This document shows, piece by piece, positions 1 through 64,000 of a stretch of DNA of 64,000 nucleotides (its first letter is position 1; every line of letters begins with the position of its first letter). A program made the position numbers and the translations under genes. Under the pieces are notes generated by a model. That model did not search any database and was not told the origin of the DNA. It saw nothing but the letters and a program-made list of their open reading frames with translations. Origin of the DNA: Neptunomonas concharum (lineage in GTDB: Bacteria; Pseudomonadota; Gammaproteobacteria; Pseudomonadales; Balneatricaceae); assembly GCF_008630635.1 (NCBI RefSeq), contig NZ_CP043869.1, positions 744,001 through 808,000 on the forward strand. Direction: 5' to 3'.

Positions 1-1
1 C

Positions 2-238
2 ATGACCTTTTTAAGTCCGGTGTTTTATCCTGCATCGGCGGTGCCTGAGAAGTTTAGATTTTTAATGGATATTAACCCCCTAACTTACTATATCGAGTCC
101 TTTCGTAAATTGTTGGTGTTAGGTGAGATACCGAATCCGATCTCTGCGCTGATTGCACTAATAGTGTCTTGTGTGATGTTTTACTTTGGGTATTGGTTCT
201 TCCATAAGGTCAGAAAAGGATTTGCGGATGTGCTTTAA
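2..238 (+). CDS. ABC-2 type polysaccharide export permease, C-terminal fragment (Wzm-like)
   Basis: Only the last 78 residues are in the window; the gene begins upstream, so the first Met here is probably internal. The fragment has the typical end of Wzm/TagG-type ABC-2 permeases: a segment LSPVFYPASAVPE, the INPLTYYIESFRKLL stretch, one clear membrane helix (about residues 47-67) and the terminal VRKGFADVL. Such permeases form the inner-membrane channel that exports undecaprenyl-linked O-antigen or related glycan together with an ATPase, which is not seen here and may lie upstream. The next gene starts 11 bases inside this one, so they are probably co-transcribed. It is distinct from the KpsM permease at 16981. 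Confidence 0.85.
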   Translation: MTFLSPVFYPASAVPEKFRFLMDINPLTYYIESFRKLLVLGEIPNPISALIALIVSCVMFYFGYWFFHKVRKGFADVL

Positions 239-1613
239 GTCTTCATTGATTGTGTCACGCTGCGCTGACAAGGCTGTAGTGTTAGCCAAACAGTTACTTG
301 GTGTGAATTTCTCCCTTATCTACGAATTTACGGAAGATGTGTTTAGTGATGGCTTTTCAGCAAGAAGTCTTGCCTTAAGAGAAGGTAGAGAAGAGGTTGC
401 TGTTTCCTCCTTATGTCGCGCTTTTCGTGGTGGCTTTTCTCAGCAGGCACTAAATCGTTTTTGCGCAAAAAATTTGCAGAACCAGCAAGCACAGCTGTTG
501 GTTGTTGATGGTTTAGATGGTGCATCCTTAGATCTGGTGCGAGTTTCTGCGTTGATGGGAGTTTCATCTTTACTGATTTTAAATGAACCGTCAGAGCCAC
601 TCGAATCTCTAGATCAAGACACGCTTCGCTGGATTGAGGAGGCTTTTAAGCAGTGCTCTGCCATTGTGGCTTCTAAGGATGTTCTGGCTTTGTGGGGGGA
701 TTTGGCTGTTCATACCCAAGCGTTCAACTCCCTTGAAAGTGCGCTAGAGAGTAAGAGTCTGTGGTATCAGGCTGTGGAAAAGCAGTCTTTTAACTATTCT
801 CATTACGAGTTTTGTCTTCGGGATCACCCTTTATTGGTTAGGATGCAGCAACCTGATGTGCGGCATTTTGTTGGTTGTCAGCGTGTTTTGGATTTGGGCT
901 GTGGCGCGGGTATCTTTGTAGATCTGTTAAAAAGAGAGGGTATTAACGCTACAGGGGTTGAGCGTGATCCTGTGATTGCAGCCTATGGCCGAGGTTTAGG
1001 CGTGGATATTGTTACAGCCGATGCTCTGGCCTATTTAGAATCAACAAACGATCGGTTCGATGGTATCTACTGCTCCCATTTTGTTGAACATTTGCCGTTT
1101 GAGTTAGTTCAAAAATTGATCACCCTTTTAGCGAATTGCCTAGAAGAGGGTGGGCGTTTAATAATGACTTTCCCTGATCCTGAATCTATTCGTTCACAGT
1201 TACTGGGTTTTTGGCGAGACCCTGAGCACGTAAGGTTTTACCATCCTGAGTTAGTGACAGCGGTGGCTCAGTCGACCATGCTATCTTTGGAGTGGAGTAG
1301 CTATGAGGAGCAACCCCATGATGTCACGGGGTTTCCAGTTATGCCGGAGCCTATCACTATACCACCTGTGGATATGCCAGCTGAGTCTTCGGCGCAACAG
1401 TCTCTGAAAGAGCGCATCTTAAGCAAACTGGGTATTATGTCTGTAGCTGCTTATCAACAAAAAGAAAGCTATTGGCAGGCGATGGCTGCTCAACAACGAG
1501 AAGTGCTAACTAAATTACAAGATCGTACCGATAGGTTGTGGGAAGTTAATAAAACGTGGGCATGGAATGATAATGTAACATTAAAGTTCCGCAAACGGAC
1601 GGCACAGAACTAA
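228..1613 (+). CDS. SAM-dependent methyltransferase with long N-terminal extension and C-terminal coiled region
   Basis: I start this at ATG 228 because AAAAGGA lies 7 bases upstream; an upstream in-frame TTG at 186 is less likely. The 461-residue product has a class I methyltransferase core with motif I VLDLGCGAG (around residues 220-228), an acidic residue in GVERDP, and a later CSHFVEHLP plus EEGGRLIMTFP block as in Methyltransf_11/23 proteins. The first about 200 residues resemble no catalytic family I can name. The C-terminal about 60 residues are polar and helical. Its place inside a glycosyltransferase operon suggests it methylates a sugar of the exported glycan, possibly as chain-end capping; that role is inference. 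It overlaps the upstream permease by 11 bases. Confidence 0.85.
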   Translation: MCFKSSLIVSRCADKAVVLAKQLLGVNFSLIYEFTEDVFSDGFSARSLALREGREEVAVSSLCRAFRGGFSQQALNRFCAKNLQNQQAQLLVVDGLDGASLDLVRVSALMGVSSLLILNEPSEPLESLDQDTLRWIEEAFKQCSAIVASKDVLALWGDLAVHTQAFNSLESALESKSLWYQAVEKQSFNYSHYEFCLRDHPLLVRMQQPDVRHFVGCQRVLDLGCGAGIFVDLLKREGINATGVERDPVIAAYGRGLGVDIVTADALAYLESTNDRFDGIYCSHFVEHLPFELVQKLITLLANCLEEGGRLIMTFPDPESIRSQLLGFWRDPEHVRFYHPELVTAVAQSTMLSLEWSSYEEQPHDVTGFPVMPEPITIPPVDMPAESSAQQSLKERILSKLGIMSVAAYQQKESYWQAMAAQQREVLTKLQDRTDRLWEVNKTWAWNDNVTLKFRKRTAQN

Positions 1614-1631
1614 CTTAAGGAAAAAGGCCCT

Positions 1632-2777
1632 ATGAGTGCATTACCTGATGTTGATGTTGTTATCCCTATCTACAAAAACGCGGCTGTTACTCAGGCCTGT
1701 CTATCATCGGTGGAGCGCTCTTTAGCGTCATCAGGGGTTATCCATGCCCATATTGTCTTAATTAATGATGCTTCGCCCGAAGAGGATATAACAACGCTTT
1801 GCCGTCAATGGGCGCAAAAAACAGGCTGGCAGTTGATTGAGAATCCAGAGAACTTAGGGTTTGTTGCTTCAGTCAATCTGGGGATGGCATTGCATCCAGA
1901 GCGTGATGTGATACTGCTTAACAGCGACACAGAGGTTGCAGGAAGCTGGCTCCAGCGAATGCAGCAATGTGCTTATCAATCTGAGCGTATTGGTACCGTA
2001 ACCCCTTTATCGAATAATGCGACTATCTGCTCCTATCCTGTTTTCCTTGAGGATAACCCTTTACTGGCATCACTTAGTACGCGTGAACTTGATGAAGTTG
2101 TCGCGCAGACGAATGCTGGCATCTCTATCGAGATTCCCACAGCCGTGGGTTTTTGTATGTATATTCGCCGAGACTGTTTAAACGAGATCGGACTGTTTGA
2201 TGTCGAGCATTTTGGCAAAGGCTATGGCGAAGAAACAGACTTTAGTCGCCGTGCCAGCCGAGCTGGTTGGCAGAACGTGTGTGCTCTGGATACCTTTGTG
2301 CTTCACCAAGGTGGGGTAAGTTTCGGTGAGGGCGCACGTGCTCGCATTGAACATGCAGAGCAGATGATGTATCAACTACATCCTGATTATGGTGATGTTG
2401 TTAGTGAATTCGTGCGACAAGATCCTCTTAAAATGTGGCGAGATCGTATAGATGACGCGCTTCTGCAATATAACCCTATGGCTAGTACTGACTTACTCAA
2501 TAGTCATCGACAATATCGTGATAAACTATTGTCCGCAGTCTCTGAACGATTTGAGTCTGAGAGACTCCTAACTGTTGAAAATATAGTGCTTAGAGAGCAA
2601 ATTGCCGAAATACGAGAGCAGTTTGAGAAAACGGATCAGGCCTTAGGGCAGGCACAGCATATAGTTACAGATAAAAATGCAACGATTACTTTGCTTTCTG
2701 GTGAACTAGAAACGATTAAAAACTCAAAATTTTGGCGTTATACCGCCTTTATTCGAAAATTATTAGGAACGTTATGA
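1632..2777 (+). CDS. Family 2 glycosyltransferase
   Basis: A 381-residue GT-A fold enzyme. The N-terminus VDVVIPIYKN, the LINDASPEED strand-loop and LLNSDTEV (DxE/DxD-type metal and nucleotide-sugar site, about residue 99) are classical GT2 signatures, and the acceptor half includes GYGEETDF. The last about 80 residues are predicted coiled coil (LREQIAEIREQFEKTDQAL). The acceptor and donor sugars cannot be read from sequence; rhamnosyl transfer is plausible because rmlBDAC lies downstream. The middle part is strikingly similar to the GT2 domain of the 879-residue protein at 19601 (shared VTPLSNNATICSYPV and FGKGYGEE). An ATG starts at 1632 behind AAGGAAAAAGG; the end overlaps the next start in an ATGA junction. 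Confidence 0.93.
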   Translation: MSALPDVDVVIPIYKNAAVTQACLSSVERSLASSGVIHAHIVLINDASPEEDITTLCRQWAQKTGWQLIENPENLGFVASVNLGMALHPERDVILLNSDTEVAGSWLQRMQQCAYQSERIGTVTPLSNNATICSYPVFLEDNPLLASLSTRELDEVVAQTNAGISIEIPTAVGFCMYIRRDCLNEIGLFDVEHFGKGYGEETDFSRRASRAGWQNVCALDTFVLHQGGVSFGEGARARIEHAEQMMYQLHPDYGDVVSEFVRQDPLKMWRDRIDDALLQYNPMASTDLLNSHRQYRDKLLSAVSERFESERLLTVENIVLREQIAEIREQFEKTDQALGQAQHIVTDKNATITLLSGELETIKNSKFWRYTAFIRKLLGTL

Positions 2778-3994
2778 CAGCTAACACACATGCATATACC
2801 AGCATTACTTCAAACTATTTACCGAAAGCACGTGTTTTAGCTGAGTCAATCAAGCGTGTTGATCCATCTGTGACTTTTCACCTAATCCTATCGGATGATT
2901 TGCCTGCAGGTTTTGACTTAGAGAATGAAGCCTTTGATACCGTGATCTTTGCTGAAGACCTGCCGATTGAAAACTTTAAACCTTGGGTTTTCTCCCATGC
3001 GGTTGTGGAGTTATGCACTGCTGTTAAAGGAGCTGCGCTTGAGTATATTTTTGAGCACCATCAGGCAGAACAGGTTTTCTATTTTGATCCAGATATGGCG
3101 GTTTTTTCCCGCTTAGACGATTTGCAAGCAAGTTTGGCAGAGCACAGTTTTGTCTTGACTCCTCACCAAACTATGCCAGAGACATCAACAGCTGCCATTA
3201 TGGATAACGAAATGGCGAGCTTAAAGTACGGTGTTTTCAATCTGGGCTTTCTAGGTGTAAGAAATGTACCGGAAGGCCGCCGATTTGCACAATGGTGGAA
3301 CCAGCGATTACTACAATTTTGCCGTGATGACCGCCCGAGTGGTTTATTTACTGATCAGAAATGGGTCAACCTTGCGCCCTGCTTCTTTGATGATATTGGT
3401 GTCTTGCGTTCACCTGCTTACAACGTAGCGACTTGGAATCTCACCAATCGTAGAGCAACAGGTAGCATCGCAGAAGGCGTTAAGATCAACGATGAGAGAC
3501 TAGGTTTTTATCATTTCTCTGGGTTTGATAGCGGTGCGCAAGAGATTATGCTGAATAAGTATGGTAAAGAGAGTCCGGTGTTGTTTGAGCTGCGAGATTG
3601 GTATATCCGTGAATGCGAGCGTAATGGCCAAAGTGAGTTGGGTAAGTTACCGTCTAAATATGCTTTCTTTGATGATGGCACACTCATTACTAATGCTCAG
3701 CGCTTGCTTTATCGTGACCGTGAAGATTTGAAAATGGCGTTCCCTGACCCCTTCTCTACGCAAGATAAAGGCGGTTATAAAGCATGGTATGCCCAAAATG
3801 CGATTGAGCCTCAGCAAACAGGTGTAGTGACGATTGAGGCAAATGCAGGCTTTACCGATGTGTTGTCAGCAATGGGTGATTACTTTGAAAATATCAGTAA
3901 CACACCGCGTGCGAGTAATCGCGTTAAGAAGCTTTTGCTGAAACTCATGGGACGCGGTATGCACTTAGGCGTTCGATTGGTCAGAGCTATCTAA
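2774..3994 (+). CDS. Glycosyltransferase, GT8-like
   Basis: The start is ATG 2774, overlapping the upstream stop (ATGA) with AGGAAC just ahead; this gives 406 residues. The N-terminus AYTSITSNYLPKARVLAESI followed by VTFHLILSDD is typical of proteins that read donor sugars with a GT8-type Rossmann-like fold, and VFYFDPDMAVF (about residues 100-109) supplies the DxD metal-binding motif. A second conserved block, FNLGFLGVRN, and a GFYHFSGFD segment follow, as in bacterial capsule and LPS glycosyltransferases of this group. The C-terminus is basic and may associate with the membrane. It is translationally coupled to the previous glycosyltransferase, so it presumably acts on the same glycan; the linkage is unknown. 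Confidence 0.85.
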   Translation: MTANTHAYTSITSNYLPKARVLAESIKRVDPSVTFHLILSDDLPAGFDLENEAFDTVIFAEDLPIENFKPWVFSHAVVELCTAVKGAALEYIFEHHQAEQVFYFDPDMAVFSRLDDLQASLAEHSFVLTPHQTMPETSTAAIMDNEMASLKYGVFNLGFLGVRNVPEGRRFAQWWNQRLLQFCRDDRPSGLFTDQKWVNLAPCFFDDIGVLRSPAYNVATWNLTNRRATGSIAEGVKINDERLGFYHFSGFDSGAQEIMLNKYGKESPVLFELRDWYIRECERNGQSELGKLPSKYAFFDDGTLITNAQRLLYRDREDLKMAFPDPFSTQDKGGYKAWYAQNAIEPQQTGVVTIEANAGFTDVLSAMGDYFENISNTPRASNRVKKLLLKLMGRGMHLGVRLVRAI

Positions 3995-4011
3995 CGTCTA
4001 AGGTCTAAGTG

Positions 4012-6228
4012 ATGAGCATGGAAGATCATTCAGGTCACAATGTTAGCTGGCAGATTGTTGTTGTTTGTTTTGCCACTGATGCTAATGGTCTGGGCAAGAC
4101 GCTTCTTGCCCTAAAAGAGCGCTCGTTAAAGCAGCATGTGGTGGTACTGGCTAGTGATACCCCCGTACTTCGCGCTCAGTTTGAAGCGTTGGGAGTTACT
4201 GCAGACTTTTGTTTGCCTGATGTATTACCTTCGCATGGCTATTGGTCTACCTTGTTTCCGCTGTTACCTTGTTCATCTGATCAGGATTTATTGGTGGTCA
4301 GGGCGGGCGTTGATCTGCCTGACCGTTGGGATGCTCGACTAATGGCGGTTGCATCTGCAGGTGATACCTTAGCTGCGGTATCGCCCTTGTCATCCAGAAA
4401 TCGTCTTTTCTCTATCTTTTCTGACCCTAGCCATTGTTCAACTTTATCGGTGGAAGAGATTGATCAGTGGTTAAACCATTACTCTCATAATGGGATTTTT
4501 GATCTGCCGTGTATCAATCAATCGGTAGCTCGATTAAGTGGTGGTTGGTGGCACACACTAACAACGGAAGCATCGGATAGCGCGATTTATCAGGCTTTAT
4601 ATGCAACTGACTGTGCCGTTCTTGGTATGGATTCGCTGTTTGTTGATGACAGTGATCTGGCTGTACATGACTATCCAGATGTCTACCCACAAGCGGTATA
4701 TGATCGATTAGCCCAGTACCACCCTTTGGCAACAATTCGGCATGCATTAACTGAGTTGTCTGGGCGTGCCGAAGCTCCGGCGAAAATTATAAAATGCCTA
4801 CCGATACAACTCCATGTTGCCCATAGCTGGGGCGGTGGACTAGGGCGTTGGGTAGAAGATTACATTGCAGGTGACAAACATCACCACAATCGGGTGCTCA
4901 GGCCTATTGGAGATTGGAGCGCATTTGGGCAAACCATCGCTCTTTATGAAACCGCTGAAATGTCAGTCCCTTTAAAAACTTGGACATTGGCTCGCCCTAT
5001 TGTATCCATTGCTCAGTCTCATGAAGAGTATCGGACTATTTTGAGGGAGCTGATCGAAGAGTATCATGTGGAGTCCTTGGTGATCTCTTCGTTGATAGGG
5101 CATTCGTTGGATCTGCTCAAGACTGGGCTGCCGACCCTCTACTTATTTCACGACTACTTCCCATTTTGCCCAGCGTTGTATGCTACTTATACGACCCCCT
5201 GTAGTCATTGTGATGACCAAAAAATGCGAGAGTGTCGGGGTAATAATCCGTTACATGAATTCTTTCTCCATGATAATGATGAGCACTGGGAAGCTATTCG
5301 CCGTCGTTTTCTTGAGTGGGTGGTGCAACCTAATATACAGATGGTGGCTCCTTCACAGTCGGCAGTTGATCGCTTAGCGCAGTTATCTGATCAGTTTTCT
5401 GGCGGTGCGATAGCGGTAATTGAGCATGGCCTGAAGTCAGATATGATTGAAGGTTTAGCTCCCCACAAAGATAGTCCATCTTCAAGCGGGCAAAAACTCA
5501 AGATCGTCATGCTCGGGAGTGTCTCAGTACAAAAAGGGGAGCACTTATTGGCTGAGATTATTGCACCTCTGACCAAATTTGCTGATCTTATTTTGCTAGG
5601 TACCGGCGAGGGAGGTAAGCGGTTTAAGGGGCAATCGGGAGTTACTGTTGTAGAGCATTATGCCTGGCATGAACTAGGTGAACTCTTGCGCGAGCATCAA
5701 GCGGATATGGGGCTACTATTGTCTACGGTGCCTGAGACCTTTAGTTACACATTGAGTGAACTATGGGCGGCTAAGTTGCCGGTCATGGCTACTAGAATCG
5801 GTGCTTTTGAAAGTCGTATTCACCATGGTAAGAATGGTTGGTTAGTGGAGCTAACACCGGATTCGATTCTATCTCAGTTGCGAATTCTTAATGACGATAG
5901 AGAGGTGATTGCTCACGTAAAAACACAGCTTATGTCGGTTGAAGATACAACGGTTGAGGACATGGCAGATGCGTATTTTGCAAAAGCACCAGAGCTACCG
6001 GAATTCTCGATCAAGCGTTATCGGCTTCCACGTAAAGTCGGTGCGACGGTGCAGCAAGAGCAACCGCGTGCGCTATACATCAACCATCAAGTTTCTTACC
6101 GCCAGGTACTCGTTGAGTTTTTAGAGTACTCGCGGGCAAAACTCACAGGGACGCCAAGAATTCCACGATGGCTGCGTGGTATCATAGGTCGCTCTGTTTC
6201 ATTGGCGCTTCGTCTCATTCGTCGATAG
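4012..6228 (+). CDS. Two-domain glycosyltransferase (degenerate GT-A plus GT4)
   Basis: A 738-residue protein. I prefer ATG 4012 because TAAGG lies 8 bases ahead; GTG 4009 is the alternative. The first about 260 residues look like a GT2-related fold (QIVVVCFATD, LLVVRAGVDLPD) that lacks a convincing DxD. From about residue 270 there is a GT-B/GT4 domain: LHVAHSWGGGLGRWVEDY, a KIVMLGSVSVQKGEHLL donor-site strand, and an E-x7-E type motif in VPETFSYTLSELWAA (about residue 573). A cysteine cluster, CSHCDDQKMREC, near residue 397 is unusual and recurs in modified form in the GT4 domain of the protein at 19601. The C-terminus is basic. It sits 17 bases after the previous gene; exact specificity is unknown. 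Confidence 0.88.
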   Translation: MSMEDHSGHNVSWQIVVVCFATDANGLGKTLLALKERSLKQHVVVLASDTPVLRAQFEALGVTADFCLPDVLPSHGYWSTLFPLLPCSSDQDLLVVRAGVDLPDRWDARLMAVASAGDTLAAVSPLSSRNRLFSIFSDPSHCSTLSVEEIDQWLNHYSHNGIFDLPCINQSVARLSGGWWHTLTTEASDSAIYQALYATDCAVLGMDSLFVDDSDLAVHDYPDVYPQAVYDRLAQYHPLATIRHALTELSGRAEAPAKIIKCLPIQLHVAHSWGGGLGRWVEDYIAGDKHHHNRVLRPIGDWSAFGQTIALYETAEMSVPLKTWTLARPIVSIAQSHEEYRTILRELIEEYHVESLVISSLIGHSLDLLKTGLPTLYLFHDYFPFCPALYATYTTPCSHCDDQKMRECRGNNPLHEFFLHDNDEHWEAIRRRFLEWVVQPNIQMVAPSQSAVDRLAQLSDQFSGGAIAVIEHGLKSDMIEGLAPHKDSPSSSGQKLKIVMLGSVSVQKGEHLLAEIIAPLTKFADLILLGTGEGGKRFKGQSGVTVVEHYAWHELGELLREHQADMGLLLSTVPETFSYTLSELWAAKLPVMATRIGAFESRIHHGKNGWLVELTPDSILSQLRILNDDREVIAHVKTQLMSVEDTTVEDMADAYFAKAPELPEFSIKRYRLPRKVGATVQQEQPRALYINHQVSYRQVLVEFLEYSRAKLTGTPRIPRWLRGIIGRSVSLALRLIRR

Positions 6229-6261
6229 CCCGTTTGGTGATTTATTGTAGGCTTGTCGATT

Positions 6262-7401
6262 ATGAAGTATATGGCGTTTTATTTTCCGCAGTTTCATACC
6301 ACTCCTGAAAATAGTCGATGGTGGGGAGAAGGCTTTACCGATTGGCAGCTGGTGAAAAATGCACAACCTCTTCATGATGGGCACTACCAACCTAGGCAGC
6401 CCCTGAATGAGAACTATTATGACTTAGCGGATGAGCAAGTTGTCGCTTGGCAAGCGTCGCTGGCAGAGCAGTATGGCTTGCATGGTTTCAATTTTTATCA
6501 TTATTGGTTTGATGGCAAGCTGATGCTTGAAAAGCCCATGGAGGCTTTTCGAGATAATCCAGATCACCAACTTTCCTACTGCATCACATGGGCGAATGAA
6601 ACTTGGACACGGCAATGGGTTGGTGATCCTGAAGTCTTGCTACAGCAAAATTACTCAGCAGATAAGTCTCAGTGGATTATTCACTTTAACTATCTATTGA
6701 GTTTCTTTCAGGATGAGCGCTATAAAAAAGTCGATAATAAACCGGTTTTTTGTATCTACCGGCCTGAACTGCATAGCTATCTTGAGGGGTATATCGATTG
6801 CTGGAATCAATTGGCTAAAGAACAGGGATTTGCGGGTATCCATTGGGTGGCAATCAAGTCCTATCCTATGGTGAATGAGACATCTATTTACCGCTTATTT
6901 GATGCGGTCATTAAATTTCAGCCACGGATCTTTTTTAATGAGCAAAAGTCACAACGTTCGACACTTTGGAAACGCGTGCAGCCTGTGTTACGAATGCTGC
7001 CTGAAGCTATGCAAATAAAGCTTGCGCATATAAAACAAGCGCGGGCGAGAGCGATCTACTTTGATTACGAACAGCTATGGAGATCGATTATTCAGGATGC
7101 CTTAAATGATGCGCCCCCTGTGCTGCAATCTGTTGCAGTGGATTGGGATAATACGCCTCGCTATGGAGCGCGTAGCCATTATCTGCAGGGGGCATCTCCT
7201 GAGGTTTTTGCAACACAGCTTGAGAAGCTGACACAGATTGAGCAAAGCAAAGGCAACGATCTTATCTTTATTAATGCATGGAATGAGTGGTCCGAAAGTG
7301 CTTATTTAGAGCCTGACCAGCGCTTTGGGTATGAGTATCTTGATGTGATTCGTGACTTGAGTCGTCGTTACGCAGAAGACAGTCAGGCAGGTCCAGTATG
7401 A
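6262..7401 (+). CDS. WbsX-like protein, GH99-like domain
   Basis: ATG 6262 is preferred over TTG 6253 because the only purine-rich signal (GTAGG) is spaced properly for it. The 379-residue product begins MKYMAFYFPQFHTTPENSRWWGEGF and contains HGFNFYHYWFDGK, ITWANETWTRQW and FINAWNEWSESAYLEPD. These aromatic-rich blocks define the WbsX / glycosyl hydrolase 99-like family found in O-antigen and capsule loci. Members resemble endo-mannosidases structurally, yet in these loci they probably modify or transfer glycans rather than degrade them; that role is not established here. The Trp-Asn-Glu-Trp segment carries the candidate acidic catalytic residues. It overlaps the next gene by four bases (ATGA), so the pair is coupled. 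Confidence 0.9.
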   Translation: MKYMAFYFPQFHTTPENSRWWGEGFTDWQLVKNAQPLHDGHYQPRQPLNENYYDLADEQVVAWQASLAEQYGLHGFNFYHYWFDGKLMLEKPMEAFRDNPDHQLSYCITWANETWTRQWVGDPEVLLQQNYSADKSQWIIHFNYLLSFFQDERYKKVDNKPVFCIYRPELHSYLEGYIDCWNQLAKEQGFAGIHWVAIKSYPMVNETSIYRLFDAVIKFQPRIFFNEQKSQRSTLWKRVQPVLRMLPEAMQIKLAHIKQARARAIYFDYEQLWRSIIQDALNDAPPVLQSVAVDWDNTPRYGARSHYLQGASPEVFATQLEKLTQIEQSKGNDLIFINAWNEWSESAYLEPDQRFGYEYLDVIRDLSRRYAEDSQAGPV

Positions 7402-8375
7402 CCACCCTTAGTCAAAACGATCAACCATTACCGAAAGTGACGGTGTTGCTGGCAGCCTATAATGGGGTGCAGTGGCTAGGTGAACAGGTAGACTCGATCT
7501 TAGGCCAAGCGGGTGTTGATATCACGTTAATGGTCAGTGTTGATCAATGTGATGACGGCACTTATGCGTGGTTTGAAACACGCGCCCAAACCGAGCAGCG
7601 CATTACACTGCTACCTAGCGTTAAATTAGGCTCTGCGGCGCAGAATTTTTTCCATTTGATACGAGCTGCCGTTGCCGATAAGGCCGATTATATCTGCTTG
7701 GCGGATCAAGATGATATCTGGCTAGAGTCAAAAACCATACGGGCTATTGAATGGCTTAATGAGCAGCAGGCTGATGGCTATTCCAGTGATGTTTTGTCAT
7801 TTTGGCCTGATGGTAAAGAGCGATTGATTATTAAATCCCAACCTCAGCGTGCTAAAGACTACCTGTTAGAAGCCCCGGGGCCCGGCTGTACATTTTTATT
7901 AAACCGACCGCTTTTTGCAGCGCTTCAGCGGTTTGTTAACCAACGTCAGCCTTGTGTGGCTAGTTTGCATTATCATGATTGGTTTATTTATGCCTTTGCA
8001 CGAGCCCATGGTTTTCGCTGGGTGATTGACGACCATGCTATGGTTCGATATCGCCAGCACCATGCCAACGAGCAGGGAGCAAATGTAGGTTGGAAATCTA
8101 AATTTAAGCGTGCCCAAACGGTATTGATGGGGAACTGGTTTGACCAAGTTTATCGAACAGCCGTATTGCTAACTCCCGTTGATCCTCAAGCACAAACGCT
8201 GGCAAACCAACTTCGTCAGGGGCGCTTAGGCTTTGTGCGTTTGGCGTTAGAGTCCTTTGATTATCGCCGCAAAAGAAAAGAGCGTTGGTTGTTATTGATC
8301 AGTTGTTTAGCCGTTGCTCTTGTTGGCTTTAAATCGCCGACTTTTAATGTGCCGTCGGAGCTTGATAGGTCATGA
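7398..8375 (+). CDS. Family 2 glycosyltransferase (rhamnosyltransferase-like)
   Basis: A 325-residue GT2 enzyme with KVTVLLAAYNGVQWLGEQVDSI at the N-terminus, a DQCDDGT loop, and LADQDDIW (about residues 103-110) as the DxD-type donor-site motif. The ADQDDIW form is common in GT2 enzymes annotated as alpha-1,3-rhamnosyltransferases or galactofuranosyl transferases. The later FIYAFARAHGF and RYRQHHANEQG blocks fit the acceptor half. A hydrophobic C-terminal helix (WLLLISCLAVALVGF) probably tethers it to the inner membrane. It is coupled by ATGA overlaps to both the WbsX-like gene upstream and the WbpL-like gene downstream. A rhamnosyltransferase role is plausible because dTDP-rhamnose is made by rmlBDAC nearby, but it is inference. 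Confidence 0.92.
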   Translation: MTTLSQNDQPLPKVTVLLAAYNGVQWLGEQVDSILGQAGVDITLMVSVDQCDDGTYAWFETRAQTEQRITLLPSVKLGSAAQNFFHLIRAAVADKADYICLADQDDIWLESKTIRAIEWLNEQQADGYSSDVLSFWPDGKERLIIKSQPQRAKDYLLEAPGPGCTFLLNRPLFAALQRFVNQRQPCVASLHYHDWFIYAFARAHGFRWVIDDHAMVRYRQHHANEQGANVGWKSKFKRAQTVLMGNWFDQVYRTAVLLTPVDPQAQTLANQLRQGRLGFVRLALESFDYRRKRKERWLLLISCLAVALVGFKSPTFNVPSELDRS

Positions 8376-9394
8376 ATACTTGGCTTTTTATTAGCTTGGC
8401 GCTGGTGGCAATTACCTCTTTTTTCCTAACCGCCGCTGTGCGTACTTATGCATTGCGCATACAGATGATAGATCAGCCCGTAGAGCGTAGCTCACATTCT
8501 ATACCCACACCCAGAGGCGGTGGATTGGGTTTTGTCGTAACGTTTTTGCTAGGCGGGGTATTACACGCATTATGGTTCTCCAGCCATGACTATCAACCTC
8601 TAGGGTTACTCTTGGCCGCTTTTCTCGTGGCAGGAATTGGCTTTATGGATGATCATCAGCATATTCCTGCGAGATGGCGTTTACTCGTGCATATTCTTGC
8701 TGCTTGCCTGTTGTTGTGGGCTATACCGGTACCAGAGACAGCAGCGCTCTTTGGGGTGTTGTTGGAGGACGTGCTATATATCCCCATCGTCGTGTTAGCT
8801 TTGGTCTGGCTGATTAACTTATTCAACTTTATGGATGGCATTGATGGCATCGCGAGTATCGAAGCGGTGAGTGTGCTGCTCGTTGCGGGGTATTTGTTGC
8901 TGGATGCGCAAGCTACGGGTCAAGCTATCCTGTTATTTGGGCTGGCTGCTGCTGTGGCAGGCTTTTTATATTGGAATTTGCCTCCTGCTAAAGTTTTTAT
9001 GGGGGATGTGGCCAGTGGTTTTCTAGGTCTGATGCTGGGTGGAGCCGCTCTACTATGTTGGCAGCAGGGAAGTCATTACTTGGTAGCCATTCTGATTATG
9101 CTGGCGGTCTTTATAGTCGATGCGACCTGTACACTGTTGGTTCGATTGGCAACAGGGCAGCGTGTGTTCGATGCTCACAGACTGCATGGCTATCAAAAAT
9201 TAACCGCCATGTGGGGAAGCCATGGGCGGGTCAGCTACGGTGTGCTGGATATCAATCTTTTATGGCTATGCCCTCTAGCATTACTGGCTGCTCATTTGCC
9301 GACACAGAGTTTCTGGCTATTGGGTATCGCTTACGCACCTTTGCTGGTCGGTGTGATATATTTGCGGGCAGGCCTGCTTGAAGAAGAAAAGTAA
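8372..9394 (+). CDS. wbpL: WecA/WbpL-like undecaprenyl-phosphate glycosyl-1-phosphate transferase
   Basis: A 340-residue polytopic membrane protein of the MraY/WecA family. It moves a sugar-1-phosphate from a UDP-sugar onto undecaprenyl phosphate and so starts O-unit assembly on the cytoplasmic face. Diagnostic blocks are RSSHSIPTPRGGGLGF near the N-terminus, FMDDHQHIPARWR (Asp pair, about residue 91), NLFNFMDGIDGI (about 149), VFMGDVASGF (about 209) and DAHRLHGYQKL (about 270), separated by about ten hydrophobic helices. The WbpL assignment over WecA rests on the gene being followed directly by a WbpM-like dehydratase, a pairing known from Pseudomonas O-antigen loci where WbpL uses UDP-FucNAc- or QuiNAc-type sugars. 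The exact substrate here is not readable. Confidence 0.9.
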   Translation: MNTWLFISLALVAITSFFLTAAVRTYALRIQMIDQPVERSSHSIPTPRGGGLGFVVTFLLGGVLHALWFSSHDYQPLGLLLAAFLVAGIGFMDDHQHIPARWRLLVHILAACLLLWAIPVPETAALFGVLLEDVLYIPIVVLALVWLINLFNFMDGIDGIASIEAVSVLLVAGYLLLDAQATGQAILLFGLAAAVAGFLYWNLPPAKVFMGDVASGFLGLMLGGAALLCWQQGSHYLVAILIMLAVFIVDATCTLLVRLATGQRVFDAHRLHGYQKLTAMWGSHGRVSYGVLDINLLWLCPLALLAAHLPTQSFWLLGIAYAPLLVGVIYLRAGLLEEEK

Positions 9395-11275
9395 ATGCTA
9401 ACTTACATTCTACAATTACCCCGCGCAGCGAAACGGCTTATCTCTCTGGCCGCCGATGTAATACTACTGTCGGTGGCGTTTTGGGGAGGGTATTGGGTCC
9501 GCTTAGATCATCTCACACCTATCGATGGGCGAGAGCAGTGGCTGCTGCTGGCGGCTGTGATTCCGGTGACATTATTTGTCTTTATTCGTATTGGGCTTTA
9601 CCGTGCAGTCCTGCGCTTTGTGAGCTTTCGTGTGCTCTGGACAGTGGCGTTAGGCGTATTTCTTTCAACCCTGTTTTTAGTCTTGGCTGCTTTCTATTTC
9701 AACACTTTTTTGCCGCGTTCCGTGCCGGTTATTTACTTTGCCTTCTCGCTGATTTTAGTAGGGGGGGTGCGCTTGTTCTTTCGTATGGTTTATCAAAACA
9801 CCCGTGGCTCGCGCATACCTGTTGTTATTTATGGGGCAGGTCCTGCAGGGAGACAGTTACACCAAGCACTGAATCAAGGGGCTGAATACTTTGCGGTTGG
9901 CTATGTAGAAGATAATCCGAGAGTCATTGGTAGCTTTATACAAGGGCTTGAAGTGTTTAACGCCGAAGCTTTGGAAGGACTTATTGCACAGCATGAAGTG
10001 AAAAAAGTATTTTTAGCGGTGCCTGAGAGTAATGAAGTGGATCGCCAGCGCATTCTCAAGCGTTTGGAGTCTGTTTCCTGTGAAGTATTATCCATTCCCA
10101 GTGTGGTTGATCTCATCGAAGGCAATGCAAAAATTGATGAGTTGAAAGAGGTGTCAATCGACGATCTGCTTGGCAGGGAGCCGGTAAGCCCGATCGTACA
10201 GCTGATGGAAGCTGACATTGCGAATAAAGTGGTACTGGTAAGTGGTGCTGGTGGCTCTATAGGTTCAGAGCTGTGTAGGCAAATTGTTCGTTCCCAGCCT
10301 GCCACGTTGGTGCTCTTTGAATTATCGGAGTTTGCCCTTTACCAAATCGAGAAAGAGCTAAGGCAGATTATTGAACATGATCAATTGCATATCATATTAG
10401 TCCCTTTGCTGGGTACGGTGCAGAATGAACAGCAGCTTTACAAAGTCTTCAAAGATTATGCTGTGCAAACGGTTTATCATGCAGCCGCCTATAAGCATGT
10501 TCCGTTGGTGGAAGCCAACGTTATTGAGGGCGTAAGGAATAATGTGTTTGGCACCCTTAGCTGTGCTCAAGCGGCGATCTTGGCCCAAGTAGAAACCTTT
10601 GTATTGATCTCCACGGATAAAGCGGTCAGGCCTGCAAATGTGATGGGCGCGACTAAGCGCTTAGCCGAACTTATTTTGCAAGCTTTGGCCAGAGAGCAAT
10701 CGGTAACTCGTTTTGCAATCGTGCGTTTTGGGAATGTATTAGGTTCCTCAGGCTCAGTTGTCCCTTTGTTTAGGCAGCAAATTAAGCAAGGGGGGCCTGT
10801 CACAGTAACCCACGAAGATGTCGTACGTTACTTTATGACAATTCCGGAAGCGGCGCAGCTGGTTATTCAGGCTGGAGCCATGGGGCGAGGTGGGGATGTT
10901 TACGTGCTTGATATGGGTAAGCCCGTTAAAATCATGGAGCTGGCACGTCGTATGATTCGTTTAAGTGGCTTAACTCCGAAGGAACCTGAGACACCGAATG
11001 GCGATATGGAGATCAAAGTTACAGGGCTGCGTCCCGGTGAGAAACTCTATGAAGAGCTATGGCTAGGCGAGCATCTTCGCGGTACTGAGCATGCGCGTAT
11101 CATGTCGGCTGATGAGGTATACGTTGAATGGCCAGTGCTATCGATTCTTTTGGCGCGTTTACGGGAAGCTTGCGATGAATCAAACGATGCGGCAATTATC
11201 GAGATATTTTTATCAGCTGCGTTAAACTTTCATCCTGCGAATGAAGCATTCAGCCAAGCAAAAATTGCATCATAG
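9395..11275 (+). CDS. wbpM: WbpM/CapD/FlaA1-type membrane UDP-sugar 4,6-dehydratase
   Basis: A 626-residue protein of the long, membrane-anchored nucleotide-sugar 4,6-dehydratase family. About four membrane helices fill residues 1-135, a CoA-binding-like domain follows (VIYGAGPAGRQL), and an extended SDR domain starts with SGAGGSIGSEL (about residue 283) for NAD(P) binding. The active site is STDKAVRPANVMGATK (about residues 405-420), where Met replaces the usual Tyr of YxxxK, as is normal for this family. It converts UDP-GlcNAc to the 4-keto-6-deoxy intermediate used for QuiNAc, FucNAc and relatives. The start lies directly after the wbpL stop, so the two are one unit, and its product probably feeds the initiating sugar. 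The next gene follows after 49 bases. Confidence 0.93.
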   Translation: MLTYILQLPRAAKRLISLAADVILLSVAFWGGYWVRLDHLTPIDGREQWLLLAAVIPVTLFVFIRIGLYRAVLRFVSFRVLWTVALGVFLSTLFLVLAAFYFNTFLPRSVPVIYFAFSLILVGGVRLFFRMVYQNTRGSRIPVVIYGAGPAGRQLHQALNQGAEYFAVGYVEDNPRVIGSFIQGLEVFNAEALEGLIAQHEVKKVFLAVPESNEVDRQRILKRLESVSCEVLSIPSVVDLIEGNAKIDELKEVSIDDLLGREPVSPIVQLMEADIANKVVLVSGAGGSIGSELCRQIVRSQPATLVLFELSEFALYQIEKELRQIIEHDQLHIILVPLLGTVQNEQQLYKVFKDYAVQTVYHAAAYKHVPLVEANVIEGVRNNVFGTLSCAQAAILAQVETFVLISTDKAVRPANVMGATKRLAELILQALAREQSVTRFAIVRFGNVLGSSGSVVPLFRQQIKQGGPVTVTHEDVVRYFMTIPEAAQLVIQAGAMGRGGDVYVLDMGKPVKIMELARRMIRLSGLTPKEPETPNGDMEIKVTGLRPGEKLYEELWLGEHLRGTEHARIMSADEVYVEWPVLSILLARLREACDESNDAAIIEIFLSAALNFHPANEAFSQAKIAS

Positions 11276-11324
11276 GCATATTGATAAAAACGGGCAGGTT
11301 TGGTCTGATTTTTAAAGGGTAGTT

Positions 11325-12416
11325 ATGGAATCTAAGGTATTTTTAATAACCGGTGGAGCAGGTTTTATCGGTTCTGCCGTGGTACGTGAGCTAATTAAGC
11401 ACACGCATCATCAAGTGGTGGTGGTAGATAAGCTCACTTATGCAGGTAATCTAGAGTCATTAGCAGAGGTCTCAAATAACCCGCGCTATCGTTTCTACGC
11501 TTATGATATCTGCGATAAATCACTAATGGAGGCTGTTTTTTCTGATCATCAGCCTGATATTGTCATGCATTTGGCAGCAGAGAGTCATGTAGATCGCTCT
11601 ATTGATGGCCCAGGCGACTTTATCCAAACCAATATTGTTGGCACCTACACACTGCTTGAAGCCGCCCGCAAATACTTTTTTGAACTTAAGAATAAAGCAC
11701 CCGAGAAAGCTGACGCCTTTCGCTTCCACCATATTTCAACAGATGAAGTGTATGGTGACCTACATGGCGTGGATGATTTGTTTGTCGAAACAACACCTTA
11801 TGCACCTAGCTCACCTTACTCTGCCAGCAAAGCAAGCTCTGATCACTTAGTTAGAGCATGGCAGAGAACCTTTGGGCTACCAACGTTAGTCACTAATTGC
11901 TCTAACAACTATGGCCCTTATCATTTTCCTGAAAAACTCATTCCCCTCATGATTTTAAACGCATTGGAGGGTAAGCCACTGCCTGTGTATGGAGATGGCA
12001 AGCAAGTGCGTGATTGGTTGTATGTAGAAGATCATGCAAGAGCGTTGATTACCGTAGCCCAGAACGGCGATATTGCAGAAACCTACAATATCGGTGGGCA
12101 TAATGAAAAGCAGAACATTGAAGTGGTTCATCTGCTGTGTGATCTGTTGGATGAATTTAGGCCTGCTAGCCAAAACTCTGCATTAGGGCTATCCAGCTAC
12201 AAGGAATTAATTACCTATGTGGCGGACCGTCCTGGACATGATCAACGTTACGCAATTGACGCCAGCAAAATAGAAAAAGCACTCGGCTGGACGCCTGACG
12301 AGACGTTTGAAACCGGTATGCGAAAAACCGTGCAGTGGTATCTGAATAATGAACAGTGGTGGCGGCGAGTATTAGATGGCAGCTATCAGCGTGAGCGACT
12401 AGGGGTGGCTCCATGA
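11325..12416 (+). CDS. rmlB: dTDP-glucose 4,6-dehydratase
   Basis: RmlB (RfbB) converts dTDP-glucose to dTDP-4-keto-6-deoxyglucose, the second step of dTDP-L-rhamnose synthesis. The 363-residue protein has the NAD-binding TGGAGFIGS near the N-terminus, [26 protein letters not shown] with the Thr-Asp-Glu catalytic set, and [14 protein letters not shown] with the Tyr/Lys pair (about residues 165-169). The length is normal for the family. AAAGGG precedes the ATG. It begins the rmlBDAC gene set and overlaps rmlD by four bases (ATGA). All four pathway genes are present and intact, so the cell can make dTDP-L-rhamnose for the adjacent glycosyltransferases. Confidence 0.98.
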
Positions 12417-13312
12417 GAATTCTAGTGACTGGGGGTAGTGGGCAAGTCGGGTTTGAATTGCAACGCAGCCTCACACTCTATGGTGAGGTGGTAGCGCCAA
12501 ACCGAATGGAACTGGATCTTTCTGATGAGCAAACTGTGATCAACTACTTACAGCAGCTGAAGCCGGATATGATCGTGAATGCGGCGGCTTGGACGGCAGT
12601 CGATCTGGCAGAAAGCAGTTCTGATGATGCTTACCAACTTAATCACAGGCTGCCCAAAATACTAGCAGAATATAGTGCTCGCCATGGTAGCTGGTTAATC
12701 CATTACTCCTCAGACTATGTTTATCCCGGAGATGGCGAACAGCCTTGGTCTGAATCAGATACAACGGGGCCGTTGTCGGTCTATGGCGCCAGTAAATTGG
12801 CTGGAGATGAGTCAGTTATTGAGTCGGGTGCCGACGCTCTGATTTTTAGAACCAGTTGGGTTTATGGTGCGCGTGGCAATAACTTCATGAAAACCATGCT
12901 GCGTTTAGGTTCTGAACGTACCGCTCTCAATGTGGTTGCTGATCAGTGGGGAGCGCCCACGCCAGCAAGGTTGATCGCCGATGTTACTGCTCTGGCGATA
13001 GATCGCATTGTGCAAAAGCGGCCTATTGATGCTGGCATCTATCATTTAGCGCCACAAGGTGAGACGAACTGGTGTGAGTTTGCTAAGTTAATTTTTAGTG
13101 AAGCGACTAAACGCGAACAACCACTGACTATTCTGCCGAATGCGGTTCATGCCATCACAACAGCTGATTATCCCGTCCCGGCGGTACGACCTCAAAACTC
13201 ACGTTTAAGTCTCTCTAAACTTGAAGCGGCGCTTAATGTTAAGATGCCTGCTTGGCAAGCCCAGCTGATACTAACGCTGGAAGAGTACCTCAGTATGAAA
13301 GGAACGGTATAA
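12413..13312 (+). CDS. rmlD: dTDP-4-dehydrorhamnose reductase
   Basis: RmlD reduces dTDP-6-deoxy-L-lyxo-4-hexulose to dTDP-L-rhamnose, the last pathway step. The 299-residue SDR has [11 protein letters not shown] for dinucleotide binding, [13 protein letters not shown], the [10 protein letters not shown] strand and the YGASK catalytic Tyr/Lys (about residues 124-128), then [14 protein letters not shown]. These are the usual RmlD landmarks, and the length is typical. ATGA overlap with rmlB and direct adjacency to rmlA (stop then ATG) show a single operon in the order B-D-A-C, which is the common arrangement. Confidence 0.98.
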
Positions 13313-14188
13313 ATGAGTCGTAAAGGTATTGTTTTGGCAGGAGGGTCAGGGACACGTCTGCACCCTATTACGCGTGGTGTATCTAAGCAGTTACTCCCCA
13401 TCTATGATAAACCAATGATCTTTTACCCTATTTCAGTGCTGATGCTGGCGGGTATTCGCGATATTTTGATTATCTCTACACCGGAAGATCTGCCCCAATA
13501 TGAAAAGCTGCTAGGCAGCGGTGAAGAGTATGGTGTCAATTTTAGTTATGCTGTCCAACCAACACCGGATGGCCTCGCGCAAGCGTTCCTGATTGGTGAG
13601 GAATTTATCGGCAGCGATTCAGTTTGTTTGGTATTAGGCGATAACATTTTCCACGGGCAAGGGTTTTCTGAACAGCTTAAGCGTGCCTCGGCAATACAAG
13701 AAGGTGCGACAGTGTTTGGCTATTTAGTACATGATCCAGAGCGCTTTGGTGTTGTGGAGTTTGATGATGCAGGCAAAGCGATCTCTATTGAGGAGAAACC
13801 ACAGCGGCCAAAATCTAACTATGCAGTCACCGGGCTCTACTTCTATGACAATGATGTGATAGAGATTGCTAAGCAGGTAACTCCATCGGATCGTGGAGAA
13901 TTAGAGATCACCAGCGTCAATAATGCTTACCTTAACCGAGGTGGCCTGCGTGTTGAAAAGCTTGGGCGTGGCTTTGCTTGGTTAGATACTGGAACTCATG
14001 ATAGCTTGCTGGAGGCATCTCAATATGTTCAGACGATTGAACATCGTCAAGGGTTGAAAATTGCCTGCCTAGAAGAGATTGCTTGGCACAATCGTTGGAT
14101 TAGCGCTGATCAGCTGCGCCAGAGTGGAGCCAGCCTGAATAAAACCAGTTATGGACAATATCTATTGAAGTTGGCCGGAGAGGGCTAA
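13313..14188 (+). CDS. rmlA: Glucose-1-phosphate thymidylyltransferase
   Basis: RmlA makes dTDP-glucose from glucose-1-phosphate and dTTP and is the feedback-controlled entry to the rhamnose pathway. The 291-residue protein opens with [16 protein letters not shown] and continues with [16 protein letters not shown], the pyrophosphorylase signature and catalytic Arg/Lys. [10 protein letters not shown] supplies the metal-binding Asp and FGVVEFD the sugar-binding segment. [16 protein letters not shown] lies near the end, as in RmlA of most Gram-negative bacteria. It follows rmlD with no gap and precedes rmlC by five bases. Confidence 0.98.
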
Positions 14189-14193
14189 AGACT

Positions 14194-14739
14194 GTGGAGT
14201 TTACCCCGTTAGCTATTCCTGATGTCGTACTGATTACACCAAAAGTGTTTGGTGATGAGCGTGGTTTCTTTATGGAAACCTTTCAGCAACAAGCTTTTGA
14301 AAAAGCCTGTGGCGAAGTGTGCTTTGTACAAGATAACCACAGTAAATCAGCGAAAGGCGTTTTGAGAGGCTTGCACTACCAGACAGAAAACACCCAAGGT
14401 AAGCTGGTGCGTGTTGTTCAAGGTGAAGTATTTGATGTTGCGGTCGATATGAGAAAGGAATCACCAACCTATGGCCAGTGGGTAGGGGTTCTGCTGTCGG
14501 CTGAAAACAAACAACAACTTTGGGTACCTGCAGGGTTTGCACATGGGTTTTATGTAACCTCGGAAACCGCTGAGTTTGTCTATAAGTGTACAGATTATTA
14601 CAACCCAAGTGCTGAGGTGTCAGTACATTGGAATGACCCGGATATCGGCATTGAGTGGCCGATAGCTGAGGACGAGCAGCCAGCGTTGTCCGAGAAAGAT
14701 AAAGCGGGTGTAGCATTTGTTGATGCGCCACCTTTTTAA
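14194..14739 (+). CDS. rmlC: dTDP-4-dehydrorhamnose 3,5-epimerase
   Basis: RmlC is the cupin epimerase that inverts C3 and C5 of dTDP-4-keto-6-deoxyglucose. The 181-residue product starts with GTG 14194, preceded by a GGAGAGGG ribosome site; no better ATG exists. Family blocks are DERGFFMETF, QDNHSKSAKGVLRGLHYQ (catalytic His), GEVFDVAVDMRK, and WVPAGFAHGFYV. The C-terminal part contains NDPDIGIEWP. The length is normal. It ends the region-1 operon; no clear hairpin terminator follows in the 87 bases before the candidate promoter at 14835. Confidence 0.98.
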   Translation: MEFTPLAIPDVVLITPKVFGDERGFFMETFQQQAFEKACGEVCFVQDNHSKSAKGVLRGLHYQTENTQGKLVRVVQGEVFDVAVDMRKESPTYGQWVGVLLSAENKQQLWVPAGFAHGFYVTSETAEFVYKCTDYYNPSAEVSVHWNDPDIGIEWPIAEDEQPALSEKDKAGVAFVDAPPF

Positions 14740-14820
14740 AAGCGTAACTGTTAAGCTAGTGTCATACATCCTTGGTATAAGGTGAGCTGTAAAATCAGTG
14801 TTAATAACCTGCTGGGTTTG

Positions 14821-14840
14821 TTTGAGTGCTCAAATATAAT
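14821..14840 (+). promoter_or_regulatory. Candidate promoter with overlapping inverted repeat ahead of the capsule operon
   Basis: A perfect TATAAT lies at 14835-14840, directly preceded by the 6-base inverted repeat TTTGAG-TG-CTCAAA at 14821-14834. No convincing -35 box is found at 16-18 bases upstream, so an activator or another contact may be needed if this is a real promoter. The position, after rmlC and 42 bases ahead of the lipoprotein start, suits the start of the kps transcript. This is a pattern read, not a demonstrated site. Confidence 0.45.
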
Positions 14841-14882
14841 AGAATAACATTCGTAATGGATGTAATTAAAGGGAGTCGTATC

Positions 14883-15251
14883 GTGCGATTTGATGTTAAA
14901 CGAAACTGTCGTTGGTTGAGTGTGGTTTTAATAGGTTTCGCCGTTACAGGGTGTTCTTCTCAGATGTCATCCTATAAGGCTAAAGCACCGGCTACCCCCC
15001 CAGCAAATTTACTAAGCGAAGATATCGCTGCTTTCCTTCAGAGCACAGAGGCTGGCTCAAGACAAGCATTTGATCAATCCCCATGGGGCGAACAAGTTAC
15101 GGTTGTTGCGGATGAGTCTTATGCATCGGCTACTGGTTCAGAGTGTCGCCCGTTAACCATCTTAAAGCCAGATAGTGATAGCCGCGCGCTAGCGTGCTCA
15201 AAAAACGGGGCAGATTGGTATTCTGTTCGTGTTTTATCTGCTTCAAAGTAA
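14883..15251 (+). CDS. Small lipoprotein of unknown function ahead of kpsD
   Basis: I choose GTG 14883 because GGGAG lies 7 bases upstream and because it places a proper lipoprotein signal at the N-terminus: a basic start, a hydrophobic stretch WLSVVLIGFAV and a lipobox VTGC with the acylated Cys near residue 24. An upstream GTG at 14826 and ATG at 14856 would leave an unusual extension. The mature part is about 98 residues, with two later cysteines (SECRP and ALACSK) that could form a disulfide. I do not recognise a family. Its position directly before kpsD suggests an envelope accessory role in capsule export; that is inference. Confidence 0.8.
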   Translation: MRFDVKRNCRWLSVVLIGFAVTGCSSQMSSYKAKAPATPPANLLSEDIAAFLQSTEAGSRQAFDQSPWGEQVTVVADESYASATGSECRPLTILKPDSDSRALACSKNGADWYSVRVLSASK

Positions 15252-15289
15252 TAGTTAGCCCTGTAACGAATAAGGATGGCGAATAAATC

Positions 15290-16981
15290 ATGTTAATTAA
15301 AGCAAAGTGGTTGGCAGTCGGCGTGATGGGTCTCATCAGCGCAACGGCAAGTGCCACAACAATCAATACAGGTGCAGGTGGACTTAGCCAGCAGGATCAA
15401 GTGCAAGCGGTAACAGCGGTTCGGGATGTGCCAACAACAAACTGGCGCAGTGGCACTTATGGCGCCGTCCCTAATGTTAAAGCATCAGCGCAAAATGCTA
15501 TAATGCCTTACGGCGAGCAGCTGTTTACAGGTGGATTTCGTGGCGTTCGCTCTGATGGACTCAATCCTGAGTATCGAATTGCGCCAGGTGATTTAATTAC
15601 CCTCAGACTATGGGGCGCTGTGGAGTTAGAGCGTGTCTTGCCAGTAGATGCACAAGGTTATGTGTTTATCCCCTCGATTGGCCCTGTCAAAGTACAAGGC
15701 AGCACACAGCAAAATCTCAATGGCATTGTTAAATCCGCTGTACAATCGGTTTATCCAGAGAATGTAAGCGTCTACACCAACCTGCAAGGTGTTCAGCCTG
15801 TTGCTGTGTTTGTAACGGGTGAGGTAGAAAACCCGGGGCGCTATGCAGGTGCACCTCATGATTCAGTACTCTACTTTCTTGACCAAGCAGGTGGTATTGA
15901 TACTCAACTGGGTAGCTTCCGTACGGTAAAAGTAAAGCGTAATGGTAAAGTTATTGCCTCAGCAGACCTGTATAAATTCTTAGGTGATGGTGTACTGCCT
16001 AAAATACAGTTCCGTGATGGTGATAGTGTTATTGTAGAGCGCCGTCAGGCTGTTGTTACTGTAACGGGTGATGTCGAGCGTGAGTACTTCTACGAACTGA
16101 CCGTTAAAGAAAATACAGGCAAAAGTCTGTTGAAATATGCAAGAACCAAACCGGGTATTACTCATGTGTTGGTAAGAGGTGTGCGTGCAGAAGGACCTGT
16201 GTCACGTTATTACAAACTGTCTGAGTTTGGTAATGTTAAATTGCACAATGGCGATGATGTGCTGTTTAGTTCCGATCTTCAGGATGGCACTATCGTCGTT
16301 CAGGTAGAAGGTAGCTACTACGGCCCTTCTCGTTATGCAGTACCTAAAGATACCTCTTTGACCGAGTTTTTGGACAACGTTGCAGTACCATCGGATCTAA
16401 CTGACACTCACAGTGTTTCATTACGCCGTTTAAGCGTTGCCGCACGACAGAAAGTCTCTTTACAAGAGAGCTTACGCCGTTTGGAAACGACTTATTTGGG
16501 TGCGCCATCCTCTACGCCGCAAGAAGCTGAAATTCGTATTAAAGAAGCGGAGCTGATCTCTGATTTCATCAAACGCGCAGCACAGGTTGAACCTAATGGT
16601 CGTATGGTGATTGCGGATAACGGAAAGGTTTCTGATATTCGCTTGCAAGATGGTGATGTTATCACTATTCCTGAAGCAACAGACTCGTTACTTATTACCG
16701 GTGAAGTATTGGTGCCACAAGCGGCCGTGTTCACTTCCGGTAAAGATGCAATGGATTACATTGAGCGCGCGGGTGGATTTACACAACATGCTGACAAAGA
16801 CAACATTTTAGTTGTCCGTTTAAACGGTGAAGTACGTAAAGCCACTGATGTGAGTTTGCAGGCAGGCGATGAGATTCTGGTCTTACCAGCTGTGCCAACA
16901 AAAAATCTACAGCTGGCAACCAGTATCACTCAGATTCTGTATCAGTTAGCCGTAGCTGCTAAAGTGGCAATCGATTTGTAA
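15290..16981 (+). CDS. kpsD: Capsule polysaccharide export protein KpsD-like (periplasm/outer membrane)
   Basis: A 563-residue secreted polysaccharide-export protein. A Sec signal is seen at residues 1-22 (ends ISATASA). The Poly_export domain follows (YRIAPGDLITLRLWG, about residues 85-160), then SLBB-type repeats (PVAVFVTGEVENPGRYAG; FRDGDSVIVE; SLLITGEVLVPQA; LQAGDEILVLP). KpsD acts with KpsE to carry group-2 capsule across the periplasm and outer membrane. The length agrees with KpsD rather than the shorter Wza, and no lipobox is seen. Its stop overlaps the kpsM start (TAATG), so export genes D-M-T-E form one transcription unit. Confidence 0.93.
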   Translation: MLIKAKWLAVGVMGLISATASATTINTGAGGLSQQDQVQAVTAVRDVPTTNWRSGTYGAVPNVKASAQNAIMPYGEQLFTGGFRGVRSDGLNPEYRIAPGDLITLRLWGAVELERVLPVDAQGYVFIPSIGPVKVQGSTQQNLNGIVKSAVQSVYPENVSVYTNLQGVQPVAVFVTGEVENPGRYAGAPHDSVLYFLDQAGGIDTQLGSFRTVKVKRNGKVIASADLYKFLGDGVLPKIQFRDGDSVIVERRQAVVTVTGDVEREYFYELTVKENTGKSLLKYARTKPGITHVLVRGVRAEGPVSRYYKLSEFGNVKLHNGDDVLFSSDLQDGTIVVQVEGSYYGPSRYAVPKDTSLTEFLDNVAVPSDLTDTHSVSLRRLSVAARQKVSLQESLRRLETTYLGAPSSTPQEAEIRIKEAELISDFIKRAAQVEPNGRMVIADNGKVSDIRLQDGDVITIPEATDSLLITGEVLVPQAAVFTSGKDAMDYIERAGGFTQHADKDNILVVRLNGEVRKATDVSLQAGDEILVLPAVPTKNLQLATSITQILYQLAVAAKVAIDL

Positions 16982-17784
16982 TGAGCGTCAACCAACATGC
17001 CAGCAGGAGCTCTTGGCAAATAACATATAGTGTGTGGAGTGCGCTTTTCATGCGAGAAGCGCTTGCACGGACAACAGCCGATAGGTTTGCTTGGTTTTGG
17101 ATGGTATTTGAGCCTATGGCCTTGGTTGGGCTCATGGTATCAGTAAGAACACTGATATTTGGCAGCAATCGTTTCATTATGGGGGCTGACTTTATCCCGT
17201 GGCTTATCACGGGCCTGTTAGGATTTTTTTTGTTTCGTGAAAATATGATGCGGCCTTTGAATGCTATCGAAGCTAACAAAGGCCTCTTCTCGTACCGGCA
17301 GGTTCGACCCGTAGACACTGTCTTTGTAAGGTGTTTGCTAGAAGGTATTCTCAAAACATTTATTATTTTTATTTTTGTCGGCTGCGGTGCTGTTCTAGGA
17401 TTTAATATTATCCCTGATAATCCTTTAGCGGCTTTAGTAGCATGGATCAATCTTTGGATGATGGGGGCTGGTTTCGGTTTAATTTTTTCTGTTCTCTCTA
17501 CTTTGATACCAGAACTAGGCCGTATAGTCAGAATTACAACTCTACCTCTTATGTTGACTTCTGGAGCTATAGTCCCTTTAAACTTTCTTCATCATGAGGT
17601 AAGGGAGATTATTCTATATATCCCTATTGTTCATGCACTCGAAATGCTCCGGCAAGGATTCTTTTCGACTTATCATGCTTTACCTGGCGTAAGTCCAGTT
17701 TATATGTGGGTTTGGTCGCTGAGTGTTGTTGCACTGGGGCTTCTTTTACATGTTAAGTATGCCGATGAATTGAAAGCCGCATGA
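16981..17784 (+). CDS. kpsM: Capsule ABC transporter permease
   Basis: KpsM is the ABC-2 permease that moves the lipid-linked capsule chain across the inner membrane. The 267-residue product has about six hydrophobic segments (for example LVGLMVSVRTLIF, WLITGLLGFFLF, FIIFIFVGCGAVLGF) and the family segment RPLNAIEANKGLFSYRQVRPVDTVFVR. The length is normal. The stop codon of kpsD shares a base with its ATG, and its own end overlaps kpsT by four bases. It forms a transporter with the ATPase encoded next. Confidence 0.95.
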   Translation: MSVNQHASRSSWQITYSVWSALFMREALARTTADRFAWFWMVFEPMALVGLMVSVRTLIFGSNRFIMGADFIPWLITGLLGFFLFRENMMRPLNAIEANKGLFSYRQVRPVDTVFVRCLLEGILKTFIIFIFVGCGAVLGFNIIPDNPLAALVAWINLWMMGAGFGLIFSVLSTLIPELGRIVRITTLPLMLTSGAIVPLNFLHHEVREIILYIPIVHALEMLRQGFFSTYHALPGVSPVYMWVWSLSVVALGLLLHVKYADELKAA

Positions 17785-18437
17785 TAGAGTTGAAGAATGT
17801 CTCAAAAAAATATATGAGCCGTAAAGGTTCAAAGTGGGTATTAGAAAATATCAACCTGACAATACCAACAGGCGTAAATGTTGGTTTGATAGGGCGAAAT
17901 GGCGCCGGTAAGTCTACTTTGCTCAGATTAATAGGTGGCATGGATATTCCCGATAGAGGGGAAATTCATAGAAATTGTCGTGTCTCATGGCCGATAGGTT
18001 TGGCTGGTGGTTTTCAGGGATCTATGACGGGGCGGCAAAACGTAAAATTTGTGGCGAGGATTCATGGCAATGCTGTTGACGCCAAGGAAATTATTGAGAA
18101 TGTAGAAAATTTTGCAGAAATCGGCGACGCGTTCGATGAGCCTGTGAGTACATACTCTTCAGGCATGAGAGCGCGCCTCGCGTTTGGATTGTCTTTGGCA
18201 TTTGATTTTGATGTTTACTTGTCTGATGAAGCTACAGCGGTAGGTGATCAAGTGTTCAGAAAGAAAGCAATAGCTGCCTTTAAGGAACGTGTAGGAAAAT
18301 CCGGTTTAATTATTGTGTCGCATGGCGAGGCTATTTTAAAAGAGCTATGCCAATCGGCTATATTACTCGATAAAGGCCAGGCGATTTGGTACGAAGATTT
18401 AAATAAAGCTTTATCTGAATATCATAAGAATCAGTAA
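17781..18437 (+). CDS. kpsT: Capsule ABC transporter ATP-binding protein
   Basis: KpsT is the nucleotide-binding subunit paired with KpsM. In 218 residues it has Walker A GRNGAGKST (residues 38-46), the family's short signature YSSGMRARLAFG (about 126-137) and Walker B VYLSDEATAVGD with the catalytic Glu. The H-loop VSHGEA follows. The short length without a C-terminal carbohydrate-binding domain marks it as a capsule (KpsT) type rather than an O-antigen Wzt with a long C-terminus. It overlaps kpsM (ATGA) and is followed by kpsE after 21 bases. Confidence 0.97.
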   Translation: MIELKNVSKKYMSRKGSKWVLENINLTIPTGVNVGLIGRNGAGKSTLLRLIGGMDIPDRGEIHRNCRVSWPIGLAGGFQGSMTGRQNVKFVARIHGNAVDAKEIIENVENFAEIGDAFDEPVSTYSSGMRARLAFGLSLAFDFDVYLSDEATAVGDQVFRKKAIAAFKERVGKSGLIIVSHGEAILKELCQSAILLDKGQAIWYEDLNKALSEYHKNQ

Positions 18438-18458
18438 TAGGCTTTTAGTAAGGAAAAG

Positions 18459-19556
18459 ATGAAAAATATACCGCTAAAAAAACTAGAGAAATATGGGATT
18501 TGGTTAGTTTCAGGTTTTCTTATATTTGTGGTTAGTATTTACTGGGCTATAATTGCCAGTGATCGTTATGTTTCGCAAAGTAACATCGTATTAGAAAGCC
18601 CGCAAATATCAACGCCTTCTCTAAACTTCTCAGCGTTGCTTCGAGGTGGAGCGGGTAGTGCTGATATGTTACTACTGCGCGACTATTTACTATCGGTCGA
18701 TATGCTGCGCTATTTGGAAGAAAATAATGGGTTTAGGCAGCATTATTCCAATTCTGATATTGATTTGTTTTCTAGATTAGATGAATCAGACGTTTCAATT
18801 GAAGAGTTGCATGAGTATTTTTTAAAAAGGGTGTCTGTTGAGCTGGACGAGTATGCACAGGTGCTGCGTATAAAAGTTGAAGCATTTACTCCAGAGCAGG
18901 CCTTCTCCATTTCGTCAGCTTTGCTGAAGCAGGGCGAGAGGCATATGAACTTGATGGGGCAACGACTTGCGCAAGAGCAAGTGCGTTTTCTTGAGGAGCA
19001 AGTTCATGAGCTTGCGGCAGGTTTTGAACAAGCGAGAAGTGAATTAATAGACTATCAAAACTTAAAGGGATTGGTGTCTCCAACAGGTACAGTGCAAAGC
19101 CTAAATGAAGTAGTTGCGGCTTTGGAAAGCCAGCTTGCGTCACTTAACGCCAGAGAAACTGCATTGCTAGGCTTTCAAAGCCCGCGCTCCCCTGATGTTG
19201 TTCGAGTGAAAAATGAGATTAAAGCGTTGCAGGAGCAAATTAATAGAGAGCGGGCCAGAATGGCTACCGATTCTGGTGAATCTTTGAATAAACTGTCTTC
19301 TGAGTACCAGATATTAGAGCTGAAGTTGAAGTTTGCCCAAGAAAGTTATGCGGGTGCTTTAGGCGCTTTGGAGAGCACGCGCATAGAAGCTGCAAGAAAA
19401 CTAAAGCAAGTATCGATTTTACAATCTCCAACAGTACCGGAGTACTCACAAAGCCCTGATAGGCTTTATAACGTTTCTGTTTTTGCGATAATTACGCTGC
19501 TGATTTCATTTATCATTAATATGATGATAACTATCATTAGAGATCACCAAGATTGA
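18459..19556 (+). CDS. kpsE: Capsule export inner-membrane adaptor protein
   Basis: KpsE links the KpsMT transporter to KpsD in the periplasm. The 365-residue product has the usual layout of a polysaccharide co-polymerase-type protein: one membrane helix near the N-terminus (IWLVSGFLIFVVSIYWAII, about residues 14-32), a long periplasmic part rich in heptads (LEEQVHELAAGFEQARSEL; ALQEQINRERARM), and a C-terminal membrane helix (VFAIITLLISFIINMMITII). It includes PTVPEYSQSPDR just before the last helix, as in family members. AAGGAAAAG precedes the ATG. It completes the D-M-T-E export set. Confidence 0.94.
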   Translation: MKNIPLKKLEKYGIWLVSGFLIFVVSIYWAIIASDRYVSQSNIVLESPQISTPSLNFSALLRGGAGSADMLLLRDYLLSVDMLRYLEENNGFRQHYSNSDIDLFSRLDESDVSIEELHEYFLKRVSVELDEYAQVLRIKVEAFTPEQAFSISSALLKQGERHMNLMGQRLAQEQVRFLEEQVHELAAGFEQARSELIDYQNLKGLVSPTGTVQSLNEVVAALESQLASLNARETALLGFQSPRSPDVVRVKNEIKALQEQINRERARMATDSGESLNKLSSEYQILELKLKFAQESYAGALGALESTRIEAARKLKQVSILQSPTVPEYSQSPDRLYNVSVFAIITLLISFIINMMITIIRDHQD

Positions 19557-19600
19557 TATATATGGCTACGGCCTTCAAGAGTCGGAGTTTACGGGGTTAG

Positions 19601-22240
19601 ATGTCATTTAAGGAAGTCCTTGGAGTTGGTAAGGGTTATCTAGTCCTATCCATACTTTGGCTGTTTAGTTTTACTAGATATCTCCCTGTTTTTAAAAATG
19701 GGTATCGGACGCTTCTTTGCTTTTTAGTTAGCAAAACGGGTTTGTTTGATGAAAAATACTATAAAAAGATTAATACTGATCTCGAGGGTAGCAGCTTTAC
19801 AGGGCTCTATCATTTTGTTGCATATGGCAATAAAGAAGGGCGGAATCCCCATCCGTTATTTGATACAAAGCTTTACCGGAGCAAAGCTAGAGGCTTCACA
19901 GTAAGTGTTAATGCTCTGTTGCACTATGTATATATAGGTCGATTCCTTAGACTATCTCCTACCCCTTGGATTGATATTGACTTCTATTTAAAAGTTAATC
20001 GTGATGTTAGACGTTCGGGAATTGAGCCAATAGTTCACTACTTACATTGGGGAGGGGTAGAAGGGCGTTCCCCGAACCCGCAGTTTGACGGGCGCTTTTA
20101 TTTGGAAAAGTACCCAGAAGTACACTTAAATAAAATCAATCCACTATTGCACTACTTAGAGTATGGTTGGAAAAGCCGGACACCGACTGCTTCGTTCCTA
20201 GAAAACAATGGGGCTGCTGACCTGTGGTCAGTTGAAGAGATAAAAAATATAGACTCTGCATTATGGAAAGAAGTATCAAAGGCTGAGCATGAAGAGACAG
20301 CAGTTGTTGATGTCATCATCCCTGTGTATAAGGATTACGAGCTAACGCTCAGAGCGATTTACAGCGTACTAAATAGCACACCGAAAACACCATATGCATT
20401 AATTGTTATAAATGATAAAAGTCCTGATGCGAAGCTCACCAGTGTATTGCAGATATTATCGGATCGTGGATTATTCAGCTTAATAGCTAATGAAAAAAAC
20501 CTTGGCTTTATTAAGACCGTGAACCTAGCAATGGACTTGCATCCAGATCGCGATGTAGTGTTGTTAAACTCGGATGCTGAGGTCTACAATGATTGGCTTG
20601 ATCGATTGGTTACAGCAGGGCAGTCTTCACCAAATGTGGCAAGTGTTACTCCTTTATCAAATAATGCGACAATTTGCAGCTACCCCGTCCCTCAATGTGA
20701 TAATCCATACCCATTAGAAATTTCATATGAAATGCTCGATCAGATGACCTCTGATGTTAATGCTGGTAGATATGTTACTGCACCGACAGGGGTTGGTTTT
20801 TGTATGTATATAAGTAGAAAGGCGTTAAATGAGATCGGCTTCTTTGATTATAAGGCATTTGGTAAGGGGTATGGAGAAGAAAACGATTGGTGTCAAAGAG
20901 CCATAAATAAAAGATGGGTAAACCTAATTGCAGCTGATGTTTTTGTTAGGCACTTTGGCAGTGCATCATTTCAGGGAGAATGGAGTAAGCGCGATCGTAA
21001 AGTTAAGAAAATACTCAAGCAACGCTACCCTGAATACCATAATTCTGTATACAAGTTTATTGATGAAAATATTTTACACGATCATAGATGTCGATTGGAT
21101 GTTGCGCGCTTAGTTCGTTTCAGCAAAAAACGAAACACCTTGATTATAAGCCATAGCCGAGGAGGTGGGGCAGAGCGCCATGTAGAAGAAGACACCGCAA
21201 TGCTTCGTGAAAGAGGAGAAGGTGTATTTTATTTACGGCCTGTTCGGGGGAAAGAGTTATTCGCATCAATCGAACACCCTGATTGTCATCAGATTACTAA
21301 TGTAGAATTTTTCTCGTTAGAGGAACGCACTCAGCTAGTAAACTTACTTAGTATCTTACAAATTACTAGTATTCATACTCATGGCTTAGTTGATTATGGA
21401 GAGCATGCACCAGAGCTGATAGCTCAATTAGCTGAGGAGTTAAAGGTTCCGTTACTTGTTGATATCCATGATTATAAGGTGATATGCCCAAGAATAAATC
21501 TTGTTGATAAAGATGGAGCTTATTGCGGCGAGCCTGATGAGGCAGAATGCAATCGTTGCTTGAGTAAAAATAATAATGATTTTGGCGCTAAAAATATCAG
21601 TGCGTGGCGTAATATGCATCATCAGGTACTAAAAGCAGCTTCTGAAATATATGTGCCTGATCAAGATGTATCCGAAAGAATTATTAAATACTATCCTGAT
21701 TTGAAGTTTAATGTTACACCTCATTGCGATATTCAACATGAAAACTTGACTATCATTGAACCTGAAATTACAGCTGGAAAGCCACTAAAAATTGTAATTG
21801 TAGGCGCTATAGGGGTTATAAAAGGCTTTAATGTTCTTGTCCAAGTTGCAGATTATATTAAGAAGAATAAATTGCCAATTGAGCTAACCGTTATGGGTTT
21901 TACGCTAAATGATACGCTGGCTGAGAAAAAAGGTATTAAAGTGACAGGGCGTTATGATGATCATTTGGCTGATGAAGTACTTATGTCTTTAAGTCCGCAT
22001 GTGGTTTGGTTACCTGCAACATGGCCTGAAACCTATAGCTATACACTGTCACTAGCATTAAAAAATAGCCTTCCTGTTTTTGGATTTGATATAGGGGCTA
22101 TTGCATCTAGATTACGTAGGGCTGGCTGGGATAAAGGGTTAATGGATCTATCTATAAGTAAAGAGCCAAAAAAAATAGCCACTAACTTCTTGAAATATCG
22201 AGAGTCAAGAGTAGTTGAAAACAGCAAAGGTTGCTTATGA
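19601..22240 (+). CDS. Giant glycosyltransferase: N-terminal repeats, GT2 and GT4 domains
   Basis: An 879-residue fused enzyme. Residues about 45-205 hold four degenerate repeats of about 40 residues built on a pattern of Phe-Asp, Tyr-Leu, a hydrophobic-His-Tyr core and a Gly-x-x-Glu-Gly-Arg-x-Pro turn; such repeats occur in large capsule glycosyltransferases. A GT2 domain starts near residue 236 (VDVIIPVYKDYE, LLNSDAEV near 323, GYGEENDW). A GT4 domain starts near 513 (LIISHSRGGGAERHVEED) and includes LPATWPETYSYTLSLAL. One protein may therefore add two sugars and build a repeating unit, which fits its place right after kpsDMTE. Both halves closely resemble separate proteins in region 1 (1632 and 4012). 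It overlaps the next gene (ATGA). Confidence 0.9.
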   Translation: MSFKEVLGVGKGYLVLSILWLFSFTRYLPVFKNGYRTLLCFLVSKTGLFDEKYYKKINTDLEGSSFTGLYHFVAYGNKEGRNPHPLFDTKLYRSKARGFTVSVNALLHYVYIGRFLRLSPTPWIDIDFYLKVNRDVRRSGIEPIVHYLHWGGVEGRSPNPQFDGRFYLEKYPEVHLNKINPLLHYLEYGWKSRTPTASFLENNGAADLWSVEEIKNIDSALWKEVSKAEHEETAVVDVIIPVYKDYELTLRAIYSVLNSTPKTPYALIVINDKSPDAKLTSVLQILSDRGLFSLIANEKNLGFIKTVNLAMDLHPDRDVVLLNSDAEVYNDWLDRLVTAGQSSPNVASVTPLSNNATICSYPVPQCDNPYPLEISYEMLDQMTSDVNAGRYVTAPTGVGFCMYISRKALNEIGFFDYKAFGKGYGEENDWCQRAINKRWVNLIAADVFVRHFGSASFQGEWSKRDRKVKKILKQRYPEYHNSVYKFIDENILHDHRCRLDVARLVRFSKKRNTLIISHSRGGGAERHVEEDTAMLRERGEGVFYLRPVRGKELFASIEHPDCHQITNVEFFSLEERTQLVNLLSILQITSIHTHGLVDYGEHAPELIAQLAEELKVPLLVDIHDYKVICPRINLVDKDGAYCGEPDEAECNRCLSKNNNDFGAKNISAWRNMHHQVLKAASEIYVPDQDVSERIIKYYPDLKFNVTPHCDIQHENLTIIEPEITAGKPLKIVIVGAIGVIKGFNVLVQVADYIKKNKLPIELTVMGFTLNDTLAEKKGIKVTGRYDDHLADEVLMSLSPHVVWLPATWPETYSYTLSLALKNSLPVFGFDIGAIASRLRRAGWDKGLMDLSISKEPKKIATNFLKYRESRVVENSKGCL

Positions 22241-25200
22241 AAGAAATAGTTAAAAGAACGGCAGAATTGGCTAAGTTACTCAAAAGAGAGAAGCCGGTAG
22301 TCGGATATATTGAAAAACTTGATCACTACTCTATTGAAGGCTGGGTTATTCACTTGCAAAAGGGAGTGGTCAATATAAGGCTAACCTATAACAATGAGTC
22401 GTTTGAGTTAACCCCACAATGGCACCAGCGCGATGATGTGGCTGAAAAGTATGGCCCTGAATATTTACAAGCAGGTTTTTCATGTGAATTACCTGAAAAA
22501 ATAAGCACAGAGTTAAAGCTAAAAGAAGTGCTGCCAGAACAATTGAAGATCATAGTATCCGATGTAAGTCTCGAAATTGTAGGGAGAATGCCACAGCCAG
22601 AAAAGGTATTTATTGATAAGCCAATTGATGATAAGAACAGCTTAACCCAGCACAGTGCTATAGAGTCTCTAGGTGAAGGCAGAAAAAGTAATAACTTAAT
22701 TGCTGAAGAAAATGACAAGCTTTGGACGCTGTTACCACAGCGTGCGAAAAAATATCAAGAAAGTCTCATCATAAATGAAGATACAAAAAAGCCTCTGCTT
22801 TATGTAAATGATGTCTGGTTATTCTCTATTTTTGGAACCCTGGTTACAACGAAAGATAAAAATGAGATAGAACAATTATTAGAAGTAAAACTGGATAACC
22901 AAGTAAAAGACTGGAAAATATTTATTAATAAAGTTATTTCATTAGGAACGGAATTTGCTTATGGTGTCGAGATAGAAATCCCAGGCTATATATGGCAAGA
23001 TATAAAATCTAATGAATTAAAAATTAATTTAAGCTTTAGAGAAGTTAAAGATCAGTCTATAAACTTGTCTATTTTAGAGAATGATTGTATAGATTGGTTG
23101 GAAACTGAAGCAAATTGGCCTGAAGGTCAGGATGGGCAATATAATTTACTCTTAGCATTAGAACACCTGCGCTATTCAAATTTTTATGAAAAACTGACAT
23201 TAAAGGCTAAGTCTTTTTTTAATCAATATGCAGAAAGCATGAGTTTGTCTGAGTTTTTACATGCTAATCATTCATCAGTTCAGCCTTTAAAGTTAGAAGG
23301 GGTAAGTGTTGATGTTAAAACGCGTGCACTTTGGAGTGCGCAGAAAATATTGAATAAACAGCTTTTGAAAGACAATAATAATCTCCATGAAGAAATAGAA
23401 ATTATTATAAAAAATAAAAAGCTAGTAGGCGATGTTAAGTCAAATTTTATAAAGTCAATTATCCCGTTGTTGGCGAAAGAGCAATCGTTGCATAGCTTAA
23501 ATCGCGTACATGACCTTAAAACTTATTATAGTTTAGCTCAATCTGATAATGCCTGGGAAATTACTATCGCCATTGCTGTTTTGATTGCTGAGAAGCAGAC
23601 CAATCGTGCGATTGAAGCGATGTGGAAACTGAGTAAAATGACCAGTGCCGGTTGGTTAAATACCGAGTGTTTATGGTTTGCTATTACGCAAATTAATCAG
23701 TTAGAGATTGAAGGTCAGGCAACGCAGGAGCAGTCGCAACGTATGCGTTACGCCTTTCTTGCGGTTTTAGAAGACTTTAAAGGTGAATGGTTTTCGCGTT
23801 TACACGATAAAATGCTGCATAAAGCAATGATTGCCTTACTACAGCATTTACCTTTAATGACTGACTATAAAAAGACGGATGTTATAAAGGCTGCAATAAA
23901 ACACTACGGTCTTTCTCCAGATTTTTGGCAATTTTATACAGATACGAACATCAATATTGACGATTCGCTTTTCCAGCAAGCTCAGAATCAATGGAAAGTT
24001 ATCCATCAACAGTTTAATTCCCTAAATCAATCGGCTAGTAACCCGACTGAGCTAGTTAAAGCACTAAGGTTTTTCCAGAAAAATCATAACCCAGAAGCTG
24101 TAATCTTTATGCGTGAGTTAGCGGCAAGCCTCATGCAAAATGCTGGGGCAGACCAAGCAGTGTTGATTGAACTCATAGAAGACTTATCACAAGAACAAGA
24201 TTTTGAATTGGTACGCTATGTTGCACATCCGCTCATTCAACCTGCCACTGAACAAAAACTGATAGAAAAGCATAAAACTCAAATCTACCATGCCTTGAGG
24301 CTAAATACCGAACGGACCTCTAGCGTTACCTACCAGGCTCAAAAAACGGCCGCACAAGCTATGAGACACCAAGCATCTATTGAGCAGAGCGTTGTCGCAT
24401 TGAATAATTGGCCTGCTATGTTTTTAAGTATAGATGTGTTAGTTAATGAACTGCTGAAGCAGCCGCAAGATATTGAGTCTAAACTTATAAAACTAGACGA
24501 TGTCATGCAGCATGTGATTGCTCAGTCCAAAGCTAGCTTTTATCTTCCTGCACCAGTATGTACAGCGCTTTCGAATTTAAGCCAAACGAAAAACCTCCAT
24601 ATCCAAAACTGGCTAGCGGGCATTAAAACAACACTTGACCTAAAGTTTGGTGAAATACACAACACATTGTTTGAAGTTAAGCTGAAAAAATACGATATCA
24701 CTGAACCTGGGTGGCCACAGGACACTCTGGTGGTTATTTACTCCTGTAGAGCCTATCTTGACACCCGTATAAAAGCGATTCGCGAGACTTGGGTAAAAGA
24801 TCTTAAGGCACGGGCTATCCCCTATGTCATCCTCGTTGGCGATGGCAGTGACGAAATCGAAGGTGATGTATTGGCACTTAATGTATCCGATACCTACGAA
24901 GATCTACCGCAGAAGTCGCTCAAATTGTTTGAATGGGTCTATAAGAATACCAACGCCCAGTATGTTTTAAAAATCGATGATGACTGTTACCTTGATGTGG
25001 ATAAATACTTTGATACATTAAGCTATCGCAAGCACCACTATTACGGTAGGGTAATACATAGACCAGTAGGGGGTATGGATCGTGCGTGGCATCATAGCAA
25101 GTCGAAAACCCTGCGCGCGCAAAATGCCATTGATAAGTCCCCAGAACCTTCGGTTTACTGTGACGGAGGTGGAGGTTATACCTTATCGCGTTGCGCAATG

Positions 25201-26436
25201 GCATCATTGGGTGCTAATGCTAATACCCCGCAAGGCAAACGTCTGATTGCGAACTCTTTTATGGAAGATAAGTTAATCGGAGATCTGTTGTCCTTCTCTT
25301 ACTTCGAGCCGAGTAATGAAGATTACGAGTGTTATCAACGTCGACGCACGTTTAACACTGCTCTGCCTGTAGGGATGTATGAAAATACTTTCTACCCTTC
25401 AAATCTTACACCTTCTAGAGTCACGCACTTAGATACGGATAAAGATCAGACTCTGGTCGAAGAAAAACACATTAAAACTGAGCTGTGGCCGAAAAAAATA
25501 TGGCCATCTTGTTGGGACATTTCTATTAAAGGGAATTCTAATCAGCTTGAGCTATTAACAGACCTCTCTAAGGCAAGCACTCTATTAAATAATGATTTCT
25601 TTGTGATTTCTGTTATGCGCAATGAAATTATTATGATTAAACATTTCCTAGAACATTATAGAAAACTCGGTGTAAAGGTTTTTATCATAGCTGACAACTG
25701 TTCTGATGATGGAACTCGAGAGTATCTATATGAGCAGGAAGATGTAATTCTTTATTCGTCAGATACACAATATAAATATTCCCATTATGGCGTTGCATGG
25801 CAGCAGTCAATTCTGGCTAATTATTGTCTAAATAAGTGGGTGTTGGTGGCTGATGCAGATGAATTATTGGTTTACCCAGACGATGATAAAGTCAGTATAC
25901 AAGACTTTGTATCAATTTCTGAAAGCCTAGGAGTAGATTGTATTCGCACCGATATGATAGACATGTATCCATATGGTGATCTTAATAAGGCCGATTTTGT
26001 AAAAGAAAAACCATTTGATGCCGCTAATTGGTTTGATTCAACTCCTCTGACCGAATGGCATATAGGTAGCGGAAGGTTTTCAAATCGTTCCAGTCACGTA
26101 AGTAGCCTACGACACAGAATAGATCCAGATTCAGAACCTAATGCGTTTACATCTCAGAAGTATGCGCTGTTTAAATATAAACCTTGGCTAAGATTATCCC
26201 AAGGCATACATGATATCAGCGGTGCAATTGTATCTGAAACCCCCATTGCTTTTGCTCACTTTAAATACCATGCAGGGTTTAAAAAGAAAATTGAAGATGA
26301 AATTGCAAGAGCTCAACACTATGACGGCGCAAAAGAATATAAAAGATATTCTGCAATGTTAGCAGAAGGTAGTGGTAATTTTGGTAACAAGGCCGTTTCA
26401 AAAATGTACGTCACTTTTGACGATCTGAGGAAATAG
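22237..26436 (+). CDS. Very large multidomain glycosyltransferase (GT31-like plus GT92/GT2-like)
   Basis: A 1399-residue protein; ATG 22237 fits AAAGG with 6-base spacing and an ATGA overlap. The first about 290 residues contain two beta-rich modules of a kind seen beside bacterial glycosyltransferases (GYIEKLDHYSIEGWVIHL). Residues about 290-800 look all-helical and I do not recognise them. Residues about 828-1060 resemble beta-1,3-galactosyl/fringe-type GT31 enzymes: VVIYSCRAYLDTRIKAIRETW, VLKIDDDCYLD (DDD metal site about 913-916) and SVYCDGGGGYTLSR. Residues about 1120-1395 carry a GT92/Glyco_tranf_2_4 type domain (VISVMRNEIIMIKHFLEHY, IIADNCSDDGT, VLVADADELL). It probably adds further capsule sugars. 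Specificity cannot be read. Confidence 0.85.
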   Translation: MKEIVKRTAELAKLLKREKPVVGYIEKLDHYSIEGWVIHLQKGVVNIRLTYNNESFELTPQWHQRDDVAEKYGPEYLQAGFSCELPEKISTELKLKEVLPEQLKIIVSDVSLEIVGRMPQPEKVFIDKPIDDKNSLTQHSAIESLGEGRKSNNLIAEENDKLWTLLPQRAKKYQESLIINEDTKKPLLYVNDVWLFSIFGTLVTTKDKNEIEQLLEVKLDNQVKDWKIFINKVISLGTEFAYGVEIEIPGYIWQDIKSNELKINLSFREVKDQSINLSILENDCIDWLETEANWPEGQDGQYNLLLALEHLRYSNFYEKLTLKAKSFFNQYAESMSLSEFLHANHSSVQPLKLEGVSVDVKTRALWSAQKILNKQLLKDNNNLHEEIEIIIKNKKLVGDVKSNFIKSIIPLLAKEQSLHSLNRVHDLKTYYSLAQSDNAWEITIAIAVLIAEKQTNRAIEAMWKLSKMTSAGWLNTECLWFAITQINQLEIEGQATQEQSQRMRYAFLAVLEDFKGEWFSRLHDKMLHKAMIALLQHLPLMTDYKKTDVIKAAIKHYGLSPDFWQFYTDTNINIDDSLFQQAQNQWKVIHQQFNSLNQSASNPTELVKALRFFQKNHNPEAVIFMRELAASLMQNAGADQAVLIELIEDLSQEQDFELVRYVAHPLIQPATEQKLIEKHKTQIYHALRLNTERTSSVTYQAQKTAAQAMRHQASIEQSVVALNNWPAMFLSIDVLVNELLKQPQDIESKLIKLDDVMQHVIAQSKASFYLPAPVCTALSNLSQTKNLHIQNWLAGIKTTLDLKFGEIHNTLFEVKLKKYDITEPGWPQDTLVVIYSCRAYLDTRIKAIRETWVKDLKARAIPYVILVGDGSDEIEGDVLALNVSDTYEDLPQKSLKLFEWVYKNTNAQYVLKIDDDCYLDVDKYFDTLSYRKHHYYGRVIHRPVGGMDRAWHHSKSKTLRAQNAIDKSPEPSVYCDGGGGYTLSRCAMASLGANANTPQGKRLIANSFMEDKLIGDLLSFSYFEPSNEDYECYQRRRTFNTALPVGMYENTFYPSNLTPSRVTHLDTDKDQTLVEEKHIKTELWPKKIWPSCWDISIKGNSNQLELLTDLSKASTLLNNDFFVISVMRNEIIMIKHFLEHYRKLGVKVFIIADNCSDDGTREYLYEQEDVILYSSDTQYKYSHYGVAWQQSILANYCLNKWVLVADADELLVYPDDDKVSIQDFVSISESLGVDCIRTDMIDMYPYGDLNKADFVKEKPFDAANWFDSTPLTEWHIGSGRFSNRSSHVSSLRHRIDPDSEPNAFTSQKYALFKYKPWLRLSQGIHDISGAIVSETPIAFAHFKYHAGFKKKIEDEIARAQHYDGAKEYKRYSAMLAEGSGNFGNKAVSKMYVTFDDLRK

Positions 26437-26438
26437 AA

Positions 26439-27545
26439 TTGAAAAAGCAACCATTTATTATTTGGACTCTTAGAAGAGCCGGTGGAACAAATTTGGCTGA
26501 AGCTCTTTTCTCGACATCCAATTGTGATACTGTCGAACATGAGCCTTTTAATGGTGATAGACTGTTTGGCTATGTTGTAAAAAATTGGCTTGACGAGAAA
26601 AGCGAAGAAAAGCTATATTCTAATTTAAGAGAGATTTTATCTAAAAAAGTTTTAATAAAACATTGTTTGGAAATAATTCCTCATGAAGTAAATATTGCGT
26701 TAGCAAAGATTAGTAAAGAGTATGGATATAATCATCTTTTTCTCTATAGAGAATATCCTACTAATAGACTTTTGAGCTTAAATTACTCACAGAAGACTAA
26801 TATTTGGGGTAAAGAGCACAAAAGAAAAATTTCTGTAAATGAGAATATTTTTAATGAACCTATAAATATTAGATCTTTAGTTGATCATGAACTACATTGC
26901 AGAACTGAAATGGGAAAAATATTTTCATATTTAAGTATGGAAGGGCTCTCTCCTGCTGCAGTTAGTTTCGAAGACTTATACCAATTTCCCACTTTTGAGT
27001 ACTCAAAATATCTTGTTCTGAATATTTTTAAACATTTAGATATGGAAGATACGGAGCTTGATGATGTGTTTTTGAAAAGGATGTTGAGAAAAGGCTCTCA
27101 AGGAACAAGCCATGAATACAAAAAATTTAAAAATTCCGAAGAGTTTGTTATTGCAGCTGATGGTTTGCCTCCATTTACTTTGTTCAACAAAAAACTTAAG
27201 TTGAAATTAGAGAAAAATTCTAAATTCAATAGTCGGGTATTTGAAGTTTGGCCTCCCCTATCATCTCTTAGAGATGGAGAGTGTATCTTGCAGGGGATCC
27301 TATTGGTTAGTGACTCTAGTGTATTAAAAATTAAAGCATGCCATAACGAACTATCAATAACTGCTGAGTATGGACTAAAATCGCCTAGAGTATCTAAGTT
27401 ATATCCAGATGATGAGCCTGTTTCTGGGAATAGTAGATATATACTACCTGGCCTTAGTGTTGGAACTCCTTATAATCTGTCTGTTTCTAAGGATAGTGGG
27501 GATTTTGAAAATATTGCTGCTTTTACAGTGGTAAATGAGATGTAA
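26439..27545 (+). CDS. Sulfotransferase-like protein
   Basis: A 368-residue protein starting at TTG 26439; TGAGGA lies 7 bases upstream and no ATG is close, so TTG is likely. The N-terminus IIWTLRRAGGTNLAEAL resembles the phosphosulfate-binding loop of PAPS-dependent sulfotransferases, and YNHLFLYREYPTNRLLSLNY has an Arg/Ser arrangement like the 3'-phosphate site. The C-terminal about 130 residues look beta-rich and are not recognised. With the PAPS-forming genes at 32029-38373 it most likely transfers sulfate to a capsule sugar, but the family match is weaker than for the next three. It is the first gene of a visibly AT-rich block, perhaps horizontally acquired. Confidence 0.65.
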   Translation: MKKQPFIIWTLRRAGGTNLAEALFSTSNCDTVEHEPFNGDRLFGYVVKNWLDEKSEEKLYSNLREILSKKVLIKHCLEIIPHEVNIALAKISKEYGYNHLFLYREYPTNRLLSLNYSQKTNIWGKEHKRKISVNENIFNEPINIRSLVDHELHCRTEMGKIFSYLSMEGLSPAAVSFEDLYQFPTFEYSKYLVLNIFKHLDMEDTELDDVFLKRMLRKGSQGTSHEYKKFKNSEEFVIAADGLPPFTLFNKKLKLKLEKNSKFNSRVFEVWPPLSSLRDGECILQGILLVSDSSVLKIKACHNELSITAEYGLKSPRVSKLYPDDEPVSGNSRYILPGLSVGTPYNLSVSKDSGDFENIAAFTVVNEM

Positions 27546-27556
27546 TATATTGGTTT

Positions 27557-28606
27557 ATGATTGCTCCTTTTATAGGGTGGCGGTATGTGAGTTTTTTAAT
27601 GTTTATTCCAAAGTTCAGATGTAAGACATTGCCTACTATATATTTACATATAGGCTTTAATAAAACAGGTACGACTTCTATTCAAAAATATTTTTATGAT
27701 AATAAAAATATTTTGTTAAAAAGTGGTATTTTGTACCCTGATGTGGGGTTGATTAATTCTGCTCATTATGGAATAAGTACATCAGTAGGCTTTTATAATA
27801 ATCCTATAAGAAGTGACTGGAGTTTTGATTTAAAGCGTCTAAGAAAAAACCTTTGTGATGAAATAACTAGGGATATTCATTCTATTATATTGAGTTCGGA
27901 AGATTTTGTTCTGGATAGGGATTTTAAGAGTTTACGGTATTTTTTGAAAGGTTTTTCAACTAAAATAATAGTTTATCTTAGAAGGCATGACTATTGGTGG
28001 ATGTCGGCTTACGCTCAGGCTGTTAAGATGAAGGTCAACCCACCTTGGGGGTTGGGAATTCAAAGTTATATAAACTTTAATAAAAAAAATAATATTTCAT
28101 ATGGGAACTATCGTTACTTGGTTGAACGTTGGGCCTCCGAGTTTGGAGAAGAGAATATTATAATTAGACCATATGAAAATTTGCAGAATTCTCCGAATAT
28201 CGCTTTTGATTTTTTATCTTGTGTTAGCGAACTTAAAAATCTAGATGACTTCCCAGTTATGGCTATTAACAAGAATGTCAGTCTGCCTTCACGAGCGATA
28301 CAGTTTTTGGATATTATTCAGAGAATGGATGTAGATGTTTCTGTTAGAAAAAAACTAATTTGGCATGTGTGTAATGATACATATTCCAATCATCAAAATC
28401 TTTCCTTATTAAGTGGGAAGGTTAGATGTAATATTATAGATGAGAACATGGATGATTATAATTTTCTGGCTAGGAAGTATCTAAAACGTGATAATGGTTT
28501 ATTTTTTGATGCTCTGCCTGACCTAGGTGATGATAATATACAGGGGTGGCCTTCTAATATAGAGGTTGCAGAAATGGTTGCTAAAACTTTCTGTAGAGAT
28601 ATCTAA
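27557..28606 (+). CDS. Sulfotransferase family protein
   Basis: A 349-residue protein with a clear sulfotransferase layout: IYLHIGFNKTGTTSIQ (5'-phosphosulfate loop, about residues 29-44) and IIVYLRRHDYWWMSAYAQ (3'-phosphate binding Arg and Ser). It should move sulfate from PAPS to a hydroxyl, here presumably on a capsule sugar. No good ribosome site precedes ATG 27557; ATG 27599 would also give a complete enzyme and may be the real start. The gene is AT-rich like its neighbours. A 110-base AT-rich gap follows with no gene and no clear signal. Confidence 0.8.
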   Translation: MIAPFIGWRYVSFLMFIPKFRCKTLPTIYLHIGFNKTGTTSIQKYFYDNKNILLKSGILYPDVGLINSAHYGISTSVGFYNNPIRSDWSFDLKRLRKNLCDEITRDIHSIILSSEDFVLDRDFKSLRYFLKGFSTKIIVYLRRHDYWWMSAYAQAVKMKVNPPWGLGIQSYINFNKKNNISYGNYRYLVERWASEFGEENIIIRPYENLQNSPNIAFDFLSCVSELKNLDDFPVMAINKNVSLPSRAIQFLDIIQRMDVDVSVRKKLIWHVCNDTYSNHQNLSLLSGKVRCNIIDENMDDYNFLARKYLKRDNGLFFDALPDLGDDNIQGWPSNIEVAEMVAKTFCRDI

Positions 28607-28716
28607 GAATATATTTATTAGTGTTTCTGTTAGATATAAATTTTGGCTTGCTTTTTATTGGGTATTTTTTTTGGTTTTTTCATGTCAATATTTGCTTAAT
28701 ATATTTGTGAAATATT

Positions 28717-29799
28717 ATGATTCGTAAAAAAAATCCATATCAGAATCTATCAGAGGCTTCTTTTTGGAAAGTCGCCATTTCTGACAAAAATATGTTTGAT
28801 ATTGGTAATCTCTGGTCACCTAAATTTATTATAGAGCCGCATCACCGAGTATCGACATTTGGGTCATGTTTTGCTCAGTATTTCGGGGCCTCCTTAAAAG
28901 CTCATGGTTTTAATTGGTTTATTACGGAGCCAGCCCCACTTGGGTTATCAGATACTAATAAAAAGAAATTCGGTTATGATCTCTTCACTTGTCGTACGGG
29001 TAATATATATACTACATCTCTTTTGAAACAGTGGGTTAATTGGGCTTTAGAAAAAAGTGACTTTCCTTCTGAATACTGGGAGTATGAAGGTCGTTTTTAC
29101 GACCCTTTTCGTCCTAATATTGAACCTCTAGGTTTTTGTTCTATCGAAGAGATGTTTTCATCCCGTGAGCAAGCAATAAAGTCATTTGGAAAAGCTATTA
29201 AGGAATCCGATATTATCGTTTTCACACTAGGTTTGACTGAAAGTTGGTTCAATAAAGAGCTTGGCTATGAATACCCTATGTGCCCAGGTACGATAGCAGG
29301 AGTTTATGATGAGCAGAGTCATATATTTATGAATCAGCAGTTTGAGTTTGTACGCCGTAACTTATCTGAAGCTATTGATTCTATCCAGCATGTTAATAAA
29401 AAAGCTCGCTTTATTTTAACTGTATCTCCTGTTCCTCTCACCGCAACAAAATCTGAAAGCCATGTTCTTGTTGCTACAATGGAATCGAAGTCTATTTTGC
29501 GTGCTGTTGCTGGGCAGTTATCTAAAAACAGACCTTCCGTAGACTATTTTCCATCATATGAAATAATTAATGGAACCCCATTTAAGGGTATATTTTTTGA
29601 GAGTAATCAGCGATCTGTTAGTAAAGTTGGTGTTAGTTATGTGATGGATACTTTTTTTACTTCTTTAGATAAAAACCTTAATGTCTCTCAAAATACAATT
29701 TTTCATGAAAAAACAGATGCTGCCACTAATCTTACTGAGCTAGATGATTCGATGTGTGACGAAGAGCTCTTAGCTGCATTCACAGGTACAAAAAAATGA
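28717..29799 (+). CDS. GSCFA domain protein (SGNH/GDSL-like esterase or acyltransferase)
   Basis: A 360-residue protein of the GSCFA family, named for its motif, visible here as VSTFGSCFAQYF (about residues 46-57). The motif contains the likely nucleophilic Ser of an SGNH-type hydrolase fold. DIIVFTLGLTESWF (about 165-180) and ILTVSPVPLTAT (about 230-242) are further family blocks. GSCFA proteins are common in polysaccharide loci but mostly uncharacterised; ester removal or acyl transfer on the glycan is the usual guess. It overlaps by four bases (ATGA) with a second SGNH-like gene, suggesting a joint role. Confidence 0.85.
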   Translation: MIRKKNPYQNLSEASFWKVAISDKNMFDIGNLWSPKFIIEPHHRVSTFGSCFAQYFGASLKAHGFNWFITEPAPLGLSDTNKKKFGYDLFTCRTGNIYTTSLLKQWVNWALEKSDFPSEYWEYEGRFYDPFRPNIEPLGFCSIEEMFSSREQAIKSFGKAIKESDIIVFTLGLTESWFNKELGYEYPMCPGTIAGVYDEQSHIFMNQQFEFVRRNLSEAIDSIQHVNKKARFILTVSPVPLTATKSESHVLVATMESKSILRAVAGQLSKNRPSVDYFPSYEIINGTPFKGIFFESNQRSVSKVGVSYVMDTFFTSLDKNLNVSQNTIFHEKTDAATNLTELDDSMCDEELLAAFTGTKK

Positions 29800-30509
29800 A
29801 AATATGTATTATTGGGAATAGTCATGTTGGATCATTGAAAAGAGGTTGGGATCAAATCACTAGGAATTACTCGAATATCCAACTCACTTTTTTTGCTCAT
29901 AGAAATAATGGCCTTGCTGATCTAGTTGTAAAAGATAGCACTCTTGTTGCTGCAAATGAAGAACTGGAGCAGGCCTTATTATTTACTTCTTCAGGGAAGG
30001 GTTATATCTGTCCAAATGAGTATGATATTTTTTTGCTTTATGGCTTAAATGCTAAGGCTTATCTTTTTGGTGATTGCTTTTATTCTGAATCTGCAATTCG
30101 GTCATCTGTGAGAGATTTTATTACAGTGACTTTGTCATATAAAATTTTTTCGCTGCTATGTGGCGTAACTAATAAGCCTATCTATATAGGGCATAATCCT
30201 TTACCTGCAGCAGTACAAGTGAAAAATAGGAAAAAGAGTGACTATGTTTTAGGAATGGATATTTTAAGGAAATACTCCCCGTTGTGCTCTAATGGTTATT
30301 TTGTTAATCAACCTGAAGATACAGTTGTTAATAGCTCTTTAACAAATCCTTGCTATTCGCTTGGATCTAAGCGGCTTGCAATAGGTGAATTTGATGATAA
30401 CGAGGAGCATCCGCTCAACGATAATATGCATATGAATGATGAGTTTGGGATTCTATGGCTTGAGAATTTTTTTTCTATGATTAGTAAAATGGGTGAACAT
30501 GGCACTTAA
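29796..30509 (+). CDS. SGNH-hydrolase-like protein, unknown function
   Basis: A 237-residue protein that begins MKICIIGNSHVGSLKRGW; the GNSH motif has the block I pattern of SGNH hydrolases with Ser as nucleophile. A His in DNMHMNDEFG near the C-terminus could be the partner of a Ser-His pair. No signal peptide is visible, so it would act in the cytoplasm. It is coupled to the GSCFA gene by ATGA overlap. The stop codon region overlaps the stop of the opposite gene at 30506 (shared TTAA). The assignment is based on two short motifs, so function is uncertain; an O-acyl modifying enzyme is the best guess. Confidence 0.65.
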   Translation: MKICIIGNSHVGSLKRGWDQITRNYSNIQLTFFAHRNNGLADLVVKDSTLVAANEELEQALLFTSSGKGYICPNEYDIFLLYGLNAKAYLFGDCFYSESAIRSSVRDFITVTLSYKIFSLLCGVTNKPIYIGHNPLPAAVQVKNRKKSDYVLGMDILRKYSPLCSNGYFVNQPEDTVVNSSLTNPCYSLGSKRLAIGEFDDNEEHPLNDNMHMNDEFGILWLENFFSMISKMGEHGT

Positions 30510-31147
30510 AAATTTTTTTTAAGGTGGCTTATAAAATCTAAATCTTTTTTATACCAGCTTTTAAGAGCTTTTTCCCCTTTACAGCTTATATATTTATTTA
30601 TATCTTTTGGGTTTCTGTGTGCGTTTATATCATCTTCTGGCAGAGCAATATATGGGGATTTTAATTTTATTTTGAGCTCCTCGAAATCAGAAAATAAGTT
30701 TTCTTGATGACATACATGATATAAGTCTGTTTTTCTTTCTTCGAAAAGATTTATATCTATATACCACTTCTCCATCGTTTTAAAGTGTTCGATCTGTTGC
30801 ATGGCCGTAATTGCTAATTTCTTCTCGGGAGTGTCATTAATTGATGCTAAAGCTTCTGCTAGATCGTTTGGTGTTTCAAATGTTGTAAACACTTGTACTT
30901 CTACGGAATTCCACTCATTATTATATTTTGGTCTTCCCTTGCGTTTTCTACTATAGAAAGCGCTTATAAAGCGTTGTATAGGGTTTCGTACACTTAGAAT
31001 GAAATTTTCGCCCTCGGGGATGTCCTTTATGGATGTTTGATGACTGTGTAGTATTACCTCCACTGTATTGCTTTGTAATTGGGATAAAGCGTGCTTTATT
31101 GCTGTTCCACCTGTTTTGCCTATGTGTAAAAAGTGTAATTTTTGCAT
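30506..31147 (-). CDS. Sulfotransferase family 2-like protein
   Basis: A 213-residue protein with LHFLHIGKTGGTAIKHAL at the N-terminus (5'-phosphosulfate loop) and LSVRNPIQRFISAFYSRK (about residues 51-68), the Arg/Ser 3'-phosphate site seen in carbohydrate sulfotransferases of the Sulfotransfer_2 type, including heparan 2-O and chondroitin enzymes. It is short for that family but carries both cofactor motifs. It lies one base after the stop of the next upstream gene on the - strand (31149), so the two are co-transcribed. Its 3' end overlaps the + strand SGNH gene by four bases. A capsule-sulfating role is inferred from the neighbouring PAPS genes. Confidence 0.82.
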   Translation of the reverse strand: MQKLHFLHIGKTGGTAIKHALSQLQSNTVEVILHSHQTSIKDIPEGENFILSVRNPIQRFISAFYSRKRKGRPKYNNEWNSVEVQVFTTFETPNDLAEALASINDTPEKKLAITAMQQIEHFKTMEKWYIDINLFEERKTDLYHVCHQENLFSDFEELKIKLKSPYIALPEDDINAHRNPKDINKYISCKGEKALKSWYKKDLDFISHLKKNF

Positions 31148-31148
31148 T

Positions 31149-31961
31149 TTAAAAAAATACCTCTGTGTTTTTTAGTTTGCTTAAGTTATTTAATTGGCTT
31201 AAATAAACTTCTTTTGACTTTCTCAGCTCTTGCTCACTATAAGGTTTGAACTTATCCCCGAAGACATAATTCAGATTTTCTATCACAGTGAGTAATTCCT
31301 TCGATGTCTCAGGAAAGTTGGATAGTAACTCAATAACTTTAGTGCTTAGCGTGGCCCTGCTACTGTTAATATTGTTGCTATACCTATCTATGCTATTAAA
31401 AGAAATAGCTTTAAGTATCTCTTTTTTATTATTTCGGAAGTTGTCAAAATTAAAAATCAGAAAATTTATATCCCTGTTGCTGTTTATTACAGGCGTTAAT
31501 AGCTTTTCCCAGTTTAATGCATCTTTTTGATTGGCTATATAATTTTCATAGCTGACGAAGTTGTTGTGTCTTAAATACTCGCAATAAATAGATGGGAGGA
31601 ATTCTAGCGGATTTCTTAAAGAAATTAAAACTGACACTTTACTTTCAGGAAGCGACTGTCTAATTTTACCAATCACATCGCTTATAGGTTTATAATTTAT
31701 TCCTTTGCGGATTTCGCCAGCATTTCCTATCATATTTTCATCTGACAATATGACTTTTTCTTGCTGTATAGTTTCCCTTAAAATATGTTGTATAACATCT
31801 AACGGTTTATTTCTAATAGCCTGTGTTAGGCCAGATCTCATTTCACTAAGAGAAAAATATTGAATACCATTATTCTTAAGTAAGTCTCTAGATAGTGTGA
31901 GTTGATCTTGGAGGTAGGTTGTAGCGGTTTTGTGAATCCCAAGATGTAAATTGATTTCCAT
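31149..31961 (-). CDS. Sulfotransferase-like protein
   Basis: A 270-residue protein with INLHLGIHKTATTYLQDQL (phosphosulfate loop) and VLISLRNPLEFLPSIYCEYL (Arg...Ser 3'-phosphate site), the pattern of bacterial sulfotransferases found in capsule loci. It starts 22 bases after a strong terminator that closes the cysD-cysNC operon, so it needs its own promoter; a TATAAG lies between terminator and start but is close to the ATG. It is followed by a second sulfotransferase after one base. It is AT-rich, unlike the cys genes beside it. Confidence 0.8.
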   Translation of the reverse strand: MEINLHLGIHKTATTYLQDQLTLSRDLLKNNGIQYFSLSEMRSGLTQAIRNKPLDVIQHILRETIQQEKVILSDENMIGNAGEIRKGINYKPISDVIGKIRQSLPESKVSVLISLRNPLEFLPSIYCEYLRHNNFVSYENYIANQKDALNWEKLLTPVINSNRDINFLIFNFDNFRNNKKEILKAISFNSIDRYSNNINSSRATLSTKVIELLSNFPETSKELLTVIENLNYVFGDKFKPYSEQELRKSKEVYLSQLNNLSKLKNTEVFF

Positions 31962-31982
31962 ACTTTACTTATATTTGGTTGT

Positions 31983-32017
31983 AAAAAACCTGACTATGAT
32001 TGCCATAGTCAGGTTTT
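31983..32017 (-). terminator. Strong intrinsic terminator, probably bidirectional
   Basis: A perfect 14-base stem (AAAACCTGACTATG at 31985-31998 and its complement at 32004-32017) closes a 5-base loop. A-runs on the left and a T-run on the right allow termination in both directions. It lies 11 bases after the cysNC stop, so its main job is to end the cysD-cysNC transcript before the sulfotransferase genes. Confidence 0.92.
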
Positions 32018-32028
32018 GTCAAGTTATC

Positions 32029-33930
32029 TTAAATGTAACCTCTCTCACGCATATAATCGATTACCATATCGGCGCACTCTTCCGGCGTCATGCTGGTAGT
32101 GTCTAGTGTGCATTCAGCCTTTTCTGGCGTCTCATAGGGTGAGTCTATCCCAGTGAAGTTTTTGAGTTCACCGCGGCGTGCTTTTTTATAGAGACCTTTT
32201 ACATCTCTTTGCTCAGCAACGTCTAGAGGTGTATTGATATAGACTTCGATAAATTCACCGTCGTCTACCATATTTCTTGCCATATCGCGCTCAGACCTGA
32301 ATGGGGAGATAAAAGCACTGATAACGATCAGGCCCGCATCAACCATCAGTTTGGCCACTTCTGAAATACGGCGTATATTTTCTACGCGATCTTCATCCGT
32401 AAAACCCAGGTCCTTATTTAATCCGTGACGTACATTGTCGCCATCGAGTAAATAAGTATGCTGGCCCATGGCAAACAGTTTTTTCTCAACCAGATTGGCA
32501 ATCGTGGATTTCCCTGCACCTGAAAGCCCAGTTAACCACACGATACAAGGTTTTTGGTGCTTTTGGCCTGAGCGTGCGGTTTTATCAACATCGACATGCT
32601 GCATGGTGATATTTTGGCTGCGGCGTAGTGCAAAATTCAGGAGGCCCGCGCCTACGGTATAGTTGGATAGGCGGTCAATCAGGATATATCCACCGGTATC
32701 CTGATTCTCTTTATAAGGGTCGAATGCAATGGATTGATCCAAGCTAACAGTACAAACTCCGATACCATTAAGCTCCAGTTTTTTCGCCGCCATGTGTTCC
32801 ATGGTATTGACGTTCACTTGATACTTAATATCAGTGATTGTGGCGGATACCGTTTTGGTGCCTACCTTCATTAGATAGGTGCGTCCAGGAAGTAGGGGTT
32901 CTTCATGCATCCAGATAATTGTGGTCTCAAACTGTTTGGCCACGGCTGCAGGCTCTGTCGCTTCAACAAGTAGATCGCCCCTTGAAATATCAATTTCATC
33001 ATTGAGCGTAATAGTAATTGATTGCCCCGCTACGGCTTGTTCCAGGTCGCCATCATAGGTAACTAAGCGAGCGACAGTGCTTTCTTTGCCTGATGGGAGC
33101 ACACGTACCTTATCGCCCGGCTTTATCGTACCGCTGGCAAGTTGCCCTGAGAAACCACGGAAATCTAGATTTGGACGATTTACCCATTGAACCGGCATTC
33201 GGAATGGGGTGTGCTGGCGGCGTTCGTCATCGATTTCAACGGTTTCAAGGTAACCCATTAGTGTTGTGCCATGATACCAAGGCATATTAGGGCTTGGCTC
33301 AGTGATGTTATCCCCTTTGAATGCCGACATTGGAATAACGGTAATATCTTCGACACCGATTTGCTTAGCAAAAGAGCGATAATTTTCAACAATTTGATTG
33401 AAGGTCTGCTCAGAGTAGTCCACTAAGTCCATTTTGTTAATGGCAACTACGATGTGGCGAATACCAATCAGAGAGGTCAGGTAACTATGGCGGCGAGTTT
33501 GCGTTAAGATGCCTTTGCGGGCATCGACCATCAAGATCGCAACATCAGCCGTCGAAGCACCGGTTACCATGTTGCGTGTGTACTGCTCGTGGCCGGGTGT
33601 ATCTGCAACGATAAACTTACGACGGTCTGTTGAGAAAAAGCGGTATGCCACGTCAATCGTAATACCTTGTTCGCGCTCTGCTGCTAAGCCGTCTACTAGC
33701 AATGCAAAATCTATGTTTTCCCCTTGGGTGCCAAACTTCTTAGAGTCTGATTCAACCGCTGCTAGCTGGTCCTCAAACAGCATCTTAGACTCATATAAGA
33801 GTCGACCAATCAGAGTACTCTTTCCGTCATCGACGCTTCCGCAAGTGATAAAACGAAGCAGACTTTTATGTTCATGGTTTTTCAGGTACTGCTCGATATC
33901 GGATTCAATTAGGTCGGATACGTGTGCCAT
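32029..33930 (-). CDS. cysNC: Bifunctional sulfate adenylyltransferase subunit 1 / adenylylsulfate kinase
   Basis: A 633-residue fusion of CysN and CysC, as in NodQ. Residues about 1-440 are the GTPase subunit of ATP sulfurylase: [15 protein letters not shown] (P-loop), [12 protein letters not shown] and INKMDLVDY. Residues about 455-633 are APS kinase: [16 protein letters not shown] (P-loop near 468), [15 protein letters not shown] and the [12 protein letters not shown] segment. With CysD it turns sulfate into APS and then PAPS, the donor used by sulfotransferases. CysNC fusions are typical of loci serving sulfation as well as assimilation. Its ATG overlaps the cysD stop by one base, and a strong terminator follows. 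Confidence 0.97.
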
Positions 33931-35630
33931 TAGAAGTAGCCCTCCTGTTTTTTCTTTTCCATGGATGCGGCGGAGTCATGATCGATCATGCGGCCTTGGC
34001 GCTCCGATGTTTTGGTTAACAGCATTTCTTGGATAATGGCAGGAAGTGTGTCGGCGTTTGACTCAACAGCACCTGTGAGCGGATAGCAGCCCAACGTGCG
34101 AAAGCGAACACTTTTCATCATAGGCACTTCGCCCTCTAATAATGGCATACGTTCATCATCAACCATGATCAATGTGCCATCGCGCTCAACTACTGGGCGC
34201 TCTGCTGAGTAATAAAGCGGTACGATAGGGATATTCTCAAGATGGATGTATTGCCATATGTCTAGCTCGGTCCAGTTTGAGATCGGGAAAACACGGATAG
34301 ACTCGCCCTTGTGTTTTCGGGCGTTGTATTGTTTCCATAACTCTGGACGTTGGTTTTTAGGATCCCATCGATGGTCGGCTGATCTGAAAGAGAATACGCG
34401 CTCTTTTGCTCGTGACTTTTCTTCATCGCGGCGAGCGCCGCCAAAGGCAGCATCGAATCCGTATTTATCTAGGGCTTGTTTGAGACCTTCAGTTTTCATG
34501 ATATCGGTATGAATTGCGGAACCATGTGTAAAAGGATTTATATTCTTCTCAATACCTTCAGGATTGATGTGGGAGATCAGTTTGAGGCCAAGGTTTTTAA
34601 CCATTTGGTCACGAAACTCATACATCTCGCGGAATTTCCAACGAGTGTCTACATGAAGGAGTGGAAACGGCGGTAGTGATGGGTAAAAGGCTTTCATGGC
34701 TATATGCAGCATGACCGCGCTATCTTTACCAATAGAATAAAGCATCACAGGATTTTCTGTTTCAGCGACAACTTCCCGCATAATCTGGATGCTCTCCGCT
34801 TCCAGGCGTTGTAAGTGTGTTAGTGGCATATCCTTCCCCGGGATTAGAGTGTTAATGTGGGTATCTTTTTTATGAAACATGCGTGAGTTATGCGGGCTTT
34901 GGGTGGCCTGTAACTCGGAATAGGGTATCAGTACTAAACGATCCGCATGAAGCTGTTGAAACTGTGCAAGCTGGCTTATCTGCTCAGGCTTAGATGTTTT
35001 TAATACCATGCAGATTGGCTTGTTGGTGCTTTCTATAAGTGCCTTTAAAAAGTCCATGATACGAGAGGCGTTTGGTTTACCGTATCCATGTTGCCAGCGA
35101 ATACTCTGTTTCATATCACGGCAATATATCTGATAGCAGTCGGCTCTGTTAGGCACTGTATGAAAACCGCAAATTAATAGAGAGTACTTGGCAGAGTTAA
35201 AGCTTGTATCTCGTTGCTTTAACCAACGTAGTAAATTCTCACGGCTTAGGTAGTCAGGCTCATCATTAGGTATGAGTTGAATGTTTTGCAGATAGCGGCG
35301 GACAGATTTTGTTGAAACTGTTCGCTGATACTGTTGGTTGATCCAATCTTGCGCTTTATCTAGATCCCATAGAACGTCTGTTGTAGCGATAAGATCGTCT
35401 AGAAGCGAAGAGATCGCTACATTTCTGGCGCCAGTGGGCCGACCTCTTTCACCTGCTATTAATGCCCCCCAGCCACCTTTTAAGAACTTTTTATGAGCAG
35501 CAATAATTGTTGGGTGGCTAAGGCCTGTTTTTGCTTGAATCTCATTCAGACTTTTTTTCTGTAGCCGTAGGGAAACCGCAAGCTTTCTGAGCTTATCGAG
35601 CGACTCAACGGTTGGTTGGCGGGATCCCAT
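33930..35630 (-). CDS. cysD: Sulfate adenylyltransferase subunit 2 with transposase-derived N-terminal extension
   Basis: A 566-residue open frame whose C-terminal 299 residues are a complete CysD (normal length about 300): [20 protein letters not shown], the PP-loop [49 protein letters not shown], and the [12 protein letters not shown] end. The first 267 residues are foreign to the family; see the entry at 34830-35630. ATG 35630 has GGAA about 8 bases upstream. An internal ATG at 34829 is preceded by GGGGAAGG and could give normal-size CysD, so both forms may be made. CysD with CysNC forms ATP sulfurylase. It is divergent from an SLC13 transporter. Confidence 0.95.
34830..35630 (-). other. 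IS630/Tc1-mariner transposase-like domain fused in frame to CysD
   Basis: These 267 residues read like a degenerate IS630-type transposase. A first helix-turn-helix spans about residues 15-60 ([20 protein letters not shown], then [16 protein letters not shown], the usual link after this HTH). A second winged HTH follows ([20 protein letters not shown]). The remainder matches the order of the DDE domain, but the expected acidic positions are replaced: the first strand ends ICGFHTVPN, the second reads [10 protein letters not shown] where LDN is usual, and a remnant LIPYSEL...QSPHN stands where PPYSPxLNPIE is expected. No inverted repeats or target duplication are seen. It is probably a retained DNA-binding module rather than an active element. 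Confidence 0.7.
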
Positions 35631-35666
35631 ATGCTATTCCGTTATGAACTCATGCAATCGGTTTGG

Positions 35667-35700
35667 TTGAGATGTTACGTAATACTGGTTAATATCTCAA
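35667..35700. promoter_or_regulatory. Inverted repeat in the cysD / SLC13 divergent intergenic region
   Basis: Perfect 7-base arms TTGAGAT (35667-35673) and ATCTCAA (35694-35700) enclose 20 bases that contain the palindrome TTACGTAA (35675-35682). It lies 37 bases from the cysD start and 86 bases from the transporter start, a suitable place for an operator serving both directions. The binding protein is unknown. The HTH module of the CysD fusion is one candidate, by inference only. Confidence 0.35.
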
Positions 35701-35785
35701 TGCTGTTTATTAAATAATTTTTGTCCCGATGTTGTTTGTTTTTCTAAGTGTTTGTATTCGGGTGTTTTTTTAGGATTGAAGAGCG

Positions 35786-37552
35786 ATGGATGTGACTGCC
35801 TACCTGACATTAACAGTTGTTTTTCTGGTTTTGCTTGGTTTGATCTTCAGTAAGGTGGCCACTGATATTATCTTGATGAGTGCTTTGGCTGTACTCATTG
35901 TGAGTGGTGTATTAACACCGATGGAAGGCTTGGCGGGCTTTTCCAACCCCGGTGTTATGACCATAGCGGTTTTGTATGTGGTTGCCTCGGGGCTGAAAGA
36001 AACAGGCGCGATTCAGTGGATCGCTTCTCGTCTGCTAGGGCAGCCTGATAATGTACGCCATGCAATGATGAAAGTGGTATTACCTACGTCGGCCATGAGC
36101 GCCTTTATGAATAATACGGCTGTCGTTGCGATGTTCATCCCGTCTATTCAGGATTGGGCTACGCGCATTAAAATATCCTCATCGAAACTATTAATTCCGC
36201 TAAGTTATGCCGCGATCTTAGGTGGTACGTGTACCTTGATAGGGACGAGTACGAATCTGGTTGTTGATGGTCTTTTACAAGCAAGCGTAAACGTTAAATT
36301 AGGCATGTTTTCGCTGGCTTGGGTCGGCCTGCCAGTATTATTGGTTGGCGGCACCTTTTTGTACCTCTTTGCTGATAAGTTGCTACCCAATAAGAAAGGT
36401 GCGATTGAACAGTTAGGGTCGGCACGTGAGTACAGTGTGGATGTCTTTGTTGAGGAAGGTGGGGCACTGTGTGGGAAAAGCATTGAGGAGGCTGGGCTAC
36501 GAAGTTTAAGTTATGGTTACTTGGTTGAAATTCAGCGCGAAGAAAGAATTCTCTCAGCGGTTGCCCCAGATACCCAATTGAACGCAGGAGATATATTGGT
36601 TTTTGTAGGGGCTCCGGAGTGTGCGCGGGAATTACGTCATATTCAGGGGCTTAGTCCGGTTCATGGCGAAGTCCATAAGTTGGATATTGCCCACCATGAA
36701 CGCTGCTTAGTTGAGGCGGTGATCGGGCCAGAGTTTGTAGGTTTAGATCAATCTATCCGTCACTCGCGCTTTCGTACACGCTTTCAGGCGGCTATCTTAT
36801 CTGTGTCGCGTAATGGTCAGCGAATCAGCGGGAAGATCGGTGATATTTATCTGCAAGTCGGTGATACCTTGCTACTGGAAACCGGTCAGGATTTCGTGGG
36901 GCAATACCGTTCTCGCCGTGACTTTTTATTGGTCAGTGCGATTAATGACTCAACCCCCCCTGTTTTTGAAAAAGCCCCCATCGCCTTATACATTCTGTTA
37001 GGGATGGTTGCATTAAGCGCAACGGGCATTTTATCTATTCTTGAGTCGGCACTATTAGCTGCTGGTGCGATGCTGGCTACGCGGTGTGTGTCGATTACCA
37101 AAGCACGCCGTAATATTGATCTAACCGTTATTACCGTAATTGCCGCATCTTTCTCTCTTGGAGCGGCGATGACTAAAACCGGTGCTGCCGATGCGATAGC
37201 GCAACTCATGTTGTTTAGTGATGATTTATCTCCTTGGCTGATGTTAGCTATGGTCTATATCCTGACGGCTATTTTTACAGAAATTATCACCAATAACGCC
37301 GCAGCGATTTTGATGTTCCCGATTGCGATGTCTATTGCTGATCAGATAGGTGTAAATTATATGCCGTTTGTTGTTGCGGTGATGTTTGCAGCTTCTGCCA
37401 GCTTTATTACGCCATTAGGCTATCAAACTAATTTGATGGTTATGGGGCCAGGTGGCTACAGTGCAAAAGATTTTATGAAGGTCGGTGTGCCGATGAGTTT
37501 TTTGGTAGCTGTCACTTCAATTGTTATTATCCCTCAGGTTTGGGGTTTCTAA
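35786..37552 (+). CDS. SLC13/DASS-type anion (probably sulfate) transporter with TrkA-C domains
   Basis: A 588-residue inner-membrane permease. About ten to twelve hydrophobic helices flank two soluble RCK/TrkA-C domains (about residues 210-290 and 300-380; AGDILVFVGAPE and VGDTLLLETGQD). Family motifs are NNTAVVAMFIPSI and GTSTNLVVDGLL in the first half, and ITNNAAAILMFPIA and TPLGYQTNLMVMGPGGY in the second. These are the paired substrate and sodium sites of SLC13-like carriers. Proteins of this layout are often annotated as sulfate permeases, and the divergent cysD-cysNC and downstream cysQ support sulfate as substrate. A 7-C run at 36954-36960 lies inside the gene. It is followed by cysQ after 17 bases. 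Confidence 0.9.
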   Translation: MDVTAYLTLTVVFLVLLGLIFSKVATDIILMSALAVLIVSGVLTPMEGLAGFSNPGVMTIAVLYVVASGLKETGAIQWIASRLLGQPDNVRHAMMKVVLPTSAMSAFMNNTAVVAMFIPSIQDWATRIKISSSKLLIPLSYAAILGGTCTLIGTSTNLVVDGLLQASVNVKLGMFSLAWVGLPVLLVGGTFLYLFADKLLPNKKGAIEQLGSAREYSVDVFVEEGGALCGKSIEEAGLRSLSYGYLVEIQREERILSAVAPDTQLNAGDILVFVGAPECARELRHIQGLSPVHGEVHKLDIAHHERCLVEAVIGPEFVGLDQSIRHSRFRTRFQAAILSVSRNGQRISGKIGDIYLQVGDTLLLETGQDFVGQYRSRRDFLLVSAINDSTPPVFEKAPIALYILLGMVALSATGILSILESALLAAGAMLATRCVSITKARRNIDLTVITVIAASFSLGAAMTKTGAADAIAQLMLFSDDLSPWLMLAMVYILTAIFTEIITNNAAAILMFPIAMSIADQIGVNYMPFVVAVMFAASASFITPLGYQTNLMVMGPGGYSAKDFMKVGVPMSFLVAVTSIVIIPQVWGF

Positions 37553-37569
37553 TTGAGAAAGGATTAATT

Positions 37570-38373
37570 ATGTCGATTCAAATAGAGGCAGTGGTAGAGC
37601 TTGCCAGAAAAGCAGGTGTGGCGGTGATGGATATTTACCAAAAGGACTTTGCGGTCTATGACAAATCTGACAGCAGCCCTTTAACGGAAGCAGACATGGC
37701 ATCTCACCATATTTTGGTAGAGGGTTTGCAGGCACTCACACCGTCGATTCCAGTATTATCTGAAGAGTCCGGTGAAGAGGTTAAAGCGGAACGTCTGAAT
37801 TGGGCTGAATATTGGCTGATTGATCCGCTTGATGGTACCAAAGAGTTTATTAAAAAGAATGGTGAATTTACGGTTAATATTGCGTTAGTTCGTGAAGGTG
37901 TTGCGGTTCTGGGTGTTGTGTATGCACCCGCATTGGATGTGATGTATTGGGGCGAGGCTGCTAAAGGTGCATGGAAGCAAGAGAGCAGTAATGCGCCTGT
38001 GGAAATTCAAGTGGCAGATGTTCCGCAAGTCGCTACCGGTTGGCGAGTGGTGGGTAGTCGTTCTCATCAATCAGAGAAGTTCAAAGTTTTTATGAACTGC
38101 TTGCCTGAGGCAGATATTGTCGCGATGGGCAGCTCGTTAAAGTTATGTCTAGTGGCTGAAGGTAAAGCAGACTTGTACCCACGCTTAGGCCCAACCAGTG
38201 AGTGGGATACGGCTGCTGCTCATGCTGTTGTTCTTGCGGCGGGTGGGCAAGTACTCGAAGCGAGTACGCTTAAACCGCTGATCTACAATAGCCGCCCTGA
38301 TACGTTACTAAATCCTTTCTTTATTGTGTGCCCTGCGATCAGTGACTATTGGAAAGCGGCCGCAGAAAATTAA
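37570..38373 (+). CDS. cysQ: 3'(2'),5'-bisphosphate nucleotidase
   Basis: CysQ hydrolyses 3'-phosphoadenosine 5'-phosphate (PAP), the inhibitory by-product of PAPS-using sulfotransferases, to AMP. ATG 37570 is chosen because GAAAGGA lies 7 bases upstream; this gives 267 residues. The inositol-monophosphatase fold motifs are SPLTEADMASHHIL, LSEESGEE (metal-binding Glu), IDPLDGTKEFIKKNGEFTVNIAL (metal-binding Asp set, about residues 86-108) and SEWDTAAAHAV near the end. Next to a PAPS-forming operon and four sulfotransferases it makes the sulfation cycle self-contained. A terminator-like hairpin follows. Confidence 0.96.
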   Translation: MSIQIEAVVELARKAGVAVMDIYQKDFAVYDKSDSSPLTEADMASHHILVEGLQALTPSIPVLSEESGEEVKAERLNWAEYWLIDPLDGTKEFIKKNGEFTVNIALVREGVAVLGVVYAPALDVMYWGEAAKGAWKQESSNAPVEIQVADVPQVATGWRVVGSRSHQSEKFKVFMNCLPEADIVAMGSSLKLCLVAEGKADLYPRLGPTSEWDTAAAHAVVLAAGGQVLEASTLKPLIYNSRPDTLLNPFFIVCPAISDYWKAAAEN

Positions 38374-38409
38374 TGTATACTTCCACGCTTATTAAAAAAG
38401 CAAAAAGTT

Positions 38410-38448
38410 GAGAAAGTAGTCCTATTAGGGGGGGACTTCTCGATTTTT
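38410..38448 (+). terminator. Probable intrinsic terminator after cysQ
   Basis: An imperfect hairpin pairs GAGA...AGTCC (38410-38422) with GGACTTCTC (38433-38441) and is followed by GATTTTTT. It lies 37 bases after the cysQ stop. The stem has a four-base bulge, so strength is uncertain. The loop contains a run of seven G. Confidence 0.5.
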
Positions 38449-38477
38449 TGTGAGTGTGGTGGAGTGCTGCCTACAGG

Positions 38478-39419
38478 ATGCTGTCTTTAGAAAATAACAG
38501 GGTGCTGGTTGTTGAAGAGAAGCCTAACCCTTCTACAGATTTTTTTATCTTACCTTTGGTGAGGCGTTGGGGGGGGGAGTGCGTGCGCTTCTCTTTTTCC
38601 GATCTGCCTCGTATGGACGAAGCTTGCGAAAATATTGTCATTTTTGTTAGGTATATCCCATGGCAATGGAAAAAGCTATTAGCGCAACACTCTGCAAAGG
38701 AAGTTTACCTTTTTATTGATGATGATCTGCTTGATTTCAGGGCGTGGGCTGGTTTGCCGATTCATTATCAATGGAAGCTATTCCGTTTAAGCTATATCCA
38801 TCAACGATGGTTAAAGTCTATAGGGGGTAAGTTACTTGTCTCCAATCCTTATCTTCAGCAAAAGTACGCACGATGGGGGGCTGTCGGTATTGAGCCAAAG
38901 CCTGTCGCATCGACTGAAAAAGGCGCGCAAATTACGGTTTTTTATCATGGCTCAGGATCTCATAAAGCGGATATTCAATGGCTTTATCCGGTTATAGAAA
39001 GTGTTATTACCTCTAACGAGTCGGTTTGTTTTCAGATTATTGGTGATGCGTCTGTTAATAAGCAATTTAGGTGTTTGGAACGCGTTAATGTTCTGCACCC
39101 CATGCCTTGGGCGACGTATCGCCAATTCCTAAAGAGTGGGCGCTTTGACATAGGTCTTGCGCCTTTGCTGGATTCTCATTTTAATCGAGCTAGGTCTTAC
39201 ACAAAGTTTTTTGATATCACAATGGCAGGAGCTGTGGGGATATACACTCAAGATTCGGTTTACCAAGCTATAGTACAGCATCAAGTTAACGGACTATTAC
39301 TCCCTATGGATCAGCAAATATGGGCTGCTGAGCTTAGTGCTCTTGTGAGTGATTCTGTGCTGCGAGCTCAATTATTCGAGAACGCCTCACAGACTTATCA
39401 TTTGTCTGGGATAAAATAA
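38478..39419 (+). CDS. Glycosyltransferase, group 1-like
   Basis: A 313-residue protein from ATG 38478; GTG 38454 is the only other start because a stop codon precedes it, and neither has a strong ribosome site. The C-terminal half has a GT-B look: ITVFYHGSGSHKADIQWL, VCFQIIGDAS, FDIGLAPLLDSHFNRARSYTKFFDITMAGAVGIYT, followed by VNGLLLPMD, the usual nucleotide-sugar side. The N-terminal half is unusual and short. It lies five bases before kpsC and so may extend the capsule or its Kdo linker. A nine-G run at 38569-38577 falls at about codon 31, so slippage would abolish the protein. Confidence 0.82.
   Translation: MLSLENNRVLVVEEKPNPSTDFFILPLVRRWGGECVRFSFSDLPRMDEACENIVIFVRYIPWQWKKLLAQHSAKEVYLFIDDDLLDFRAWAGLPIHYQWKLFRLSYIHQRWLKSIGGKLLVSNPYLQQKYARWGAVGIEPKPVASTEKGAQITVFYHGSGSHKADIQWLYPVIESVITSNESVCFQIIGDASVNKQFRCLERVNVLHPMPWATYRQFLKSGRFDIGLAPLLDSHFNRARSYTKFFDITMAGAVGIYTQDSVYQAIVQHQVNGLLLPMDQQIWAAELSALVSDSVLRAQLFENASQTYHLSGIK
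38569..38577 (+). repeat. Nine-G homopolymer run within a glycosyltransferase gene
   Basis: Nine consecutive G encode part of Trp-Gly-Gly-Glu near the N-terminus of the glycosyltransferase at 38478. Runs of this length are known to slip in many bacteria and can switch surface-glycan genes on and off. It is the longest homopolymer I noticed in the window. Confidence 0.75.
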
Positions 39420-39424
39420 GGCCC

Positions 39425-41359
39425 ATGAAAACCGTTGGATTTTTCGCTGCAGGCCATGCTGTTATAGGCCACCTAGATCGTGTTCTTGAGGCAAGGGTTA
39501 AATATTGCCCTCCGTTCTATCCCTCCCAAGGTTTAGATGCGGTAGCTGGGTGGGGATATAAGCCCTCCTCTAAGCGGGCAATGGCTTATGCTGCTAAGCA
39601 TAATCTTCCTTATTGGGCGCTTGAGGATGGTTTTCTGCGATCTATTGGGCTAGGCGTTCATGGTCATCTTGAGCACAGTTTTATCGTCGACCCAGTTGGC
39701 GTTTATTATGATGCGACAAAGCCCTCTTTACTTGAAAACCTGATTATTCATGCACCGCAGGATACGGATAGCCTTGAGCGCGCTAATCGCTGTATTGAGA
39801 TGCTTCGGCAGGCGCGTTTAAGCAAATATAACCTTGCACCTGATGTTTCCGTCTTTTCGCAAAAAGCAAAATCCGCCGTTTTGGTGGTAGATCAGACGTA
39901 TGGTGATACTTCGGTGCGTTTAGGGATGGCCTCCGCTACACAATTTGAAGAGATGCTAAAAGCGGCTATTCACGATAATCCGGGAGCGGAGGTACTCGTC
40001 AAAGTTCATCCGGATGTATTGGCGGGTAAGAAAAAAGGTTATCTGCATGAGCTTGCTAAAGTTTATTCCTGCCGGTTAGTAGCGCAAGAGGTAAACCCTT
40101 GGTCGCTTTTTGAGCGTGTCAGCGATGTCTATGTGGTCACTAGTCAGCTAGGTTTTGAAGCTTTGCTGGCGGGTAAGCGTGTTCACTGTTTTGGTATCCC
40201 CTTTTATGCGGGGTGGGGGCTAACGCAAGATAGGCAGCAGTGCGATCGACGCCAACAGCCCAGATCTTTACAGCAGCTGTTTTTTGCAGCTTATCTGCAG
40301 TATTGCCGCTATATCAATCCCTACACGGGTGAGCGGTGTGCATTTGAAGATACCGTTGCATTACTTTCTTTGCAAAAACAGCATTTAGAACGCTTGCGAG
40401 GAACATGGTTACTCCCTAAAAATCAGCGAACGTTTCTACCTCGTTTGAATCGTGTACTTGGCTTAGCTGCCAATATCCGTATCGCTTCTGATGGTGTTAG
40501 CGGTTGCGCAGATAAGCCTGCCCTCGTGAATAGTTATTGGTTACAAGATAAATCTCAGGCTTCACGGGTAATTAAGGTTCAGGCGTTAGACTTGTTCTCA
40601 GTGGGTCCATATAAAGGTGTGGGCTACGGGTTAAGCAATGGTATTGAAGTTGTCAACGAGTTACTCAATAAGTCTGAACTTTTGGGTTTGTTGAATCAAT
40701 ATGATTTATTATCGTATGAGCAGGATGCGGCTTCGGGTCTATATACTGTTTACCGGCGCTATTTGCAGCAACAAATTTCAGAAACGTACACCTGCTTTTT
40801 TCAGTTTCCTAAGGATCGAAAAATTCTATTAGTGGTGGAAGATAGAGAGCAGTTATCTGCAGAAGATGAACTCGTGCTGCTTAATTTGATTCGTGAAGCA
40901 AATCCCACTGCGTATATTATCTATGCCAGAAAAGACTGGAATGCTGATAAGTTTGCTATATGTCCTTTACCTTCAGTATGCGATAGAGGGCTTGCTTATG
41001 ATGATATTTTGCCTTTTATCCAATGGGTGGATGAGGTGCATACGCATTCATCACTTATAGGATTTAAAGCATTGGTGCTGAGTGTGCCTGTGGTGACTTA
41101 CAGCGATGCTTTTTATGCAGGTTGGGGACTAACAGAAGATAATATGTTGAGTATAAAAAGGGCTCGATGCTTAACCTTAGAAGAGCTCGTCTATATGTTG
41201 CTGATAAAATATGTGACATATCATGATCCGGATACGGGGGATGTGATTAATTTTGAAACTGCTCACCTTTTAGCTCAGCGTTATGCTCATTATCCTTATG
41301 GTTTAACCTTAGCGTCGCGTATCAAACGTGTGATACGGTCTATCTTTCTAAATACCTGA
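39425..41359 (+). CDS. kpsC: Capsule beta-Kdo transferase KpsC
   Basis: KpsC builds, with KpsS, the short poly-beta-Kdo linker on lysophosphatidylglycerol at the reducing end of group-2 capsules. The 644-residue product has two related glycosyltransferase halves as expected: first GWGYKPSSKRAMAYAAKH, WALEDGFLRSIGLG, VLVKVHPDV and FGIPFYAGWGLT; second DEVHTHSSLIGFKALVLSVPVVTYSDAFYAGWGLT. The paired FYAGWGLT blocks show the internal duplication. The length is close to the E. coli enzyme (about 675). ATG 39425 follows the previous gene by five bases. The SDR gene starts 29 bases after its end. Confidence 0.96.
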   Translation: MKTVGFFAAGHAVIGHLDRVLEARVKYCPPFYPSQGLDAVAGWGYKPSSKRAMAYAAKHNLPYWALEDGFLRSIGLGVHGHLEHSFIVDPVGVYYDATKPSLLENLIIHAPQDTDSLERANRCIEMLRQARLSKYNLAPDVSVFSQKAKSAVLVVDQTYGDTSVRLGMASATQFEEMLKAAIHDNPGAEVLVKVHPDVLAGKKKGYLHELAKVYSCRLVAQEVNPWSLFERVSDVYVVTSQLGFEALLAGKRVHCFGIPFYAGWGLTQDRQQCDRRQQPRSLQQLFFAAYLQYCRYINPYTGERCAFEDTVALLSLQKQHLERLRGTWLLPKNQRTFLPRLNRVLGLAANIRIASDGVSGCADKPALVNSYWLQDKSQASRVIKVQALDLFSVGPYKGVGYGLSNGIEVVNELLNKSELLGLLNQYDLLSYEQDAASGLYTVYRRYLQQQISETYTCFFQFPKDRKILLVVEDREQLSAEDELVLLNLIREANPTAYIIYARKDWNADKFAICPLPSVCDRGLAYDDILPFIQWVDEVHTHSSLIGFKALVLSVPVVTYSDAFYAGWGLTEDNMLSIKRARCLTLEELVYMLLIKYVTYHDPDTGDVINFETAHLLAQRYAHYPYGLTLASRIKRVIRSIFLNT

Positions 41360-41388
41360 AACAGGGAAGCTACCTTTAGGGATGTTTA

Positions 41389-42150
41389 ATGCCGCTTAAA
41401 ATTGTGATTACAGGTGCAACAGGCGCTATCGGTTCTGCGTTAGCGAAAGCCTATGCGGTTGATGGTCATTCCTTGGTATTACAGGGACGCCGGTCTGCTT
41501 CTTTAGAGAAATTGTGTGATGAATGTCAGTTATTAGGTGGTAAGGCGACCTTCCACGCTTTTGATTTAACCGACAGCGAGCAAACTCGTTCATGGTGTGA
41601 AATGTTACTGGCTGATGGGGTACCTGATCTCGTATTCGCTAATGCAGGTATGAATATTAATACGGGGCAGCAGCACCAGGGAGAGCAGTGGTCACAGATC
41701 GAAGCGCTCTTAGATTTGAATGTTAAATCCACCCTTCAGTTAGTGCATCATATGGCGTTAGCAATGAAACAGCGTGAAGCTGGTCAACTGGTATTGATTA
41801 GCTCTTTAGCCGCATTTTATGGCTTGCCGGATACGCCCAGTTATAGCGCAAGTAAAGCTGCAATCAAAGCTTATGGTGAGGGTATTCGCGGTTGGTTGGC
41901 ACCGTTTGGTGTAGGGGTTAGTGTGGTGATGCCGGGTTATGTCGCATCGGATATGTGTCATGAAATGCCGGGGCCAAAGCCTTTTTTATGGACACCTGAG
42001 CGAGCCGCAAAAACGATTAAACGTCGTGTCGCTAAAAACCATCCGCGCATCAGTTTTCCCTTTCCACTGAATATAGGTTGTTGGGGGCTGGCTGCATTAC
42101 CGCCGGGTGTGTCGCAAAAGCTACTTAAGTGGTTAGGCTATGGCGGATAA
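41389..42150 (+). CDS. SDR-family oxidoreductase (RkpH-like, possible 3-ketolipid reductase)
   Basis: A 253-residue short-chain dehydrogenase with VITGATGAIGSALA (NAD(P) site), FANAGMN, LISSLAAFYG and the YSASK catalytic Tyr/Lys, then VVMPGYVASDMC. The C-terminus is hydrophobic (FPFPLNIGCWGLAALPPG), suggesting a membrane-bound lipid substrate, as in 3-ketodihydrosphingosine reductases. It sits between kpsC and the LtaS-like gene, with the oxoamine synthase and type I synthase close by. The same set occurs as rkpH beside rkpA/G/I/J in the Sinorhizobium rkp-1 region. Reduction of the 3-keto group left by the oxoamine synthase is the inferred role. It overlaps the next gene by 11 bases. Confidence 0.88.
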   Translation: MPLKIVITGATGAIGSALAKAYAVDGHSLVLQGRRSASLEKLCDECQLLGGKATFHAFDLTDSEQTRSWCEMLLADGVPDLVFANAGMNINTGQQHQGEQWSQIEALLDLNVKSTLQLVHHMALAMKQREAGQLVLISSLAAFYGLPDTPSYSASKAAIKAYGEGIRGWLAPFGVGVSVVMPGYVASDMCHEMPGPKPFLWTPERAAKTIKRRVAKNHPRISFPFPLNIGCWGLAALPPGVSQKLLKWLGYGG

Positions 42151-43810
42151 AATGGACGTTATCATCGTGAGCATGACCTTATTGTTTGATCACCTCATAG
42201 TGCCTTTGCTGGTTGGTTTGCTGTTTGCCTTTTTAGTTGAGTTGCTGCTTATACCCAAAGCTCAGGTGTTCTGGAAGCGTCCTTTAGCTGCTAACTTATT
42301 GCATGTGGGCGGTTGGCTTTTTTTCTTCTGTTTTGAATTATTGTTATTCCAGCGCCCTTGGTTTGCGATGGCCAATGTGGTGGCATGGCATTTGGTACTC
42401 ATTTTGGTTAACAACGCCAAATATCATGTTTTGCGAGAGCCATTTCTATTTTACGATTTTGAATACTTAGTGGATGCCATCCAACATCCCCGGCTATACC
42501 TGCCTTTTGTAGGAGTAATGAATGCTGTTATTGCCTTGATTGTCTTAGTAGTTGTGATTGCTGTTGGCGTGTTCATTGAGCCTAGCTTGTTGCACAGTGG
42601 ACAAACCGATTTCTGGGTAGTGGTCTGGTTGTGCTTACTTGTCATCTCACTTTGTATGCTGGTGATGGGGTATCGACGTATTGATCAAAATATGCCGCTA
42701 CATTTGGATCCAGAACTGGATTTCAAGCAATTAGGGCAGGGTGGTTTTCTTTGGTATTACGCAAAGCTACACTTCTCGCACCCACAGCTTAAGCATGCCA
42801 AAAAACTGGTGCGTAAAAGTGCTGGATTATTTCGCAAGAAGAAGCGATCAGCACCTGCGCCGCAGTCTTTTACAACCCCGCCTGTATCCGACACGCACAT
42901 TCACTCGCTACCGGATATTGTGTGTGTCCAGAGCGAGTCTTTTTTTGATCCTCGTATCTATTACGATTGTGTAGATCCTGCCGTTTTGGCGGGGTTTGAT
43001 CAGATTTGTCAGCAGGCGTTGAGCTATGGTTCTCTGAACGTTCCTGCTTGGGGGGCAAATACTATTCGCACCGAAGCTGCATTTTTATCAGGTATTGCAC
43101 CACATGCCATGGGTGTTAATCAGTTCAGCCCCTATCGTCATTTCCTTAAGAACCCACAAACGACGGTGGCACATCAGTTAAAAGCAATGGGTTATAAAAC
43201 GGTTTGTATTCACCCGTATCCGGCCTCGTTTTATCAACGGGATAAACTTTACCCTCAACTGGGGTTTGATCGTTTTATTGACATTGAGGCCTTCGATAGC
43301 AAAGATAAAGTAGGACAATACATTGGTGATCATGCGCTAACGGAGCAGGTGCGCCAATTATTGAGTCATACATCAGGCCCTTCGTTCATTTACATCATTA
43401 CGATGGAAAATCATGGTCCTTTGCATCTAGAAAAGCCAACGGATGAGGATATAGAGCGTTTCTATGTTGATCAGCAACCGGTTGGTTGTGAGGATCTCAG
43501 TGTCTATCTGCGCCACTTACATAATGCGGATCGTATGGCAGTAGATCTATCCAATTTGCTAAAAACACGAAATAACGGTGGTTTGCTGTGTTGGTATGGT
43601 GATCATGTGCCTATTATGTCTAAAGTTTATCAGTGCTTAGGAGCGCCCAGTGGTGATACTCGCTACTTTATTTGGAGTAGCCACAAAGGGCAAAGCGCTG
43701 AGGCTCCAAAAAAGGAGCAATCCAAAGCGGTTTCCGGTTTGGCTAGCGAGTTGATGTCAGTAGTTCTCGATACACAAAAGCGGAATTATCATGAAGGTGA
43801 TACGGGATAA
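42140..43810 (+). CDS. LtaS/sulfatase-family membrane protein (RkpI-like)
   Basis: A 556-residue protein with about five N-terminal membrane helices (residues about 15-180) and a C-terminal alkaline-phosphatase-superfamily domain like lipoteichoic acid synthase and phosphoethanolamine transferases. Candidate metal ligands and nucleophile are in CVQSESFFDP (Glu266), ANTIRTEAAFLSG (Thr311), the MENHGP segment and WYGDHVP. Enzymes of this type transfer phosphoglycerol or phosphoethanolamine, or cleave such groups, on the outer face of the inner membrane. RkpI of Sinorhizobium has the same layout. Here it may decorate or process the capsule lipid, by inference. It overlaps the SDR gene (11 bases) and, convergently, the kpsS end by 22 bases. 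Confidence 0.88.
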   Translation: MADKMDVIIVSMTLLFDHLIVPLLVGLLFAFLVELLLIPKAQVFWKRPLAANLLHVGGWLFFFCFELLLFQRPWFAMANVVAWHLVLILVNNAKYHVLREPFLFYDFEYLVDAIQHPRLYLPFVGVMNAVIALIVLVVVIAVGVFIEPSLLHSGQTDFWVVVWLCLLVISLCMLVMGYRRIDQNMPLHLDPELDFKQLGQGGFLWYYAKLHFSHPQLKHAKKLVRKSAGLFRKKKRSAPAPQSFTTPPVSDTHIHSLPDIVCVQSESFFDPRIYYDCVDPAVLAGFDQICQQALSYGSLNVPAWGANTIRTEAAFLSGIAPHAMGVNQFSPYRHFLKNPQTTVAHQLKAMGYKTVCIHPYPASFYQRDKLYPQLGFDRFIDIEAFDSKDKVGQYIGDHALTEQVRQLLSHTSGPSFIYIITMENHGPLHLEKPTDEDIERFYVDQQPVGCEDLSVYLRHLHNADRMAVDLSNLLKTRNNGGLLCWYGDHVPIMSKVYQCLGAPSGDTRYFIWSSHKGQSAEAPKKEQSKAVSGLASELMSVVLDTQKRNYHEGDTG

Positions 43811-45039
43811 GATTCCAAGAGAACTTCAAGGGGAGATTGGCTTTCTTGTAAGCGCTTCATCGCATTGTTAACGCCAATACGGATGCCGTCAGAGCTAAAA
43901 AAACCTCCATTAATCTGTGTGGCGTGGATCACTATCTGCCGGAATGCATCAAATAGCTGTGGGTCTGGATAGATGGTGTCGTGCCAGAAAGCATCGAGCG
44001 AACACTGGGCTGTTAGTCCTGGCATATCATAGATGGCTTGGCCTAGTGCCAGTGTTCGGCATTGGTGAGCTAATGCGGTGATACCGACGGTACTATTTAC
44101 TACGACGACACCCTCACATGCATCTAGTAACGCGGGTAAGGAGCCACTTTCTAAATAGAGAATACGTCCTTCAATGTCTTTTTCTTTTGATAGCTGTTTG
44201 ATTATTGCAGCAAAATTAGTGAAGCCTGTATCCAGTGGGTGGTTTTTGATTACCAACAGTGCATCTTGTGGTGCATACTCTGTGAAAGAATCCACAACAG
44301 TATGGACCAGATCAGACATGGATGTGATATCAGAATGTACCTGAATTTGGCTATCACTATCCAGTTGCAGAGGGAGTAGGTAGAAAGGTTTGTTATTGCT
44401 AAGCAAGTGATGAATAGTGCGTTTATCGCGCGTTTCATACCAAGGCATTTGGGAAAATCGAATTCCCCAACCGGCTAGCTCTAAACCTGAAATTGCAGGG
44501 CGGTGGGTTTTATAACCGTGATAAAAAATAGGGTTCAGTAAGCCAGGAAAGTGGTAGCCGATTTCATGTAAAGCCAGCAGAGTAATGGGGTTGCTAATAG
44601 ATTGACTGGGCGGGGCGGGGGGGAGATGCTTAGCGGCTTCAAGGTACCAGTTGGCCTCTTTTGGAAGCTGAGAAAAACCATTAATACCGCCTTCTTCTAG
44701 CGTCAGCCAATCGGGTCTTAAGTAACCTTCATCAAAGATATGTAACCTAAGCCCCAGCGCTTTTGAAAGCGGCACCGCCGCTGCATTAACGGGGCGAGTA
44801 TCGCCCAACATTATAATATCGGTAATGCCATAATCGAGCACTTTTTTGCGGAGGTACTCAGGTAGTGCTGATGCTTTATCACGGAACTGCCAAGAAGGTT
44901 TATTGCGCCAGTAGATATAATCGCCCGCATTAAAATTGATGCGAAACACATGCGCTTTTGCTTGGGTTAATGCATCCCCCAGTTTGGAAAAAAATGGGCT
45001 GGTGGACCCCTGTAAAAACAGAAAATTTCTACTTTTCAT
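43789..45039 (-). CDS. kpsS: Capsule beta-Kdo transferase KpsS
   Basis: A 416-residue KpsS. It begins with FLFLQGSTSPFFSKLGDAL, the hallmark N-terminus, followed by IIMLGDTRPVN, LRLHIFDEGYLRPDWLTLEEGG and, later, LLVIKNHPLDTG and VVVNSTVGITALAHQCRTLALGQAIYDMPGLT. KpsS adds the first beta-Kdo to lysophosphatidylglycerol and KpsC extends it. The gene is last in the - strand operon after the type I synthase and oxoamine synthase (15 bases behind the latter). This physically links lipid-forming genes with capsule-anchor enzymes. Its 3' end overlaps the LtaS-like gene by 22 bases. Confidence 0.95.
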   Translation of the reverse strand: MKSRNFLFLQGSTSPFFSKLGDALTQAKAHVFRINFNAGDYIYWRNKPSWQFRDKASALPEYLRKKVLDYGITDIIMLGDTRPVNAAAVPLSKALGLRLHIFDEGYLRPDWLTLEEGGINGFSQLPKEANWYLEAAKHLPPAPPSQSISNPITLLALHEIGYHFPGLLNPIFYHGYKTHRPAISGLELAGWGIRFSQMPWYETRDKRTIHHLLSNNKPFYLLPLQLDSDSQIQVHSDITSMSDLVHTVVDSFTEYAPQDALLVIKNHPLDTGFTNFAAIIKQLSKEKDIEGRILYLESGSLPALLDACEGVVVVNSTVGITALAHQCRTLALGQAIYDMPGLTAQCSLDAFWHDTIYPDPQLFDAFRQIVIHATQINGGFFSSDGIRIGVNNAMKRLQESQSPLEVLLESYPVSPS

Positions 45040-45054
45040 GGCAATCCAGTCAAA

Positions 45055-46374
45055 CTAAATAAAAGCTTTTAGATGAGCTAAGGTTTTCATCACTTGCGCT
45101 TCAGTGTGTTCGCAGGAGAGGAAAAAACGTAACCGTGCACTACGTTCGGGAACAGCTGGGTAGACAATAGGCTGTACATTAATTCCCTGTTTGAACAAGG
45201 TATCAGATGCATTAGCTGCTCGCATAGAGCTGCCGAATATAATGGCTATAATCGCGATACCCTCACTGCTACCTGTATTGAAGCCCATATCTTTAGCCTG
45301 TTTTAGGAAAAACTGAGAGATATGATGCAGCTTTTTAATGCGTTCTGGCTCTTGCTGCATAAGGTGCAGCGCCGCCAGAGAGGCGGCCGCAGTAGGGGCC
45401 GGAATGCCAACACTGTATAAAAAACCGGGAGCCATATAGCGTAAATGTTCGATAAGCGCAGATTCTCCTGCAATGTAGCCGCCGCACCCTGCCAGTGTTT
45501 TACTGAGGGTGCCCATCCAAATATCCACTTCCCGACCCGCTATTTGGAAATGCTCCCGTAAGCCTTTACCTGTGGAACCTAACACCCCAAACGAATGAGC
45601 CTCATCTACCATCAAAAAAGCAGAAAACCGATTTTTTATTTCTACAAGTTTATTCAGGTCAGGGAAGTCGCCATCCATACTGAACATTCCCTCCGTCACA
45701 ATTAAAACTCGCTCAAATTGAGTGCGATGCTCGAGCAGTGTCTTCTCTAGTGCAGCGAGATTGTTGTGAGGAAACGATAGCCGTTTTGCACCAGATAGTT
45801 TGGCGCCAACCAGCAAACTATTGTGGCTAAACTCATCGTGAATAATCAGATCCTTCGGCCCAAACAGGTGCCCAATCGTCGATACATTCGTTGCATGGCC
45901 ACTCACAAAAACTACGGCATCATCGACCTCATAGCACTCTGCAATAGCCGTTTCGAGCGTTCGATGAACAGGGCGCTCCCCCGATACAATACGACTGGCA
46001 GAAACAGAGGTGCCGTATTGGTTGATCGCTTTTACAGCGGCCTCATTTACATCGGGGTGTCCAGATAAATCTAGGTAGTTATAGCTGGCAAAGTTGATCA
46101 TCTCCTGATCATCAATGTAGCTGGTGGCTCCTGCATTACCTTGATGGACTCTAAAGAAGGGGCTGGTTATACCTAACGAGTGTGCACCTTCTCTAATGAT
46201 CGTCATTTGCTGATAGCCTGGTAGCTGATCGAACTGACAATACTTTTGTTCCTGTTGATTAGCGCGAATCAGTGAGCCAATGCCGGTGTTTGGGCTTTCA
46301 GCTTTTTTCAGCTTATGCTTGAGTGTCTGTTGTATCAGTTTCTCTTTAAGTTGTTGAGACAGTTTACTGTTCAT
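45055..46374 (-). CDS. Alpha-oxoamine synthase family PLP enzyme (RkpG-like)
   Basis: A 439-residue PLP enzyme of the alpha-oxoamine synthase family (BioF, KBL, ALA synthase, serine palmitoyltransferase). Visible marks are FASYNYLDLSGHPDV, GTSVSASRIVSGE, the PLP-contacting FVSGHATN and IIHDEFSHNSLL, FLMVDEAHSFGVLG (Asp/His for the pyridine ring) and TLSKTLAGCGGYIAG with the Schiff-base Lys (about residue 290). These enzymes condense an acyl thioester with an amino acid and lose CO2. The N-terminal about 80 residues are longer than in BioF, as in PKS-linked members. Its ATG overlaps the stop of the type I synthase (ATGA), so it probably takes its substrate from that synthase's ACP. RkpG of Sinorhizobium is the closest known case. 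The amino acid used is unknown. Confidence 0.93.
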   Translation of the reverse strand: MNSKLSQQLKEKLIQQTLKHKLKKAESPNTGIGSLIRANQQEQKYCQFDQLPGYQQMTIIREGAHSLGITSPFFRVHQGNAGATSYIDDQEMINFASYNYLDLSGHPDVNEAAVKAINQYGTSVSASRIVSGERPVHRTLETAIAECYEVDDAVVFVSGHATNVSTIGHLFGPKDLIIHDEFSHNSLLVGAKLSGAKRLSFPHNNLAALEKTLLEHRTQFERVLIVTEGMFSMDGDFPDLNKLVEIKNRFSAFLMVDEAHSFGVLGSTGKGLREHFQIAGREVDIWMGTLSKTLAGCGGYIAGESALIEHLRYMAPGFLYSVGIPAPTAAASLAALHLMQQEPERIKKLHHISQFFLKQAKDMGFNTGSSEGIAIIAIIFGSSMRAANASDTLFKQGINVQPIVYPAVPERSARLRFFLSCEHTEAQVMKTLAHLKAFI

Positions 46375-49300
46375 ACTGATGAGTCTTCTTCTGCAAGGTG
46401 CTGGCTGGCAACCTGTTTGGTCATCTCATCTTCATCGCTCTGCTCACCGCGTAGTTGGTTCATCAGTTTATGGCTGAGTTTTCCCAAAGTAGGTGTTTCA
46501 CTTAATGCCATCACTGAAACACTAATACCTAGCTTGGATTCAATTGCCGACATCAACTCTACCCCCATCAGTGAATCCAGACCCATGTCGTACATGGAGC
46601 GGTTAGGGTCTAGCTTATCTTCAGATGTCATGAGGATTTTACTGAGTTCTGCTTTCAATAATGAGAGCAACTTCTCTGTTAACTCGTCATCGCTCATTGC
46701 TAGAAGTTCATTGATGTCCAACCGGTTATCTTCGCTTTGGTCATTATCGGAATTGGCGAGCGCAATCTCTCTAAATTTTGGTTGAGCTGCGCTCGGTAAG
46801 AATCGGCTAAGTGGTCCCCATTCGAATTCAAGTACCCCTTGACTACCAATACCGTGGAGTAACATCTGTTCTAATGCTTCCAAGGCTTTATCTGAAGGTA
46901 AGGCTTGCCCACCTATACGGCTTTGTAATGCATCCTTGATTTTCTCATTACGCGCGAGGAATCCTACATCATCAATCGCACCCCACCGAGGGCAAGTAGC
47001 AGGTTTACCACGACGAATGCGGTCTGCGGCCAATCCTTCTAACCAGTGGTTTGCAGCTACATAACTGCTTTGCCCTGGGTTGCCGAGCAGTGTTGTTGCA
47101 GAGGAGTAAAGTACGAAGAACGAAAGATCCAAATGATCAGTCAGTTCATCAAGCCATAGCGCCCCTGCGATTTTAGGTGTTAAAACACGCTCCAGTTGTT
47201 CTTGGCTAAGGTTCATTGCAAGGCTATCTTCAATGACTGCTGCAGCATGAACAACCCCTTTAATTGGAGGCATTTTTTCGGCGCTATTGTCTAGCAATTC
47301 AGCTAGTGAGTCCCGGTTGCTAACATCACAGGCGCACGCTAGTACATTAATGCCTTGAGCTTCTAGTTGTTGCACAGCTTCTACGGCATTATCGTTTCCT
47401 AAGCCGCTTCGGCTAATCAGAACCAAGTGACGAGCCCCTTTGCTAACCAACCATTGGGCCGTTTTTAAGCCAAAGCCCGCCAGCCCGCCAGTGACGAGGT
47501 AACTGGCATTTGGTTCCAGTGTCAGCACCTCGCTTGGTGGAGTCGTAATTGGCTGTTTAGGTCGAATCGGCTGATCATAGCCGATAACTATTTTTCCTAT
47601 CTGCTTAGCTTGCTGCATATAGCGGAACGCATCTACAACATGATTTGCATCAAACAGTGTGTAAGGCAGTGGATAAAGCGTGCCGTCTTGGAATAGCCCC
47701 ATCATCTCTTGGAAAAGACGGTGAGTTAGCTCTGGCTTTGACTGCATCAGCTGATCAGCGTCTATACCAAAATAACTGATATTATTACGGAAAGGGCGCA
47801 GACCAATCTGGGTATTCTCGTAGAAATCGCGCTTACCTAACTCTAAGAATCGGCCAAAGGGTTTGAGCACCCGTAGGTTTTGGTTAATGGCTTCTCCGGC
47901 GAGGGAGTTGAGAACGACATCCACTCCCACTTCTTTCGTGTCTAATAAGATCTCTTCAGCGAAAGTCAACGAACGGGAGTCATAAATATGCTCAACACCC
48001 ATCATGCGCAGGAAGTCTCGTTTGCTTTCAGAACCCGCCGTTGCATAGATCTCGGCCCCTATCCATTGGGCTACTTGAATCGCTGCAATGCCAACACCTC
48101 CGGCCGCGCCGTGGATCAGGATTTTTTCACCAGGTTCAAGGCGCGATAAGTAGTGCAAGGCATAATAAACTGTAAAGAACGTGCTTGGGATTGTGGAGGC
48201 CGCTTCAAATGAAATACCCTCCGGAATATGTGCAATAGCATTGGGTTGCGTAACCACTGAATCGCTAAAGCTGGCAGGGCCAAAGCCAACGACCGTGTCG
48301 CCTGGCTGGTAGTCGCTTATCTTATCCCCAACTGCGGTGACAATACCTGCAAATTCGAGTCCGAGTGTAGGCCCTGCAAAACCATTTTCGATCGCCTCGT
48401 CAGACAGCATCCCTAAGGTGTACATGACATCACGGAAGTTAAGTCCAGTGGCTTTAATGTCTACGCGGATTTGGTCTTCATGAAGTGGACTGATCTCTTT
48501 GGCGTACCATTTTAAACTCTTTAGCTGCCCCGGTGTTTCAAAACCCAAGTAATAACTAACTGCAGGTGTACTGGCACATTCAGACGATGACTGCAGGCTA
48601 GGTACAGGGTTTTTACGTAGGCGAGGTGCATAACGCTGACCCCGTTGATCGATGAAGAGCTCCTGCTCAACTGAAGGTACTGCATATTCAGCATAGAGTG
48701 TCTGGTAAACCGGCGTAGTGAGCGATTTAGGTAGATCAATCAAATGCAGTCTTGTGTGCTGCGACTCATTCATGAGAGTGCGTACAAACCCCCAAATAGC
48801 AGAATCATCGGATTGGTGATGTTCCCAGCTCGCATTAGGGTCATCACAGGGGTATAAGCTTGCAACATGTCGAGTTAATACCCAGAGGTTAACTTCTGAA
48901 GCGGATGTCTCAATTGCTTTGAATAGGTTGTTCAGCCCCTTGCAGCGATCATTGATCTGCTGGAGTTTCATTTGCGATGTCGGTGCTGATTGTAATCCTA
49001 TGGCGAACAGCAGATTGTCAGAAACATTCTGAGTCAACCAGCTCGCGCAGGCTTCCAATGTCCAATTTGCAAAATCAGATAACGAAACGAGCGTGTTTTG
49101 TGGATAGTTATGACCGTCAGTCGGAAACAGAGAATTATCCGAATTGTCCGTTAGGACATGCCAGTGTTCTAAGGTTATAGGGAGTTTGATTTCCTCTGGG
49201 CGCTGGTATTGGCCGATCACCAGCTGTTGTTGGGATGTCGTATACCCTTTTAGGATGTGGCAGTCATCAATACCATACTCTGCAAGTAGATCAGCCCACT

Positions 49301-52300
49301 GTGACGGTGATAGTTGTTGAGAGTGCCCTGCTGTTAACCATTCTGGGTGGCTTCTCATTAACAGCTCTAACCAGTGCGATGGTGTGGGTACTATCAGTAT
49401 CAGATGGGCATTATCAGCCATAAGCACCGATAAGTGTCTCATCATGATGCCAAAGTCGGATAGAGTGGCCCCATTAATATTAATAATAACCAATTGGTGT
49501 TGGGGAGCTTGTTCCTCTTCTATATCGAGCAGCGGAATAACATTCAGGTAGGGGAATTCCTCCTGGAGATGCTCCGCTTTATTAATAGCGCCGCTATTGA
49601 GGCTGGTAAAGCTGACATCATACTGTTTAGGGTCGAGTGCCTCGTTAAAGTAACGGCAAATCTCAGGAGATGATACACCAACCTCAAGGATACGTAGGCG
49701 TTGCACATTTGCTTGTGCGGATAACTGCTGAACTTTATCTATCAAGGCGCTTGCTACATCATGAGCAAATAACGGTGTATTACGTACCTGTAAGAGGGTG
49801 TCATATGCCTCTAGATTAACAGAAGGCAGCTGGTCGGGAGCCTCTAACCATCGAGATAGCTGAAGGTTAAAACGTCCTAGTGCATGAGTAACAGCAAACA
49901 CCTCAGGGTAGTCCCGCGCCATCATCTGCCAGATTAGATTGGCGGGAATAGCTTCATCGTCATTCTGAGGTGTTATTTGCCAGCCTTCACTGGTTTCTGT
50001 GATAAGTTGACTCTGGGCGGCACTGTGAATCAAACACTGCAGCAGAGGCTCACTTTCTGGGTAAGCTTCAGTGAATTCTGCGATATATGTGCTATTAAAT
50101 AGTCCTCTGGCTGCCAATTTAGGCACATGCTCGGTAAGAATAGCATTGGCTAGTGCATCAAACAGTGGGTCTATCTCTTCCTGATAACGCTGGCATTTGA
50201 CTAAGGTTTCTGAGGAAAGGCAATCTTGTAATACCAGTCTCAGATCCATAGGAGTAGCCGAGAGTTTTTGCGCAGGTGTGCCAGTTAAGTGATAATCTAA
50301 ATAATCTACCCGTTGCGTTGCTGACTTTTTCACACGTACCGCTTTAAAGCGGGCTTCTTTGATTGAAGCGATATGCACCCCGTCGATATCGAATAGATCA
50401 AATTCAGCGGTAATTGAATGGGGTGAACGCTTTAGAAGCCGAGCTTGAGCCACATGGAGCGACTTGGCTTGTGTTCTAACAAAAATGCGGCCAACTCTTA
50501 CGGGGACATATGCAATCCCTTCATTATTGTTAAGTTGCTCTTTCAAGAACTGGATGATTAATTGAAAAGTGCAGTCCAGTTGCGCAGGGTGAAGCCAGTA
50601 GCCACTTTGATTAAATTGTGGGTCAAATACCCCCAACACGCGATCACCTTCTGCCCAGCCATGAGTAATCGCTTGAAAAGTCGGGCCGTAATCTAGTCCA
50701 ACTGACATCATCATGCTGAGATGATCTGTCAGGGTCAAATCATAGGGACGTCTTGGCAAGGCAGGGCAGGGCTGGCTAAGATGCAGTGGGGTGGGTGCCT
50801 TCAAAAAGCGACCAGCCGCATTCTTTGTCCAGTGTTCACCTTCGACTAAATCGCGACTGGAAATAGTGATTTCGCCGCTTTTGGGTTGCAGTGAAACGCG
50901 AGTCTTCTTGCTATGTTGGTTATCGAGTGTCAGAGGATTATAAATCTCTATCTCTTCAAGCTCTACAAACTCTGTGGGAGTATTTAAATGAGTCGCTGCT
51001 AGCAATAACTCAATGTAACCTGTCCCGGGGAAGATGACATGATCATCGACGACATGATCAGCCAACCATGGATAGGCCTGGGTATCCAGTGTGTTTTCCC
51101 ATGTATGTAAAAACTGCTTAACCGGGTAGCCTAATAAATCATGCTGCTTTTGGCGCATGAGTAGCCCAATGCTGTTAGCAGACTCAGGGTGCCAAAGCCT
51201 TTCTCGCTGCCACGGATAGGCAGGTAGCTCAATTCTCTCTGCAGGTTGCGCAAAAAGACCGGAAGATTTTATGTCTTCACAAATGAGTGCTTGGGCTGCG
51301 GCCCTTTCGATAAGCTCGATTTGATCTTTATGTTTGGTCAGCGTTGTGAGCGTGAGTCCTGTAAGATCTGCATGTCGAAGCGCATCGTTTAAATAATTTT
51401 TGAGGACAGGGTGAGCGCCTATTTCAATAAAAGCTGTATAGCCATCTGCAATCATCTGATCGATAGCGGATTGAAATAGCACCGGTTGGCGAATGTTATC
51501 CCACCAATAATCAGCGGTGAGTGTGCTTCCATCCAGCAGTTCGCCTGAAACGGTTGAGTAGAAAGGCAATTGGGAAGCAGAAGGTGTTAAATTGCTAAGG
51601 CTGATCTTTATTTGTTCTTCGACTGAATCCATTTTGGAACTATGGAATGCATAATTCAGATTTAGTCGACGGTAAAAAGTACCCTGCTGTTTTAAATGGG
51701 ACTCTATTTGAGAGAGTTGATCAGGGTTGCCCGCTAAGGTGACGCCTCTTATGCTGTTGATTCCAGCTAGTTCTACTTCCGTTAAGGCGAGTTCTGTAAT
51801 AAGTGCTTGTGTGCTCTGGGCATCAAAGCCAACAGCGGTCATTTCACCAAGTCCGGCTGTTTTGCCCTGGTGTTGACTGCGGTAGTAGATGACATGAACC
51901 GCTTGCTCTAGCGTCAGGGCGCCACTGGCCCACGCTGAAGCGACTTCGCCAACACTGTGACCAGTCACTGCTGATGGCATTACATGGTGAGCACGAAGGA
52001 GTTCGGTTAATCCAACTTGCAGTGCGAACAACGCTGGCTGTGCGATCTCCGTGAGCGCCAAACGTTCCTCGCCATTGTTACCTTGTAGCTCCTCAATTAG
52101 TGAGAAGCCAGCCAGCGGTGTGAAATAACCATCAACCTGCTCGACAGCAGCTCGAAAAACTTCTGAGCTTTGGAGTAATGTATTGCCCATTTTCTCCCAC
52201 TGGCAACCATTACCGGAGTAGACGTAAGCTATCCTGCTGGAAGGTGTGTCATTGTAAAAAGGGTCGACCTTATCAGTAAGTAAAGATGATAATTGTGCAG

Positions 52301-53792
52301 CCGCATCTGTGCAGTTTTCTGCCCAAATTGTATGTACGATGGGGTGGATTTCGCGATGTAAGGCGAAATTATAAGCCAGTGCATAAAAGGAATCACTAGC
52401 AGTTTCTAGCAAGGTTATCGCTTGACGAACCGACTGCTCCAGTGCGTTTATATCCCTAGCTGAGATAATAAGTGGAATCTTTTTTGATGGTGTTTGAGCA
52501 GGAGGCGTTGCCTGAACTTTGGGTGCTGTCTGCAAGATAACATGCGCATTCGCTCCCCCAAAACCAAACGAATTAACACCAATGGTAAGGGTTTTTTCTG
52601 TGGATAGTGGCATGTTTTCGGTAACGACACGAATATTCCAATCCTCAAAATGAATATTAGGATTGGGGGTTTTCATGCTGATAGTAGCAGGCACTTCTCG
52701 ATGCTTAAGGCAATAAATTGCTTTCGCTAGGCCTGCTATACCCGAGGCTGCTTCTAAATGCCCCATATTACTTTTGACCGAACCAATAGGTAGAGGCGTA
52801 CTTCTGCCTTTCCCTAAAGCCATACTGATGGCTCGGGTTTCTATAGGATCACCAACCGCTGTGCCAGTACCATGAGCCTCAACATAATCAAGTTGTTCCG
52901 GTGACAAGCCTGCTTTTTGATAGGCAGCTGTCATTAAAGCGGCTTGTGCTTGGGGGTTAGGAACCGTCAGGCCTGACTTATAACCATCTGTATTTACTGA
53001 GGAGCCTGCAACAACCGCGAGGATAGCATCACCATCTCTAATCGCTGCGTCGTAATCTTTCAGCAGGAATATGCCGCCCCCTTCGGATCGAACATAACCA
53101 TCACCCTCGGCATCAAAAACTTGGCATTTACCCTGTTTGGAAAGCATGGTTGCCTTAGAAAAAGCAATAAAGCCATAAGGGTGTAAGTGTAAGCTGACAC
53201 CGCCGGCTAAGGCTTGCTCCGTTTCGCCGGAGCGAATGGATTGACACGCCTGATGAAAAGCAACCATCGAAGAGGAGCAAGCGGTATCCAGGGCAATGCT
53301 GGGGCCATGCAGATCAAAGAGATAGGAGATTCTGTTAGCTGCAATACTGGAGGTATTTCCGGTCGCAACACTAGAGTCGACGATGCTTAAATCCTCGGCA
53401 AAACGGTACGCATAATCAGCACTAGCGATACCGATAAAAACCCCGCAGTCGCTGCCTTTCAATGATGAGGGTGGTTTACCTGCATTTTCAATCGCTTCCC
53501 ATGTCATTTCGAGCAGTAAGCGTTGCTGCGGGTCCATCAGGGATGCTTCACGAGGAGAAATACCAAAGAAACTTGCATCAAAGCCCGAAACATCTCCTAG
53601 CGAACCTGCTTTGAAGGTGTAGCTAGTACCAGGGTGTTTGGTGTCAGGATGTGAAAAAGCGTCAAACGACCAACGGCCTGATTCTACCTCGGACACTAAA
53701 TCACGATGGTCAAGAAGGTCGGACCAAAAGGTCTGGGGGGTTGTGCCAGGAAAGCGAAAAGAAGTACCTATAATGGCAACACGTTTATCCAT
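46371..53792 (-). CDS. Type I polyketide/fatty-acid synthase, fully reducing, without thioesterase (RkpA-like)
   Basis: A 2473-residue iterative-type megasynthase. Domain order: KS (about 1-430; Cys172, His307, His345), AT (about 520-830; GHSVGE with Ser613, YAFHS with His717, suggesting malonyl units), DH (about 885-1180; His913 and Asp1073), a degenerate methyltransferase-like region (about 1220-1560; EVGVSSPE lacks the glycine-rich SAM loop), a structural pseudo-KR part, ER (about 1760-2070; HGAAGGVG), KR (about 2090-2290; TGGLAGFG, SSYVAAN) and ACP (about 2370-2450; GLDSL, phosphopantetheine Ser near 2405). No thioesterase follows. KR, DH and ER together allow a saturated chain. It is coupled to the oxoamine synthase by ATGA overlap. 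RkpA of Sinorhizobium is similar in type and size. Confidence 0.95.
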   Translation of the reverse strand: MDKRVAIIGTSFRFPGTTPQTFWSDLLDHRDLVSEVESGRWSFDAFSHPDTKHPGTSYTFKAGSLGDVSGFDASFFGISPREASLMDPQQRLLLEMTWEAIENAGKPPSSLKGSDCGVFIGIASADYAYRFAEDLSIVDSSVATGNTSSIAANRISYLFDLHGPSIALDTACSSSMVAFHQACQSIRSGETEQALAGGVSLHLHPYGFIAFSKATMLSKQGKCQVFDAEGDGYVRSEGGGIFLLKDYDAAIRDGDAILAVVAGSSVNTDGYKSGLTVPNPQAQAALMTAAYQKAGLSPEQLDYVEAHGTGTAVGDPIETRAISMALGKGRSTPLPIGSVKSNMGHLEAASGIAGLAKAIYCLKHREVPATISMKTPNPNIHFEDWNIRVVTENMPLSTEKTLTIGVNSFGFGGANAHVILQTAPKVQATPPAQTPSKKIPLIISARDINALEQSVRQAITLLETASDSFYALAYNFALHREIHPIVHTIWAENCTDAAAQLSSLLTDKVDPFYNDTPSSRIAYVYSGNGCQWEKMGNTLLQSSEVFRAAVEQVDGYFTPLAGFSLIEELQGNNGEERLALTEIAQPALFALQVGLTELLRAHHVMPSAVTGHSVGEVASAWASGALTLEQAVHVIYYRSQHQGKTAGLGEMTAVGFDAQSTQALITELALTEVELAGINSIRGVTLAGNPDQLSQIESHLKQQGTFYRRLNLNYAFHSSKMDSVEEQIKISLSNLTPSASQLPFYSTVSGELLDGSTLTADYWWDNIRQPVLFQSAIDQMIADGYTAFIEIGAHPVLKNYLNDALRHADLTGLTLTTLTKHKDQIELIERAAAQALICEDIKSSGLFAQPAERIELPAYPWQRERLWHPESANSIGLLMRQKQHDLLGYPVKQFLHTWENTLDTQAYPWLADHVVDDHVIFPGTGYIELLLAATHLNTPTEFVELEEIEIYNPLTLDNQHSKKTRVSLQPKSGEITISSRDLVEGEHWTKNAAGRFLKAPTPLHLSQPCPALPRRPYDLTLTDHLSMMMSVGLDYGPTFQAITHGWAEGDRVLGVFDPQFNQSGYWLHPAQLDCTFQLIIQFLKEQLNNNEGIAYVPVRVGRIFVRTQAKSLHVAQARLLKRSPHSITAEFDLFDIDGVHIASIKEARFKAVRVKKSATQRVDYLDYHLTGTPAQKLSATPMDLRLVLQDCLSSETLVKCQRYQEEIDPLFDALANAILTEHVPKLAARGLFNSTYIAEFTEAYPESEPLLQCLIHSAAQSQLITETSEGWQITPQNDDEAIPANLIWQMMARDYPEVFAVTHALGRFNLQLSRWLEAPDQLPSVNLEAYDTLLQVRNTPLFAHDVASALIDKVQQLSAQANVQRLRILEVGVSSPEICRYFNEALDPKQYDVSFTSLNSGAINKAEHLQEEFPYLNVIPLLDIEEEQAPQHQLVIININGATLSDFGIMMRHLSVLMADNAHLILIVPTPSHWLELLMRSHPEWLTAGHSQQLSPSQWADLLAEYGIDDCHILKGYTTSQQQLVIGQYQRPEEIKLPITLEHWHVLTDNSDNSLFPTDGHNYPQNTLVSLSDFANWTLEACASWLTQNVSDNLLFAIGLQSAPTSQMKLQQINDRCKGLNNLFKAIETSASEVNLWVLTRHVASLYPCDDPNASWEHHQSDDSAIWGFVRTLMNESQHTRLHLIDLPKSLTTPVYQTLYAEYAVPSVEQELFIDQRGQRYAPRLRKNPVPSLQSSSECASTPAVSYYLGFETPGQLKSLKWYAKEISPLHEDQIRVDIKATGLNFRDVMYTLGMLSDEAIENGFAGPTLGLEFAGIVTAVGDKISDYQPGDTVVGFGPASFSDSVVTQPNAIAHIPEGISFEAASTIPSTFFTVYYALHYLSRLEPGEKILIHGAAGGVGIAAIQVAQWIGAEIYATAGSESKRDFLRMMGVEHIYDSRSLTFAEEILLDTKEVGVDVVLNSLAGEAINQNLRVLKPFGRFLELGKRDFYENTQIGLRPFRNNISYFGIDADQLMQSKPELTHRLFQEMMGLFQDGTLYPLPYTLFDANHVVDAFRYMQQAKQIGKIVIGYDQPIRPKQPITTPPSEVLTLEPNASYLVTGGLAGFGLKTAQWLVSKGARHLVLISRSGLGNDNAVEAVQQLEAQGINVLACACDVSNRDSLAELLDNSAEKMPPIKGVVHAAAVIEDSLAMNLSQEQLERVLTPKIAGALWLDELTDHLDLSFFVLYSSATTLLGNPGQSSYVAANHWLEGLAADRIRRGKPATCPRWGAIDDVGFLARNEKIKDALQSRIGGQALPSDKALEALEQMLLHGIGSQGVLEFEWGPLSRFLPSAAQPKFREIALANSDNDQSEDNRLDINELLAMSDDELTEKLLSLLKAELSKILMTSEDKLDPNRSMYDMGLDSLMGVELMSAIESKLGISVSVMALSETPTLGKLSHKLMNQLRGEQSDEDEMTKQVASQHLAEEDSSV

Positions 53793-53811
53793 AACTTACA
53801 GCTCTGACTCC

Positions 53812-53819
53812 GGGGGGGG
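53812..53819 (-). repeat. Eight-base G/C homopolymer in the leader of the type I synthase gene
   Basis: Eight G on the + strand (eight C in the transcript) lie 20 bases ahead of the synthase start codon, next to the only purine-rich ribosome-site candidate (GGAG), which is spaced too far from the ATG. Length changes here would shift leader spacing, but no effect can be shown from sequence. Confidence 0.5.
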
Positions 53820-53833
53820 CAAATAGACCCTCA

Positions 53834-53862
53834 ATTATACTGCTAAAGAGAGATAAATTCAG
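53834..53862 (-). promoter_or_regulatory. Candidate promoter of the synthase-oxoamine synthase-kpsS operon
   Basis: Reading the - strand, TATAAT lies at 53839-53834 and CTGAAT at 53862-53857 with 17 bases between them. The -10 is perfect and the -35 poor. The predicted transcript start would leave a leader of about 35 bases before ATG 53792, including the C8 run. Confidence 0.45.
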
Positions 53863-53955
53863 GCGCTTTTGCGATTTTGTTGGCCTAATGGCGTACAGTG
53901 CAAAGCTTGCTGGGACTGAATATTGACATGTTATGCTGCTGTCGCTGAATGGCTA

Positions 53956-53974
53956 CTTTATAGAATTTATAAAG
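53956..53974. promoter_or_regulatory. Inverted repeat upstream of the synthase operon
   Basis: Perfect 7-base arms CTTTATA and TATAAAG with a five-base centre GAATT. It lies about 95 bases upstream of the candidate synthase promoter and 51 bases downstream of the tRNA gene. It could be an operator or a weak processing or termination hairpin for the tRNA transcript; it is too AT-rich to be a strong terminator. Confidence 0.3.
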
Positions 53975-54024
53975 ATTGAAGTAGATAAAGCTAAAAAGGA
54001 TAACTACTAGGAGGTCTGTTGAGT

Positions 54025-54101
54025 TGGTGGGCCCACCAGGACTTGAACCTGGGACCGACGGATTATGAGTCCGGCGCTCTAACCAACTGAGCTATAGGCC
54101 C
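54025..54101 (-). tRNA. ileX: tRNA-Ile2 with CAU anticodon (lysidine-modified type)
   Basis: A 77-base cloverleaf is read on the - strand, starting GGGCCTATAGCTCAG and ending with an encoded CCA. The anticodon loop is CTCATAA, so the anticodon is CAU. The 7-base acceptor stem closes with one U-G pair, the T-loop is TTCAAGT, and the D-loop is normal. The acceptor has C4-G69 and C5-G68, the pairs favoured by the lysidine synthetase TilS, which points to the isoleucine AUA decoder rather than elongator Met. A tRNA next to rpoD is also known in Pseudomonas. Confidence 0.93.
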
Positions 54102-54111
54102 TTCAAAAGAG

Positions 54112-54144
54112 GCGCCAATAATACAGTGTCTATACTATTGGCGC
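54112..54144 (-). terminator. Probable rpoD terminator
   Basis: A perfect 9-base stem (GCGCCAATA at 54112-54120 with TATTGGCGC at 54136-54144) and 15-base loop lie 24 bases after the rpoD stop. Reading - strand, a short TCTTTT follows the stem. It separates the rpoD transcript from the tRNA gene 10 bases further on. Confidence 0.7.
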
Positions 54145-54168
54145 AATACTTTGATATGTAACAGGAAG

Positions 54169-56013
54169 TTATTCGTCCAAGAAGCTGCGTAAGTGATCGG
54201 AGCGGCTCGGATGGCGCAGTTTTCTTAACGCTTTAGCTTCGATTTGACGAATACGTTCACGCGTTACATCGAACTGCTTGCCGACCTCCTCAAGGGTGTG
54301 GTCGGTGTTCATATCGATACCAAAACGCATGCGCAGTACTTTGGCTTCTCTGGCAGTTAAGCCTGCGAGTACTTCGCGCGTTGCTTCACATAGTCCTTCG
54401 CCTGTTGCTGAGTCCACAGGGGAGGTGTGATTAGAATCTTCGATGAAATCCCCAAGGCTTGAGTCTTCATCATCACCAATGGGTGTCTCCATGGAGATAG
54501 GTTCTTTGGCGATTTTGAGTACCTTACGAATTTTGTCCTCAGGCATCTCCATGCGTTCGGCAAGTTCTTCCGGTAAAGGTTCACGCCCCATCTCCTGAAG
54601 CATCTGTCGTGAGATGCGATTCAGCTTGTTGATGGTTTCAATCATATGTACCGGTATACGAATGGTACGAGCCTGATCGGCAATAGAGCGTGTAATCGCT
54701 TGTCGGATCCACCATGTTGCGTAAGTAGAAAACTTATAGCCACGGCGATATTCAAATTTATCCACGGCTTTCATCAGGCCTATATTGCCTTCCTGAATGA
54801 GGTCGAGGAACTGTAAGCCGCGATTAGTGTATTTCTTGGCAATAGAGATAACCAAACGTAGGTTGGCTTCTACCATCTCTTTTTTGGCGCGACGGGCGCG
54901 AGCTTCGCCAATAGACATGCGGCGGTTAACATCTTTAATTTCCGCCAGTTCTATTTGGGCATCTCCCTCGATTTGGATTAGCTTTCTTTGCGCTCTTTGT
55001 AGGTCTGGTAGGTTGACGCTTATAGAACGAGCATAGCTTTCACCAGAGTCGGCAAGTTCTTGGAACCAGTTGGTATTGGTTTCGTTGCCTGGGAATGCTT
55101 TGATAAAATCTGCGCGGGGCATTTTGCAGCGTTGCACGCAGATACGCATAATAGTGCGCTCTTGTTGGCGTGTTCTATCAATGAAGTCTCTGACGCGTGC
55201 TACGAGGATGTCGTAGTAGCGAGGCGTTAGTTTGACAGGGGAGAAAGCTTCGCATAGCTCTTCAAGGGCTATCGAGAACGCTTTGCTCTGGCGCCCTTCT
55301 TTTTCTTGAAGGCTGTAGAGGTGAGCTAGTTTTTCTCTGATATCAGTGAAGCGCAGGCGTGCCTCTTCGGGATCAGGGCCGCGATCGCCATCCTCTTCGT
55401 CATCTGTGCTGTCATCGTCATCATCGTCGTCGTCACTATCGCTGTCATCATCTTCGACAATGGCGTTAGGTTCAATAATGACAGCTTCTTCTATCGGGCT
55501 GTCGGGATCTATGTAGCCACTAAAGATATCGCTAAGGCGACCTTCTTCCTGTAGGACTGTATCGTATGCATCAAGCACAAATTCGACAGAGCCTGGGAAG
55601 CTGGCTAACGCAGACATAACTTCGCGAATGCCTTCTTCGATGCGTTTGGCAATTTCGATTTCGCCCTCGCGCGTAAGCAGCTCAACCGTGCCCATTTCGC
55701 GCATGTACATACGAACAGGGTCGGTTGTTCTGCCTGCATCGGACTCTACAGCGGCCAGTGCGGCAACGGCTTCTTCATCGGCTTCTTCAGCAGAGTCGCC
55801 TTCAGTCATTAAAAGCGTTTCGGCATCAGGAGCTTCTTCAGACACGGAGATACCCATGTCATTAATCATGCGGATGATGTCTTCCACCTGATCGGGATCG
55901 GCGATATCTTCCGGAAGGTGGTCGTTGACCTCGGCGTATGTTAGATAACCCTGTTCTTTGCCGCGGGCGATCAGTTCTTTTAGACGAGATTGCTGCTGAG
56001 AGGTACCTGACAT
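54169..56013 (-). CDS. rpoD: RNA polymerase primary sigma factor RpoD (sigma-70)
   Basis: The housekeeping sigma factor, 614 residues from ATG 56013 (AGGA 6 bases upstream; a TTG at 56034 is less likely). Region 1.1 is at the N-terminus ([23 protein letters not shown]), 1.2 near [21 protein letters not shown], 2.1-2.4 in [20 protein letters not shown] and [13 protein letters not shown], region 3 next, and 4.2 in [20 protein letters not shown]. The nonconserved region carries an Asp-rich run (about residues 190-215) encoded by GTC/ATC-type triplet repeats on the + strand. It is last in the order rpsU-yqeY-dnaG-rpoD, the macromolecular-synthesis operon. Confidence 0.99.
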
Positions 56014-56181
56014 AGATGTCCTACGATGATGCAATTGTGACGAAAAAGTAAGCGCGACATTATAACGTCGACGCTCGTTTAAAGCTAGCTTATCCCATAC
56101 GGCAAATTACCTATGCCATAGGTTGATATTAACTTTAGTCTAGTTTCGTAGATATGGGGGTAGATTGGGGTAAAACAAGTA

Positions 56182-57978
56182 TTATTTTCTAATCAATAGC
56201 TCAGATAGCAGTTTTTTCTCGTCGTTTGTTAGTGCTGATAAGGGTTTCTTTTGCAGACGAGACAGCTGGCTTTCTTGTAGTCGCTGGGTAAGGCGCTGCC
56301 AGGCTTCGTCGAATAGTTGGTTGGCATCACCATTGAGTACAGGATCTAAGCGGGATATCTCGCTCAGTTGTAGGAGGTGGGTACGCAACTCTGGGTCATC
56401 GTTCCAGTCGATGATGAGTGTGCCAATGGATTGGTTTGGACGATGTTGTAGGTGGGTGAGTAGCTTGCAGAGTAGGTCTGCTTGAGGATCGGATAGCTCC
56501 GCAAGGTCGATAGAGCTTGGTGCTTTTTGAGCTAATTCAGGGTGGTGTAATAAGAGTGATACTAAGTGGCTGCAAAGGGTTGTTGTGTGCTTAATGATAG
56601 TTGCAGGTGTGGGGCGTGACTGCCTAAATGTAGGGCGATGCGGTTCTGCTTTTTCCGTTTCTTCATTTATTTGGCTGGACTGTGTCAGATTGATAGTTGT
56701 ATTAATCTGCTCTAGCGTCAGACCTGTTAGTTCGCAAATTCGGTCTAGCATCATTTGCTGGCGTAAGCTGGTTTGCATGCGTTGGATATTGGGGAGTGCT
56801 TGTGTGCTGAAATTGGCGCGCCCGCCAATACTGCTTAGGTCATGATTCTCGCTGTAATACCGGAAGAAGAACTCAGAGAGCTCTAAGGCTTCTGATAAAT
56901 GCTCTTCGAAAGCTTCTTTTGAGGTTTTCCGAACCAGTGTGTCAGGATCTTCTCCTTCGGGAAGGAAGAGGAAGCGTGCTTCTTGCCCATCTTTGATGAT
57001 GGGGAGTGTTGTTTCCAGCGCCCTTTCGGCAGCTTTTCGTCCTGCTGCATCACCATCAAAACAGAATATGATCTCCGGTACGCTTTTGAATAGGCGCTCT
57101 AGGTGCTGTGCTGATGTGGCTGTGCCGAGTGTGGCGACGGCGTAAGTAATGCCGTATTGAGCGAGGCTGATAACATCCATATAGCCTTCAACAATAAGGA
57201 TACGCTCTAATTTTGGGGTTAGTTTACGAGCCTCGTACAGGCCGTAGAGTTCTCGTCCTTTCTGAAAGGTGTCTGTTTCAGGTGAGTTGAGGTATTTCGG
57301 TTTTTCATCTCCGAGTACGCGCCCCCCAAACGCAATGGTTCTGCCTCGCATATCCCGTATAGGAAACATAATGCGCTCTCTAAAGCGATCATAAAGGCTA
57401 TCTTTTTCTTCGTGCCGGATTAGCATTCCGCTTCTTTCGAGAAGGTCTTTTCGTTCTTCTGAGGTGCCTAGTGCTTTAAGTAGATTGTCCCAGCCAACAG
57501 GGGCAAATCCGATACCAAAGGTTTGTGCAATCTGGCCGCTTAAACCGCGAGATTTTAAATAATCTACCGCAATGTGTTTGGTTGGGTGGCTGCGTAGTTG
57601 GTTTTGGTAGAAGCTGGTTGTTTCATCCAATATATGGTATTGCGCTTTGTGCTCGCTGTGTCTTTGTTCTTGGGCTTCGTCTCGTGGCACATCGACGCCT
57701 ACCAGTTTGGCGACTTCTTCAACTGCTTGGGGAAACTCTAGACGTTCATACTCCATGAGAAAGCCGATAGCGTTTCCGCCGGCACCGCATCCAAAGCAGT
57801 AATAAAACTGTTTATCGGGGCTGACTGAAAAGGAGGGGGACTTCTCTTGGTGGAATGGGCATAGGCCAGAATAGTTTTTGCCAGTCTTCTTGAGTTTTAC
57901 TCTGCCGTCGATGATATCGACAATATTGACGCGTGCGAGTAAATCATCAATAAAGTTCTGTGGTATGCGTCCGGCCAT
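56182..57978 (-). CDS. dnaG: DNA primase
   Basis: DnaG makes RNA primers at the replication fork. The 598-residue product has the N-terminal CHC2 zinc-binding domain (Cys40, His43, Cys61, Cys64 in CPFH and YYCFGCGAGG), the RNA-polymerase/Toprim core (FGGRVLGDEKPKYLNSPET, ILIVEGYMDVISL, CFDGDAAGRKAAERAL with the acidic metal set) and a C-terminal DnaB-interaction domain (LLHHPELAQ to the end). The length is slightly above E. coli (581). It lies between yqeY (33 bases) and rpoD (168 bases). Confidence 0.99.
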   Translation of the reverse strand: MAGRIPQNFIDDLLARVNIVDIIDGRVKLKKTGKNYSGLCPFHQEKSPSFSVSPDKQFYYCFGCGAGGNAIGFLMEYERLEFPQAVEEVAKLVGVDVPRDEAQEQRHSEHKAQYHILDETTSFYQNQLRSHPTKHIAVDYLKSRGLSGQIAQTFGIGFAPVGWDNLLKALGTSEERKDLLERSGMLIRHEEKDSLYDRFRERIMFPIRDMRGRTIAFGGRVLGDEKPKYLNSPETDTFQKGRELYGLYEARKLTPKLERILIVEGYMDVISLAQYGITYAVATLGTATSAQHLERLFKSVPEIIFCFDGDAAGRKAAERALETTLPIIKDGQEARFLFLPEGEDPDTLVRKTSKEAFEEHLSEALELSEFFFRYYSENHDLSSIGGRANFSTQALPNIQRMQTSLRQQMMLDRICELTGLTLEQINTTINLTQSSQINEETEKAEPHRPTFRQSRPTPATIIKHTTTLCSHLVSLLLHHPELAQKAPSSIDLAELSDPQADLLCKLLTHLQHRPNQSIGTLIIDWNDDPELRTHLLQLSEISRLDPVLNGDANQLFDEAWQRLTQRLQESQLSRLQKKPLSALTNDEKKLLSELLIRK

Positions 57979-58011
57979 ATTCTGCTCAATCGGGTGGGAT
58001 TGGACGGAATG

Positions 58012-58461
58012 TTAACCTGTTAAGCTCTCTTTGACGAGTTTAGATACCATTCCCATATCTGCACGCCCTTGTACCTTGGGCTTTAGCTCGGCCATCAGCT
58101 TACCCATATCTTGCATGCCGGTAGCTCCGGAGGTTGCAATGGCTTCCTGAATGGCTTTTTGAATCTCTTCATCGCTTAGCGGTTGCGGCAAGAAAGTTTT
58201 AATCACCTCCAACTCTCGTCGCTCAATGTCCGCCAGATCAGTGCGGTCCGCTGAATCATATTGTGAGATAGAATCACGGCGCTGTTTAGACATTTTGTCT
58301 AGCGTTGCCAGTACTCTTGCATCATCTAGTTCTATGCGTTCGTCAACTTCGATACGCTTAATTTCTGCCAAAATAAGACGAATAGTCCCAAGGCGCTCTT
58401 TTTCTTTAGCGCGCATGGCTTCTTTCATTGCTTCAGTAATCTGCTTTTTGAGTACTGACAT
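58012..58461 (-). CDS. yqeY: GatB/YqeY domain protein
   Basis: A 149-residue stand-alone YqeY protein, related to the tail domain of GatB that contacts tRNA in the amidotransferase. Landmarks are LKKQITEAMKEAMRAKEKERLGTIRLILAEIKR, ERRELEVIKTFLPQPLSDEEI and MGKLMAELKPKVQGRADMGMVSKLVKE near the end. Function in bacteria is unsettled. Its place between rpsU and dnaG is the same as in Pseudomonas, where the operon is rpsU-yqeY-dnaG-rpoD. Confidence 0.96.
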   Translation of the reverse strand: MSVLKKQITEAMKEAMRAKEKERLGTIRLILAEIKRIEVDERIELDDARVLATLDKMSKQRRDSISQYDSADRTDLADIERRELEVIKTFLPQPLSDEEIQKAIQEAIATSGATGMQDMGKLMAELKPKVQGRADMGMVSKLVKESLTG

Positions 58462-58505
58462 TTGGCCTGACCTGTAACTAGAGGATGTTTAATCTCGGTA
58501 TTAAA

Positions 58506-58721
58506 TTAGTACAAACGTACGCGGCGAGAAATATCGCGAGAAACTTTCTTAGCGTGACGTTTTACAGCAGCAGCGGCTTTACGCTTACGAACTGATGTTG
58601 GCTTTTCATAAAATTCGCGCTTACGAACTTCAGCCAATACACCCGCTTTTTCACAAGAACGCTTGAAACGGCGTAGTGCAACATCAAATGGCTCGTTATC
58701 TTTTACTTTTACTGCAGGCAT
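58506..58721 (-). CDS. rpsU: 30S ribosomal protein bS21
   Basis: A 71-residue, strongly basic protein with [20 protein letters not shown], the standard bS21 start, [26 protein letters not shown] and the C-terminal arginines. bS21 helps 30S subunits recognise mRNA leaders. It is the first gene of the macromolecular-synthesis operon and is divergent from tsaD across a 188-base intergenic region in which I see no confident promoter match. Confidence 0.99.
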
Positions 58722-58909
58722 GTAATCAACCTAACCTTATTAATTTTAATGAATTTACATAATACTACATCCAGTGAAACTAAAAGCTCCCGGATGAGGG
58801 GCGAAATTTTAAGCCTGAGCCAAGTAATTGTCAAAGTCTAATTCGTGTATTTGTCAGGGATATAAGGGATAATGAGCGCAATTTCGTAAATTGTTTAGAG
58901 AAAGCGTCA

Positions 58910-59938
58910 ATGAAAGTTCTTGGAATCGAAACTTCCTGCGATGAGACGGGTGTGGCTATCTATGACAGTGAGCATGGTCTGTTGGCCGATACGCTCTACA
59001 GTCAGGTGAAAATGCATGCCGAATATGGCGGTGTGGTCCCAGAGTTGGCTTCTCGAGATCATATTCGTAAATTGTTGCCTTTGGTGAGTGAAACTTTAAA
59101 AGAAGCAAACTTAAGTTCTCAAGATATTGATGCAGTTGCCTATACGGCAGGGCCTGGGTTGATTGGTGCGCTTATGGTAGGAGCGTCAACCGGTAGGGCG
59201 ATGGCAATGGCTTGGGGTGTTCCCGCAATCGGTGTGCATCATATGGAAGGGCATCTATTAGCGCCTATGTTGGAAGAGTCCCCCCCTGTTTTTCCTTTTG
59301 TTGCTTTGTTGGTCAGTGGTGGTCACACACAACTTGTGAAAGTAACCGCGATAGGGCAGTACGAGTTGCTGGGGGAATCTCTGGACGATGCGGCTGGTGA
59401 GGCCTTTGATAAAGCGGCTAAAATGATGGGGTTGGATTATCCTGGTGGTCCATTGGTTGCTAAATTGGCAGAACAAGGTGATCGTACGCGATTTCGTTTC
59501 CCGCGACCTATGACAGATAGGCCAGGTCTGGATTTTAGTTTTTCCGGTTTGAAAACCTTCACCCTCAACACCGTTAATGATCATAAAGTGGATGGTGTTT
59601 TAGCTGATCAGACTCGAGCTGATATAGCAGCCGCCTTTGAGGATGCAGTGGTAGAAACGCTAACCATTAAATGTAAACGCGCTTTGCAGCAAACCGGTTT
59701 GAAGCAATTGATTATTGCAGGTGGTGTTAGTGCCAATCAACGTCTTCGAGACCGCTTGGAGTCGATGGTGGCAAAAGAGCACGCAGCACTTTTTTACGCG
59801 CGTCCTAAATTTTGCACAGACAATGGTGCGATGATTGCCTATGCAGGCTGCCAAAGATTGTTGGCGGGGCAGTCGAGTGATTTGGTCATCGAGGCAAAGC
59901 CTCGTTGGGCGATGGATCTGCTTGAGCGGCTTGATTAG
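58910..59938 (+). CDS. tsaD: tRNA N6-threonylcarbamoyladenosine transferase subunit TsaD
   Basis: TsaD moves the threonylcarbamoyl group onto A37 of ANN-decoding tRNAs, with TsaB and TsaE. The 342-residue product opens [19 protein letters not shown]. It has the metal-binding [11 protein letters not shown] (His pair near residues 110-115), [32 protein letters not shown] and [10 protein letters not shown]. The length is normal. It is divergent from rpsU and followed by folB after 26 bases; in Pseudomonas plsY lies between them and it is absent here. Confidence 0.99.
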
Positions 59939-59964
59939 ATTGTAAGGCAAAATAGGTATTATCA

Positions 59965-60321
59965 GTGGATATTGTTTACATAAAAGCTCTTCAAGTCGAG
60001 ACTGTGATTGGCATCTATGACTGGGAAAGAGAGATTCGCCAGCGTGTGGTGCTTGATCTCGATATGGGGACGGATATTCGTCAAGCTGCATTGACCGAAG
60101 ATATCGAAAGTACACTCAATTATAAGAGTGTCAGTGATCGCTTGGTCGAGTTTGTGTCTGCTAGTGAGTTTCTTTTGGTAGAAACGATGGCAGAAGAGAT
60201 TGCTACTTTAGTGATGCAGGAGTTTTCAGTCCCTTGGTTGCGACTAAAAGTGGGTAAGCCGGATGCGATTGCGACCGCCGAGGATGTGGGTGTTGTGATT
60301 GAAAGAGGTGAGCCTTTCTGA
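59965..60321 (+). CDS. folB: Dihydroneopterin aldolase
   Basis: FolB cleaves 7,8-dihydroneopterin to 6-hydroxymethyl-7,8-dihydropterin in folate synthesis. The 118-residue product starts at GTG 59965 (AGGT 8 bases before) and has VDIVYIKALQVETVIGIYDWERE, VLDLDMGTD, STLNYKSVSDRLVEFV and LVETMAEEIATLVM, all family blocks including the Lys/Glu/Tyr active-site set. The end overlaps the folK start by one base. FolB product is the direct substrate of FolK encoded next. Confidence 0.97.
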   Translation: MDIVYIKALQVETVIGIYDWEREIRQRVVLDLDMGTDIRQAALTEDIESTLNYKSVSDRLVEFVSASEFLLVETMAEEIATLVMQEFSVPWLRLKVGKPDAIATAEDVGVVIERGEPF

Positions 60322-60836
60322 TGGCTCAGGTTTATTTAAGTCTTGGTAGTAATATTAACCGCTACCAACATGTCACGGCGGGTTTGGATGCATTGGAACT
60401 TGTATTCGGCGCGCTAAAAATATCTTCCGTCTATGAAAGTGAAGCCGTTGGCTTTAAAGGGAATCCATTTCTGAATCTTGCGGTGGGTGGTGAAACGGAC
60501 CTGTCTATCGCTGCGCTTTCTACTGTGTTGAAGAAGATTGAAGATAGTAACGGGCGAGTACGAGGTGGTCCTAAGTTTGCCGCTAGGACCTTGGATATTG
60601 ATATTCTTACCTATGATGAGTGCGTCGGTGTTATCTCAGGCGTCCAGTTGCCTCGTGATGAAATTGTTAACAACGCTTTTGTACTTTGGCCGCTGGCTGA
60701 AATAGCGCCTAATGCCCGTCATCCTGTCACAAAAGAAACCTACGCTTCATTGTGGAGTGCTTATGATAAAACTCGTCAAAGCCTCTGGCCTGTGGAGTTT
60801 TTCTGGCAAGGGCGGCTAATATCCCCACGTTCCTAG
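60321..60836 (+). CDS. folK: 2-amino-4-hydroxy-6-hydroxymethyldihydropteridine pyrophosphokinase
   Basis: FolK transfers pyrophosphate from ATP to 6-hydroxymethyl-7,8-dihydropterin. The 171-residue product has VYLSLGSNINRYQHVTAGLDAL at the N-terminus, SSVYESEAVGF, and GPKFAARTLDIDILTYD with the metal-binding DxD, then LPRDEIVNNAFVLWPLAEIAP. The start shares a base with the folB stop. Its stop abuts the stop of the convergent cca gene with no base between. Confidence 0.97.
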   Translation: MAQVYLSLGSNINRYQHVTAGLDALELVFGALKISSVYESEAVGFKGNPFLNLAVGGETDLSIAALSTVLKKIEDSNGRVRGGPKFAARTLDIDILTYDECVGVISGVQLPRDEIVNNAFVLWPLAEIAPNARHPVTKETYASLWSAYDKTRQSLWPVEFFWQGRLISPRS

Positions 60837-61952
60837 CTACGTTGTGCAAAGTGCCAGCTGACGACGTTTAATCTCTTCGCCAATAGCAGCTCCCTTGAAC
60901 CCTGCTTGTATGATGTCGGCAGGCTGAATAGTCTTTAGCTCGGTTTGCAAATTGACATAAAACTGGGTATCGAGTGTTTTGTTTTTGAATGTTTGTGCCA
61001 ATAAGCTGCAGGCTTCCAGTAGTGGGCTTAAGCGTTCAGGTCTTCTGAGCAAGTCTGACTTTAGGTAAACGTTGAGCCTTTCATCCGCAGAAGTATGTGC
61101 CCAATTTAAGAGCTTATCTGTACTGTGCAGGACTTGAAGTGACAGGTCTCTGAATCCGTTAGGGCAGCGGAGGCCTTGGCAAAAGTGTGTTAGTTGCTCG
61201 GCTGGATTGTCTATGGTGGCAAAGCAGAGATACACCAATGCAGCGAAACGAACCGTTGTTGTCGTGTCGGGTGTAAAGTGTGTTTCAAGTTGTTTGGCTT
61301 CGTTCAGTTTTCCCAAAGGGAGTAGTTCTGGGAAAAGCGTTTGGGTTGCATCTGCCTGATTGAGTAATCGAAAGAATGTCAGGGGGGATTGCTCTCCTAT
61401 TGCCCGCTCCGTTTCAGCCCATATGCGCTCGCGAGTTAAGTGAGCTAATTCGTCAGTTGCCGCGATCTGTTGCATGAGTGCCAATGTTTCTGGGGCTACG
61501 CTAAAGCCTAAGTGTGCATAGCGTGCAGCAAATCGTGCGACACGAAGCACCCTGAGAGGGTCTTCGGAAAAAGCAGATGAAACATGCCTCAAAATACGTG
61601 CTTCTAAATCCTTTTGTCCATCAAAGGGATCAACGATGTGGCCGTTTGACGACTGCGCCATGGCGTTGATGGTTAAATCGCGTCTTGATAAGTCCTCTTC
61701 CAGCGTGACATCAGGGCTGGCGTGATATTGAAAGCCTGTATAGCCCTTACCGCTTTTACGCTCTGTTCTTGCTAGCGCATATTCTTCTCCTGTTTCAGGG
61801 TGAATAAATACAGGAAAGTCATTGCCCACTGGTTTGTAACCAAGGCTTATCATCTCGTCAGGCGATGAGCCGACAACGACCCAATCTTTGTCGTACACTG
61901 GGTAGTCCAGTAATTGGTCACGCACTGCGCCGCCGACGAGATAGATCTCCAT
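60837..61952 (-). CDS. cca: CCA-adding enzyme (tRNA nucleotidyltransferase)
   Basis: A class II nucleotidyltransferase that adds or repairs the CCA end of tRNAs. The 371-residue product starts MEIYLVGGAVRDQLLDYPVYDKDWVVVG with the GG and DxD metal motifs. It contains RRDLTINAMAQ and DPFDGQKDLEARILRHVS, DPLRVLRVARFAAR (motif C/D) and the ERIWAETERA neck region. It lacks a clear HD phosphohydrolase domain, being shorter than the E. coli enzyme (about 412). It is 3 bases downstream of glpE, and its stop abuts the convergent folK stop. Confidence 0.97.
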   Translation of the reverse strand: MEIYLVGGAVRDQLLDYPVYDKDWVVVGSSPDEMISLGYKPVGNDFPVFIHPETGEEYALARTERKSGKGYTGFQYHASPDVTLEEDLSRRDLTINAMAQSSNGHIVDPFDGQKDLEARILRHVSSAFSEDPLRVLRVARFAARYAHLGFSVAPETLALMQQIAATDELAHLTRERIWAETERAIGEQSPLTFFRLLNQADATQTLFPELLPLGKLNEAKQLETHFTPDTTTTVRFAALVYLCFATIDNPAEQLTHFCQGLRCPNGFRDLSLQVLHSTDKLLNWAHTSADERLNVYLKSDLLRRPERLSPLLEACSLLAQTFKNKTLDTQFYVNLQTELKTIQPADIIQAGFKGAAIGEEIKRRQLALCTT

Positions 61953-61955
61953 TAG

Positions 61956-62273
61956 CTAGCGCTCGATCTGATTCGGGTAGGTGGCTGACCAGCCTTCAAA
62001 GCCACCATTCAGGCTGCTGACTTTCTCAAACCCTTGGTGAGCTAAAAACTGCGCTGCAGATTGGCTGCTAATACCATGGTAGCAGCAGACAATCAGTGGC
62101 TGCTCAAATTCTGCTTCATTGATGAAGTCCTGCAGATTATCGTTAGAGAGATTGTAAGCGCCAGGTATGTGGCCGTTAGCAAAGCTTTGCGGGTCACGTA
62201 TATCCGCTATGATTGCTCCTTCATGCAGTAAAGTCGCCGCCTCATCTGGGTTGATACAAATATATTGATCCAT
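61956..62273 (-). CDS. glpE: Thiosulfate sulfurtransferase GlpE
   Basis: A single-domain rhodanese of 105 residues. It has IADIRDPQSFANGHIPGAYNL (substrate-binding segment) and the active-site loop IVCCYHGISSQSAAQFL, with catalytic Cys64 and the CYHG start typical of GlpE. It transfers sulfane sulfur from thiosulfate to cyanide or thiols in vitro. It lies between apaH (3 bases) and cca (3 bases), so all three are co-transcribed. This order also occurs in Pseudomonas. Confidence 0.93.
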   Translation of the reverse strand: MDQYICINPDEAATLLHEGAIIADIRDPQSFANGHIPGAYNLSNDNLQDFINEAEFEQPLIVCCYHGISSQSAAQFLAHQGFEKVSSLNGGFEGWSATYPNQIER

Positions 62274-62276
62274 GTA

Positions 62277-63107
62277 CTACTCCATTCTAAACGCTGCTTT
62301 TTGCAAACTCGGGGTTTGGAAGCGTGTAAGGTCATCAAGCCGTAGTGCAGTTAGGGATAAACCCCATACGCATCCTGTATCGATAGCATATACATTGTCT
62401 GCTATGGCGTTGCCTTCCAGCGCTGCCCAATGCCCAAAAACGATACGTTCTTTGAAAGACTTTCTATTTGGGTAAGCAAACCAAGGTAAGTAGCCTGTAG
62501 GTTGGGTTTCAAGGCCGCCTTTAGAGGCGAACTCTAATTCCCCCTTTGGTGTGCAAAAGCGCATTCGGGTTAGGTAATTGGTAATGACACGTAAACGATC
62601 CCACCCCTCTAGATTTTTGTTCCACTTGACGGGTGCATTGCCGTACATGTGCTTGAAAAACTGCGCAGCCAAGGGAGATTTAAGAATCTGTTCTACTTCC
62701 AAAGATCGTTTCTTTGCTTCTTTAATGGACCAAGTTGGGGGGATGCCTGCGTGGACCATTGAAAAGTTAAGGGCGGGGTCCGTATGAAATAAGGGTTGTT
62801 GCTGTAGCCAATGCATTAATGCGTCGCGATCAGGCGCTGCGAGAATATCACTGAGTGTATCGCTTCGTTTAACCGTTGCACCGCCATGGTGCAGTGCCAG
62901 TAAATGTAAGTCGTGGTTGCCCAAGACAGTAACAGCGCGATCTCCTAGTGAATTGATAAAGCGCAAGGTTTCTAATGAGTTTGGCCCACGGTTGACCAAG
63001 TCGCCACATAACCAAAGCTGATCTGAGTCGGAGAACTGGATCAGATCAAGTAGATGTTGTAACTCCTCATAGCAGCCTTGGATGTCGCCAATTGCGTAGG
63101 TGGCCAT
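62277..63107 (-). CDS. apaH: Symmetrical bis(5'-nucleosyl)-tetraphosphatase
   Basis: ApaH hydrolyses Ap4A to two ADP. The 276-residue metallophosphatase has GDIQGCYEELQHLL, LCGDLVNRGPNSLET, VLGNHDLHLLALHHG, MVHAGIPPTW and FGHWAALEG, the five metal-ligand blocks in order. The length matches E. coli (280). It is followed by glpE after 3 bases and preceded by apaG after 33 bases. Confidence 0.98.
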   Translation of the reverse strand: MATYAIGDIQGCYEELQHLLDLIQFSDSDQLWLCGDLVNRGPNSLETLRFINSLGDRAVTVLGNHDLHLLALHHGGATVKRSDTLSDILAAPDRDALMHWLQQQPLFHTDPALNFSMVHAGIPPTWSIKEAKKRSLEVEQILKSPLAAQFFKHMYGNAPVKWNKNLEGWDRLRVITNYLTRMRFCTPKGELEFASKGGLETQPTGYLPWFAYPNRKSFKERIVFGHWAALEGNAIADNVYAIDTGCVWGLSLTALRLDDLTRFQTPSLQKAAFRME

Positions 63108-63140
63108 GTTGCTTGTCAGTCCTGTGGTATTTTTTGAAAC

Positions 63141-63527
63141 CTAGTGAAGCGCATTAGGTTGAGCTAGCGTAAACGCTGGGATGGGCGCATCAAAACGCTC
63201 CCCGCTGGCTGTTTCCATGGTGTAATGACCGTACATACTGCCAACACGGGTCGCAAGTACCGTTCCGCTGGTGTATTGGTAGCTTTCATTGGGTTGTATG
63301 ACCGGCTGTTCACCTACAACACCTTCCCCTTCAATCTCTTGTACGTGTTCGTTGCCATCGGTAACGACCCAGCGTCGGCTAAGCAATTGGACGGGCTGGT
63401 TTAGCTGGTTACTGATGGTGATATCATAGGCAAAGACAAAGCGGTGTGATTCTTGATCCGATTGCTCGGGAAGAAAACGTGTTACCACATCAATTTTGAT
63501 CAAGCGGTTAGGGTCGAGGTGATCCAT
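63141..63527 (-). CDS. apaG: ApaG protein (Co2+/Mg2+ efflux-associated family)
   Basis: A 128-residue ApaG: a fibronectin-III-like fold protein with FVFAYDITISNQLNQPVQLLSRRWVVTDGN, EGEGVVGEQPVIQPNESYQYTSG and GSMYGHYTMETASGERFDAPIPAFTL. Its biochemical role is unclear; it is linked to divalent cation sensitivity. It lies between rsmA and apaH, as in enterobacteria and pseudomonads. Confidence 0.97.
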   Translation of the reverse strand: MDHLDPNRLIKIDVVTRFLPEQSDQESHRFVFAYDITISNQLNQPVQLLSRRWVVTDGNEHVQEIEGEGVVGEQPVIQPNESYQYTSGTVLATRVGSMYGHYTMETASGERFDAPIPAFTLAQPNALH

Positions 63528-63538
63528 AGTTTCTCTTA

Positions 63539-64000
63539 TTATGCTGTTTCAGAGGATGTCAGGGTGTCTGCAATTGTAATAAAATCCTGCAGCGCTAAGC
63601 GCTCTGGGCGTAATGATGGGTCGATACCCAGTTGCTCCAGTTTCTCGGGACTGATTAGCTCTTTCAAGTTGTTTCTCAGTGTTTTGCGACGTTGTGTAAA
63701 GGCAACTCTGACAACCTGCTCCAGTGTCTTAATATCTTTAGCTATATATGGAAGCGTCGTGTGTGGGATCAGTCTGACAATGGCTGAGTCTACTTTGGGT
63801 ACGGGGTCGAAAGCCTCAGGTGGAACAATGAACAAAGGCTCAACTTGGCAATAGTATTGCGCCATGATTCCTAAACGCCCATAGTGTTTTTCGCCGGGCT
63901 GAGCCGCCAAACGATCGACCACTTCTTTTTGTAGCATAAAGTGCATATCGAGAATATCACCCGAATGGCTTAGTAGGTGGAAAATCAGTTGTGTAGAAAT
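63539..64000 (-). CDS. rsmA: 16S rRNA (adenine1518-N6/adenine1519-N6)-dimethyltransferase, C-terminal part
   Basis: RsmA (KsgA) dimethylates two adenosines in helix 45 of 16S rRNA. The frame is open to the window edge: translating back from 63946 gives [20 protein letters not shown], the expected sequence after the NLPY motif, so the gene starts beyond 64000. Visible family blocks are [56 protein letters not shown] and [13 protein letters not shown]. About 153 residues of the usual about 270 are present. It heads the rsmA-apaG-apaH-glpE-cca run. Confidence 0.97.

Follow-up and report, generated by a model that had tools for sequence, protein, structure and literature searches.

A probable sphingolipid-forming gene module and a separate KpsS clade suggest an alternative lipid anchor for the capsule of Neptunomonas concharum

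In the current study, a 64,000-nucleotide stretch of the Neptunomonas concharum genome (contig NZ_CP043869.1, positions 744,001 to 808,000; hereafter the window) was analysed, revealing that the capsule transferase KpsS divides into two clades according to whether a lipid-forming gene module accompanies it, a division that is new here as a test of the idea that this module anchors the capsule. The module very probably makes a sphingosine-like lipid, the assignment of its product to the sphingoid class being well supported, and comparison with related loci suggests that this lipid replaces the fat by which such capsules are usually tethered. We consider it probable that the lipid terminus of an ABC-transporter capsule originates from this module, with sphinganine-phosphoglycerol as the acceptor of KpsS.

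Table 1. Features of the lipid module and of the capsule genes in the window
Feature	Position	Strand	Basis
SDR, putative 3-ketosphinganine reductase (SgaC/RkpH type)	41389-42150	+	PF00106 2e-36
LtaS-like enzyme, sulfatase-fold domain; putative phosphoglycerol transferase for sphinganine headgroup	42140-43810	+	PF00884
KpsS-type transferase of first Kdo (RkpJ/WcbO type), lipid-module clade	43789-45039	-	PF05159 1e-80, KpsS trees
PKS-linked alpha-oxoamine synthase (AONS; RkpG/SgaB type), putative serine-condensing, chain-releasing	45055-46374	-	Pfam, NCBIfam scores, tree
Fully reducing type I synthase (RkpA/WcbR/SgaA type), 2473 aa; iterative use presumed	46371-53792	-	Pfam, motifs
Synthase acyl carrier domain, residues 2378-2441; putative chain-release point	46470-46661	-	PF00550 3.3e-13
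KpsC, two-module beta-Kdo transferase, linker extension	39425-41359	+	two PF05159 stretches, KpsC structures
KpsD-like export gene	15290-16981	+	Pfam (export genes: Poly_export, ABC2_membrane, ABC_tran)
KpsM	16981-17784	+	Pfam (export genes: Poly_export, ABC2_membrane, ABC_tran)
KpsT	17781-18437	+	Pfam (export genes: Poly_export, ABC2_membrane, ABC_tran)
KpsE	18459-19556	+	profile from its ORF matches annotated E. coli KpsE in locus L188

The SDR, LtaS-like, KpsS, AONS and 2473-residue synthase genes named in the original prediction are all present between positions 41389 and 53792 (Table 1), and the four-base overlap which it had described between the AONS and synthase genes was confirmed as ATGA at 46371-46374. 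A KpsC/KpsS pair had likewise been proposed and both members were identified by Pfam, KpsC (39425-41359) lying just beyond that range. The best solved match of KpsC is the KpsC structure 6mgb (E 1e-90), while KpsS consists of a single Capsule_synth stretch (E 1e-80), scores 304.5 bits against the NCBIfam KpsS model, under its 600-bit cut-off, and gave no match at E 0.1 in a search of solved structures. The presence of KpsC and KpsS together with a KpsMT-type exporter places the locus among the group 2 (ABC-transporter) capsules. Sulfate-activation genes were also observed near the module.

Pfam analysis of the synthase revealed the domain order KS-AT-DH-ER-KR-ACP and no thioesterase domain in its 2473 residues, as had been claimed, a single PKS module with all reducing domains, as in the SgaAB type discussed below. 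The C/H/H residues of the KS, the S and FH of the AT, the H and D of the DH, the G of the ER and the S/Y/N of the KR are identical in 73/73 aligned synthases, all of which also keep the GLDSL serine of the ACP (residue 2407). The interval between DH and ER holds a methyltransferase-like motif (pseudoMT) that is not conserved across the 73 sequences, and since it is degenerate a methylated chain is unlikely.

In the AONS, residues K292, D257 and H260 are invariant in all 20 aligned proteins. Its intimate association with the synthase is apparent from locus L042, where AONS and PKS domains share one frame, and from L028, where AONS is joined to KR. A quick tree built from 21 of 80 named loci, with three serine palmitoyltransferase (SPT) rows, placed the window AONS outside BioF, KBL, ALAS and SPT and with PKS-linked AONSs including that of S. 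meliloti, most members of this group having an adjoining PKS; an ALAS sequence too short for use (L131) was excluded, duplicate SPT loci (L127-L129) were omitted, and the genome's own BioF and KBL (L002, L003) were left out and entered again as L138 and L156. The protein scores below the cut-offs for BioF (354.6 of 426.45 bits) and KBL (256.5 of 493 bits), and the genome carries its own BioF and KBL elsewhere (one match each at 1e-120), such that a stray BioF or KBL can be rejected; a position within these families, without PKS-linked relatives, was the outcome that the original prediction had named as counting against it. Every SPT model cut-off is also missed (302.7/640, 271.6/500 and 208.2/670 bits), and so the module differs in its enzyme from the classical SPT pathway, while the reaction and the sphinganine product would be the same.

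The proposed route of chain building, decarboxylative release with an amino acid and formation of a sphingoid base has been reported for a homologous PKS/AONS pair, SgaAB of Pseudomonas fluorescens MYb115, which is needed for the production of C24, C26 and C28 sphinganines (PMC12134224, 2025); published strains include sgaA and sgaB deletions. Purified SgaB prefers L-serine, the SDR SgaC is the proposed reductase, and species 154 Da heavier were read, by mass, as phosphoglycerol sphingolipids (PMC12134224). By analogy, L-serine would also be the substrate of the window AONS. Cysteate was considered, because the solved structures include a relative that condenses cysteate and sulfate-activation genes lie nearby, and was put aside since SgaB prefers serine and PAPS-linked genes better fit sulfated sugars. 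The MYb115 genes (RS19805 PKS, RS19800 AONS, RS19775 SDR; PMC12134224) are numbered so as to leave space for four genes between AONS and SDR, as in Pseudomonas locus L065 (within the best 80 of 589 loci), where PhyH, KpsC, GNAT and LtaS occupy this position. Both systems thus combine PKS, AONS and SDR, and the window AONS is 57% identical to AONSs of Pseudomonas loci with matching layout (again among the best 80 of 589), MYb115 itself not being one of these. The MYb115 cluster was reported as a secondary-metabolite cluster, in a main text with no occurrence of capsul, rkp, wcb or LTA synthase (PMC12134224), whereas the product of the window is predicted from its genes.

Based on these comparisons, we propose that the synthase would build, on its own ACP, a long acyl chain that is saturated and unbranched, that the AONS would condense this chain with L-serine and so release it, with loss of CO2, as 3-ketosphinganine, and that the SDR would reduce this to sphinganine. 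The LtaS-like enzyme may then move phosphoglycerol from phosphatidylglycerol to sphinganine, the least certain step of the scheme, and the resulting sphinganine-phosphoglycerol would resemble lyso-phosphatidylglycerol; the dedicated KpsS would add the first Kdo to its glycerol, KpsC would extend the linker and KpsMTED would export the polymer. The SDR residues N111, S139, Y152 and K156, which we take to be the catalytic tetrad, are invariant in all 16 aligned sequences. E266, T308, H425, D488 and H489 of the LtaS-like enzyme, presumably metal ligands and a threonine nucleophile, are invariant in 22/22, and their occurrence in a sulfatase-fold domain is consistent with the LTA synthase family; the protein scores 41.8 bits, below the NCBIfam LTA synthase cut-off of 970. 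The catalytic domains of LtaS-type enzymes are periplasmic and KpsS is cytoplasmic; the lipid would therefore need an inward flip, which counts against the scheme.

The window gene set is that known as rkp-1 or wcb (rkpA, G, H, I, J; wcbR), an RkpA/WcbR-type synthase adjoining the AONS with SDR, LtaS-like and KpsS/RkpJ genes in the same locus. The S. meliloti pSymB record, which carries no rkp names and which we take to be the rkp-1 region, has the order PKS-AONS-SDR-LtaS-KpsS and, by annotated coordinates, a four-base PKS/AONS overlap, so that the match proposed earlier holds: the same five genes lie together and share the same overlap. The window differs in that its SDR and LtaS genes are on the opposite strand and KpsC is adjacent. 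Its SDR and LtaS-like proteins share only 25-26% identity with their S. meliloti counterparts, a point against the anchor scheme. Plasmids of Paraburkholderia and Caballeronia are arranged SDR-LtaS-PKS-LpxC-AONS, the Burkholderiaceae relatives being unlike the window in having an LpxC-like gene that separates PKS from AONS and, in most cases, a GNAT gene after it. What the fatty-acid-synthase-like genes contribute to rkp and wcb capsules has been a question since the 1990s.

A profile scan, of whose 589 related loci the best 80 were kept, several of them ending at contig ends, found a synthase within the fetched stretch, immediately adjacent to the AONS or at one gene's distance, in 78 of the 80 (the exceptions being L049 and L100) and at least one of LtaS, SDR, KpsS, KpsC, KpsT and KpsE in 59. 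Because this adjacency and these neighbours recur, the module is more than a chance cluster and a kps pairing peculiar to this genome is rejected; the combination is in this survey the module's usual context. WcbR-type synthases beside kps genes have been published previously (PMC3908369, PMC10752968). In a Planktothrix plasmid, PKS and AONS are present and capsule genes are absent from the annotated stretch. As a rival reading, the module would produce sphingolipids that are secreted or stay free in the membrane, and would be a mere neighbour of a capsule keeping lysophosphatidylglycerol, as favoured by the P. fluorescens lipids, which were measured free and given a host role (PMC12134224). 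In a sample of 398 genomes, 9 of the 24 with an AONS match at 1e-80 have no KpsS match at 1e-40, as this reading would allow, yet KpsS is present in the other 15, against 43/374 of the remaining genomes (Fisher 2e-8). Mutants in rkp genes are furthermore reported to have K-antigen defects. We consider a mere neighbourhood unlikely, also in view of the KpsS phylogeny.

In a tree of 117 KpsS rows, with one row given a new label once the first tree had been seen and the window KpsS entering twice (also as L001), a single branch parts 59/59 lipid-module rows from 58/58 others, E. coli among the latter; an earlier tree of 52 module and 45 plain rows, with one row relabelled, required one change, 26 of its plain rows forming one tight clade and the plain side thus being unevenly sampled. 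Positions such as N35, G190 and L362 discriminate between the two KpsS types. In the first tree, module meant a module in the stretch or AONS anywhere in the genome, and the PKS, plain and LtaS-only labels required 3, 2 and 3 changes, respectively; PKS, AONS-only and LtaS-only rows were thereafter merged into one module label, and L205 (genome G104), whose AONS lies on a different contig and lacks a PKS match in its 4-kb stretch, was for this reason reassigned to plain, the resulting labels being those of the later trees. When the module label was restricted to rows whose fetched stretch contains LtaS, AONS, PKS or a strongly matching SDR, 114/117 rows agree, the exceptions (L242 and two of L245) having AONS elsewhere in their genomes. 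Among 48 shared loci with full-length KpsC (13 module, 35 plain), KpsS requires one change (bootstrap 98) while KpsC requires six (AU p 1e-55 against one clade), and KpsT, with only five plain rows, shows no split (4 changes versus 4.6-4.7 shuffled). Whole kps loci travelling as two kinds are therefore not supported, and it is KpsS that follows the module, lending indirect support to an anchoring role. In one further family (f91; 20 of 24 additional genomes in which KpsS was matched, G439, G441, G450 and G456 not having been fetched, and two more loci, L221 and L229, being already in the earlier tree), new KpsS proteins beside an LtaS-like gene fell in the module clade (7/7) and those without it outside (13/13), as predicted.

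LtaS occurs in the fetched stretch of 39/59 module-clade rows and 0/58 others; its absence from 20/59 counts against the anchor scheme. In L221, L225 and L229 it is kept beside KpsS with no PKS, AONS or SDR profile match in the stretch, and SPT was found in 3/3 tested genomes with LtaS loci lacking PKS and AONS, versus 2/14 module and 1/41 plain genomes (G132 and G351, and G140), these last counting against a strict correspondence. Alternatively, free or phosphorylated sphinganine could be the anchor, the LtaS-like enzyme decorating the polysaccharide with phosphoglycerol in the periplasm like GacH or OpgB. Among the solved relatives of the enzyme are indeed GacH and LTA synthases (E 2.5e-10 to 1.2e-5), which act outside the membrane. 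Its retention in the three loci above fits a headgroup enzyme instead, the polymers of module loci are presumably diverse, and probable phosphoglycerol-sphinganines occur in P. fluorescens (PMC12134224); decoration is considered unlikely. Hitchhiking of KpsS with an SDR-LtaS-PKS-AONS cassette, on an unchanged acceptor, could yield the split through linked inheritance of the often adjacent genes, and the two KpsS clades have in common 16 alignment columns with little or no variation, but it is improbable given that the tie spans named alpha-, beta- and gammaproteobacteria and loci without PKS/AONS and also holds inside a single family, whereas in these loci KpsC switches sides at least five times.

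In E. coli, the acceptor of KpsS is (lyso)phosphatidylglycerol, the group 2 anchor, whose glycerol receives the first Kdo (PMC7694667, PMC10148158). E. coli shares KpsD/M/T/E-type export, KpsC and KpsS with the window, whereas its KpsS lies in the opposite clade and no LtaS, SDR, AONS or PKS was found in its stretches L188 and L189. Counting against a second anchor, Bordetella pertussis and B. bronchiseptica are listed as users of the common system on the basis of KpsS/KpsC conservation (PMC10148158); other Bordetella carry the module (among the best 80 of 589 loci). The literature consulted yielded no chemistry for the lipid end of a capsule of the module type.

Taking these findings together, we favour on balance the existence of two capsule kinds, one in which KpsS acts on lysophosphatidylglycerol and one in which a separate KpsS clade would act on sphinganine-phosphoglycerol, its base provided by PKS, AONS and SDR or by a housekeeping SPT and its phosphoglycerol added by the LtaS-like enzyme. 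If this is true, the lipid genes of rkp-1 and wcb would be anchor genes, the statement that these capsules share a (lyso)phosphatidylglycerol anchor would be valid for only part of them, a cellular role would be assigned to this recently discovered class of bacterial sphingolipids, and the type of anchor would be predictable from the KpsS sequence alone.

The original prediction described a lipid-forming module woven into a kps capsule locus, and all of its genes are present: a 2473-aa reducing type I synthase (PKS), an alpha-oxoamine synthase (AONS), an SDR and an LtaS-like gene with kpsS, the PKS stop and AONS start overlapping as ATGA. In the 3.56-Mb, single-contig source genome the capsule genes span 186 (a minimum left limit) to 53792 of the window; the export genes are followed by a sulfate-activation block and then by the KpsC, SDR, LtaS-like, KpsS, AONS and PKS genes, with tsaD lying to the right alongside genes that, from their sequence, we take to be rpoD and dnaG. 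The sulfur-related block adjoining the capsule genes probably supplies PAPS for a sulfated polysaccharide, its APS kinase/EF-Tu-like, PAPS-reductase-domain and inositol-phosphatase members being presumably of CysNC type, CysD-like and CysQ-like, respectively. An ORF with a PAPS-reductase domain is also found near KpsS in locus L229 of genome G363.

Features of the window and of related loci (L-numbers)
Feature	Position	Strand	Remark
Glycosyltransferase and dTDP-sugar genes			within capsule gene span
KpsD/M/T/E-like export genes	15290-19556		
Sulfur-related block	30506-38373		
Sulfotransferase-like ORF	within 30506-38373		
APS kinase/EF-Tu-like protein	within 30506-38373		
566-aa protein	within 30506-38373		PAPS-reductase domain at C-terminus; N-terminal half without assignment
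CitMHS/sulfate-type transporter	within 30506-38373		
Inositol-phosphatase gene	within 30506-38373		
SDR	41389-42150	+	
LtaS-like	42140-43810	+	
LtaS-like/KpsS overlap	43789-43810		22 bases, 3' ends of convergent genes
KpsS	43789-45039	-	
AONS	45055-46374	-	
PKS	46371-53792	-	
rpoD	54169-56034		right of capsule genes
dnaG	56182-57978		right of capsule genes
Module version with an LpxC-like gene	L040:14037-17031		also in L041, L086, L105, L112-L114, L116, L119-L121
Fatty-acid hydroxylase (PF04116), Novosphingobium plasmid	L191:8620-9144		PKS-free capsule stretch
Fatty-acid hydroxylase (PF04116), Acidisoma plasmid	L193:15765-16310		PKS-free capsule stretch

The synthase has the domain order KS-AT-DH-ER-KR-ACP and lacks a thioesterase. 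The KS C/H/H, AT serine and FH, DH H and D, ER G, KR S/Y/N and ACP S residues are identical in all 73 aligned synthases (the window's included), across which a methyltransferase-like motif between DH and ER is not conserved. From these conserved motifs and the non-conserved one, the synthase is read as using a malonyl extender, reducing fully and adding no methyl branches. The AONS scores under the cut-offs of the BioF, KBL, ALAS and three SPT (serine palmitoyltransferase) models, and in a quick tree of 92 rows it joined 61 other query-type rows (support 86), set apart from 12 BioF, 8 KBL, 7 ALAS and 3 SPT rows; the proposed phylogenetic check thus places it outside both BioF and KBL, among AONSs most of which have a PKS match within their stretch. 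The rows nearest to it belong to the same genus and family, followed by a set with Halomonadaceae and Marinobacterium, and the Sinorhizobium meliloti AONS sits elsewhere in the group. Seven query-type rows have no PKS match in their stretch (L031-L035, L037, L100), and L031, L033, L034 and L037 (with L032) form a second subgroup, without such a match in a 4-kb stretch. A PKS of L042 (Planktothrix) has the AONS as its C-terminal part, and in L028 the AONS shares one frame with a KR that precedes it; this fits action on a carrier-bound chain. The window's genome holds one BioF and one KBL, and no SPT was found at the thresholds used.

Concerning the product, Pseudomonas fluorescens MYb115 without SgaA (PKS) or SgaB (AONS) is reported to form no C24, C26 or C28 sphinganines; purified SgaB condenses acyl-CoA with L-serine, which it uses almost to the exclusion of alanine and glycine, the SDR SgaC is the proposed ketone reductase, and species 154 Da heavier were interpreted as phosphoglycerol sphingolipids (PMC12134224). 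By analogy with this studied homologue, the predicted sphingoid-like route is well supported for the module. The MYb115 locus tags (PKS RS19805, AONS RS19800, SDR RS19775; PMC12134224) are spaced so that four genes would fit between the AONS and the SDR; PhyH, KpsC, GNAT and LtaS occupy this interval in Pseudomonas locus L065, with KpsS beyond the SDR, and we infer that MYb115 carries the same genes. The main text of PMC12134224 has zero occurrences of capsul, rkp, wcb, LTA synthase, KpsS, polysaccharide or sulfatase, and no literature linking these sphingolipids with bacterial capsules was found among the matches listed from open PubMed Central papers; passages of PMC12220298, PMC2945791 and PMC5507470 mention genes of the wcb set or anchors of capsules, without reference to a sphingoid lipid.

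The order PKS-AONS-SDR-LtaS-like-KpsS recurs on S. meliloti pSymB (L038), whose AONS is 47% identical to that of the window. Among the best 80 of 589 related loci from a profile scan of genome contigs, a PKS lies beside the AONS or one gene off in 78 (tblastn), and profiles detected LtaS in at least 38, SDR in at least 33, KpsS in at least 21 and KpsC in at least 13, counts that are minima because flanks did not exceed 10 kb and loci may stop at a contig end. Represented among these 80 are Halomonas, Vreelandella, Salinicola, Marinobacterium, Pseudomonas, Bordetella, Achromobacter, Burkholderia, Paraburkholderia, Nitrosomonas europaea, Acidithiobacillus, Thiothrix and Accumulibacter. The WcbR/RkpA PKS of wcb/rkp clusters has been placed among capsule genes (PMC3908369), and WcbQ/WcbR occur together with KpsC/D/S in Halomonas piscis (PMC10752968). 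In the module versions of Burkholderia, Paraburkholderia, Caballeronia, Ralstonia and Cupriavidus, an LpxC-like deacetylase gene separates the PKS from the AONS and, except in L041, a GNAT gene lies 3' of the AONS; this arrangement suggests steps that acylate or deacylate an amine.

PKS and AONS would supply the sphingoid base, and the LtaS-like enzyme would act downstream. Over the 58 sampled genomes with a KpsS match, the three with LtaS but without PKS/AONS (G340, G353, G363) all have SPT above the model cut-off, compared with 2/14 module genomes and 1/41 plain ones (Fisher 6e-4, LtaS-only versus rest); in a sample of the phylum 3/60 genomes have it. A Novosphingobium plasmid stretch (only this stretch being covered) encodes SDR, LtaS-like, KpsS and a fatty-acid hydroxylase without PKS/AONS, and one from Acidisoma encodes AONS, SDR, LtaS-like, KpsS and hydroxylase without PKS; both are, like the LtaS-only genomes, as expected from such a division of labour, and the hydroxylases may possibly act on the sphingoid base. 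The sulfatase-type domain of the LtaS-like protein can be aligned to GacH, a phosphoglycerol transferase, and to LTA enzymes, and E266, T308, H425, D488 and H489 are invariant in 22/22 relatives. Its putative addition of phosphoglycerol is the weakest step, in part because of a side-of-membrane problem; the resulting sphinganine-phosphoglycerol would, like lysophosphatidylglycerol, be a single chain on a phosphoglycerol head.

KpsS is described as adding the first beta-Kdo onto the glycerol of (lyso)phosphatidylglycerol and KpsC as extending thereafter (PMC7694667, PMC10148158). A module that makes the acceptor would be expected to go with a different KpsS, and not necessarily with a different KpsC. 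KpsS sequences were taken from E. coli and plasmid records, from AONS loci and from the 58 genomes, out of 398 sampled across the phylum, that gave a match at 1e-40. One branch (SH-aLRT 96) parts 52 rows from module loci (PKS, AONS-only and LtaS-only) from 45 plain rows; the label of one row was changed and labels were combined once the first tree had been seen, and 26 of the 45 form one tight clade. Careful trees of both proteins from one set of 48 loci, of which 13 are module and 35 plain, require a single change for KpsS (bootstrap 98, SH-aLRT 94) and six for KpsC, at least five of them forced, one clade being rejected for the latter (AU p 1e-55). The KpsT tree of 26 rows, only 5 of them plain, gave 4 changes versus 4.6-4.7 shuffled. 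E. coli KpsS falls in the plain clade, whether chromosomal (L188) or plasmid-borne (L189).

KpsS occurs in 26 of the 29 genomes of f91, a family of the phylum, from which 20 further regions were taken and labelled by neighbour genes ahead of tree building. An LtaS-like gene lies beside KpsS in seven and is absent in 13, and none of the 20 stretches gave a PKS or AONS profile match. The enlarged tree (117 rows; 59 module, 58 plain) was again parted by one branch (SH-aLRT 96), with all seven new LtaS-plus rows inside the module clade (9/9 including two earlier rows) and all 13 LtaS-minus rows outside. LtaS is in the stretch of 39/59 module-clade rows and 0/58 others (Fisher 2e-16, the rows not being independent), and in 19/27 module versus 0/40 plain first-tree rows with 5 kb on both sides. 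Both KpsS types are present among f91 members (G340 and relatives; L221, L229, L268-L287).

The original prediction asked whether this capsule has an unusual anchor or carrier; the split of KpsS with the module speaks indirectly in favour. Phylogeny supports a putative role of the lipid as capsule anchor, in which sphinganine-phosphoglycerol made by the module would be the acceptor for KpsS and would replace lysophosphatidylglycerol at the capsule end.
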